Below, piece after piece: positions 1 through 64,000 of a stretch of DNA of 64,000 nucleotides (its first letter is position 1; each line of letters begins with the position of its first letter). Below the pieces are notes generated by a model. The model was not told the origin of the DNA. It saw nothing but the letters and a program-made list of their open reading frames with translations, and searched no databases. The translations under genes and the position numbers were made by a program. This stretch comes from Morchella semilibera (taxonomy: Eukaryota > Ascomycota > Pezizomycetes > Pezizales > Morchellaceae), in the NCBI GenBank assembly GCA_009192285.1, contig CM018603.1, positions 919,307-983,306 of the forward strand, written 5' to 3'.

Positions 1-2487
1 TTCCAGGCCAAGCGTAGTAGGTTGATATCCGTGGACTTTTCAAGTGAGAAGGAGAAGGAGTTGTAGTAAAGAGGTTTTTCTGAATCAACGAAGCGAAGAA
101 TCATTCCTTCCTGGAGAGCCGTGCAAGGAACAATAGCCTCGACCTGATCTGGCTCAATGTCGAGGCGTTCACAAACCTCAAAGGAACCCTTGTTGGCAAA
201 TGCTGTGAGTTTTTGATTAATTAATCCTGTCCTTGCAAGTTCCTGTGAGCTGTTGTTCTCTCCATTGCTCAATTCTGCCGCCAGTTGCTTCACGCCCGGA
301 TCTGTCCCAGAATGTTAGTACTGTAGCAACCATAAACCGATTCGGGGACTTACATTTCATAACAAGAGAAACGGATGATGCAAAAAATCCATCTTTCTTC
401 AATCTGCGCGCTAATCCAACAACGGAAACTGAATCCAACCCAAGTTCAAACACAGTCGAAGAATGCTTGATCTCCGAGGCTTGGAATCCAGTCATTTCGG
501 CTAATATTTTTCGGATGCGTATCTCTCCTTCAGTCCAGTTCCCTTCATTAGCATCCTCTCTTCTTGAGATCTGCTGAAGAAGCGCAAGAGATGTCTCCTG
601 GTAGATTGCTGTAAGTTTTTTGTTATCAACCTTGTTGTTCACCGACAACGGCATTTTTGATATGGGTAAGAAATGAGTAGGAACCATGTATACAGGTAGT
701 TTTCTTCTGCACCCATCGGCCAAGATTGGGATAACCCTGTGATATTCAGGGTCATGTAAGACAATTGGGTCTGCTGTGTTAGAGGTATTGGTTGTCCCTA
801 GTACAATAAAGGAGACTAGTTGATCCTTCTGCTGTTTCGGGTGTCTTAAAACCAGTGTAGCGACTGATTTAACCCGTGGGTCTGCCTGTTTCAAGGTCTC
901 GTTGATCTCTCCAATTTCAAGACGCTGTCCGCGGAGCTTGACTTGATCATCTGCTCGTCCTGTGAAATCAAAAGTGCCATCGTAGAGAATGCGCACCAAG
1001 TCACCAGTTCGGTATATCCTATCTATATTAGTAGGTAAGGCTTTAACGGCGGTGGTTAATCATACCTTGTATCGAATTCTTTAAGGACTGGGAACTTCTC
1101 CTCAGTGAGAGTTTTCCTGTTGAGATATCCACGTCCAACCAACTTTCCAGAAACACAGAGCTCACCAATCGCTCCTCTGAGAACAGGTCGGCTTGTATTG
1201 GGTGTTAAAACAAAAGAACCAACGTTGTCAAATGCAGGGCCGATGTTGGAGGGTTTTCCGTTCGCTGGGACCCTAGGGTACATTGTACACCCGATAGTGA
1301 CTTCTGTAGGTCCATATCTTGTAGTTTGTTAGTAGGATTTCCTTTGGAATAGATGATGATTCTTACCCATTATAAATTACTCCTGTCTCGCCCCAAGTGT
1401 TCAAAATCTCCTGTTTCAACTGTTCACCACCTGTAATAAAAACGCCTCGACATAACGAAGGACAATCCTCAGGGCGGAGCAACGCCGCAAGACTAGGTGT
1501 TAGATCCAAGTGGGTGATCTGAAGCTCGTTGATTGTGAGCGCAAGATCTTGGAAAATGACGTCTCTTGGCGCCGAAGTCACACACATGCCCACACTCCAG
1601 CTGAAATATTGCTCCATAACACTGACATCGAAGTGGAAAGATGCGAACTGAAGGAAGCGTGATTCAGAATCCCAATGACCGTTGAATAACCGCTGGAAAG
1701 CAAGCATCGCCTGTACAGCGTTTTCGTGTGTGAGCTCGCAACCCTTCGGCGTTCCAGTAGTACCGGAAGTGTATAGGCAGTAGCAAAGATCTTGCGGTGT
1801 GAGGTCTTGAATAAAAGGGGTTTCGGATGAGGATATCTTGACCTCCGTGTCACTCTCCAGGGATACAACGTTTACTTTAACTTTGCTTCTAAGTTCCTGA
1901 GCGTATTTATCCATTGTCAAAACACATTTAGCGCCCGAGTCTCCAACAATAAAAGACTTTCTGTCGATAGGTGCATTATAATCAAGTGCCATGAACGCGC
2001 ACCCGGCCTTCAGAATCCCAAGAATAGCGAACGATGCCTCAGGGCACTTCTCGAAGCAGATAGCAACGATTTGTCCAGTTTTGACTCCAAAGTTAAGCAG
2101 GTAGTTTGCGACTCTGTTGCCCTCTTCGTCAAGTTGGGCGTAGGTCCATGTTTCTTTGGCTGCGTAGCCTTCTTGGATCGATGTAGCAAATTCAAAGGCA
2201 ATTTTGTTTGGTGTCAGTTTTCGGTATTTTTCAACGAATTTATGTAATAAGGTGGTGTCTGTAGGGATTTCGTCGATTACTGGTGGGGTACATGAGAGTA
2301 ATGCTGGAGGGAAGCTCAAATACTCTGTGCTAGGGCTATTGGGGTTCTGCAAAATGTCTACCAATGCAGCCTCAACTTGCTGGACGAGTAGCTGTGTCTG
2401 CTCCTTGGGCATAACGCTGTCTCTGCATGTGGCTCGGACGAGAAGGGAATCATTATCAGTTGGTTCGATTTCCAGAGAAATTGTGTA
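1..2487 (-). other. NRPS module 4 (A4-T4 and start of C4)
   Basis: A4 reads CLYTSGTTGTPKG, then YNG/YGPTEVTIGCT across intron 1318-1366, then YRTGDLVRI after intron 1019-1065, and DDQVKLRGQRLEIGE. The A10 region reads NNKVDNKKL, slightly off the usual GKVDKK. T4 carries ELGLDSVSVVGL. A longer intron (203-353, 151 bp) precedes C4, of which only the start is in the window (IVPCTALQEGM). A fourth A domain separates this enzyme from three-A-domain SidC forms and fits the NPS2-like four-A-domain architecture I recall for this family. Confidence 0.85.
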
Positions 2488-5400
2488 CTAAATCCCATAT
2501 TAACTAATATCTCCACAGAGGCAGGAGAGTTAAAACTCACATCAACGAAGGCATCCTCCTCCACCACTTCCCACGTATTCTTTCTACTAGATGTTGTCTT
2601 CTGATAAACAAAGATAGTGTCAAAGAAAGACTCTTGGCGATGGTCAAACCACCCTTGGATATTTCGAAGAGGTGTATGCTGATGCTTCAGTGTTTGCGCG
2701 TTGCTACGTTGCAAAGCTAACGCAAGTTCGAGGTTTGTACCAGTTAGTAGGCACAGGGAAGGTACAGTTGTGATACACGGGAAAGCCACGTTCTCAGCCC
2801 CGGCAATACCAGACCTCCCAGAAAGAACTATTTAAAGTCAGAACTAATATCTCTAAAATGAAAAGGACACTAAGCCCTTACCCATTCCCATCGTGACAGC
2901 ATTATCCCCCATATACGCCGACAGCACCCTTGCCCAGGCGGCTTGCCCTGCTGCGTTCACCGAGATCCCCAGTTTCCGGCATCCGCTCTCAATCTTCGAT
3001 AAACTCCAACCCGCTTCTATTGAGCAAACATGACTGGAAGTACTTTTGATCCTGACGGGACACAAGTTCGGGAAACGTGAGATGCTGGTTCCCTCAAGCT
3101 GCTTCAGCCAGAATGTCCTGTCCTCTTCGATAACCTTGTCATCTAGCGAATGCTTCACAATATTGCTAAGGATAGAAAAAAACTTGGGACGAGAAGCTAT
3201 ATGCTTTCTAGAATACTCGGAAAAAACGTCGTCAAAGAAAAGACGTAATGTTTCGGCGTCAAACAGAGCGTGGTGTGCAGAGAACAACAGAAGTGACCCT
3301 CCGTTTGTTTCTCTAATGATGGTGGCACTCCACGGAGGGAGGTGAAGATTTTCAAGTGCGTGGATAGCCTTGAGCTCTTTTTGTGCAGAAAGAAAATTCT
3401 CATTCTCATCTCGGCTATCCACTATAACCCATGGTAGGTCGGTGGAGCCCTGTTTATAAACGATGGTAGCGAACGCATGAGTGTTGTGTTCAACCTCAAC
3501 GAAGCCAGCACGGAGCATGTCGTGAGAGTCAAAAGCAGCATTCCAGGCCTCGCGAAGGCGGTCCAAGTCAACATTCTGAGGTAGTTGAAAGACAGTATGA
3601 TTGAAGTATAGACCACCCTGAGAACGTAGGAACTGTGATAGCATTCCTTCCTGTGACGGTGTGCATGGGAAAACTCCGGTGATCTTGTCTTTTGTGATGC
3701 CGGTGTCATTGAGAATTTGATCTATAAATTGGTTACTGAAGTTCACCAGATAATTTCCAGAAGCCTGATCGTTGGCCCTAGTATTAACGCTCTCTGCAGT
3801 GATAGATTTTGATAATTGTTTGATAGATGGTCGCTAAGTGATGTTAGTGACATCCTCTCTTACTACTTCAATGAACTCACCTCTAAAATGTCCAAAACTG
3901 AGATTTCCAAGCCGACGCGCTTCAACTGCATCGCAACCTGAGCCGCACTGATACTATCAAGCCCTATCTCGTAAATAGTCGATGCCCGAGAAATTTGCTC
4001 GATCGGAACTCTAGATATTTGAGAGAACACGTTTCTAATCTTCTTTTCTTCCTCAGTCCACATGCTCTCTTCCTCCTCCACACTCGCACCTCCAAATGTC
4101 TGGATGTCCTGTTCCTGGAAAAACGATGCTAGCGCTTTCTTATCAACCTTTCCTGCTGCTGAACGCGGGACATGGTCAATGATCAGAATAACCGCCGGTA
4201 TCATATATCTTGGCAGTTTTGCTCTCGCCACCTTCAACGCTGCACCTTGGATTTCCTCGGTTTGCGGGCCGGTCTTCAATACTTTAGGCTTTGTTCCATG
4301 CTGCTTCCTACCCTCGACTGCCAAGAATGACACTAGCTGCTCCTTTGCGCCCTCGCTGTGCTTAGCTACAATTGTTGTCGCATCCTTAACATCCTTATGA
4401 CCACTCCTGAGAACAGAGCTGATCTCATCTAGCTCAACACGTAGCCCGCGGATCTTCACCTGGTCGTCTGCACGCCCGATAAACTCAAAAGTGCCATCTC
4501 CGAGCATGCGGACAAGGTCGCCAGTTCTGTATACTGTGTTTCCCTCTAGTTGAATAAATTGGCGCTTGGTAAGTTGTACATTGTTGTGGTATTCACGTGC
4601 TACTTGTGGGCCTCCGATACAGAGCTCGCCGCTACCAAAAGTAGGGACAATGTACTCCCCGCCGCGGGAAAGGACGAAGAAACTTGCTGTGGGAAATGGT
4701 TTACCGATATTGGAAGACTTTGTATATCTGTTTGTGGGTATAATTGTACAGCACATTGCAGCCTCTATAGTTCAAAATTAGAATTATTTAGACTTGGTAA
4801 AGATCATTGAGTTGAAACATACCAGTAGGTCCGTAAGAGTTGATGCATCTTCCATCCCAATCGTCGACCACCTTCTGCGGCATCGCCTCCCCAATACAAT
4901 AAAGCATCTCAACACTCGCTAGATTCTTTGCAACAAGCGTGGCAGCCACAGTGGGTGTCAAGTCCAGAAGGGTGGCTTTAGTAGTCTTGATGGTTCCTTC
5001 CAGATCGCCAAGGAGATGTTTTTTTGCGGCAGAACAGAGGGTGAACCCATAGCTCCACGCCATGAAACAGTCGTAGTAGCACATATCAAAAGTGGTGGCA
5101 GCAAATTGGAGAAGTTTTGAATCGGGCTTCCATGGTATGAGTGATTTTGAGGAGCGGAAAGTTTGCACGGCACTCTTAATTTCGAGAGAGACGGCTTTGG
5201 GCTGACCAGTGGATCCTGATGAAAAAATTAATATATGTTTGGTAATCGGTTACTTATATGGACTTACCAGAAGTATACAGCCTGTATGCCAAACACCTGG
5301 GCGTAAGACCCCTAATATTCAAATTCGTAACCGGTTGAGAATCCATGACGCCGCTCTCCACATCCACCATTGCCACACGTCCCATACCTCCCGCCGTTGC

Positions 5401-8400
5401 AGCAGTAACAAGAACAACCCTCGCCCCAAGTTCCTCGACCATAAACATTTTTCTCTGCTCCGGCAGCGTTGGATCGATCGGCGTGAATGCACACCCGGCC
5501 TTCAACACCCCCAAAATACATATATAGAATAGTGGCGATTTCTCCAAGCATATCGGCACAGCCTCATCACGCTTCAGCCCTAGGGAGGCAAGATAGTGGG
5601 CTACCCTGTTTGCGGCTTCGTTGAGCTCGCGGAACGTCCAGCTTGTGATCTTGCCGTCGTCACCGAGGAACTCGAGCGCGATACGTGATGGGTTCTCGCG
5701 CGCATGACGCTCAAAGTCGGAGTGTAGTAGGTCGTGGCTGTCACCGTCAAGAACAAGTGGTTTGCTATTTGCTCGCGCTAGAATTGATGAGTCGAATGTT
5801 TGAAAGTTTACTGCGAGCTCGTTGGGATGCTGGAGGGAGTCAATGATCGCCGCGTCAAACTGCTGAATCATCACACCGGCTTGCTCCTCAAGGATGATAT
5901 TTCTGCCCTGTGTTAATGCTACTCCTACTTAGTTGGGAGACAATACAATGCTACACACCGACGGAAGTAAAGCACAATTTCTAGGCTGTTGCTATTGCGA
6001 TTAGGTACAAGCTCGACAACGACGGAGAACTACATATTCACTATCAGTAACAAGACCCAGGCTGTGTTCTTATTGATTTTTAAGAACTCACATCCATCTC
6101 TCCACGATCATCGATTTCTTCCCAGAGGTCTGTTTTTGCCTCGTTCGCGTGCTGCAAGATAAATAGGGTGTCAAATAGACTCTGACCCTCGGTCTTCAGC
6201 GTGTTCATGATCCTTCTCAATGGGGTTAGCTGGTACGGCAGGATGTCTGCATTAAGACTCCTGATGCTGTTCATAACCGTCAAATTAGTAGCACCTGGGA
6301 CTAGCTGTACCCTCAATGGGACTGAATTGAAACATGGGGCAATAACGTCTTCCACACCCTCCACGGGGATAGTTCTTCCGCTCACGATATTACCAAAACA
6401 AATATCGGCCTCGCCGGAATAGGCAGACAATAACCTGGCCCACCCGGTCTGTCCTAGTGCCAATAACGAGGTTGAGATCTCTTTGCAACCGTCTTCGATC
6501 TCGCTCAGTGGCTTGGAGCAAGTCATCTTTGTTGCTGTCATACCTACAAGTTTAGTTTTCTCTTTGAATAGCGCTGTCTTACCTGTTAGATCTGGGAATG
6601 TAGATGCTTCGAAACCGGTAAGTAAGTCTTTCCAGAATGCATCTGATGCATCTAGGTCAATGTTCTCCATATACTCCAATACCTGGTCAAAGGGGTGTCT
6701 GATTGGGAGATCCAGTCCCAGATAAGCACTGCGCACATCTTCAAGCAGGAGACCCATTGCATAACCGTCGTAGAGAGAGTGATGGAATGACATGACCAAC
6801 GTTGCCCCCGCGAACAGCGAAAACGCATATGGAGCGCTGTGAATACTCATAGACTGCGAGATCTCATTGATGCGCTGGTCGACTTGCTCTGGAGTCGCCT
6901 CCGTCTCGAAGGTAGTCCATGGAAGCTCATGCTTCTTTAGAATAACCTGCGCATACGCATGTCTCGAGTCCTCAGTAACGCAGAAGCAGGTCCTCATGAT
7001 ATCATGTCTCTCCACCATGAGCTCCCATGCCTTTCTCAAGCGGACAGGGTCGGCCCGGAGTTTTAGAACAGTGTGGTTGTAATAGGCGCTCACGTCAACG
7101 CCCTTCTTTTGCGTTAACATGGCCTCTTGGAGTGAGGAGCAAGGTAGGATCTTCGTGATGCCCTCTGCGGCTATGCCGAGCTGCTCAAGGGCTGTCGGCT
7201 TGACACTCTCCGCAAACGCCTTTAATGAACTCTCTCGGGTAACAGTAGTAGTGGCGGGCCCGTCGCTCTTTTTGTCAAGAAGGGTAGCAAGAGCGCCAAC
7301 AGTGGGGTTCTTCATGATCTGTGATACGTCCAATCTCTTGTGGCCTGCCTGCATAATGCGGTTCGACAACTGAATCACGGAAATTGAATCCAGTCCGAGC
7401 TTGAAGATCGATGTCCCTCTGCGAATCTCATCAACAGTCACTTGCGCAACATCAGCCACTATCCTAACGATCTCCATCTCAACCTGTGTCCACTCTGCAT
7501 CGTCCATGTTGCCAGAGTCCTCGCTATAAGACTCGATGGCAGCGGTGTCAAGATCGAAGAACACCTTGGAGAGAACCTTTTTTGTCAACCTTTCCCGTTC
7601 CCGTCATGGGGATTGACACCACGGGTAGCAGCACCGCAGGGACCATGTACTCCGGCAGGGACCCAGACAGAGCCTTGAACAGTGCACCCAATGTCTTGCG
7701 AACGTCTTGATCTGCCTTTACGATGTCAAAGCCTTTGCCCTGGTGAGATGCAAGAAGAACGTATGCAACAAGCTGGTACGGGTCTGTGGGAGACTTCCTT
7801 ACTGGGATAGCAACGGCATCAAGAACGGTATCCAAGCGTAGGAGAACGGAGGTGATCTCGCCGAGCTCGATGCGATGCCCACGGATCTTTATCTGGTCAT
7901 CGGTACGGCCGATAAACTCGAGTGAGCCATCAGAGAGGAGACGCCCGATGTCGCCGGAGCGGTAGAGGCGGCCGTAGATGGGATGGGTGGGGAATTTCTG
8001 GGCAGTAAGCTCGGGCTGCTTGAGATATCCACGTGCCTATAATACATAGATATTAGGATTTATGCTCGAATAATCATCATTTGGACCAGGATACTTACGA
8101 CTTGAGCACCGCCAAAACAGAATTCTCCAACTGCACCCCTGGGGAGCAGGCAGAACTCATTCTCATCTTGAGAGATTACAAAGGTGGAAGTGTTCGCGAA
8201 TGTTTCTCCCATAGTATTTATATGATCCTCCTTCCTCAGATTCGGCCTCACCGTGCAAATATCCGCCATCTCACTAGGCCCATATCCGCTCCAGAGTCCT
8301 TTCCCAGTCCAGGACTCAAAAACCCTCCTATTGACGCATTCTCCGGCAGTAACAAGGAACTCAACAGACGGTACATTATCAGGGTTGACCAGCGCCGCAA

Positions 8401-11400
8401 CGGTAGGTGTCATACTCAGATGTGTGATCTTGAAGGCATTGATGGCGCTCTCAATATCTCGCAGCAGTACATCCTTCCTCGCCACACAGAGTGTCATGCC
8501 CATGGCCCAAGTAAAGAAGATTTCAAACACGGACACATCGAATGCAACGGTGCAGAACTGTAGAAGCCTTTTTCCCACCGCTGCCGGGTACATCCCCCGG
8601 AGCACTCTGACATGGTCCACAATCGCGTAGTTCTCCACTAGCACACCTTTTGGCTTCCCTGTGCTTCCGGAGGTAAAAACAGCATATGCAAGATCTCTCT
8701 CCGACCTCTGGATATTCGGGTTTGCCTCAGAGTACCAGGAGGTGTTGGCAGTATCTACACAGACTACCTTGACGCCCTGGGGGATACCCGAGAGTGATGG
8801 GGCGAGGTCGCTAGTGGTGAGGTGAATGCGGATATCGCCGCTTTCAATAATCTGGCTCTTTCTTTCGCTCGGGGTCTCAGGGGTTATGGGAGCATAGGCA
8901 GCACCGGACTTAAGAATGGCAAGGATAGAGATGTAGAGGGTTGGCGATTTCTCCATGCAAACGGATATAAGTGTGTCCGGTTTTGCGCCAAGAGAGAGTA
9001 AATGGTAGGCGAGCTTATTGGCTTGCGAACTAAAAGCGCTGTAGGAGAGTGTTGTAGATTCGGTAGTAGTGCCAATGATATCATTTGCAAAGTCAATCGC
9101 GATTGCATTGGGGTTGCGGGAAGCGGCGAGTTCAACGAGATGTGAGAGGGAAGGCGTAGAAGCCATTGAGGGTATTACGGGGTGAGGGTTTTCGATAGAG
9201 AGTGCAGATGGGGGGAGGGATTGGAGGAGGGCTGTAAGGGTCTGGTCGGGGTGGGAAATGATCGAATTCACAAACTGGTCGAGCTGGGTTAATATGAGTT
9301 TTGCATGTGCAGGCGGAAGAATGGAAGTTTGGTATGTTGCGCGCAGAGAAATATTGGAAACACCAGGCGTAACCTCTAGGAGAATCGGGAACTGCAGGTA
9401 GTGTAATGTTAGTATTTATTTAGCAGTCAATCACAGGATATCACTCGCCTCTAGCATGTCTTTGATATCGACAATTTTCACGCCTTCTTCTTCTTCAGAG
9501 GCCAAACTCTGCTGCCAGACAAGCAAACTCTCAAAAAGCTTTCCTTCACCACCCCAGGCCTTTTTCACCTCTCTCAATCCAATCTCGTTTCCTAAGACCT
9601 CCCTTCCGCGCTTCGCAACCTCGGAAACAACCTCTCGAACACTTTTCTGCCTCCGGACGTCAACCCGAACCGGTGCAGTGACAATCAACGGCCCGATTAC
9701 GTCCTCGACTCCCGTCATGGCGGCTGTCCTGCCAGAGAGAACATTTCCGATAACAACATCACTCTCGGCAACGTATAACGACCAAAGTATGGCCCACGCA
9801 GCCTGAACCAAGACCACCGGTGCCACGCCGAAATTTCTCGCCGCGCCCTCATATTCCCCTCTCATAATACTCATAGTAGTAGTCTCCTGGAGAACCTCAT
9901 CAACCACGTCGCTCTTTCCAGTCAAGCACGGGAATGACACAGGCTCGACCCCGGACAGCGTCTTTCGCCAGTATTCGATACTGCTAGAGATGTCTGTGGC
10001 TAGCTCGCGCTCTACAACAAGCTGATACTGTGGTCGCGGGGCTACAGAGCGCCCGGAAAGATGTGCGGAAAGATCGGACATGATACTATCCCAGCACCAG
10101 CCGTCGTAGAGGGCATGGTGGATTTGAACGCTCAGTTGGTCGTTGACGAGGGCGACTCTAAAGGGCGGTGAGAGTAGCTGGGGGACAGTGACGCTCCACT
10201 CCTTCTCGATCTTGTCGGATACGGTGAATTGAGACGGATGGGAGGTGTGGTACACTACCTGCCCGAACCCTTCTCCGAGGACCGCAAATCCGGTGCGCAG
10301 GATCTCGTTTGCATCGATGATTCTCCTGACAGCGGCTTCTACAGCAGCTGCAGTTTGGTTTGGGGGTAAAGAGAGTAACATCCAGTTACAGTATGCGGCG
10401 CTATCTTGTGCGGTTTCCGCAAGCATAGCAGCTTGTACGGATGTGCATGGAATAACCTTCAGCACGCTCTTGTCCTCGCATAGTTCTTTAGAAGAATTTG
10501 AGACCTCCTCAAACCACCGTTGAATAGATATGTTTGTGCCCTTCGGGAGTGCACCTACGCTCTTCTCAATACCAGCTGCAATGCCAGAGATCGTGTCGGA
10601 CCGGATCACATCCACCGTCTCCACCTCAATGCCCCGCTTCCGGAGCGCGATAGTAAGACGGATCGCCTGCATAGAGTCAAGTCCACTCGAAACAAGACTG
10701 ATCTCTTTTCCGGGCGTGATGCCAAGAAGAATCGATACTTCATGTGTGATCACTCGCTCAACGGCGTTCAGCTCTTCGGATACTACTTTGGTCTCAACTA
10801 CTCTAGCCTTGTATTGTGCCTCTAGGAACTTTCGGTCCGCCTTTCCAGAGGCAAGGCGGGGGAGTGCGGGGAGAATAATCATGTCCCCGGGGATCATATA
10901 CGCCGGTAGCCATTTCTTGCATGTCTCAGTGATTGCCAATTTCGAGGTTGCGCCGCCGACCCAGATAATGAGAGCGTTCTTGATCACGTTGGCCACACAT
11001 GCTTTGACTCCGGGAGTCTTGAGCACGACTTCCTCAATCTCTCCGAGTTCAATACGTTGCCCACGCAGTTTAACCTGACCGGCCCCAATACGGCCTAGGC
11101 ATTCGAGTCCTCCGCTCGGGAGAACCCGACCACGGTCACCGGTCCGGTATAGCCGGCCGAAGCGGGAAGATTTGATGAATACCTCGCGGGTCGTTTCCGG
11201 GCGGTTGATATACCCATCTGCCAACTGTGGCCCTCCGACCACAAGCTCACCCACACAACCTTTGGGGAGAACTTCAATTTCACCACCCTTGTAGGGTGCA
11301 ATGACGAATGTCGACACAGTCTCGAAGGGCGTGCCAATATCACCAATTCTTTCAACCGCTGTAGAAGCAGTGCAGTGGATTGCCGCTTCGGTAGGCCCAT

Positions 11401-12808
11401 ACATACCCACCAGCACGTCCCCCCACATATCCACCACTCCCTGTGTCAACATCTCTCCAATTGTCAACAGGCACTTCAAACTGGGAATGTTCTCGCGCTT
11501 CCCCAGCAAGCCTCCCGCAACCGTCGGAGTAAGCTCAACAACATCCACGGCCATTCTCCTAACAACGCCCGGGAGATCACCAAGCATAGTCGCGCGCTCA
11601 CATCCAACCAGCACAATTCCACGCATGAGCGGGAAAAACATCTCAAAAACAAACACATCGAACGTCGGCGCCGCCTGCTGAAGCCACCTCCCGACACTTT
11701 TTGGTACAAGGGGGTCCTGCGCTAGCAAGCTCTGCGCCGCGGCGTAGTGGCTTATGAGGACTCCCTTGGGCGTGCCAGTGGTCCCGCTAGTGTACATTAC
11801 ATACGCTGCGTCACTCGGTGAGATTGACGTGGGGAGGTCCATAAGGCTGGCGAGTGAGAATGTAGGAGTGTCATCGTCGGGGGTGACGCAGGGGAGGTTT
11901 GGAACAGGAGGTTTGGAAGGGTCGCAGACGATACATGGCGCTTTGACGTCGTCGACGATAAACTGTAGCCGCTGGGGAGGCGCATCGAGGGGTAGCGGGA
12001 CGAATGCGCACCCGGCTTTGAGAATACCAATTAGGGCAATGTAGAGAGCTGGCGACTGTGGGAGAAGCACTGGAATTAGACGCTGGCTGGAGGTGGTGTG
12101 CGGAAGGAGCTTTAGCGCGAATTGAGTGGAGAGAATGTCGAGGTCGGCGTAGCTGTAGGTGCTTTTAGAGGAATTAGAGTGGAGGAATTCGAGCGCGGGG
12201 AGGCTGTCGTGGGCGGAGAAGGTAATGAGATCGTGGAGAAGAGTAGGCCCGGGTAGATGTCGCGGGGAAGGATTGAGAATCGAGAGGGTATTTTCAGAGT
12301 GAGAAGTGGAGGTAAAAAGGTGGTGAAGGTGTGTACAGATCATGTGAATATAGCTCTCAGGTACCAAAACCGTGGAGATATAGATATATGCCGTACGAGA
12401 GCTTTCGTCTACGGTCAAATATAGCTGTGAATCTAGGGGCTATATTAAAAAATCCCGCATTAGAATCAAGTTCCTCTCTAGAATTGCGCCGCATTAAACT
12501 CTTACATTAAAGCTTTCGGAATCAAAAAAGACGCCCGTCCACCTCCCGCCTGAAGGGTTGTCGACACTCCCCTCTGAAATCCAGCTCACACCTCCGTCCT
12601 CTGCAAACTCCACTCCAGAGGTTACCCCATTTACTCTGAATACCACAGTGTCGGTACCGCTGTATCCGCGGAGAAGGTTCGCCCATGATAGCACTATCTG
12701 GTCCTTCGTGCAACCCTGAGGAAGAGCAATTGGTGCGCTGAGCGTATCAGGAGCACCGTGAAGGGTATGGAGGACCGGGAAGGCAGTGAAGCGGTAGTGT
12801 TTAAACAT
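1..12808 (-). CDS. sidC: Ferrichrome-type siderophore NRPS (SidC/NPS2-like), 3' end outside window
   Basis: Large nonribosomal peptide synthetase that should assemble an intracellular or secreted ferrichrome-type hydroxamate from N5-acyl-N5-hydroxyornithine and small amino acids in the cytosol. Four A-T-C modules can be read, then the gene runs off the left edge inside the fourth C domain; this family usually ends in extra T-C pairs. The start at 12808 opens with a short N-terminal region typical of SidC proteins (FPVLHTLHGAP, then LSWANLLRGYSG). I infer 13 introns: 12440-12505, 9392-9448, 8037-8098, 6030-6091, 5903-5958, 5216-5267, 4765-4822, 3834-3880, about 2834-2880, 2488-2540, 1318-1366, 1019-1065 and 203-353. 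Introns at each C-to-A junction sit at matching places, which suggests module duplication. A single-base frameshift lies at 7578-7583. Nearby sidA and iron-type GATA sites support the role. Family assignment is firm; the peptide product is not readable from sequence alone. Confidence 0.93.
2541..6029 (-). other. NRPS module 3 (A3-T3-C3)
   Basis: A3 is split by three introns: 5903-5958 before it, 5216-5267 inside the YTSG/STGQPK loop, and 4765-4822 inside SYGPT/EAA. YRTGDLVR, DDQVKIRGLRVELDE and AAGKVDKKAL are present. T3 carries EIGLDSISAAQV. C3 begins after intron 3834-3880 and reads VFPCTPSQEGML. Its active-site motif is HHALFDA rather than HHxxxDG. The last C3 part (VLSGRSGIAGAENVAFP) follows the intron near 2834-2880. 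Confidence 0.87.
6092..9391 (-). other. NRPS module 2 (A2-T2-C2), contains a frameshift
   Basis: A2 shows AYAVFTSGSTGKPKG, a GYGPSEMADIC motif (Ser in place of the usual Thr of GPTE), YRSGDIGR and DDQIKIRGHRIELGE. Intron 8037-8098 interrupts A2 after GGAQV. A2 ends at GTGKVDKK, where one extra A in a six-A run shifts the frame (T run 7578-7583 on the plus strand). The next frame continues the expected linker, then T2 (KLGLDSISVIQL) and C2 (HHSLYDGY, GNIVSGRTIPVEGVEDVIAP). The exon 6092-8036 has length 3n+1, consistent with one surplus base. Confidence 0.87.
7578..7583 (-). other. Single-base frameshift in NRPS homopolymer
   Basis: On the minus strand the A2 end reads GTGKVDKK and then leaves frame inside a run of six A. 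Using five A would continue directly into KVLSKVFFDLD and the T2 domain. Coding similarity is strong on both sides and no splice sites fit, so this is a +1 indel. It is either a sequencing or assembly error or a recent inactivating mutation. Confidence 0.85.
9449..12439 (-). other. NRPS module 1 (A1-T1-C1), single exon
   Basis: A1 spans about 12250-10850, with the YVMYTSGTTGTPKG nucleotide-binding loop, MYGPTEAAIHCT, YRTGDRGR and GQVKLRGQRIELGE motifs. T1 follows at about 10780-10560, with SSGLDSMQAI carrying the phosphopantetheine serine. C1 spans about 10470-9450 with an intact HHALYDG active-site motif and a VLSGRTAAMTGVEDVIGP block. The reading frame is open from 12439 to 9449 without introns, and all core motifs are intact. 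Confidence 0.9.
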
Positions 12809-13809
12809 CTTCCAGGTAATGATCTGCGAAAAGTGTTAATGCATAACCTTCAATTTTAAGTCGATTTGTAGGCGGGTTTCTGGGAGGGAGGAGGAGAGAA
12901 GCTACCGAGACAGCCTGCTGTAGTGTATAATGTAGAGTAACAAGGATCTATCTGCTGTCTTTGCAAACACAAAGCGAGCTGAACACAAGCTGTAGTGATA
13001 GTTGCGCGAGGGATGGGAGTGGATGTATTGTACGTAGCTGCTGCTACAAGCAAAATCAAATATCTGCCTGCGTCGATAGCTATATGGTGGCAGAACAAGA
13101 CTCTAAGGTTTCTATCCTTCGCGCACTGGTAGAGTTCGCAGTAGAGTTGTGGATCCTCCCGAGTTCATGAGGTAGGAGTTATAAACCACGAACACTAGAT
13201 CATACTCTAATATTTTCACAGAAGGGTTTGAGCCCAGTCAGTCACTGGTAGTCTAGTAGCAAACCATGTAGCACTCAAGCCATGTGCGTTCCTGTCCTAC
13301 CATGTACCCAATTACAGGCTGTCCTCCAACCAATTAACCAACCAACCAACCAACCAACCACACTGCTTTGCCTTCACGGAAAAGCAATTACACGGTGTAC
13401 GATCGCGACCTATCAGGTTGTTTGTATTACTACACCTCTGTCTTTTTCATGAGTTCTGTTTGTTTTTTGCTGGCCGTCTGTTGTGCTCTTTCACCTCTGC
13501 ACCTCGCTCTGTACCTCCTCCTCAGGTCAAGGGGTGAGATGCGCGGGAAAAGAATGACACATTGATGTGTCACTGACTCGCTTGGCCGTGACTGACCACA
13601 AAGACCCGACCTTCCACTCGTCACTGACCTACCTGATCGAATAATCTGACCTTGACCTCGGAGTCCAACCCCCCCCACATGCTGCAGGTCAGAGTCAAGG
13701 CACTGATTTTGATTGATTGATTGATTGATTAGACAAACCTGTTATCAATCACATCAATCAATCGGCTACTGCAATGCAAGCAGGGGTCTCTAGATGTGAT
13801 AAGAGGGGT

Positions 13810-13818
13810 TTATCAGAT
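13810..13818 (-). promoter_or_regulatory. GATA-factor site TTATCAGAT (ATCTGATAA on minus)
   Basis: Perfect match to ATCWGATAA, the site of SreA/SRE1/Urbs1-type iron-responsive GATA repressors. It lies 1.0 kb upstream of the NRPS start codon. Confidence 0.6.
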
Positions 13819-15041
13819 CCTACATAAGTCTTAGCTCAACGACCAAATGAAAATTTACGTACTTTGGTTTAAATGATCCCAAACCAAAAGGGGAATGTCG
13901 GAAATCGACCTGCATACATCATATCTCTAGTGAAGCAGTGCCTTGGAACAAATTGCCGATATCTAATTTCTTTTTCTTTTTCTTATTCCCAGTTGCTCGG
14001 CCTCGGCATTAGAATCTCAAACAACTCAAAGGCCTAGGTGACATAGCGTGACCGGTCTAGAGATTGAGAAAATAGCCCAACAAATCTCTGGATACAAGTG
14101 CCTCAATCAGTCGTAGAGAGGGACGGGTTTGCGGCTAGACTTTGTGTTTTAGTGTTAATGGAGCCCCATTACATCTTGTTTGATTTCCAGGCACCTACAC
14201 ACCATTACTTAGCAAATAATTTTGTTAAAACAGCCAATCCAGACCTCAAATTCAAGCCCGCGGATCTCCCAGTGCTGAATTATACAGGTCTACATGTAGC
14301 TAGGGCATATGACTGATCCCTAACCTGTCTGAATGCATAAAAATAGAGATGGGTGAACTTGTAACTGAAGATGAAGAGTACTTCGTTTCCCTCCCTGGGG
14401 TGAGTACGATAGGTAGGTGGGGCTAAGGTAGGCTAACTGTCGCTAAGCACGAAACGATATCTGATCCTTCCCTGGCTTCCGCATCTCTTCAATTAAGTGC
14501 TTGGCGAGGAAGCAGCCAGAGAGCACATGTATCAAGTTGTAACGCAAGGATATCAGATCCTGGCCTATCATGTAAGATCAGCGTCTATGGAAACGTGACA
14601 GGGAAAATTTTTGATTAGCATCCCAGTTTCTTACATACACCTACGCATATCTGATTTAATTTTCTTGGCAACCTTAATCAAGCTGAACCGTAAAATAACT
14701 TTAGAGTACTGTTCCTGCTTCTACTTGCTGTTTACGTTAAAATAATACTAGAGTAGAGTGGATTCTGAGCTTAGGCCCAGCTCCTCAAAGGAGTCGCGTG
14801 GCATCAATTGAGAACACGACCTGATACTAGTACGGCATCTCCGGAATTCTCCTCTTCTCCTCTCCAACCATTCATTCTGTGACCTCTGCAAAGGCTACAA
14901 GGAGGTTTCAATGCCTCAAGACTCGATCCAATGAAACTACTTTCCACCTTGATCCTTCATCGTATGTCCATCGTTTGTCATTCAGGTCAGTTTAAATGGG
15001 CATCAGCGTCATCCTGAATCACTGTGCCGTCTCTCCCCACG

Positions 15042-15207
15042 ATCTGATAATAATTCGCTCACTCTTGCCACTACGATCCCACTAACCAGTACTACGATGC
15101 AGGGTGACGGATCTGATAACTTAACTTCATCTGGTAGATGGAAAAAGGCACCAGTAGGGACGGAAGCATGAGAGGGGTCAGTTAGCTAGGCAGAGTGGTT
15201 ATCAGAT
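15042..15207. promoter_or_regulatory. Cluster of three ATCWGATAA sites upstream of the ABC transporter
   Basis: Perfect matches lie at 15042-15050 (plus), 15111-15119 (plus) and 15199-15207 (minus), within 166 bp. Clustered HGATAR elements are the usual arrangement in promoters controlled by SreA-type iron repressors. They lie 530-695 bp before the ABC start and may also serve the NRPS. Confidence 0.7.
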
Positions 15208-15736
15208 CCATTTCCCCACCATCAGGGTTGATTAAGGAAAAGGGAGTGAGTACTAAAATTCGGCGAATTCCTGTCACAAGTGAGCGAGGCTTTTCTCCTC
15301 TCCTTCTCTCGGTAAATTCCTTTGCTTACTTCAATATTGCCTACTCGCCCCCCGCCCCCGCCCCCCCCCCCCCTCCCCCTTTCGCAAACCTCTAGGGAGT
15401 CACTATTTGCGTTTTGGCTTTTTTTGTTTCTGTCATACATACGTACAGTGTGCTCTGTAACAGAGCGCTGAGTTCTCTACTTTTTGTTGTTATACACACC
15501 CTCATAATCTTAAGGTACTTTTTTTCTTTTCCCTCCTGGCTTTTTTCGGCCTTTGATGTTTATTTCTATTACTGTCAACGATTATTCGGTGTTAATAGAT
15601 ATTCTTTTCAGGGTCTTGCGGGTGCCCTCGCGAGGTTACTGAAGGCGATATTCAGGCCTTTTCAATTCGATAGGACTCCTGCTCACGATTCCTTACGGCC
15701 TCACATAATTCGTGAATTATAGCTTCCACCGCCTCA

Positions 15737-18700
15737 ATGGCCGCACCCCAGCGCGAAGGCAGTCTTGACCTCCCTCACCTTACCACTACCGCTACCCAAC
15801 CTGATCCTACGCTCTCTCTCCCGCCTTTACCTACCACGGAGCCTACGTCCCCTTTGCCCACGACTCCCGTTCCACTCTCCCGCCTGCACTCTAGCTACCT
15901 GACCCTATACCGACCCCTCACCTCCCTGAAGGACCGCTGTATCCTTGTCGTAGCTATTATCCTCTCCCTCGCTGCCGGCGCACCACTTCCCATCATTGGT
16001 GTCATCTTCGGAAAGATAATCAATTCTTTCCCGCCGACCGAAGATGAGATTAACACACGCATTGCCCAGCTACTCGGCGTGGCGGTGGCTTACTTCTTCA
16101 TAACGTGGGGGTGGGCGACAGCCTGGGGTATGGTCGGGGAGCGCGTGGCTAGAGGATTACGGGTACGGCTATTGCACAGAGCTATTGGGATGGAGGTTGG
16201 GTGGTGGGATAGTGAATCTCTCGATGTGTGTACCACATGTGTCCCCTCATCACGTCCCCGCTACTCACAAGGCTTTCAAGATTGCGCATCGCCTCACGGC
16301 CGACACACAAACAATCCAGCTTGGAACGTCCGAAAAGGTCGGGCTTTTCCTCCAGTCCGTTGCCTATTTCATCGCGGCCTTTACCGCCGGTTTCATTCTC
16401 AATGCTCGCCTTACGGGGATCCTTTTTGTTGGCGTCGTTCCTGCAATGTTCATGGTCGTCTACGGTGGCTCCAAGATCATTTCTAAATATGCGAAGCAAG
16501 CTGTCGACTACTCTGAGAAAGCTACAGCTGTCGCAGAGGGCGCAATCACCGCCGTGCAAGTAGTACAGGCTTTTGGAGCGGCTAATTTGCTTGCCGGAAA
16601 GCATTGGGAGTTAATGGGACCTGCGGTCGCGAGTGGTGTTAGAAGAGCCGTCGCGGGTGCGGCGATGTTAGCGTTGGTCTTCTTCGTTGCGTAAGTGTTC
16701 TACTATTTCCGAAACCTAACCCAGGCTACTAATTGGCTTAAGTAATCTGTACTAATATTATTACTAAAAATAGATATTCGGCCAATGCTCTTGCATTCTG
16801 GGAAGGCTCCCGCCAGATCGCAAAAGGTCTCTTTAAGGGTGGCGAGGGTGCTGGAACTGTCTATACTGTTGTTTTCCTAATTCTTGATGCCTCGTTCGTT
16901 GTAGGCTCTTTTGGTCCGTTCCTCCAAACATTCGCACTTGCGGCTGCTGCCGGGGAGAAGATCATTGGATTGCTCGATAGCCCGGAGACGGGAATCAATG
17001 TTTATTCCGAAACTGGAGACCCTATGCCGACACCGCCGGAAGCAAATGATATCAAACTAGAGAATGTTACTTTCCGTTACCCTACTAGAGAGGTAGAGGT
17101 TGTAAGAAACGTTAGCATCACCTTCCCGGCGGGGAAGCTCACGGCAGTTGTCGGTGCCAGTGGCAGCGGAAAAAGCACAGTTGCAGCGCTGTTGATGCGA
17201 TTCTATGACCCCGTCTCGGGGCGGGTCACTATCGGCGGCCATGATTTGAAGGAACTGAACCTACGTGACTACCGCCGCCACCTCGCACTCGTTGACCAAG
17301 AACCTATCCTCTTCGCCGGAACAATTATGGAAAACATCCAGCACGGGCTCCTGCACAAAGGAGATATGACCCTAGAGATAAAAGAGCAACTCTGCTTACA
17401 GGCTGCGAGAGGCGCCAATGCATATGACTTTATCAGCGCGCTCCCGGACGGGTTCAACACCAAGATCGGTGGCAGTGGTGCTACACAGCTCTCCGGGGGA
17501 CAGAGGCAGAGAATTGCATTAGCGAGAGCTCTGGTGGCTGAACCTCAACTATTGGTGTTAGATGAGCCGACTAGTGCACTTGATGCTAGCAGTGAGGCAG
17601 TAATCCAAGATGCACTTGAGCGAGCTCGTGGGGGGAGCGGGAGAACAATGGTAATGATCGCACATAGACTTGCGACGGTGAGAGGGGCAGATAAAATTGT
17701 CGTTATGTCTCTTGGAACTGTGGTTGAGGAGGGCACACACGAGGACCTCGTGTCTCGGAAGGGCGCATACTACGAGCTAGTAAAGGCTCAGAAGCTTTTG
17801 GGCGGGAGCAGTTCGGCGAGCAGTCTCAGCTCGGCCAAAACAAAGGTCGAAGTAGAGCCTGAACGAACTTCCGAGAAAGGAGACATCGAGACTACAAAGG
17901 AAGAGGTTTCTTTGGAAGAAGATACTCCCATCTCTTATTCCTCCAAACAGCTCCTGAAACGTTGTATAATGATCAGTAGGCCCGACTGGCCCATCGTAGC
18001 TCTAGGTCTTTGCGCAAGCATAGTAACCGGCGCAATCATTCTTGGGGAGTCCATCGTCTTCGGAAACCTGATCTACATCCTAAACTCAAAGTCTTCAGAA
18101 TCTATGCAGTCCCGCGCCGACCTTTTCTCACTGATCTTTTTCGTTCTTGCCCTGATCGCTTTATGCGCCTATACCATCTCCGGGACTGCCTTCGGTGTTG
18201 TTTCTGAACGTCTCATTCGCCGCATCCGTGACCGCTCCCTGCGCACAATCCTCCGTCAGGACATTTCATGGTTCCAAACACCTGCTCACTCTCCCGGAGC
18301 GCTCATGAGTATGCTCAACATGGATACTGGACATCTTTCTGGCCTTTCCGGTGTCATCCTGGGTACCATCTTCTCTGTCGCAACCTCCATGGTCGGCGGT
18401 ATTATTCTCGCACACATTGTAGCCTGGAAAATTGCCATTGTCCTCCTCGCTGCGGTACCCATCATGGTCGTTTCTGGCTTTCTGCGTCTCCGTGTCCTTG
18501 CCAAATTCGAACAACGCCATGAAACCGCCTACCTTGATGCCGCCACACTCGCGACCGAAGCCTGTACCGCCATCCGCACCATCGCGGCACTGGGGCGTGA
18601 GCAAGATGTTTCCAGACTCTACAACGAGGCTGTTGATAAGCCGTATCAAGAGAGTCTGCGCTTCATTGTACAAGGAAACCTCTGGTTGGCGTTTGCGCTC

Positions 18701-19814
18701 GCAATCACCTACTTCGTATACGCCTTAGCATACTATTGGGGGAGCAAACAGGTGCGCGAGGGAAACTATGGGACCTTGCAATTTTTTATTGTATTGCCCG
18801 CTTTGCTATTCAGTGCTCAGGCTTCGGGGCAGATGTTCTCACTAGCCCCGGAAGTGACAAGAGCAAAAACAGCGGCAATCTCTGTCTTCAAGCTCCATGA
18901 CCAGAAGCCGACTATCGATCTCGAAGTTAAGAACAGTGCCGCTGGTACTGCCGTTACTCCCGCGCCTGCATCGACGCTCGCTTCATCAAAGAAAAGTAAT
19001 GCCACCGCCGGCAAAGTAGAGTTCCGCAACGTGAACTTCCGCTACGCCACGCGCCCCAATATCCCCGTCCTCCAAAACCTCTCCCTCACTATAAAATCCG
19101 GCCAATTTGTCGCTTTCGTAGGATACTCCGGAGCTGGCAAGTCCAGCGCCGTAGGCCTACTTGAGCGCTTCTACGATGTCGACAGCGGCGCTGTACTGGT
19201 AGATGACGTTGACATCAGGAATATCCCTGTTGGCCAACACCGTTCCAGGATATCGCTTGTGAGCCAGGAACCTTGTTTGTTCCCTGGCAGCATCGCGTTC
19301 AATGTTGGCCTTGGACTAGGGGAGACCAGGACCGTGCAGAAAGAAGACATAGAGAGAGCTTGCAAGATGTGTGGACTGCACGACTTTATCATGAGTTTGC
19401 CAGACGGCTACGATACGTATGTTACCCTTCATTACTAGCTATCTAATGCTGATGCGCAATGCTAACGAGCTTCATTACAGCGACTGCGGCACCAACGGCT
19501 CTCTCCTCTCCGGCGGGCAGAAGCAGCGCATTGCGCTGGCGAGAGCGCTGATGCGGGATCCCTCAATTCTGCTCCTGGACGAAGCAACGTCTGCGCTCGA
19601 CTCGCACTCGGAGAAACTGGTACAGGAAGCTATTGCGAGTGTGAGTAGAGGTAGAACATGCATTGCTGTTGCGCACAGGCTTGCGAGTATTCAGCGGGCG
19701 GACTGTATCTACGTGTTTGAGGCTGGGAGAGTGGTAGAGTCGGGGAGACATGAGGAGTTGGTCGCAAGGGGCGGAATCTACGCGGGCATGAGCAAGCAGC
19801 AGACATTGAGTTAA
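15737..19814 (+). CDS. Full-size ABC transporter, ABCB (MDR) type
   Basis: Integral membrane ATP-driven pump with the (TMD-NBD)x2 layout. The start at 15737 is followed by a Pro/Thr-rich cytosolic N-terminus of about 45 residues. Introns are inferred at 16226-16271 (an alternative acceptor at 16280 also works), 16691-16773 and 19417-19480; the exons sum to 1294 aa, the usual family length. NBD1 has Walker [10 protein letters not shown] (about residue 430), signature LSGGQRQR and Walker [16 protein letters not shown]2 has Walker [10 protein letters not shown] (about 1087), LSGGQKQR and [12 protein letters not shown]. All catalytic motifs look intact in both halves. It is divergent from the siderophore NRPS, and ABCB proteins recur in fungal siderophore loci, so export or vacuolar transport of the siderophore or its breakdown products is the likely role. 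Substrate and membrane location are inference. Confidence 0.92.
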
Positions 19815-20538
19815 GATCTTGGTATTGTTGTTACTACTGGGAAAAGTTTTGGATATCATGGGGTTTTCTTTTTCTTTTTTTGTATTTTCATTTGTTTATT
19901 GCCTTTTGATTATACAGAAGTTTGTAAATACCTTTGTCTTTTATCCACGAAAGTATTGAAGTCATGATATCACACAAGCTCGAGCACTCATATCTTCTCT
20001 TGGGCGTTGCAATCAAGGAGGGGGAGAATGTGAAATTGATGTTTTGGCAATAGCTAGCGAGCAAGAATGATCTCATAGAGAATACCAAACCCAGCCGGCA
20101 GGAACTCTGAGGTCCTGTGGAAATTCTAAACCGGGAACTTGTAATTTCCGCGGGCAGTCTTTGCGCAATACGGTCCAGAGCAAGCAAAACCTTCAACCCC
20201 CCTCAAACTCCTCCTCCCCACTCTCGGCCTAGCCACATGTATCCCTTCGATCCTCCATCCTTCCCCCCCCCCCCTCAACCGCGCCCGCCTCGCGCATGCC
20301 TCCAAAGATCGGCTTATGAGCCATTAAATCATTAGACTCGGCACAGTCCCGAAACCTCTCTCCTTTCTTTCTTTCTTTCTTTTTTTCTTTTTCTTTCTTT
20401 AGTGCACCCCGCCAATGAAAAATTTCACCCCAGTGCGGTCAGAACCTGCATGAGCGAAGAAGAAGCTAGCAAGCAGCCCACAGAGTAACACAGCAGATCA
20501 ACAAGGATCTGTCTCAAAGATAACTCTATTTGGACGGT

Positions 20539-20547
20539 TTATCAGAT
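20539..20547 (-). promoter_or_regulatory. GATA-factor site TTATCAGAT
   Basis: Perfect ATCWGATAA match on the minus strand, 725 bp past the ABC transporter stop. Confidence 0.5.
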
Positions 20548-21385
20548 CCACCGACGGCTTCCTCCGTAGAACTAAAATCTCTTTTTTACTTTTGATTCCG
20601 TTCTTTTTTTATTCGTGGGTCACCTCACCACGGTTCTGGATTAGGACCGGCCGGACCCCCCCAACCTCCCTCCAAAGCTACCAAGAGGGTCCGGGAGGTG
20701 ACCAATAATGAGGGGGTTGCGACTTGATTTTATTACTATTATTAGCAGAGTTCCCAATTGCAAGGTTCTGCGCGGAAGTGCACCTGCCGAAAGTGAAGCC
20801 GCAGGATAATGATAAAAGGCCATTTTTGATGGGACTGACGCAATTGTTTCGATCGTGGTGGGTCCTTAAGCCTGCTTGTGGATCGGTATGAGGTGTGCGT
20901 GGTGTGGTGTAGTACTGGGCATTCCACCACATGCATTCTGCATGCGATACGTCAGGAGGCGGTTCTTGGCAGTAACAAATGATATTTGTAATTGGTACTG
21001 TAGATATTTTAAACACAGATCTCGACCAAACATCGCAGCATGGGGACGCTCAGGACGATGAATCGGGGTGTTGGTGTTTAGCGTAGTGCTTTTCGCATCT
21101 CGTGGCGTTGACTACATGTAACCTTCAATAAATTGATGATCTAAAAAAATGACAGAAGCCGGTGTGGAAGCGGCAAATCTTACCATAGCTCTTTTGCGTA
21201 TATTAGAAAACAATTAAAACAACAAGCTTAAGAATGGCACGCACCCTGTAGATAGCACGTGTAGACGTGATCATGACATAATACCCTTCAAGATTGTTCG
21301 TCCGTACTAACAGCCGCCCTTTATTGATACAGTGTCATAATCCTAGACACGTAGGGGCAGCTGCAGGAGTACGGTGCTGATCACA

Positions 21386-21522
21386 CTCGTTTGCCACGAA
21401 AAGAACCAGAAAATTCAGTTGCTCAGGGCAAGGATAGTTTGTATGGGCTGGCGATGATCTCTCCTACAAATCATCCCTGTTTCAGTCGCTTGCATTTTCT
21501 GGTTCTTTTCGTGGTAAACGAG
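21386..21522. repeat. 29-bp inverted repeat with 79-bp spacer
   Basis: The left arm 21386-21414 and right arm 21494-21522 are complementary at 28 of 29 positions (core CCACGAAAAGAACCAGAAAA and its reverse complement). No target-site duplication was seen directly at the arm ends. It could be a MITE remnant or a strong hairpin in the sidA upstream region. Confidence 0.75.
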
Positions 21523-23635
21523 TACTACGGTGTCAAGGGTAAGTGAGTAGAACGTAACCCTGATCTGAAACCTATCTTTTTGGACAACACATATTTAGAG
21601 CTATTCCTAACTTACTAGTAGCCCTATGGTTTTCAAAACTGTAGACACAAGGGCCTGGGCTGACCTGGACTATGCACCACGGAAGAGAAGAATAGATTCT
21701 TCGATCTAGTATCGCTATACACATTAGAATGAAGCTTGCTATTATAATTGGGAAATCTTTTGTGTCTATGCCCTTAGGCGGTGCATGGATAACCTCTCCT
21801 GTCTACAATATTCGGGACAAGGTAAGCGTGACATACATACTATTGTAAAATATTTCGAAGAAGTCATCACCTTGCTTTCAACTCTTCAAGGCATCTAGTA
21901 AAATCCTTTCTCTTAAGGACCTGCCCGAGTGTTCCTCTATCTCTCTATTGCACAAACCTTTAGTATACGAGTGATAGCTTATGATCCTCACGTCACTGTT
22001 GTTGTTGACTCTTTAATTATGATCCCCACGCCGTATTAAGATATAATTTCTCATCTCTCCAGGACCTAAGGTATGTAGGAGAGATCAGTAGGCTGTGGAG
22101 CGCGGAATCTCAAAATGTTCTGGGGTGGGAGGTGGCTTACCGCATAATTTCGCCTAAGAGCTAATTGAACGAGTGACCTTTCATGCCTGAAAGTGCGTGC
22201 TCAGTTCTATAATACCTGATTGCAAACTTAATGGCTCTATACAATAACCAACTTAATTAATAGAACAGGGATGTATGTATGTAGTTGGTAATTCGAGGTT
22301 ATAATTGTTACGAACCTTGATATAAAGAGGGTAGAGGTTGATTAAGTATTCGTATATGCATGATCCCCGATTGATTAGAACCAACAGGGTCTATTCCTCA
22401 GGCAAATCTCCAAAGCCTGGCAAGTTTTTAGTTATCCCTTAAGCTTCCAATGCTAACCCCTTATAATAAAGGGTTGGGGCCTGTATGAAGGATCAACCAT
22501 TTGAGAGGTAGTAAAACAAGAGAAACTGATGATTTGACACTGGCGCATATTCCGCGGTGATCTCTCTTAGTAAAGGTTTCCACTAGCCCGCTAGAACTCG
22601 TTTTGATGCCTGCTGAAGAGGACATATAGTAAGTGAATTAGTGATTTAGATGTTAAGGGCCAGTGGTTTACTAGCTGGATAATATAGCTTGCCAGAAACC
22701 TATGTCAGTTTTTGAGTATAAATTTCAATCATTAGTGGAAATAACGAGGAGATTTTATTTTGCTTACGGAAACCTGATAGGATCTAGTAAGAACACAATT
22801 GAATGGTTTCAATGCGGCTGCATCGAAACTAATCTAGAAGCATCTTATCTCCGTTGTTTTAAGATCTAATCTCATATCTCATCTGATCTTAGATCCGATC
22901 AGACCCTGAGAGCACAAAGATCATCGCTCGACAGGGTACCGAGCACCATCCGACTTTTAAGAGTCAGGGAAGGGACAAAGGAAGGTCCATGATGCTACTC
23001 GGGAGCATCTTGGGGCACACAAGATGGGTTTTGACCTCGATCTCAATCACACAGCGTGGTTTTACCCACGCTTTTACCGGAATCACAATTATAGCTGTAT
23101 CGATTATATATTGGTAACCTTTGAAGGTCCAACCAACTATCTACCGAGCCAATTTCTTGGGTAATGTAAAGGATCTTGCTAACTTCACTGATATTGCTCT
23201 CATTGGTCCCAGGAGTTTCTCCCCGCCCGTAGAAACATCCTGGTTGCAGGATTGCATATTCTCACCAATCAAAAATCGGTGATTTTGATGTGCAGATCCT
23301 CACTTTCAAAAGACGATCTCCCGTACTAATGCAAGCGGACGTGTCGCTAATCCTAGCTGGCCGCAGGGCTATGCTTTGTTGGTCGATGAGGGGTCGAGTG
23401 ATCAGCCATGATGCACTGACAGATGCCAGCGTCTCTTCGATTTAAGAGCACTCCACCTCCCATGTTCCTTTATAATATCATTTCTACATCTTCCGTTGAA
23501 CATTCGAAGAACATCCACTACGACGGCCATCGAGGCATCTTACCCTAGCATTCTGTGAGCTCCCCTGTATAAGAAGGGGGTAAATTAAAGCCTGGTAGAA
23601 AGGGGTGCTTAATAGGTTGTAGTCAATTTGAGCTC

Positions 23636-23896
23636 TTATCTGATCCTTTGAGCCTTCTTACTAACTAAGTCTCCGCCAACAACAATTCTCCAAGCTAGCT
23701 ACTATTGTGGGAGAATCGGACGAATGAGGAGGTACAGCGGCGCGGCCCCGCAAACATAGGGGCAACAATCACTTTTGTCAGCTTGTTTCATCTAAAAGTC
23801 AACAAATCAAGGCACGTGCACATATATTGGCCACCCTCTTCCTAGTCCTATACTGGAATTGCTTATTAAAAATACCTGCCATTGTACTTATCAGAT
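23636..23896 (-). promoter_or_regulatory. Two GATA-factor sites (TTATCTGAT and TTATCAGAT)
   Basis: Perfect matches lie at 23636-23644 and 23888-23896, both reading ATCWGATAA on the minus strand. They belong to the sidA-upstream array. Confidence 0.55.
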
Positions 23897-24081
23897 CTAG
23901 ACGAAACCCCCACCATCAAACAAGACTTGATGTTACCATCGGACGATGATTGACAAATTCTGTCTGATCTTCCTGCATTAAATCGCTTTAAGGAAGCTCC
24001 TAGCAATATTCCCTCAAGATACAGTTGAAGGAAAATAAAGCGAGGGGAAAGACCCATATCCTCTCTCCGTCAGGCAATAGA

Positions 24082-24092
24082 TTATCTGATAA
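24082..24092. promoter_or_regulatory. Palindromic double GATA site TTATCTGATAA
   Basis: Reads as TTATCTGAT and ATCTGATAA at once, so it presents a GATA core on each strand. A second copy of the same 11-mer occurs far away at 61026-61036. Confidence 0.55.
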
Positions 24093-24501
24093 ATAGATTA
24101 ATTTTACTTAATCTTCCAGGAACATGATACACATGTTTGGAGGAGGGGGGAGTGGGCTCGCCGTCTTTTCTCCACCGACATGGTGTATCTACATACCCGA
24201 TATATTAGATGCCCTGATAAAAATTTTCACCTCTGCAGGCATGAGAGGACCTGTTAATGATGGACTTGAGATGGCGAAGACCAAAGAGTGGGGAAACCTC
24301 AGATGAGTTTGGTAACTTGGCAAATTGGGCTTGGTCTCTTACTTGGCACGTGTACTAAGAGGCTCCTTGCGGGTTTTCAGATGCGGCGCGTGTATTTTTG
24401 CATACCGTGTGGGCCATTCATGTGGTCTGGGCAAGGATCTGCTCCGGAGATGGTGTTTACGATAACTTAATTTCAATACACATCGCTAGCCTGCGCGTTT
24501 T

Positions 24502-24773
24502 TTATCAGATGGTGGGGTGAAGCGTGCCCCTGACAAACGTCATTCCCAATTCAGGTGTCTAGGCCGATCATCAAATATCCGCTCCACCGCAAAGTGCGAA
24601 TATCGGACCTGGTGACGAAGCTTCTTCGTTTCGGTAATTCAAAGGAACGGCAGAACTGTTTCAAATATCTCATGGTCTAGACGGAAATAAGCGGAAGAAA
24701 GCTAAGTAGGAGATGGGGGGGGGGTAAAATAAAAATAACCAGGAAGCTATGGCGTTGAAAATTTTTATCAGAT
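24502..24773 (-). promoter_or_regulatory. Two GATA-factor sites TTATCAGAT
   Basis: Perfect matches at 24502-24510 and 24765-24773. The second is followed at once by near-matches (GATTTGATGATCTGATTT). Confidence 0.55.
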
Positions 24774-25078
24774 TTGATGATCTGATTTCTGCAGCTAGAT
24801 GGATTAGATATCGCTAACAGCGCATCTCATGGCGCAGTGACCTAGTGATCCGAGGATGGACCCGTGCCGAGGCCCACATTTTGTCCCGTGTCGTGCAGGG
24901 TCCCTGCAGGTCCAACAATTGGACTTAGCCGTGACACATCAGCTTTCGCTATGATCCACTATCTCGTTCTCAATCCTGGAAAGAAGGAAAGAGACGAATC
25001 GTTCAAAAAGGAACATCAACATCAAATAATTAACCCCCACTAGCATCCCTGAATCAATTGGGAACGATCTTATCCACA

Positions 25079-25087
25079 TTATCAGAT
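25079..25087 (-). promoter_or_regulatory. GATA-factor site TTATCAGAT nearest sidA
   Basis: Perfect match 1.66 kb upstream of the sidA start codon and the closest perfect site to that gene. An imperfect TTATCTGAA lies closer, near 26260. Confidence 0.5.
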
Positions 25088-26729
25088 CAGCTAGCTTTGA
25101 TTGATGGATATGATATGATCAGCTGAGAACTTACGGGAAAAAATACATGGGCTCTTTAATACGAAGGTGCAAGAAAGCCTCGTTTCAACCCCGTTAGGAA
25201 AAGATATCAATCTGCAACTAACTTCTCCCTTGTGGATTCTGCAGGCAAGGATTCTCTACTAACTCCAATCTTACGATCTGATTACGATTATCGAATCAAT
25301 CAATAAACCCCGGGCAGTCATCATACGTATCATGATCTCAACACTTTGAGAACCCAGAGTGAAGGTCATTCTTCTTGGGTCTAAATTACGTCAATTTTCT
25401 ATTTCATAATCCCTCATCTACGCCACTGCTTGCCAAGTGTGGAGAACTCCTTTTTGCCATTCCTTTTCTGCTGGAGGAGCTTCAACGGGAATAGCTATGG
25501 ACAGTATTGTTCTTGTGTCAACAATAGTACAACTACAATCTTCGGCTTGTCCGAGTAATTCGTTTGGTGGTAGCAAGGAAAAGCATTTTATCCCGTTATT
25601 CGGAAGTCTGTACAACGTATAAGCTCCAAACTCATGGGACCAGAGTTCTACTAAGGAGGAATTATTAAACGAAAAACACGTTCCTCTGCAAAAGTCTGAA
25701 AAAGAAAGAAAAAAGCACATGCAACTCAGCATCGGTCATCAATAAAGCGAACCTTCTAATTGGATGTTGGTCGAGGTGAAGGTGGAGTTGGGTGGATGAG
25801 GTTGAGTGGTTTTCAAACTGGTCTGTCTCACTTGATCAAAAATACTATGGATTTTGAAATTCTCGCGTGTTTTTTGTTCATTTCGTTCTCTACAAGCGAG
25901 GGGAAAACATCTGATCTGGACCCATGGCCTCAGGCCAGCTTGCAGCTAGTTGATACTCCTAGTGATGTAGCAAGCTTGTGGTGGGACGTGCCCTGCAGCG
26001 GTAGTTACCTTTGACCACGACCTAAAGTACATGTATACTCAGGACTATAGCTCTGGGGTTTGGATGATTGTACCTACATGCTTAAATATCTGGATATCCG
26101 CATGAGTTATCTGGCTACTCACTCTCCTCAAATCCCACGAGATAGACAGAAACACACAAGACACAAACTGCACTTGTCCATTCTCAATTATTTTTTCATC
26201 ACATTGAATTAAATATTCTTTCCTTTACTCGGATTTTGAGGATAGTCTATTGCTGTTGTTATCTGAAAGGTACTCTACGATTATTCGGTAAGTTTTAATT
26301 GATCCTATCTCAGATACTGCTTTTGGCCTCGTTCATGAGACAGAAAATCCGGAGAGAAAGTCTCGTCCGTTAACAGCCTTGTGCCCCTATTCTACTTAGT
26401 GGATTACGTCGTGTAAGATTAAACACCGCTTTCAGCGCCCTACACCTCTGCACCATAGAGCTTTGAATCACTGCGTTGTTGCAAGGTCAGTAAGGGCTAA
26501 ATAGATCCGCATTCCCGATCTCACTCACACTCACACTCATGTTGCTTTTGCTTTTTCTATCCAACCAACATCACACATCATCACCCGCATAACTTGATTA
26601 TAAACACACACACTCTGATTGGCCAGAATCTATAGGTAGAATCAGTGCACTAACAAGTATAGAAAGCCATTCCCTAGACTTTCCGTTTCAGCAGTCACCA
26701 GAAAGACTATCAGCTTCTTCTTGGCATAG

Positions 26730-28596
<1,867 letters not shown>

Positions 28597-28884
28597 GTAC
28601 GGGTTTCTTGATGTTGTACGCGCGTGGGAATACGGAGTTTGTCGATGAAAAATTTCTCTTTCTGTTCCGGTTTGTTGTTTCTGGCTCTTGTTTGGCTATT
28701 TACGCTTGATTATTCTCTTTCATACTTCTCAACTATAGTCATGTGGGCGGCATTACGATCGTTCTTTTCTGTACCTTCCGTGTCTTTAAAGTTAGTTAGT
28801 ACATTTAGCAAACGGTATCCAATATATGAAATATTCTCTTTACAGTACCATACCATTGTTTAATAATATTGGACCTATTATGTA

Positions 28885-29355
28885 CTACACCCACAAAGCC
28901 TCTTCCTCCCCCTTTCCTACAACTCCCATCAGGAAATCACCCGTTCCCAGTGTCTTAAACCCCACGCTTTTCCCTTCATCACTCTCACCCACATAGCCGC
29001 TGACTGCCGCCGCAAACATAGTCATATCATTCTTCGGCAACCTCAACCATGCCTCATCGTTCTCAATATGCAGGATGTCAATATGCAGAGACGACCCCAT
29101 GATCCCGAGGAATTGCGTCAAACAAATCGTGAGCGTTGTGCGCCAGGTCAGAATATCAGGTGGGTACGAGGGAGACTCGGCGGTGTATGGCGGGTCGTAA
29201 GTCCTGCCGTTTCAACATCAGCCATCAATCTAGGTTTTCCGCCGGGAGGTCTACATCTTGAGGTGGGCATAGCTCCATTCAGGATTCTTGACGGTTATCT
29301 GAACGGGGGGCTCGGCCTTTAAGGCTTTGGCGGGGATCAGGGATGGTTCCTCCAT
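28885..29355 (-). CDS. POP8: RNase P/MRP subunit Pop8
   Basis: Small protein subunit of the nuclear RNase P and RNase MRP ribonucleoproteins, which process tRNA and rRNA precursors. The start at 29355 opens exon 1 (MEEPSLIPAKALK, then QITVKNPEWSYAHLKM). An intron at 29204-29254 splices in frame to give 139 aa. The second exon holds the Pop8-type core TQFLGIMGSSLHIDIL followed by ENDEAWLRLPKND and a glycine-containing C-terminus. Length and motif order match the Pop8 family. It converges on sidA, with 288 bp between the two stops. The intron was inferred by eye; both exon phases agree and the total is divisible by three. Confidence 0.8.
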
Positions 29356-29769
29356 AGCTGTTCGAGTTTGGGAGCTGATTGATGCTGATTGATATAGTAG
29401 GGTTGGGGTTCGAATCGGTTATCGATATGCGGCCACAGCCTTTTTGTACAATAATACTAAGTACATGAGGTCTCTAGAAATAGACTTCATAGCTCAATTA
29501 AGGAAAAGCTAGATTTACCCCTGCTATCTCGTACATTATCGCTGGTTGGCTGCCTAGTCTTCGGGAAGGCGGCTCTGCGAGAAAAAAATAAATTTTCGAG
29601 GGAAGAAAAAAAGTTCCCCACCCTAAAGTCAGCAACAACCACCACACCCCACCTCATTCTTCCATCTTCCTTCATCCTCCTTCTCTTTCCCTCCATTCTT
29701 CCCACCTCTATTTTTCATCTACCAAATATAATTTCTTTTAAAAAAAACATTCTGCTTTCTCTAGAAGAT

Positions 29770-31351
<1,582 letters not shown>

Positions 31352-31847
31352 GTTAAATTGCCTTTGCATCTCTGTTCATCTTTTGAAGGTGCGGGTACTA
31401 ATACGTTAAGGCATTAATACAGGTGCTAATCTTGGGGTGCTGCATCTATTCTTTTTCTTTTTTACTCGACTTTATTTTCTACTTTCTTTTTACCCTTCTT
31501 TTTCCCCGCAGAGATAAAAATGGAATGAAAACGATCCAGTTGGAAGGTTTTGTGAATGGATCGATATGGTACCAACAGATGATACCTTCCGCTCTTTTTT
31601 TGCGTTTACGGCGATATAAAAATGAAACAAGATTGAGGAATGAGGTTGCACGTGTATAATAGATAGGCGATAGTTTGGATAGTCAATTTCTCTCAATAAC
31701 CAGATAAAGTTTTGACAGAGTGTGTTCATCAATTATACTATATAATGTCGTAACAAGTTTTGGTATCTTACTACACAATCCTTAACCGCATATTTAACTC
31801 CTAACCCCACCGCTTATAGTCATCTCTTCCGTCATATCCTTTAACAC

Positions 31848-32479
31848 CTAAGCCCTTTTCTTTCCCTTAACAGCCTTAGGGGCCATTTTGGCCTGAATGC
31901 GGCAAGACATATCAATTGCCATGAACCCAACTATCACCAATAATTAGCTTCAGTTTCAAATTATACGCCCACAACAAAGGTTGCACATACAGATAGCGGC
32001 AAATGGCGCATAGAACCCCAATAGAACATATTTCTGCATATCCGTCATATCACCATCCTTCCAGATGGCCCAGCAGCTGGTCAAAGTAGTTAAGAACCCA
32101 ATAGATCCATATGCCAACGCGCGCGCCGGGAACTTTGGGTTTTCTATTTTTCCGCGCAAACACCCAATTAGCCGCCATTCAACCGGAGCAAAACAGAGGC
32201 CAACTCACCACTAGGGATCGCGGTCAGGAACCATATTGTTGTTGGCAGCTGGTACAGAGCCTCGATGGCCACGAAGGCCGCAAACCACGGCTCAAACTTG
32301 ATCATGAGTTGATCATTGAAGGTGGTGAGGTACCATGTGTGGTTGTCCTTGAGCGCCTGGGGGAGAATGGCCTTGGGCCACATTGGGATCAGGTCCATGA
32401 AGATCATGGAGGTGCTGAACATTGCGGAGAAACAGAAGTAGAATAGGTCCTTTGGACGGGAACTCATTGGGGTCGCCAT
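31848..32479 (-). CDS. EXPERA-domain membrane protein (TMEM97/sigma-2 receptor-like)
   Basis: Small multipass membrane protein of the EXPERA family, which includes TMEM97 and EBP and is linked to sterol handling in the ER. Start at 32479 (MATPMSSRPKDLFYF); introns at 32144-32208 and 31931-31990; three exons give 168 aa. Conserved features are FMDLIPMWP in the first helix region, NDQLMIKFEPWFAAFVAIEAL, and LAYGSIGFLTTLTSCWAIW. The C-terminus is lysine-rich (APKAVKGKKRA), consistent with an ER-type tail. The phases of all three exons agree. Whether it has isomerase activity or is only receptor-like cannot be judged here. Confidence 0.82.
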
Positions 32480-33420
32480 TTTTTTTTTTATTTTTTTTTT
32501 CTGCTGCTGGGGTTTGTTTGTTTTCTGGGAGGAGGATCTGGTTATTTTCTGATGAGGGTGGGGAATGGTTCGGGACTGAAATGATATGGGATGGAAGGAA
32601 GGGTACTGCTTATTTGTATTCTGGTCTTTAATACTCCTGAGGCTCTGCGGCGCAGCGCACGGATCACAAGGGTTCCGTGGGTTAGGGGTAAGCGCTTCAC
32701 AGAATGTCACTCGTGGCTTGGAGAGTCTTGGTGCTGATACTTCAGGAATCTGCAAGTAGCATTCCTTAACCCGGTATATTGCAGCGCATACTCTCAAACT
32801 TATCTGGCATGGCCACGTATCGTAAATACAAATAGGTATATATTGATTATGAACTACATACTATGCTCATGGGAAATCGGCATGAGACTTTATAGAAAAC
32901 TTTTTGAAGCCGCTGCCGCACCTCCCGAACGCCCACCCTTGAAAAAAAAAATGAAAAACATTAATCACATTGGATACGCCGGGGATACCAAGGAAACCCA
33001 TAACAAAGGAAATTAGACGAATCTATCAAAGAGTGTGCCCCCCCCCCCTCCCTCCCCCTCCCCGCCCGGGTCCCGACCCGACATCAATATATATATATAC
33101 ATATATACAATATACAGTCCCTAGACTAAATATCAACTATGTCGCACTCAGTGAGCTTTTGCTTTGGCCGATAGGTGCACCATCCCCCCCTTGTGTGCCC
33201 GTCGTACTCAGCATCTTTTTGTTTCAAGGGGCCGGAAATGCAAAGCGCTGGAGGCGGGTACCGCCGATGCGAACTGTACCGGGGCAAAAAGTTTAAATCG
33301 TTCGATGGCGAGTGACGTAACCCAGAGCAAAGAGGGCTCAACCCATACAGTGTCACAAGGTGCCACCATCATCATAACCTCCCATGTGTAGCGTATCGTC
33401 TCGATTGTCCCCAATACGCC

Positions 33421-36400
33421 TCATACATCCAGATTCTCGATGTGTTCCGTACTTTTCGACCGTTTCGCACCCAGACCCTCTTTAACATAATCCACCATAT
33501 CCTTGGCCATTGGTGGGACATCATCCAATACACCTTGTGTATTGCCCCTAACCGGACCTCCGAATCGCTGGTTCGGGGATACATAGCTGTAAATGGGGAA
33601 CACCAAGCACAGACCAAAGAGAATTGCTGGAACTAGCATGGCAAAGGAATATCCCCTAGCCTTCGATACGGCATAGTAGATGTTTAGAAGCGCCGGCCCA
33701 CCGCAAATAGCTGTGACGAGGTAGACTGAGACGGATTTTCTGTGGCGGCCGACGCCACGAAGACCCATTCCAAAAGTGATGGGGAAGATGCTGGCCTGGA
33801 AAAAGCGGTTCAACACCATCATAATAGCAGCTTCCCTCCCGGTACATGTCATCGCGAATGCGGCGGTTATGACACAGCCAATTGAAGTGCAGGACAAAAC
33901 AACGCGGGGGCATAGCCAGAGAAGAGTAATACTACCCGTGAAGCGGCCAACTGCAAAAAGGCCGAAGCCAAGCATTTCCCAGTTCATTTCAACCTCGGAA
34001 CTGCTGGAAAGTACGAATTAGTCCAACTCTCTCACCAATTGCAGTAGGAGGGGTTAGCTACTCTATCCCGGCGGAGATGAAGTATTCCTCCCAAAACACA
34101 TTAAACATCTCTTGGGCGCCAAGATAACAAAAGATGGTGATAACTCCGATTATTGGCCCAAGTGCGGACTCAGTTCTCCAGAATTTTGGACCATCACAGA
34201 TTGTCGAACCGAGGCATTCATCATCACTATGTGGGTGTTAGAAAAAGACCAGAGAACTAAAAGGCTTGGTTGCGCCTACCTTATCTCTGGGAGCGGGAAA
34301 TAATAAAAAACCACTGCAAGGGACACCATGAACAAAATAGTTGCCAAAAACACCCAATTCATATCCGCAACCCCCTGGTTGTTGGAGGTGATTTTCGAGA
34401 AGGCTGGATAATACTCCAAAAGTGATGCACAAATAGTGCCAACTGCCTGGAATCCTTGTGCAAAGCAAACTCTGGATTCACCCATTCCCTCTGGGCCAAC
34501 AAGAATAACATATGGATTGGCAGCAGTTTCGATTCTGTAGTAAAATCAATCAGTACACAGAGGTTCGGGAATTTTTGGAGATAGGACTCACGTTGAAATA
34601 CCGGCTCCCATAATGATTGCTGCCACGACGAATCCAGGGAATTTTCCCAAGGTCCCGGCTGGCCAAAATACTAAACTGCCGGCAGTGTATGTGAGTATCC
34701 CGGTAATAAAGGTAGCTTTAAAACCGTATTTCTTAAGTAAAGGTCCCGAAACGAATTTGGGCGTAAATGCATATGGCCTATGAGACATTAGTAAAGCGAA
34801 GACCAATGTGTCCCCACTTGGATAGAGGGAAACCTACGCAAAATAAACACCCTCTAGAACCAAGGACTGAGAAGTCGAGAAGTTATAGAGCACGGCGAAT
34901 TTGCTCCTCAAAACCCCAATAAGCCCATACGAGAATCCCCAAAAGAAGAAAAGAATTGTAACAAGGACCAAGGGTTTGTAAACCTGTCTTACAGAGGCCC
35001 CGACAGGACCGAATTGTGTTGCAGAAGTAGTTGCAAACAATTCTGTCGTATGAGTGCAGGTGCCAGACGATGCGGTGCCACGCCTCATGTTGGCGCCGAA
35101 ATTGTTGCGATCCTGTAATGCAGACTCATTGCTCGGTGCACCACGCAGAGCCAATTCATGTGCTCCGGGAAGCGCGCGGGCAGTAGAATACCTTCTGGCG
35201 TTGTTGCTGCGATCGCCAATTTCGCGGACGGAGGAGAAGCCCGGGACCAAGATTACAACCAAGGGCTTTAGCATTGGGATTGAAGCACACACAATGCCAA
35301 CGTTGACCTCAATGGCTGACCACATGAACGACGAGGAGACATCCGCTGTCATGTAATCTCAGATATTAGTTTCATTCATGCCACCTTGAATAACTAATTT
35401 TCTACTTACCGTCAAAGTTACCCGAAAGTACAGCCTTGTCAAGGAAGTAGATTCTGACGACACCAATAACTACGACACTTGGGTTCTCAATTAGTAATTA
35501 TATTATTAAATAGAGAAGGGACTCACTTACAATCCGCCACCGGCAAACAAGCAGACAACGACTATTTTCTCTTTCCGAGGTAGGTTCAACGATGTCAAGA
35601 CTGGCATTGGTAGCAATAATATTGCCAGGTCGGTTATTATGTTCAATGGCGCCGAGGCATAAAATATCGTGATCACATTCCTGCAGTTTGATCCTAATGG
35701 GGAGTTATAATCCGTCGTGAAGGCCGCAGAAATCTATGAGGGGCATCAAATGTGAGTTTACTTTTATGATAACTTTGTTCTGGGGGACTCACAGGTTGAC
35801 ATTGAAATAATATCAGCATCGTCATTATAAGTCCCCCAATTCCAACGACTGCCATGGTAATCCAGGCGCCCCATTTAAGTGGCTTGAAATTTTTGAAAAG
35901 ACTCAGGTAGAAAAACAGTATTGATATCTTAGTTGCCATGTACGTTGGGTTCTATTGCAACATTAGCGAAATTTATTTCCACATAATCCAGTAATTTCTA
36001 TGAGGATATACATATAGTAACACTATCGCAAATCGTGCCTACAGGAAGATGTCAGTAGTGTTCTCTGTTACGAGAGAAATAACCATTCACCTTTCTTCTT
36101 GCCATTTGGTCCTCAGGAAGCTCAATAAAAGGCCCATTACTTCCAAGGCCATACTTTGCCCCTAAAGTCGCAACTCGTCAGTAATTGTATGGTGTCTTCT
36201 CAAAGGGTGAAGAGTTTACCTATAGCTAAGGAGACCGTTAACCCAAATGCCAGAATCTAATATTTTCGTGATCAGTGATTGAAACAAAGATAGTAAGATA
36301 ATCCCGCTTACCCATGACACCAAAATAAGCCAATCATCCACAGTAATCCGTTTTCTTACCAAGGTCCTAGATACGAACCGCAAAGAAACGGCTATGAACG

Positions 36401-36470
36401 AGACTGTGGTGATAACTATGGGAACGACAAAGACAGTTTCGCTCCTCATCCATCCCTGGGATTCGCTCAT
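33421..36470 (-). CDS. Fusion of fungal rhodopsin-type (SAT4) 7TM domain and FucP-type MFS transporter
   Basis: One reading frame in 12 exons (36312-36470, 36220-36256, 36091-36161, 36012-36038, 35793-35951, 35531-35733, 35410-35477, 34838-35345, 34592-34777, 34280-34534, 34062-34226, 33421-34003) totals 2421 nt, 806 aa, with every junction in phase. Residues ~12-280 are a complete SAT4/Pth11-related rhodopsin-type membrane domain: RKRITVDDWLIL, AKYGLGSN, NPTYMATKISILFFYL, LNIITDLAILLLPMPVL, WSAIEVNVGIVCASIPMLKP. A polar linker (~280-362) follows. Residues ~363-780 are a complete FucP-like MFS sugar transporter (LVTILFFFWGFSYGL, IETAANPY, FAQGFQAVGT, YLGAQEMFNVFWEEY). The junction lies inside one 508-bp exon with no stop, so the fusion needs no splice guess there. 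An internal Met (FGANMRRG) could start a separate transporter. GAL7 and GH53 genes lie downstream. Sensor-coupled sugar transport is inference. Confidence 0.8.
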
Positions 36471-37352
36471 AATTCATTTGCCAAAACAACCACCAAACAA
36501 AGCGCAAATTTACTCAAAGAGTAAGTATAGGGTAGGCAGGCCAGTCAATTAGGTAGGTCGGTACACAAGGTATAATCGATCGTAAAAGCTAGGAAGAGGG
36601 AAAAAGGGAAGATTCCGTGCCTCGGTGGGGGGGGGGGGGGAGGCGAATTAAACCTGACACCAAGTCATATATGGAGCAAGCAAGGTAGGTATATATGTAG
36701 TTAGAGTTAGAGTTGAAGTTTGGGCTGGTAACGAGTTATTCCCCGCAGCAAAACCTGGGCGTCGGGTTGGTTTTGTACCTTCTAGCTTTGCGATTAGGAA
36801 ACCGCCTCCTAGACCTCTAACCAATCATCCAACCTTTCTCACACGAATGCTGTCAGTAGCGAGACGATCACTGGTCAGGAGCTTGTGAAGCGAAAAACCA
36901 GGATCGTTGGATCAGCATGACACCATCAAACAGTCTCACAACTAACGTCGAGGGTGCTGCTGCTCTTGCTGCTACATCTGCATCTATCATGGAAAGAAGA
37001 ATGGAAGGGGGGGGGGGTAAGAAAAAAAGTAAAGATTTCAATTCGATACACCCTCATCACTGAGACCGCCAACCAACCACGTTCCCCTACTTTGACAAGT
37101 GAGATGTTTCACAAGCATTGAACAGTACTGAACCGACAAAAGCTCACACAGACTGCAGGAACGAGCCATAACCGCTTCGAACACGGCAAATTCGATCCAG
37201 AGCACGTGGCTTGTCTTGTCCATCCCTTCACCCTCGTTGCAGAGCCTAACTAGATACTAACCTAACATTGCCAAAGAGAAAATGGCACTCTTTCCCATTT
37301 CCATGTCAGCTCCAGTGATAAAACCACCCCAGGCTCCGTGCACGTAAGAAGG

Positions 37353-37383
<31 letters not shown>

Positions 37384-39355
37384 AATGAATGGAAGGGAAA
37401 GAAAAACTCTGTCGGCTAATGATTATCAAACAGGACCTCAGGGTGGAGTACTGACCTCGAACGGCGGAAAGCTCGGTTGAAGGTGAGGTACATAGGAATT
37501 AGAAGCCTCCAGTGGAACAACAAAGGCTTCTTCCGCTGAGGAGGAGTTTGACTTTATGACGATCGCTTTGATTTCTTTACCTGGTGGAGGATACTCTGAA
37601 CGCCGTATTTGGATCCCGCGACCGGCACCGGTTAATATGGGCCCCTCAAACCGGACGGAGGGTTTAACACATCAACAATTGGTTGAACTCGGCTTTGAGT
37701 TGGGCTAAAGCAGAATCGCGTGATTACTACTAATTGGCAACTATTATTGGTGTCCCTCTCGAGATCTCCGAAAGTACATGTAGAACAACGACTCTCAAAT
37801 TCTCCACCAAAGTCTCTTACACTACCCCTCACCGTTAAGATGAGTAATTGGATATTCTATCTCATTTCTATATATTACAAAATAAAACTTAACAATGTTG
37901 GTATAGATAGCACAAAAGGTAATTTCTGCCCAGCTGCGTTAGGAGGCTTAGACCATGGAAGACATGGTTGGTCATTTCTAAAACAACAACATACGAGTGA
38001 CACCCTGTGAATATTTACATTCATTCACTAACAAATCCCCGCGAGGACTTTCCAATATCACGGTTTCCCCAGAAAAAAACGCCTGCGAACAGAAAGTCCA
38101 GACTACCCCTGTTTGGCATTAGACTAAGATGTCAACCGGGAAGAAAAGGAACGCAGGGACTAGCATTGCAAAGAGATAACAACTATAGTAAATAAGTGCA
38201 AGTTTGTGGGCTTACTATACACTTCCAGACTGCACATGATATCGCTTACAGCGCACGGCGTGGGAGAGAGAGGAGCGATCCATGTGTAAATCGCCTACTC
38301 CAGCTGAGCATCTCGCGCAGAAAGCCGACACCTAAACACCGATGATCTAAAAGTTCGCGAACGCACTCCGCAGCGGCAAATTCCTCAGTCGAAGTGCGGA
38401 GACCCCGCGAAGTTCAACTTGGATCATATCAAAATCCAACTACCTACATACATTCTCTAGTTTGGTATCTTGACAATGCTTATTTGGAAGTAATGGCGTA
38501 ATAAGCTCCTCGTCCATGGATAATCCCTCTTCAAACCCCATTCGTAGCCGATATTCCCCATTCGTCGAGCGGTGCTACAGCTGTCCAGGAAAACGCAAAG
38601 AAGGCCGGTGGTGTGTATCACAGACCTCGTTTAACTGCGACAACAGCTGCGGGGGGGATGGGGGATACGATATATGTACATGTATGTATTAATGTCTCTA
38701 CCATTCCCCTGGGTTCCTGTTACTATTCGGCTTGCCGTGATTTTTTGGGGGCCAAAGACTTTTCCGGCCCGATTTTGTATGTGATATCGCACAGGCCCCT
38801 TTCCTAAGTACGCCTAGTCAACATCATGGAAGTTTAGAGAAGCGCTATTAATGCGGGGGGATAAGCTGGCGACTGGTTGCTAGCCGTAGGTATTGTTTTG
38901 TGGCTTTTTTCTTTTTTCTTTTTTTTTAACCTTTGAATTTCTGGGGTAAGAAAGTGGAGTAAGTGTGTTCCCTTATGGCGTGAGTGGAAATTTCCGGTTT
39001 ACAAGCTGCTCTTCCAGAATAGAAATCAGTCAGTCATCGGAAATCCAGCAATTGTCCAACACTGGATGTCTCAAAACAAAAAACAAAAAACAAAAAACAA
39101 GATAGTCGAGTTCCAGTACCAGCGGCAAAACAGTTCTAGTGTTGTACAATCGAATTCTAGATATTAGAGAAACAGAGCTGATATTACTATTCAATGACTT
39201 AAATGCAGGCACAACTTAACAGCGACGTTCCGCGATCACAAACACCTGCACTAAGTAAAAGGAGGCTCAAGGAAAGGAGAAAGAAGCATGATCCTGGTGG
39301 CCAGGGGAGCGTATGCACAGAAACCCTTCTCTGGTCCCCTCAACCCCTGATACCT

Positions 39356-39487
39356 TACGAATACCGCAAAAGTCCGTTGGATAAGACCAGTCTGTTCTTA
39401 CGGGTTCACGGCATAAGCCACGGAAAAATGGTGTGGCTTACGCTGCGAACCTGTAAAGAGAGACTGGTCTTACTTGCGGTACGTTAC
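39356..39487. repeat. Imperfect long inverted repeat (hairpin)
   Basis: Two ~40-nt arms (39382-39421 and 39432-39471, starting TAAGACCAGTCT and ending GTGGCTTA) are about 80% complementary around a loop of roughly 10 nt. Outer blocks (ATACCGCAA versus TTGCGGTA) extend the pairing to about 39356-39487, with an asymmetric bulge on the left side. It is a candidate structured RNA or a palindromic transposon remnant. Confidence 0.65.
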
Positions 39488-42369
39488 TTTATTAACATGC
39501 GCTTTACCTCTCAGCCCTAAGAAACCCTCTCCCATAGGGTAGGTGTCAGTTACCACATACCGGGTATTGAAATTCCCGGCGTTTAAATAGACTTCTTCTG
39601 GCGCCCTCTTTCCCCGACTAGAGACATCATCTTGATCTTGGAACTCGCTGGAGGTGGAAGATATGGATTGTAGGAGGTCCCTACATCATACTCGCTGATC
39701 TCCCGAATTTCCTCCTATAGACAATCGTACGATACAGGGACCCCTTAAATTTGCCCTTTGAGTACATAGGCACAGACGGACAGCTCTGCAATTTCCCTCT
39801 CATAGCGAGCTACGAGGTATATTTGAGCAATACACATTTTAACCACTGTCCTTTTCGTGCGCGATTTACAGCTATCTTTCCCGGAGTGGATGAGGAGGGC
39901 AGGGGGCGTGTGTGTGTACAGTGGTAGAGGGACTGTATCGTACATAGGAGGTGTCATAGCTGTTCGTGTCTCTCTCCTTCTTTCCTTTTTCTTTTTTTTC
40001 TTCCCCTCCTTTGGCCGAGAAAGCCCCGAGACAATGATTGAACAATGCCGTTGGTGAACGCTGTCTCCCACCCGCTATAAGATCATCGCCATATATACTT
40101 GAAAAAGGAGATCATAGTCGGGAGCAATCTTAGCTCGTGAGGAAAGACAAAGTGCATAAAGCCATCCGGCCGGGTGCCGCACGCGTACGGAGACAATTCG
40201 GTGGATTACGGCCCGATAGTGAGACAGAGTTCGAGAGGGGGGTGAATATCATGAAGTATAAGAAGTATAATATTATAAGGTTTTAGCCGTAGTAAGATGG
40301 GGGCGTACAGAATCTTTGTCTGATTGGAAGTTATAATATACGCCGCCCTGTGTTCCGGGCTGGATCGATTGCTGAGAATTTTGCTCACTTGGGGGCCGCC
40401 GAGGGGCCGGAGCCAGAACTTTTTTCGAAACTATCGAAAACCATCGGAGCCACTCTGGTTTATAAAATGATATTCTTAAGTTTCTAAAAATGAATACATG
40501 CTACCGGCCGGGCCTGACGGTTATAATTACCTGCAACAATGGGTTCGCCATCAGGGCAGGGCAAGGTAGGAATAACTGCCGCAGGTAAATATGTGAAACG
40601 GGCTCGCGATCCCACAAGCTTTCCTTTCTTTTTTTCTGGATCGATGGGCCCCGAGAGATCCTCCTGCCCCGGCCCCAAACACCCGAGAACCTCAACCGGC
40701 GGCCCCCCCCCCCCCCCGTGTCTCGCAAGGGCCAGAGCTCGGGGGTTTACTGGCCCGAAGGTGCTATGTAGCCTCAGGAATAACGAATCGGACTGGGCCG
40801 GAATACGACTTGCCAATTGGTCATGACGGCTAGAAGGTTACGCTTTGGCTCTGTCGGATATTGAGGCTCAACGTATAGGCATTTGGCCAATCCGAGGCCT
40901 AATATTCCAGTCCGGTTCGATCGATTTGAGATTTTGCGGGATCGATGGCATAGACAACCTTACAGAAGCTCCCCTATAGCGTCCTTAGAAGTTTCTACAC
41001 CCGATTATGTGCAGAGTATATGTAAACTACATGTAGTAGTCCCAAGCCGGACTTAATTGGCGCGGACTAATGGCTCTGGGGGCCGGGCAAAAGCTTTCCT
41101 CCTTTTCCTCCGGACCTCCGGATGTCTGGATTCTGGGGGCGGGGAGGCTTTCGGGGAGAGATTGATACTGTACAGTGTACTAGTTATGTATTGAACCCGT
41201 CAAAGGTGGTTTGAGACTCCTGGTTTACCCTTCCGAGGTAAATAAGGTATTGGCCTGGCCGGGACTCTTGGCGGGTGGGTTGTCTCAAAACCCGAGTGCT
41301 TCCGGGTGACCGAGATCGATGTCGAGACCGCCGAGAAAATAATCCGCTGGTCTTGCATGGTCATTTTGCAATGGGTGGTGGGAAGCGTTTCCCGGCCGGG
41401 TCGAAAAAAAAAAATCTGACCATATAGAATGGCACCAATCCAAGTCTTTGAAAACCTACTCTCCGCATCCCCATCACACTTCCTAATAGAAGCCTCCTGC
41501 GCTGCATCTAGTGCTTCGACTGCCGAGGGACCTCCGAGCGTCCATGTCCCCGAGTGATTCGGATTCGTCATCGGCGCGGGATCACTTTCGTACATACATA
41601 TAGCGCGTCATCAGACGGCGCGTAGCTTTGCTAGACGCGGGTGTTGCTCTTCGGGCCTCGTCGGTCTGGGGCCGAGATGCGAGTCTTGCGCCGAGTGAAC
41701 CGGCTGGGACTTTCTCTCTGTTGTGCTTGTTCTTTTGACAGGTCCAAGTGCTGGATTATATATTAGTGAGCATAGCAGAAGACATGCGGTCGATCTGTTG
41801 TGGACGGGTAGGCCATCCAAGAGGTGAACGAACTAACCTCTGGCACTCAAATCAGTTTGCCAACAGCTTGTCGCGGTCTGGTGTTGACATCAAAACTAAC
41901 TTTTATCTGATACCGTTCGTTAGGACCATAACTTGCCTATATATAGCTCAGCCAGCTGTCCGCCACACGCCGCATAGGTCTCGCACACATGGTAGCAGGT
42001 CGATAGTACCAAATCTCCCGGTAGTTCCGCATGTTCAATGCTGTTCATTGGTAAAAACATGCATGGATAACGACCGTTCGACTGCAATCATAAGCCCTCA
42101 CTCGCTCGGTCACTGGCCTTGCCGGGTAACTATGCTCTTTTAACCTGCGAAATAAACATTGACCTTTGAATCACTGAGAGAGAATCGGAGATGGGCTAGA
42201 TTGGAGAGTAATGGGAGCCCTACTTACCTCACGGCGGGGGAACTTCAATAGCTTCTGTTATAGACACTACGGTTGCCCTTTTCGTTGAGCAACGTTATGA
42301 TCTTCGATCATCATTAAGTGGAAGTGATCTACCACCACCACCGGCTTTGATCCCATGGGCATCTAATCC

Positions 42370-42402
42370 CACCACCACCACCACCACCACCACCACCACC
42401 AC
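42370..42402. repeat. CCA trinucleotide microsatellite
   Basis: About 11 tandem CCA units lie 500 bp upstream of GAL7, in apparently noncoding sequence. Confidence 0.85.
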
Positions 42403-42894
42403 GACCACCTTTTCCGCTAATTCACTATGGCATTAGCACTCATGACTATCTCCCTCCTCTCTATCACCGCTCATTGACGAGGGACAAATTACCAGCCTCG
42501 GGTCTCCAACACATATAAGCCACCATCACCAGCACTAGTACCTAGCACAGGGGCAAACAAACGCAAGCGCAAAAGCAGTGCTTCTTCTTCTTGTCGAGCT
42601 AACTGTTGACGGGATCGGAGACACCTCCGGCACCTCAGCCGATCCTTGCGTCTACACGTGGGAAATTACCCGGGAATCAACCACCCGCGCCCCTCCTCAT
42701 CTTCGATCCACCCCCCCCCCCCACCGGGCCCCCCCCCCCACCGGGCCCCCCCACTATACTCCGACATTAAATGGCGCGGTAACTCAACCCCACCTTTTCA
42801 TCGGCTGAAACCTCACGATATTGTCTTTATTATAAGAGAGAGATATCGGAATCCAGGTATCTTGACTCTCCTCTCGCCACCACACCCATACATC

Positions 42895-44215
42895 ATGTCC
42901 GAAGAAAAGATTCTCGACGACATCTCGCACCGCCGTTTCAATCCTCTGCGCGGGTCCTGGCTCCTCGTCTCTCCGCACCGTACAAAGCGGCCATGGCAGT
43001 ATGTTTTGCGCTGAATACATGTGGGAATATTCGCTAATGCAGATCGATGGGCGCACTAGAGGACAGCAGGAAACGCCGTCGAAGGTTACCCTCCCAGAGT
43101 TCGACCCGACATGTTACCTCTGTCCCGGTAATAAACGCGCTGCAGGCGACGTCAACCCGAAATATGAAGAGACTTTTGTATTTGTCAATGATTACAGCGC
43201 CGTGAAGGAGGAGCAGCCAGACTATGAGGAGCCGCTTGCTGAATCTGCAGATGGTAGTGTTCCCCTCTCCGCTCTTCACCAGCTGCATCATCGCATCTAA
43301 CCCAACCTGCGGCAACAACAGACAAGTCGCCCCTCCTCCTGCGCGCGGCGGCCACAAAGGGGAAATGCTACGTGATAACCTTCAACCCGACGCACAACCT
43401 CACGCTGGCCGATCTCGCACCCGAGGAAATCATCCCAATCATCAACACCTGGACGTCACTCTACGTTTCGCACCTCCCAGCCTCGCACCCGCACTATGCG
43501 CCCAGCCGGCAGATCGCGGCGCCAAAGGACCAGTACACATACATGCAGATCTTCGAGAACAAGGGCGCGGCCATGGGCTGCTCAAACCCGCACCCGCACG
43601 GGCAAGCCTGGACCACCATGGGCACCCCCGAGGAGCCCTCGCTCGAGCTCCAGAACATGCTCGCCTACAAGGCCAAGCACGGCTCCGGCCTCCTGAAGGA
43701 CTATGTCGACCTCGAGATCAGGAAGCAGGAGCGTGTCGTGTTTGGGAACGCACACTTTGTGGCGCTGTGCCCGTGGTGGGCCGTGTGGCCTTTCGAGACC
43801 ATGGTGGTGTCGACGCGGGAGGTGCCGTCGCTGGCAGACCTGACGGATGAGGAGAAGGCAGGGCTGGCAGAGGTCGTTGCGCAGGTGACGAAGCGCTACG
43901 ACAACTTGTTTGAGACGTCGTTCCCCTATAGCATGGGGATACACCAGGCGCCGTTGGTGTGCACTGAGGAAGAGAGGGCGGCGTGCCATCTCCATCTCCA
44001 CTTTTACCCGCCCCTGCTGAGGAGCGCGAGCGTGAAGAAGTTCTTGGTGGGGTATGTAATTCCCTTGCGTTCTGGTGGTGGTGGTTAGTTGCTGACTGGG
44101 ACGTATGCACAGGTACGAGTTGATGGGGGAGCCGCAGCGCGATATCACGCCCGAGCAGGCGGCGGAGAGGCTGAGGAATCTCAAGGGCGATGAGGTATAT
44201 AGGAAGTATTTATAG
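42895..44215 (+). CDS. GAL7: Galactose-1-phosphate uridylyltransferase
   Basis: Leloir-pathway enzyme exchanging UMP between UDP-glucose and galactose-1-phosphate in the cytosol. Start at 42895 ([18 protein letters not shown]); introns at 42999-43059, 43254-43321 and 44052-44112; four exons give 376 aa, the normal length. Visible motifs: RPWQGQQE spanning the first intron, the zinc-binding pair in CYLCPGN (about residue 54), and the active-site HPHGQ with its uridylylated histidine (about 189-193). [11 protein letters not shown] and a histidine-rich [13 protein letters not shown] follow. The C-terminus ends DEVYRKYL. The third exon has strongly GC-biased third positions. It lies between a FucP-type transporter fusion and a galactanase gene, both plausibly concerned with galactose-containing sugars. 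Confidence 0.95.
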
Positions 44216-47200
44216 ATGCGTATATCAACTGCCGGCTGGTCTGGGGGGGAATAGATAGAGAGCAAATAGAATATCGGCTGTTACAATATACACATATATT
44301 GAGTGAACGGGTGGTAAAACCGAGCAGATCATAAACTATCACTCGCTTGATAACGACCCAGTGTGAAATACTTGAAAACCTGAACGGTCTGTCTGGCCCG
44401 TATGATGGAGGGGTTTCACCGACCTTTTATATCAGTATATGCCAGCTTGGCGCCTCGACAACAGAATAATCATTTCCTAGTCCGTGGCACGACCACGATA
44501 ACCTGTCGACACCTTGGCGCGCATGCGGTGTGAAAAAAGACCACCCCCAACAAAGCGCCACATCCAGGGTATACATACATACATACATGCTATCTCCCAG
44601 TATATATAGTACATATTACCTTCCCACCTCACAATTGCAAAGCCCGACACCCACTGGTAAATACTAGACACAGACAGCACTTTTCTTGCGAGTAAGATCC
44701 CCGGCCGGGCGCCGTTACGCACGGGTTAGCAGGTGTAAAAAAGGTAAAAACTGAACCTCCTGGGGGTCGGACACATGCGGCATATGCGGCGGCTTAGATA
44801 TGGGGTACTCGGGCTCTGTAGCGGGCGCATGTAACACTCCGCACGATTGTCCTGCCCGGGGGCCAGTGATTGTGAGCTGTGGCCCCGGGGTTTCCCTAGG
44901 TGAACTGGGGGCCGATAGCTTGATTGGCTCTGTGGGGACTGGTTACTATTGCCATCGGGTGAGAGTTCATGATTGACACGAGAGTACGTCTCCCGGTTGT
45001 GCGTTATGGGTTTGGGTTTTACTTGCGGGTGGGTTCTTGGTCTTTATTTATTGAATGAACGTATAGAATGGGTTTTTAACTATACTTAATTACCCACCGC
45101 GAGTGAATAGTATCGTACCAACTACGTACTCTGCAAGTACTCATCAAGCACCTTCCAGCCACTCGTAGGAGCTACCCAAACCTTTTCTTCGTCTCTAAAC
45201 TACTTTAAAGGATAGAGACAGCCACAATTATCCCAAACCTGACGCACCACCACCCCCCTCCCCTATTCGTTCTCCAATCCCCGCCCTCCCTCGGCTTCAG
45301 AGCGAGAAGCGGTGAGAGTAGTGCAGTTCTCAAAACTCGGGAAGCAGTCGCATGATCCCCAGTGACAGCAGCATGTCTAGATCTTCTGATCTCTTCGTCG
45401 GCAGTCAATTCCCCCGGCCCTGTTTTAATTCCAGATCGACCGTTGGGGCCGTTAGCGAAGGTTCCATCGGTGAAAGTACCCCTCACCCCGTTGACAAACT
45501 AGTTAGAGGTCTGTTAGGTGTTTAGTTCTTTGGGGGGGAAGACGTGGGTATGGGTCCAATGCCACATGGGCTAGACATTGGGCTCTTTCATCACTGGCGA
45601 GCTAGATCTGAGAGTTACCCGATCCTGAAAGACATCGGAAGTGCCGCCAGTGGGACAGGAGAGCAAGAGGGAAAGGGCTTGGTCTAATTATAAAGGTACT
45701 TGAAGTTATCCTTCACTAATGGCATTGGTGGTGTTCTTCAAGGAAGTCATACAAATCTATTTCCGGGCCGCGGCGAAGGGGGGCTTTCAATTAAACGGTA
45801 CTGGATGGTGAATTGTGCCAGAGGTGTCCCCTGAATGTAGTGATGTGAAGTGTCGTGGTCCACGAGGCATTCCAATTTCTAAATGACTAGTATAGTCATA
45901 CCAGGGTGACTTAGGGGGCGTAAACGAGCTTTCATTTTTCAATTATTTAATATTTTTATTATTTATTGTGTCTACTACTATATCTACTTACCTATATCTT
46001 TGTCTAGATTCGGGGTGGGGGCGGAGATTGTCGTTTTTGGCGGTGTTTGCTTCGCTGTCTTTGGTGGAGTGTTTTGTCCGTACTGAATGTGTAGTTGTCG
46101 CTTCAGGTGCTTGTGTCCTTTTGTGGCTGTCATTGTTAATTAGGGAAACGTGTTTAAAACACTTTCCAAAGTTCATGTTATATAAAGAGGGCTTTCTTTC
46201 CCCTCTTCTTGTTTAGTTGATTAGTATGGTGCGCAGTTCGTTCTCTCTGCTCTTTTCCTCATGCTCGGAATACTTCCCTCAGACAAAAATTGGTGAACAT
46301 AGACGTAGCTTACCTTGGTGCATGTACTGGTGGTTGTGGTGTTAAAGGGAACTTGGATATAGGAAATAAAGGGGCAGGGCGAAGAGGTGTCCTTATATAG
46401 CTGATGGGTTGGAAGTAGTTGGGGTTCTTGGCCAAGACTCTGAATCTAAATGTTTAGTTCTTGGCGACAGTTTTTTCAAGTTTGTAGCCACTTGGCAAAT
46501 TAGGTCATTTATATATAATATAGGTCATTTAGTGGAGCGAGAGTCATTTATATAATTAGGGATAAGTGTCATTTAGCGGAACAAGAGTCACTTAGTGGAG
46601 TCATTTAGTAAGTGTATGTCAATTAATGAAAAACGACGAGGTTATTTACATAGCTAATTGACTTAGTCATCTAAGGTAGTCCTCTAGAGCCGGAGCTTTT
46701 GCCTCTGGGTAGCTTAAGCCGTGGACGTGGGGGCTAATATAATGGGGCGAGAATGGCCGGGGAAGGTCCTGCTGCTCCCCTCGGGCTTGCTAAGGCTTGG
46801 GTAAGCATACGATTATCACTAATTGTACTGTTGGTATGGTTGCTGGTAGCCGGAAACCTTCGATAGTAGCCAATCAAGGGTGATCGTGATATAAGGCTAA
46901 TTATAGTAATTAGATGTCCTGATTATAAGCTTAGAAGAATCAGAGACAACTGGTTGTGTAGTATCAAGATGGTAAGCTAGATCATGCAGTCAGCTCGGAG
47001 ATCTAGTAGGTGGACAGGTAATATCTAATATATTCAGAGCTGAGTGATTGCTATAGGGGTTTCCTCTTAGGGCGTACGCGGGGGGGGGGGGGGGAGTAGA
47101 GTTCGTTTCCGTAGGGTATATATGGAGTGTGGTATATATTACAAGTCGTCCCCGGCCTTCGACTGGTCAAATCACGTCAAAAGGTGACAGGTCATCTTGG

Positions 47201-50200
47201 TGGATCTCTACCTCCATCTCTGCCCCCTACCTCCTACCTGCCTCCATTTTCTGACGCCTGCTAACGTTATATACTATAGTCCTAAATTATAAACCACGCC
47301 CAAAACCACGCCTAGTCATACATCAATCACGACGCCTAGAATGGCATCTAGAACAGCACCTAGGACGGTATTGAGATACCGAGGATGGCAATTGTCCAAC
47401 CATCAATGTGATGCCAATTAATCCACCAGCGGAAGGGGCATCTAAAGTTCTGACATGCCTGCTCGTCTGGCGAAGGGTGCGCATCCAGAATCATATATCT
47501 CGTTTGGGATGCCAAAATTAGTCCTGGAACGCCCGTGCGCGTAAATGGGCCGGTTTTGACCTTTGGGCGCCCGGTTTCTATAGAGCGCCGGGGTGGGCCA
47601 GGGGGGCTAAGTTTCTTGCTGATGAAACTGTTGGCCCATACAAGGTCCAGTTATTGAAACCCGCAATAACTAACTAGAAACCTAATGATATGATAAATTA
47701 TTAACTAATCTTTCTTCATACGAAACGGAAGTCACGGTATGTTGTTATTGTCTGGTTTTTGATTAGTCTCCCTGTAGTAAAAGTATTTTCTGCAAAGAAG
47801 GTCTAGCTTTTTGAAGATAAGAAAAAAGCAAATTTTGAGAACGAAAAGTGACAACCAACCAACTTCAGTGTAGCTGTGATTATATGTTGTTAATATACAA
47901 CTTGCCTGATTCTACAACAACAGAGAGCACTTGTAGGAAGAGGAATACGTGGTAGAAGTGTGGCCGCTTCTCCTAGCGGCCCCTAGCCCTGACCCTACCA
48001 CATACAATACGGCCGTAAAAGTACTTATGCAGAGTGAGAATTCATGAACAAACTCCCCGTAGAGCCTCCAATCAACTATAGGCTACAGCTATTCTAGTGG
48101 TTCGCACCGTATATTACCCACCTAGCCACTAACGATGTCGTGCGTAGGCCTACCCATGGGTGCCGGCACACATCCGAGAAGCCCTCTACTCCCCGCTGCA
48201 TGTCATGTTTCCAAAAGATGCATGTATGTAGTGAAACCGTAGATGGGGGTTAATGGTTGCCCTAGAGAAGCTTTTGATCCCTGACAAGGCAGGCATTAAA
48301 CACACATGCACCCTGTTAACGACGTTGGGTTCCAAAGGTGGTTGGGTCTGAGGCTTTTCTCGTACGTATTCTTCTAGGGCTAGCTGAACTTACTATGGGT
48401 ATTTCTCCGGTTAATTGATTAATTAAATTTTCCGGTTAATATATACAGGCACTCGTCATGATCATCCCTACAATAGTTTGTCCGTTGGTCTACGCTGACC
48501 TGGAAGAGAAGGGCATCAATTGTCTAGAAAACTCTCACGGGATTTTCAGTTATGTTTCTACCCGAGGTACGGTTAAGGTCAGGAAAACCTACTAACTTTA
48601 ATTGTGCTAGCTGGAAGAGAACATTTTCATCCACATACAAGTACACGGCGCATATAGTAATTATCGAGTCATCCATATATATAGCGCAGTTTTGCATAGA
48701 AGTATTGTAGGTACCAAAGAGTACTTTGCAAATGCTAGTACTACCCTGTGTCATAGTTGGAGTATAGGAGCAGCGGACCATGGATTATGATCACGTAGTC
48801 TGTGCAGCGCAGCGCAGGGACTGGCTGATATATAGGTGTGTGTTGACATAATATTCTGATCCACTAACCCTGTCGCCGGATATTTATTTATTTAGGTTTA
48901 ATTGCATCTATAACCGGACTGACCCAACTGATCCAACTGTAGGTACCGTAGATTACTGATTTTCCCTCCCATGTAAGTACATGGCTGGATATGGGCGAAC
49001 ATCACTGATCATTATTCGTAGATCGATAATATCGTGATAACTCGAGGTTCGAGTACTCAAACATACCCTCAGTACTCATATATACGAAGAAAGTCTTTCC
49101 GCTTTATTGTAAGCAAGCCGGAGCTTTTGCGTGCGACTAAAATACATGTTACCCCGCAATCCAGTAAATTAATTCCCGCCGTACATAGGCCCATGCATGG
49201 TTTGTACTACTGATTTAGTGATACCAAGTACTACGAAAACTGAGATAGGAAGGTTACAGCTTGCGTTTCCGGAATGTCTGGCATCCGTTCATAGGGGGAC
49301 AATACTTGATAATGATGTAGTATTGAGTTTTTCAGTTGCTGTGGTTAGAGCGTAGGTGTAATTAACCAGCAGTATCATGTGCTCGTTCAAATTGAATATA
49401 TACTCCTATTAGCGCTGACTGTGTGATCCGGATTCATACCTGCTGAACTTGGTGTAAGAAACGGACGAAAGGGAGTGGGTCCAGTCAAATGACCGGGAAA
49501 CAATGATAAACTGGAGTGATACAGTTGTGGATTTATCCACAGTTTTCCAAGTTCTTATGCATTTCTTCGAACAGTGTGAGGCTAGTATTCGATTTGTCTA
49601 TAGTTTGCGGCTTAGGCTCGAGCTCATACGTGGATAATTATATGAGAATATATATCTAGTTGAATTATCCTACTAATTAGATAATACACCGTAAAGTTAT
49701 AAAACATAGCCAATCATAAGATATCGCTATCTTCAAAGCTAGACTGCAACTGGCCAACGTACCCACCAACAGCTGTGGAGTACTGCCCACCCTCCGATAT
49801 TGAAAGACCGGCCACAACTGCGAGACCACGAACCCACAAATCTGCAAATCCCCCAAAATGGTTCTCGCCCCACACCAGTAGCACATCTCCACCTACACTT
49901 AATATAAATCCGCACCCCAGAGATCCTTTAGGACCCCTCCTCCTCCCCCTCCCCTCCCCCCCTCATGGAACCTGACTAGAGTTTTCCTAGCCAGTTGTCA
50001 AACAAATCTTTATCTAAAGTTGCTCAACCCGGAAACACGCCCCGTGGCCTCTGCCACTCGGCCTTCATAAAAGCGAGATGGCTCGCAGTGTTTTGTTTCC
50101 ACTAGACAGTTGGAAGATATTATGAAGTGCAATGCGGGGTACTCACGACATGGGAATATGGGTAACTGGACACCGAATATTCACTTTGGCCGCCCAAATG

Positions 50201-50381
50201 GCTAGCTAAAGGAGAAAATTTGAGCGGACAGAACAGGGGAAGGATGGACTGGTCTTGTTTTGCAGCGAAGATGATGGGCTATAAAATGACGAGATTCCGC
50301 GGCCAAGTTATTTTATTTCTTCAGACTATAGGAACATTAGCCTTTTCCTTGAGCTAGGCCCACTGGAAATCGGACACCATA
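44216..50381. other. 6.2-kb gene-poor region
   Basis: No supported gene was found. Contents include an ACAT microsatellite near 44571-44588, a GTCATTTA-type tandem array at 46504-46607, a poly-G near 47080-47094 and several AT-rich tracts. The short minus-strand frame at 45205-45486 has a protein-like composition but no recognised motif. Confidence 0.55.
46504..46607. repeat. Irregular GTCATTTA repeat array
   Basis: GTCATTTA or GTCACTTA recurs six times in about 105 bp, at 46504, 46524, 46542, 46568, 46587 and 46599, with related flanks such as AGTGGAGCGAGA and AGCGGAACAAGA. It looks like a decayed minisatellite. Confidence 0.6.
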
Positions 50382-51779
<1,398 letters not shown>

Positions 51780-52138
51780 AGGAAAATTCAAGTAAAAGTT
51801 TTACGATGGCTGCAGTCCATCAATGTTAATATATCATAGTCATACGAGTAAGAATATTAAACAATACATGGTTAGGGTTCAAATTCTGTAAAACATGTAT
51901 TTGCGGGTGATGCTTTGTGAAGTCCATGAGCTCCCGACCCAACTCTGACGATTTCCAATCCATATATGCTCTATTTCTTAGTAATGGCGGGTCAGTACGG
52001 GACCCTTTAGGGCGATTGATATTCATGCCAAATAATCAATTCCTAACTCCGGTAGATTAGATACGGAATCAAATCCACGGCCCGGATCTTTAAACCTAAA
52101 CCCACAAAAGATCTTCTCATTAGGTGGGTTTAGCACTA

Positions 52139-52290
52139 CAGTCGCAACTCGATATTCCGGATTGCCAAGATTCTAAGGATTTCGTACGGGATAGCAGAAG
52201 ATCCGGGATAGCAAATTGATTTTGTAGTAAAAAAAATAAAAACCCCAACGGATCCGGAGTATTGAGACCCGGCATATCGAGTTGCGACTG
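52139..52290. mobile_element. Fot1/pogo-type MITE, 152 bp
   Basis: Terminal inverted repeats begin CAGTCGCAACTCGATAT and extend to 22 bp with one mismatch. The element is flanked on both sides by the TA target duplication (52137-52138 and 52291-52292). Its 152-bp interior has no coding capacity. The terminal sequence resembles the CAGTCG-type ends of pogo/Fot1 transposons. Confidence 0.88.
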
Positions 52291-53660
52291 TACCCGAGCA
52301 CGGATCTCTAGGCCAAGAAATACTGCCCTTGGCACCCAATGTAGTTTAGTGGCCATACCCGAATCCTTTTATAGGCGGGTATATATATACCCGCCTAGAA
52401 GGTCACTTCTTTTTGAAAATCCATAGCATCAAGGGTAGTGGGGGAAAAATTTTCAAACCAGGTCTAATGTGTTCCATAGGATTGGTAGAAAATTTAGCAC
52501 GAAAATTCGTGGCATTGATTTTGCAAATTATGTATGGGGAGTAGTTGCAGCCTTACTGATGGTCTATGCATGGGTATTCCAAAAAATACAATACCAGCCT
52601 AGAAAAAAATTGCTAAACCCCCCTATTAAGAGTGATTTATTCAGGCAGCAATTCAGACCAAAAGGCCTTTGAGCTCAACGTGCCAATAGATTCAAGAACA
52701 TCCAAAGGTTCTCTAGTCCTCAATGTTTAGCCCCCCAACTAGCTACAAAAGAGTATGGAGGATATTAAACGAATACTGCAAAACGATCCAGTGCAAAAGG
52801 TTGATTCTAGAAAGCTATTTTGACGGAGAGGAGTGGGTATATAAAACGGGAGCCTAATAATGGCAACACACATGTTGAAACATCCTTGGGATCGTTTAAA
52901 GTGTACTTGGCTCCGTTGAGCCGAGGGCCTCGTCTCGAGCGAAAGTATTAACTCATGCAATTTCAGGCCTAGATATAGAATATTAAATGTACGACTTCAC
53001 TTAAAACCTTGCTAATCGGGCTCAACAACACCTTATCAAACACTTTTGTCCCTGGAATTACGGAGCAGGCTTGTCAACTGCGAACGTACAAGTACTCTAG
53101 TATGCCCTCAGCTCATATATCCTTGGCAATCAGAAACCAAGAGGAGGAACTGCTACTAGTCGCTACTATTATTGTGGGTATGTAGCTGTATGATACGATA
53201 CAGGGACATCTTGCCGACTAGAACATCTCGATTGCGATTGCGCGCCTGCGGTTGTTATTCTCTTCGAGGTGAAGGATTACTGCAGTCACTAATAGCTCAA
53301 ACTTGTAGAGGGGGGCTAAAGAACTCTGTATGTAAAACTGAGCATTTAAGTGAGGGTTGGTAATAAACTTGCTTGATCGGCATTTCTATTTTAGTAGTTG
53401 AGAATAAAGGTACAAATTAACGCCATGAGTAAAGAATTTCTTCCTTGGTAATCCTAAGGCTACGAGCAATGAGAGCTTTAAATATATATACTCAAGCAAT
53501 ATTTCATCCGGCTGTACCACGGACCGTCTAGGAAAAAGGCTCAAGGTTTTTCATTAGATATAACTCGCTTGTATCACGTACCACTCGTTCTCACCAGATA
53601 TCACTCGTTCCATCTTTGCCGTACACGGAGTCAAATAACGCAAGTGAGAAGCTCCACCGT

Positions 53661-53776
53661 GTTCGTTCATAGAATCGTGAAAGTTGGGCATCCCGTCCGC
53701 TCTGCCATACACAAGCACGATATCGCCTAGTTAGTACTGCAGTGGGTGACCATGTGGGAATCCTGGGTAACGAACT
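53661..53776 (+). rRNA. 5S ribosomal RNA, copy 1
   Basis: This 116-bp sequence has the conserved blocks of fungal 5S rRNA: GGGCATCCCGTCCGCTC, the GTTAGTACTGCAGTGGGTGA region and ACCATGTGGGAATCCTGGG, which also carry the internal polymerase III promoter. The 5' GTTCGTT pairs perfectly with the 3' AACGAAC to close helix I. A T-rich terminator (CTTTTGACTTTTT) follows. It is isolated from other rRNA genes, as in many filamentous ascomycetes. Confidence 0.9.
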
Positions 53777-54031
53777 CCAACTTTTGACTTTTTGAATCAA
53801 GCCAGCATGCACTAGCACGACCCATTCACTCCGCTTCCCGCAAGTGGGCAGACAACGAACTAGTGTTGGTAGATACAGAAATCATCGGACAGGCGCCCCA
53901 CAGCAACGAACCCGAACCCCACGAAGCACCACCTTTGCCCCCACCACAACCACAACCACAATTGATGCCCCGGAGAGCTGGTTTTTTTTGCATAGTTGTT
54001 TAATAGTATCTACAAATGAGTTCTATGAAAT

Positions 54032-54515
54032 TTAATACCTTGTATACCAACCCCTTGCCCTTATAACAGCCTCAATTCTCCTAGGTATACTCTCAACCAA
54101 GCTCTCAAATAAATAATCAGGTATTCTAACCGAGATGTTGATTGCGAATTCTAGACGTAGGCGATTGTATGTTTTTTCTCTGTCGCGTTTACCGGTAATT
54201 AGGAGCTGGCGATCATCTCTTCTTGATGTTTTCGGGGGTCCCCCAGGGGTACCAGTCTCCTGGTACCTCTGCCAGGCTGAAAATATAGTAGAACGAGGTA
54301 AAGTCACTTTGGGGGCAACGACGAACCTGGGGCAGCGGCGGGGGCACAGGTTTTAGGATCAGATACCAGCCTGAGCGCCTGTGCTTTGTCCGCTGTTCGT
54401 CGTTCAACCAGTTTCGTCGTTGTCCCCAAAGTGACTTTACTTTAGTTTTCTCGGAAATCTCCCTGAAAGACCACCTTCTTCCACCCCTATAGCCCGCCAA
54501 AGAACAGAATCAGGC
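54032..54515 (-). pseudogene. Tc1/mariner-type transposase relic with internal deletion
   Basis: On the minus strand the sequence starts near 54510 with a helix-turn-helix segment (GGRRWSFREISEKTKV), is interrupted by a MITE, and resumes at PRSTIFSAWQRYQETGTP. After about 60 residues it jumps to a segment resembling a transposase C-terminus (LVESIPRRIEAVIRARGWYTRY region) and stops at 54032. The catalytic DDE core between these parts is missing, so the copy cannot encode an active enzyme. This suggests an internally deleted element that may once have been mobilised in trans. Confidence 0.65.
54301..54437. mobile_element. Nested Tc1/mariner-type MITE, 137 bp
   Basis: Terminal inverted repeats of about 30 bp (AAGTCACTTTGGGG start, two mismatches) lie at 54301-54330 and 54408-54437, flanked by TA duplications at 54299-54300 and 54438-54439. 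Removing the element plus one TA restores an in-frame transposase reading EKTKV directly to PRSTIFSAW, which marks the insertion point. Confidence 0.88.
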
Positions 54516-55455
54516 CATTGTTTTCTCGTTGCTTGGGACCGGTAGGGATCGTTGTCCAGGTTGAAATCACAGGTGGGGAAGTGGGGTTTTGAGGCTGTTG
54601 CGTTGCAGCTGTCTGATGAATTATGGCCACAAATCGCTGGGGTTGTGTTCACATTGCATAATCCCGGACGCGTACGCGGAAGGGTTAGATTACGGAACGG
54701 GGGAATTTAGAAATCTTATCTTATATACATACTTTACACGAGAGAGTTGCTAGCCATAATCGCAGACAGCGAGGCTGACTAGACCGAGTGCTCTTCTGTG
54801 TTCGAGTGATTGACCGTGATGTACAACAACATCTTGTGCAGCAGTAAGGCTAATGCTAAGTCTCGAGATAATGAGCGCGTCGGGGGGGAAAGCTGGCAGA
54901 AGTCGTTGAGCCTGGGCCCGAGCCGGCGGACAGCCGTGATCCACAACCTAATCGAATCACTCGTGGATCGGGCGCTTGGAGGCGCCTCTCCCTTTACCTT
55001 TTGGCGTCCGATCCCTGGGAGGCTCTTTGGGGATTGGTGCGGGGTTGGGATTGGGGCGGCGATCGATGGTTTCGGGGTGACGGGTAAGTATTATTGTATT
55101 GCTTTGGGCGCTAAGGTTTTGGAGTGTGGGTCATTAAGTAGTAGCGGTTTCAATACTGTTACTGTTACTGTTGTGTGAGGGTCGTGTGTCAATTGGGTTG
55201 GCTTGGCTTTCACATCACCATCTTCATGTATGCAGTAGACTCGCACCCTGTGCCCGCTTGGTCTTTTGAGTAGTGGGTGCTGGGTGCTGTGCTGGGAGTG
55301 ATACTGGATTGGGGGGGTTGGTAATGAGTAGGTATTTACGTGTGGTATTAAAAGCGGGACGCTAGGATTATATAAAACTACATGTACTCAGCAATGATAT
55401 TTATTAACTATTTTTTTTTTCTTAAAAAAAAAAACAAAAACAGGGGGAGGAGACA

Positions 55456-56304
55456 CTACTCCTCCTCCTCCTCCTCCTCCCCCACCACCACCACGTCCTC
55501 CTCCTCCTCCCCAGCCTCCCCCTCCCCCTCCCCCTCGTCCTCATCCCACCTGACCACATCCGGCACCACCCCCCCCCTCTCCTCATACCCCCTCCACGCC
55601 CTCTCTGCCTCAGCCCTCCACCTCGCCCTCTCCTCCGCACTCGCCCCGGCCCCCTGCGCACACCACGAAGCAACACACCCCCTCCACAGCCACATCTCCC
55701 TCATCTCAGCCCACGGCGGCGCCACCATCCACTCCTCCACCCTCTCCCAGACGCGCCTGCGCCCCTCGCCGCCAACACCCTCGCCGGCGAGCACCAGCGT
55801 CTCCAGCAGCCCGGGCACGAACTCGAGCACGCTGGGCCGGATCGCGCGGCCCCGCTCCCCGCCGAGGGAGGGGTGCGCGGCGTGCGTGCCCCGGTGGTAC
55901 GGGAACAGGTGCACGAGACGGCTCATGAGCTCGATTGCGGCCTCGGGACGCCCGGTCTGCAGGAGCAGGTGCACGCCGAGGTGCCAGAAGGAGCGGATGT
56001 CGGTGGTGGGGGTGCGGAGAAGGAGGGCGTAGGCGCGGAGGGCGCGTGGGTGGTCGCGGGTCGAGAGCGAGTGGTGGAGGAGCGTGGTGAGGGTTGATAG
56101 GTGGCGTTGGCGCAGGGTTGTGGGGGGGAGGGGTACCGTCGGGAGCGCGTGCGTCGTTAGGTGTGTCAGGATGTGGGTGGGGGGGCGGGGGCCAGAGTGG
56201 ATGGGGTGGTTGGGGGAGCGGGAGCGTTTTCGGCGGAGGGTGGGGTAGACGGGGGGCGTGTGGAAGGAGGTTTGGGGGCGGTGGGGGTGCGTGCTGTTTG
56301 ACAT
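55456..56304 (-). CDS. RRN11: RNA polymerase I core-factor subunit Rrn11-like protein
   Basis: Probable subunit of the core factor that recruits RNA polymerase I to rDNA promoters. A single exon of 282 aa starts at 56304 (MSNSTHPHRPQTSF); an upstream in-frame Met at 56346 is less likely. The N-terminus is basic (RRKRSRSPNH). A TPR-like helical core follows (LSTLTTLLHHSLSTRDHPRALRAYALLLRTPTTDIR, in part), then LLLQTGRPEAAIELMSRLVHLFPYH, the arrangement I recall in fungal Rrn11. The C-terminal 40 residues are extremely acidic (runs of Glu and Asp) from a CTC-repeat tract. Third positions are very GC-rich. Assignment rests on the core helices, so confidence is moderate. It is divergent from ARG2, about 0.7 kb away. 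Confidence 0.75.
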   Translation of the reverse strand: MSNSTHPHRPQTSFHTPPVYPTLRRKRSRSPNHPIHSGPRPPTHILTHLTTHALPTVPLPPTTLRQRHLSTLTTLLHHSLSTRDHPRALRAYALLLRTPTTDIRSFWHLGVHLLLQTGRPEAAIELMSRLVHLFPYHRGTHAAHPSLGGERGRAIRPSVLEFVPGLLETLVLAGEGVGGEGRRRVWERVEEWMVAPPWAEMREMWLWRGCVASWCAQGAGASAEERARWRAEAERAWRGYEERGGVVPDVVRWDEDEGEGEGEAGEEEEDVVVVGEEEEEEE

Positions 56305-56759
56305 TGTAGTTGAGATATCCGGATTCAATGTCTGTCTACTACACACACGATTAACGGGACTAACAGGGGATGTCTATCTGACGTCGATACCTACCTGCTG
56401 GCTGACTAGACTCGAGTATATTGTATGATGGTGAGTTGATGATGATGTGCTGTGAGTGGAGTGAGTGAGGGTCGAGTGAGTGTTGATGTTCAGACAAAAC
56501 GCGATTTGAATCGCTGGGTGAGAAGTGATGATGCGGCCCTTATCTGATCGATCGTATCTAATCATTTCTAGTTATCTAATCAGATCACGCAATCGAGGGT
56601 AAAAAAAGATCTGACAGCTGCAGGAAGAAAAGAAAAAAAGAAAAGATGCATGGGAATCATTGACCCGCGGGATGATGTGAGTAAAAGAGATGACGGTTGT
56701 TACCTGGATTACAGTACAAGTGAGCATGTGAAGAAGAGGAAGAAGAAGAAGAAGACAAA

Positions 56760-56995
56760 CAACATCGTCACATCGATTCTCTTCTCTTCTCGTTCCCCAT
56801 CTTCTTCTCTTCTTCTCTTCTTCTCCTCTTCTCTTCTTCACATCCTCTCATCCGAGTCATCCACTCATCCAATTATCCCTCTTCTTCTTCTTCCTCTGCT
56901 TCTCCTTCTCTTCCTTCTCTCCCCCTCCTCTCCTCTCCTCTCCTCTCCCCCTCCTCTCCTCTCCTCCCATCCCATCTCCTCTATCCTCAATTGAA
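56760..56995 (+). promoter_or_regulatory. Pyrimidine-rich tract in the ARG2 promoter
   Basis: About 230 bp of nearly pure C/T on the plus strand (CTTCTTCTTC and CTCTCCTCTCC units) end 20 bp before the ARG2 start codon. CT tracts next to transcription starts are common in filamentous fungi. The mirror-repeat character may also favour non-B DNA. Confidence 0.6.
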
Positions 56996-57014
56996 ATCCC
57001 CCCCACCCCCCAGC

Positions 57015-58908
57015 ATGGCCTCCCTTACGGCCAGTGCATCCAGGTTCAAAGTCGCCATTACAGCAGCCAATATATCCCTCGCCGCAGTTCGTTCACCCCC
57101 CCCCCCGTCTTCAATACCCCACTAACAATTCCACCCCACCCCCCCTCTAGGCCTCCACAACCAGACACATCCACACAACCCGTAACCACCACCGTGACAT
57201 AGCCGCAGACAAAGTTCGTCTTCCCCGCCCCCAACGTCCCCCGGCAAACACAACCTGACACACGCTCCCCAGGAGCTCTGCCTCTCGGTCCTTGCCTCGG
57301 CCTCTACTAAGCGCGAGGCCCGCTCCTACCTGAAACGCTACTCCCCGGCACCCGCGATCCTAAAATACCTCAAGGAGTCCTCCTTCACGCAGCCAGGCAC
57401 GTCCGAACAACCACCACCGCCGACGGGAAAGCGCCGAGATCCATGTCGGCATCGTAAAAGTCAGGGATGTGAGCGCAATCGACGCACCCACGCTCCTCGG
57501 CATCGGGCGGACCCTAACTCAGCTTGCGCGCCTGGGCCTACCTACCGCTGTGGTTATCGACGAGCAGGCCTCCCCCACCACCACCACGTTCCGCACAACC
57601 GTCGAAACGCAGGCCGACCGCGTCGTTTCCGCAATTGAGGCCGCCGGCGGCCGCGCCCGCCGCGTCGACGGATGCACCAGCACTACCCCTCTAACCATTA
57701 GCATACCGGAACTGCTCCTTGCGCCGCTCGCCCGCGGCGTGATCCCCGTGCTGTCGCCGCTAGCAATGGATACACAGCAAAGGCTGGCAGCGACGACGGG
57801 AGATCAGCTGCTCTTGTCGCTGACGACGCTGCTGGCGGAGAGAGGCATGGCCGTGGACAGAATCGTGCTGTTGGATCCGTTGGGCGGTATTCCCTCGCAT
57901 GACCGCCCGTCGGGCGCGCATGTATTTATCAACCTTGCGCAAGAGCACGAGACGATCAGCAACTACCTGCACCCGTCCTCGCCGCATGCTCGAAACCTCC
58001 AGGTGATGCGCGCGGCGTTGTCAGGCCTCCCCGCCACCAGTTCAGCCATCATCACGACGCCGTCCCTCGCCGCATCCACCTCCCTCGCCGCACCTACCGC
58101 GACCACCACCCCCGCCCGCACCACCCAAACAAAGAGAGCCAAAAACCCACTAATCCACAGCCTCCTCACCGACAAGCCGCTAACCTCCTCCTCGCTGCCC
58201 GTGCAAGCGCACAACACCGCCGGCACACTAACAACCCTGCTAAAACGCGGCATCCCCCTGTCCGTCCACCTCATCACGCACCTGACCGACCCGTCCATCG
58301 ACCTGCACAAGCTCGTTGCGCTGGTCGAGGACTCGTTCGGCAAGCGCCTGGACCTGCAGCACTATCTGCAAAGGGTGGAGGGGAACATCGCTGCCCTGGT
58401 GGTGGCGGGCGATTATGAGGGGGCGGCCATTGTCACCTGGGAGTATCCGGGCTGCGACAGTGGCGGCGAAGGCAAGAGGGGGAAACGCATCCTCTACCTC
58501 GACAAGTTCGCCGTGTTGAAGCGCAGCCAGGGCACCGGCGGCGTGGCGGACGTGGTGTTCAAGGGTATGGTGGAGGCTGTGCGCAGGGGGGCGCTGGATG
58601 CGGAGGGGATCGTGTGGCGGAGTAGGCGCTGGAATCCGGTTAATAAGTGGGTGAGTTATCCTTTCCCTTTTCCCCCCCTCCCTCTAGTTGTTAGTTTCTC
58701 TCTTGTTGCTAACGCAGTGTGATAGTATTTTGAGCGCGCAAAGGGGACATACAAGATCCCCGATAGTGGCTGGACCATGTTCTGGACCTCGCGGGGCGGT
58801 GATATAGAGCCTGTAGGGAAGGAGACGGACAGCGAGGCGGGGGTAAGGAGGTTTATGGAGTATGAGAAGGTTTGTAGGGCAATTGAGCCGAGCTTAGTTG
58901 ATGAGTAA
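57015..58908 (+). CDS. ARG2: Mitochondrial N-acetylglutamate synthase (first step of arginine/ornithine synthesis)
   Basis: Makes N-acetylglutamate from acetyl-CoA and glutamate in mitochondria; ornithine from this route feeds both arginine and the SidA reaction. Start at 57015; introns at 57087-57150, 57214-57272 and 58651-58725; about 564 aa. The N-terminus is Ser/Thr/Arg-rich, consistent with mitochondrial targeting. DKELCLSVLASASTKREARSYLKRYSP, GIVKVRDVSAID, GIGRTLTQLARLGLP and the C-terminal NKWYFERAKGTYKIP, WTMFWTSRGG and VCRAIEPS blocks match fungal Arg2 (amino-acid-kinase-like plus N-acetyltransferase domain). The exon 57273-58650 has length 3n+1, and the frame changes between about 57380 and 57435, so one base appears surplus. 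Because both flanks are well conserved, a sequence error is more likely than a dead gene. Confidence 0.88.
57380..57435 (+). other. Apparent +1 frameshift in ARG2
   Basis: Upstream coding (KYLKESSFTQPG) and downstream coding (EIHVGIVKVRD) are in different frames. No plausible intron fits between them, and the large exon is one base longer than a multiple of three. The segment is CCACCACCGCCGACGGG-like and GC-rich, prone to base-calling errors. Confidence 0.75.
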
Positions 58909-60143
58909 GCGTGGTATCTGTTTTTTTTTTCCTTCTCTCCTAGGGTAATATATGTTTCACTATTTGGGTACCTATGCGCGCTGCTGATTGGTATTATTGA
59001 TCGATGGCGTTGTGGTTTCAGTGGTGTATCAATGATTGAGATGTCGGTTTTTTATGAGTGGCTTCTGAGTTTTCTAGGACTGAGAAATTCTACGAAATAT
59101 CCGTGCAGCTGCAGCGCATGTGCGTATTCTGTTCAAGCCATAGTACCCAGTCGTTATTGGTAATGATCAAATTATAGTGGTTTAAAGAAATACATCTCTG
59201 CACGCAGACTTTTCCTCTGTCTTGTTCTCTTCTGTTCGCGGACAGATGTACATGCTGAATAAGATGACATACTCCAAAACCATACGCCCGCCCTGCTTCT
59301 GCCGTGCATTTTACAGCCCTGTACAAAATAGACGTCCATCCTACCCCCCCAAGGCAAACCCACAGATAAAGACATCCCATCCTCCGCCAGGATTGCTGCT
59401 GGGCCTGTCATGCCGAGATTTTGAGAGCCGGATCGCGAAACTTGCTTGGTCTTTATGCATCTGACCATACAAACACACACACAGCACATCATAAACTGTA
59501 ATGTAGTAGCTATACGACACGGCCCAATGAGTTATCCATCAGTAGCAAACCTCCGTCTCCAGAGCCCAGCCAACAGGGCCCTTGGGGGACGGACACAAGC
59601 ACGGGTAATACTAGTAGGTCCTCCGGGGAGAGGATTAGCGGGTAAAGTGCCTATGTCCGTACCGTTCAGGCGGTACGTGAGGTATATGATAACCCACGCA
59701 ATCCTGGACAGGGTATTTATTGACGAATCACACATGTTGGTCTATGGGGTGGATTATAGAGAGTCATACAGAGACTTGTTCTGGTTTTCAGGGCTCGGGG
59801 TGCAATGTCTGGGTCGTCAATTCCCTGCCGATCATAGTAGGTCCTCCAGGGGCCGGGTTGGCGGGTAGTGTGCCTGCGTCTGCGTCTGGGTCGTAAGTTC
59901 CCTGCCGATCATAATTCTAGCTGCTGTGTTGGGTTTCGTTAGCGGCGTAAGAAAGATGGATAGAGAGAGGGGGGGGGGGGCTATATACTCACAGTCCTCC
60001 GATATATACGTTGTAGGGGACCGACAGACGGGACAGCGCTAGGGCTGTACCACGGTGTTTCTAATAGGGGGGCTCGGCTTTGGGTACAGGCTTGTAGGGG
60101 AGGGCACTGCATGGGACTGGCAGACAGACATCTGAATATGCAT

Positions 60144-60295
60144 TGATGGATAGGTGGTAGTTTGGAGAGGATGTGGGGTGAGGTGGTTTATGTGCTGGTA
60201 GAGGTTGAGACTGTGGTAGTGATGGATAGGTGGTAGTTTGGAGAGGACGCGGGGCGAGGTGGTTTATGTGCTGGTAGAGGTTGAGACTGTGGTAG
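60144..60295. repeat. 76-bp tandem duplication
   Basis: Two adjacent copies (60144-60219 and 60220-60295) begin TGATGGATAGGTGGTAGTTTG and differ only in a short GATGTGGGGTGAG versus GACGCGGGGCGAG block. Confidence 0.85.
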
Positions 60296-61053
60296 TTTGG
60301 TGATGGAATGGAGAATGCAGGTGGAGGGAGGGGGCCGTGGTTTATATACCTCCTCTCGACCTCTGGACACGCAGGTACTCTGTGGATGTAGTGATGTGGA
60401 GTTGGGGGTTTGGACAGGTGGAAGTGGAGCTGGTTAGTGTTGCTGGCATGACACGGTGTCTGGCTGTGTGTAAGTACTTGGTTCAACGTGTTGTGCTTGG
60501 TTAAGTTAAGTACAAGTATTCACAGAGTAGTAGTGAAGTGTTTTGTATTGTAATAGCCAGATTTTAGGAACATACTCCGGATACATGTATGTACTTGGGA
60601 ATGACAGCTTTACTACATGACTTGTAGACTTCCGAGCCTGCACATGCAGACGAGGATTTTTAGCCAGGGCCGGTGGCCTGAACATAAATTAGATCACGCG
60701 TATTGCATCGACTCTCGGGACAACATCTTTGTTAGATTATGGTATGAGATATGTACATAGATAAGGACATTCGACGGGGTGCGCTGGAGTTCGGGCAGGT
60801 TAGGTAGGGCTAGATCCTACAGAATTTTTATCCTTTCTGCTCTGTTGATCTGGCTAATACAATACAAGAAGTACTGCTGTCAATTGGACTCGCCCACACT
60901 TATTGGCTACCGTGAACTTGTCACGATGGGTTTAAGCCAAGCCCGGGCCGAGTCTGTGGTAATATTCGGGGGTATGTACTCGGTTGTGTTTTGTTGTTGG
61001 CCAAGGCATGGTTTTGGCCGCAAGGTTATCTGATAATTGGGAGTAGAGGTCTC

Positions 61054-61123
61054 GGAGGTACGCGAGGGTGTATATTATAGAATTAATAGGAGGTACGCGA
61101 GGGTGTATATTATAGAATTAGTA
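61054..61123. repeat. 35-bp tandem duplication
   Basis: GGAGGTACGCGAGGGTGTAT and the following bases occur twice in tandem at 61054 and 61089, nearly identical, followed by a partial third GGAGATA. Confidence 0.85.
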
Positions 61124-61208
61124 GGAGATACCCCCACGGCGTGTTTTTGAGGCCACCCACACAGCAACCAACAGTAACTCAGGGAGCCCAAAATTACCAT
61201 CCCGCCGT

Positions 61209-61324
61209 GTTCGTTCATAGAATCGTGAAAGTTGGGCATCCCGTCCGCTCTGCCATACACAAGCACGATATCGCCTAGTTAGTACTGCAGTGGGTGACCA
61301 TGTGGGAATCCTGGGTAACGAACT
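61209..61324 (+). rRNA. 5S ribosomal RNA, copy 2
   Basis: Identical over all 116 bp to the copy at 53661-53776, with unrelated sequence immediately outside, so this is a true dispersed gene copy rather than part of a larger duplication. The closing helix GTTCGTT/AACGAAC is intact and a T-rich terminator (CCTTTTTTG) follows. Confidence 0.9.
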
Positions 61325-61773
61325 CCATTCCTCTTCCTTTTTTGCCCTTTCAATGTGTAGTAAGTTGTTCCGTAACTCCCGTTGGTAAAGCAGAATGTGA
61401 AGAGGAAACGATAAACCAAAACCTGCAACGCCAAAATCAAAATCGAACTACTTTGTGCGCACACCACATCGCTCTACAGGCAGCATATCGCTCTGTCGGC
61501 GCCCGTAAAAGTGGAATCGATGAACAGTAAATGGTCTACACGCTAAATAAGTGGCGGGTGGTTGGTTTTTTTGCATGCCTAGGGGTGTTTGGCACGAAGA
61601 GGTTTGTCAGGTGGATTGGTTAGTGGTTTTGCTTTCTATTACTCGCAGGCGGCGGGCTGGCAGGACCGAGTGCGTTTCTGTGATCGAGTGATCGATCATG
61701 ATGTATAGCCAGTAAAGTAAGTATTAAGGCAGCATATGTTTGCGGAAACGAAAACACAACGTCTAAAAAAATG

Positions 61774-63136
61774 TCAAACATCCTCCACCGAACTCCAAAA
61801 ATCCCCCGACAGTATTTCACCCACAGTCGCTTTAAATACCTTCCTCTTCTGATTACACCCGCTTGACTCCGAATCCGAACGTATCGCTCCCGAGGCTCGA
61901 GCGAGCACAATATCCATTTCATGACTCAAGGACTGCTCGACTACGTCCCTCACTGCCACCGACGCCCCTCCCGGGAACCGCCAACCCCCCTGGACCTTTC
62001 CCTGGCGCCTCGAGACTCGGAAGTGTATAATCCCAGTATAGGACTTGCCAAGGGCGGCGATAAAGCTCTCACAGGCCCAGCAGACGCTCTTGGAAGTGCC
62101 GAGTTCCAGTAATGGTAGCTTGAGGGTGAGGAGATGGGTGAGGAGGGTGCATTCCGCGTGAACGGAGGTCGTGACGGTTCTGGGGGGTGTATTATCGGGA
62201 GGGACGGTCCAGTCGGTGCTGAGGGACGAGGATGTGAGGCTTGGGTAGGCGGAGAGGAGACTCTCCGGAGTGAGAGGCTGGTGGTTTCGGTGGCTGGCCC
62301 ATGCGTTCGTTCACGGTACCAAGAATGTCATATTTGAGAGTTATGATTTCCGGTGATGGCGGTGCAATCTATTGGATTAACAACGGTGATTAAGAAGCGA
62401 GAACGAGAAGCTTACTTCACGGAGAGTGATGGTGAGGCGTGGTTCGAGTTCGCTGCAGCCCTCTACAAGGCAACGAACGGCGCCGAAGTAGTCACCGAGC
62501 TTCTGTAGTCGAGACGGGGTCATCGATTACCGAGTCTATACCTGGAGTGTAACCAATCGCGTATGCTATGAAGAGGGTACTGCTCGCACGGGTACCAGCT
62601 AGTGCTTTAGTGGGTGCATTGCGGAGAGCTGTGAGCCAATGAGTGATCGACTTTTCCAGCGGCATGTCAGACAGGGACGGGAACCCTGTTGATTGAAGAC
62701 TTTCCCAAAGGAGAGCAGAGGTGTCAGGAGGCGGCGGCTTGACTGTAAAACCTGCTTTAAGCCAATTAACAAGCTTGTTAAAGCGCGCCTTAACCTTCCG
62801 CGAGCAGTTGTCGATGACGAGAGATAGGGCGTGCTGGCATGTGTCTTCAATGGAGCTGGTCTCTCGGGTTGTCGAATTGATGATATCCTGGAGGGCCTGG
62901 ATGTACGATGATTCGGGAGCAGTACACGGGCGATTTTTTGAGAATAGAATCGTAACAAACCTAGTAGTACGTATAAGAGCTACAGCTGCTACATCACCAT
63001 TAGGCTCGGTGATTAATAGTAATGCTAGGAGGTTTAGGAGTTCCAGATGTTTCTGTTGAAGGGAGGAGCGGGGGCGAGGATACTCCAGGCAATGCGAAAA
63101 TAGACAATCATCGAATGGGGGTTGGAGAGTGGTCAT
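61774..63136 (-). pseudogene. Degenerate OTT_1508-like deaminase family gene
   Basis: Start at 63136 (MTTLQPPFDDCLFSHCLEYP). The N-terminal half has LLITEPNGDVAAVAL and SKNRPCTAPESSYIQAL, as I recall in fungal proteins carrying this deaminase fold. Frame breaks occur near 62500 (before LQKLGDYFGAVRCLVEGC) and near 62290 (after GQPPKP); an intron is plausible at about 62371-62416. The C-terminal part has the zinc-deaminase signature: HAECTLLTHLL with the His-Ala-Glu triad, then SKSVCWACESFIAAL with a CxxC, then QGGWRFP. Substrate is unknown for the family; the fold is that of nucleic-acid or nucleotide deaminases. With two frame changes this copy is probably inactive unless the sequence has errors. 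Confidence 0.68.
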
Positions 63137-63578
63137 CTTTGATGGATAATGGATATGGGCTTCCTAAATAGGAGGTGCGATTACTAAAAAGCAGTGAATT
63201 GATTTATGATTATTATCCAAAGTAGATATCGTCTCTACTTTATAGGAATCGAAACAGAGAGAGATATCTGTATATAAAGAAAGCATTATGCAAATAAGAC
63301 TTTATGTTGATTAGTCAGCTTCTTTCTGGCAGCATATCCCAGAGGTGGAAGATGGAGAGAGAGAGAGAAGAGGTGCAGGGGTTTAAGTAAGCACGGCGCA
63401 TCAGGTTTGGTGCGGTTACCCTGCCTGACGACTTGCTTACATGTCCGAGGGACGGTGGAGGGACGGACCAGTCTCGTCTAGGCGTAGCCATTTCTGGCAG
63501 GCAGGAAAGCCGCTACAGTAAAGATGTAAGCTTTACCTTTATAGGCATATAGTAGCTCGAAAGATTTGCACCCATTGC

Positions 63579-64000
63579 TCAACAGTAGTCCACCAGAGCG
63601 GAATAGCCTCTCATCCATCTCTCCATATTCTCTATCAGCTCGAAAGATCTACCATCGATCTAACCATTCGCCACCTTTCTCCTGTTGTAACAAATCCGTA
63701 GACCTCGCCGCCACCATCACCATCGCCGCCACAATAACTATTGTTGTCTTTCATATCTTTCATTGCCAACAAACACTGCTTTATCGTTTCTCCAAGAGAA
63801 GCTTTCTTTGCCTCTATGGCGAGGACAAACCTATCTTTCGTCACCGAAATGAGATCTAGCACAAAAGGTTCCTCTGTGCCACCTGTCTCAGAGTCCACAA
63901 AACATCTCTTTCTCCCTCTGTAGGCGTATGCATCATCCTGAAGTAATACCTGAGGTTGAGAACACATCCCGTCTTGCGCCTGAAATCCAAAAGAACAGGA
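63579..64000 (-). pseudogene. Degenerate PD-(D/E)XK nuclease-like fungal gene, 5' end outside window
   Basis: The reading frame enters from the right edge (LLQDDAYAYRGRKRCFVD), then FVLDLISVTKDRFVLAIEAKKASLGE in part, and VYGFVTTGERWRM. The D...ExK arrangement (DLISV and IEAKK) resembles the catalytic core of PD-(D/E)XK nucleases found in large fungal repeat-type families related to crinkler-like proteins. A one-base deletion near 63655 shifts the frame; the other frame continues DGRSFELIENMERWMRGYSALVDYC and stops at 63579. A possible acceptor (TTTCAG) near the right edge suggests an upstream exon. Family naming is tentative. Confidence 0.5.

Follow-up and report, generated by a model that had tools for sequence, protein, structure and literature searches.

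The window analysed here is a stretch of 64,000 nucleotides of Morchella semilibera DNA (contig CM018603.1, positions 919,307 to 983,306 of the forward strand). It holds a gene, called A below, in which a fungal rhodopsin-type seven-helix (7TM) domain and a FucP-type sugar carrier domain share one spliced reading frame. The features on which the analysis rests are the following, with positions counted from the first letter of the window.

33421..36470, minus strand: whole fusion gene A, 12 exons, 806 amino acids, stop codon included; defined by the open spliced frame and the homologous fusion B
35242..36470, minus strand: fungal rhodopsin (SAT4/Pth11-like, PF20684) 7TM part, residues 1-276, exons 1-7 and the start of exon 8; PF20684 match and seven hydropathy peaks
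34838..35345, minus strand: junction exon 8 of 508 nt, with the last receptor helix, the linker and transporter helix 1, and no stop in the fused frame
34984..35241, minus strand: linker of A, residues 277-362 (86 amino acids), predicted to be cytosolic; hydropathy, methionine positions and coding score in the fused frame
33421..34983, minus strand: FucP-type (FHS, TC 2.A.1.7) MFS domain and C-terminal tail, residues 363-806; TIGR00885, PDB 3o7q and tree
34915..34917, minus strand: codon of Gly385, at the place of Asp46 in E. coli FucP; alignment
42866..44085, plus strand: pieces of a GAL7-type galactose-1-phosphate uridylyltransferase, a neighbour outside the fusion; Pfam GalP_UDP_transf and GalP_UDP_tr_C

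Two complete domains in one reading frame

The exons of gene A are joined by GT-AG introns of 52-64 nt, and exon 7, which starts at 35477, uses the less usual acceptor AAG. This spliced open frame reproduced the span, the 12 exons, the 806 residues and the coordinates that an earlier sequence-only reading of the locus had given. It also bears out the statement that the two domains meet inside a single stop-free exon of 508 nt, as the segment 35345-34838 runs from the last receptor helix into the first transporter helix. A further splice model was provided by a spliced aligner that used fusion B as the query and recovered gene A; compared with our model, it chose other acceptors before exons 8 and 12, and it proposed an in-frame intron of 117 nt within the linker (35229-35113). 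The presence of one frame with two complete domains in gene A is thus confirmed.

The assignment of the first domain is based on a match to Pfam Fung_rhodopsin (PF20684) over residues 30-271, with an E-value of 3.8e-62 and 210.4 bits against a cut-off of 27, covering positions 1-235 of the 237 in the model. Fusion B scores 192.3 bits against the same model, so both proteins are members of the fungal rhodopsin/SAT4 family by a match above the cut-off across nearly the whole model. Pfam scans of both proteins at E 0.001 gave no match to CFEM (PF05730), and the stretch ahead of the first hydropathy peak in A is only 11 residues long. It is not proven that SAT4 domains act as G-protein-coupled receptors, and the 7TM half of A and B is best termed receptor-like.

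The second domain of A is aligned along nearly its full length to NCBIfam TIGR00885 fucP (residues 366-748, model positions 4-407 of 410, E 7.1e-34, 117.7 bits) and to the structure of E. coli FucP (PDB 3o7q, E 1.3e-31). The TIGR00885 score lies far below the equivalog cut-off of 280.4, so that A is not classed as an L-fucose:H+ symporter by this model. The general Pfam model MFS_1 matches A over residues 372-717 just below its cut-off (E 7.3e-07, 28.8 bits against 33.4), and B above it. Judged by the full-length profile together with its place in the tree described below, the FucP half of A belongs to the FHS/FucP carrier family (TC 2.A.1.7).

In both A and B, the hydropathy profile has seven peaks over the SAT4 half and eleven over the FucP half; the second FucP helix of A falls under the threshold used. 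Members of the FucP family have twelve helices. From what is typical of the two families, the C-terminus of the 7TM domain and the N-terminus of the MFS domain would both lie inside, so that they could be joined with no extra helix.

A second fusion gene of likely common origin

A search of the genome with the FucP half of A alone, in which 12 candidates were scored, revealed at least four distinct FucP places: gene A itself, two places designated C6 and C14, and a fourth, C9, at which the FucP exons come after PF20684 exons in the same frame. The last of these constitutes fusion gene B.

1748..4613 of locus L027 (G000:C9): second SAT4-FucP fusion gene B, 750 amino acids, spliced model; the same sequence occurs in L028 (C10)

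The repeat of the C9 FucP on contig C10 involves two contigs whose lengths differ by 194 bases and which are identical over the 7001 bases compared; C12 and C13 share one pattern of SAT4 matches. The assembly thus seems to hold duplicate or haplotype contigs. With identical contig pairs counted once, the 60 exon-level PF20684 matches in the genome reduce to 35 places, and a FucP match stands right behind the PF20684 match in just two of them, A and B. The other two FucP places, C6 and C14, are standalone genes that start about 30 residues before helix 1. The C6 copy (L029, G000:C6:119500-126000, minus strand) is frameshifted mid-gene near 2320, which points to a pseudogene or a sequencing error.

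The sequence-only reading had proposed a SAT4-type 7TM domain followed by a FucP-type MFS domain in one protein of about 19 helices. This architecture is supported by the gene structure and by fusion B. Homologs always present as two separate genes, which had been named as grounds against the proposal, are not what this genome contains, as B is itself fused. The two fusions have diverged, their SAT4 halves being 47% identical and their FucP halves 35%. As in A, the junction of B falls within one exon (L027 2870-3242). The linker of B is about 45 residues long and lacks a methionine, the nearest upstream one being Met269 inside the last SAT4 helix.

Eight introns occupy identical positions and phases in A and B. 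A ninth pair, which immediately precedes the junction exon, agrees in phase and falls in a loop with alignment gaps; two introns are extra in A and one in B. The exons of B were modelled with A as the guide, which biases the model towards common intron positions, though the splice signals are present, and all ten introns of the B model were recovered when the aligner was run with A as the query. The common intron after FucP helix 1 also occurs in the standalone C6 and C14, whereas two introns in the FucP half are confined to A and B and absent from both standalone genes.

To place the two halves, trees were built separately. The SAT4 tree has 10 rows, namely A, B and 8 of the 33 remaining SAT4 places; it unites the SAT4 halves of A and B as sisters (100/99), and pairing the half of A or of B with the next nearest sequence, L006, is rejected (p-AU 1.2e-05 and 2.3e-04). 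The FucP halves are likewise sisters, both among 43 rows (100/99) and among 15 rows (99/96), and grouping either half with the standalone copies is rejected (p-AU 0.005 for 43 rows, 0.012 and 0.021 for 15 rows). All four fungal sequences, A, B, C6 and C14, stand together at 100/100 beside 39 bacterial rows, while C6 and C14 as one clade receive a p-AU of 0.35 in the 15-row tree.

The end branches of the fused FucP halves are long (3.77 changes per column in A and 1.54 in B, compared with 0.33 and 0.57 in the standalone fungal FucPs), and the tree program warns of long-branch effects that could pull the A and B halves together. By raw identity the FucP half of A is equally near B, C6 and C14 (35% each). 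Given this long branch and these equal identities, we count the shared introns as separate evidence. The sister relationship in both half-trees points to one fusion event before the split of A and B, and the likely history is a single SAT4-FucP fusion followed by a duplication that gave rise to both genes. As an observation in its own right, the carrier half of the fusions changes fast relative to the standalone fungal FucPs; such long branches are what would be expected if the constraint on transport had changed.

Carrier residues and the proposed function of the fusion

In E. coli FucP, Asp46 is reported to be essential for proton-driven transport, and Asp46 and Glu135 together are held to carry the proton cycle. 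We therefore compared these places across the fungal sequences and a bacterial reference set. A search of prokaryote contigs with E. coli FucP and the standalone FucPs gave 321 matching stretches, 260 of them encoding relatives; the best 80 loci are all bacterial by title, and 77 of these 80 make up the set used here. Glu135 is kept in A, B, C6, C14 and all 77 bacterial rows. The place of Asp46 is occupied by Gly385 in A and Asn343 in B, by aspartate in C6 and C14, and by aspartate in 69 of the 77 bacterial rows, with proline aligned in the other 8. Two further changes are common to A and B and occur in none of the 77 bacterial relatives. Asn156, which is asparagine in every bacterial row and in C6 and C14, is a cysteine in both fusions. 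Position 275 in helix 7 (E. coli FucP numbering), which holds valine, threonine or isoleucine in all bacterial rows and valine in C14, is a glutamate in both fusions; in C6 the frameshift makes this position unreadable.

Both fusions thus depart from the pattern of a proton-coupled FucP symporter, which has Asp46 and Glu135, in that only the glutamate is kept. The alignment suggests that A and B have retained the FucP fold and the substrate-recognition carboxylate Glu135, and that the proton-coupling carboxylate has gone. The loss of Asp46 in both proteins suggests that they sense sugar and do not pump it.

On this basis we regard it as fairly probable that gene A encodes a single fusion protein whose FucP half binds a sugar without pumping it and whose 7TM half signals, in the manner of a transceptor-like sensor. 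The fusion itself is well supported; the sensing of sugar is what we infer. The protein, if made from one transcript, would begin with a Pth11-like/SAT4 7TM domain (N-terminus outside, C-terminus inside), continue through a cytosolic linker and end in a 12-helix FucP domain with both termini inside, an arrangement in which the topologies join without a flip. The central cavity of the FucP half may still bind a small sugar (deoxyhexose, hexose or rhamnose class), and binding may change the shape of this half. It would then cycle or lock, and, with the proton-coupling aspartate lost, it would not accumulate sugar against a gradient. The change of shape could be passed through the linker and through helix contacts to the 7TM half, which would signal.

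The main rival is a real fusion that still pumps. Here the FucP half would be an active or facilitative carrier whose coupling has moved to the glutamate of helix 7, or which has none, and the 7TM half would regulate its traffic or activity. The retention of the whole domain, including Glu135, Asn139, Gln159 and Arg312, fits such a carrier; the new glutamate at position 275, common to A and B, might take over proton coupling, and the proline aligned at position 46 in 8 of 77 bacterial relatives speaks in the same direction. It is set against the loss of Asp46 in both fusions and against the cysteine that both carry in place of the otherwise invariant Asn156, and we judge it unlikely, though it deserves to be taken seriously.

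We consider it improbable that the locus yields two proteins, in which case an internal promoter and a start at Met328 would give the FucP half of A separately, and the long open frame would be incidental. Residue 328 (35088-35086), the MRRG methionine, is the sole methionine of the A linker and lies 40 residues before FucP helix 1 (the standalone FucPs start roughly 30 residues before theirs), and the in-frame linker intron proposed by the aligner was counted against a single fusion. However, no stop codon separates the SAT4 part from the FucP domain, the B linker offers no methionine, and the gene structure is common to A and B. The A linker, moreover, reads as coding. Its score in the fused frame is 0.032, on a table of 4341 codons taken from ten long open frames in the window, and the five other frames range from -0.31 to -0.09. 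None of 17 overlapping intergenic windows attains the score of the fused frame, even in its best frame, and only 3 of 2000 single-base shuffles reached it. The short B linker is not decisive, with -0.09 in the fused frame and -0.036 in one reverse frame.

A decaying gene or an assembly artefact is the least probable of these alternatives: the fast evolution of the A FucP half and the pair of identical contigs in the assembly could hint at it, but all 12 exons of A are open and fusion B, with its diverged sequence, is located on a different contig. A run-on of two genes is unlikely in view of the domain order, frame and introns that B shares and of its methionine-free linker, and, like an assembly chimera or a pseudogene, it was weighed and found weak.

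As to which sugar might be bound, characterised bacterial carriers with a FucP domain are described as taking L-fucose, L-arabinose, D-galactose, D-glucose or D-mannose (PMC5161314). The hint of galactose or fucose in the sequence-only reading came from nearby genes, and GAL7- and GH53-type genes are indeed present about 6 and 14 kb from fusion A. Their link to the fusion is weak and does not settle which sugar A binds; the neighbour found for B is a GDSL-type acylhydrolase frame that starts about 1.1 kb downstream (L027:5727-6344, plus strand).

Other genes in the surroundings were recorded as well. The next gene downstream of A, on the same strand (32171-32860, minus), carries an EXPERA (EBP) domain. 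Elsewhere in the window, NRPS modules, an ABC transporter and an L-lysine/L-ornithine monooxygenase are encoded at 6083-12439 (minus), 16742-19435 (plus) and 26730-28390 (plus), which together look like a hydroxamate siderophore cluster, and an OTT_1508-like deaminase domain lies at 61777-62310 (minus).

Relation to known sensors and carriers

Among MFS proteins, yeast Snf3 and Rgt2 are sugar sensors, and both they and the transceptors signal via a cytosolic tail or the carrier itself. A and B are unlike them in having a second polytopic domain, the 7TM half, attached. The feature in common would be an MFS carrier turned into a sensor; nutrient transceptors are treated in a review (PMC3824880).

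The Aspergillus niger protein RhtA, a member of the FHS family, is reported as an L-rhamnose carrier (PMC5161314). Compared by its description only, RhtA falls into the same MFS subfamily to which profile and tree assign the fused halves, and the standalone C14 and C6 look RhtA-like. In contrast, the fused FucP halves lack the Asp46 equivalent and bear an N-terminal 7TM domain. A similar comparison holds for the other half: Pth11-like or class XIV fungal GPCR candidates (CFEM, PF20684) are listed as a class in PMC13308352, and the high-scoring PF20684 domain of A resembles them, whereas A and B differ in that no CFEM was found and in their C-terminal FucP domain.

Hybrids of a transporter and a 7TM domain are already known. 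LYCHOS/GPR155, described as a cholesterol sensor, combines a transporter fold and a GPCR-like 7TM domain in one polypeptide (PMC11574030, PMC12716839) and is in this respect comparable in kind to A and B. In the accounts given there, LYCHOS has a 10-helix PIN-like part first, then the 7TM domain and then DEP, and is a holozoan, lysosomal protein of 17 helices. A and B are not members of this group, as their domain order and families differ in the Pfam scans: the 7TM domain comes first, the carrier is of the MFS/FucP type, DEP was not among the domains found and the fusions are fungal. We do not claim that the two kinds of fusion are homologous.

In a literature search of open-licence PMC papers, no PF20684-FucP fusion turned up among the titles and abstracts listed or in passages from papers on fungal GPCRs. 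The protein reported as a "RbsD/FucU fucose transporter" of Colletotrichum belongs to another family (PF05025). Searches with the alignment of A and B matched 136 stretches of viral contigs and 83 stretches of prokaryote contigs, with no relatives among either. PF20684-FucP proteins may be present in fungal protein databases as unremarked predictions.

We put forward, as a tentative proposal, that A and B represent a family of fungal 19-helix transceptors not described before, in which an uncoupled FucP domain serves as the sugar sensor of a Pth11-like 7TM domain, and which would form a counterpart of the LYCHOS type of separate origin. Compared with the known hybrids, they differ in both domain families, in domain order and in kingdom. 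A SAT4-type receptor tied to a carrier-type sugar-binding fold brings with it a hypothesis about the ligand and a means of testing what sets off receptors of this kind. If the proposal is true, it would add another separately built transporter-7TM fusion beside LYCHOS and would bear on how carriers turn into sensors.
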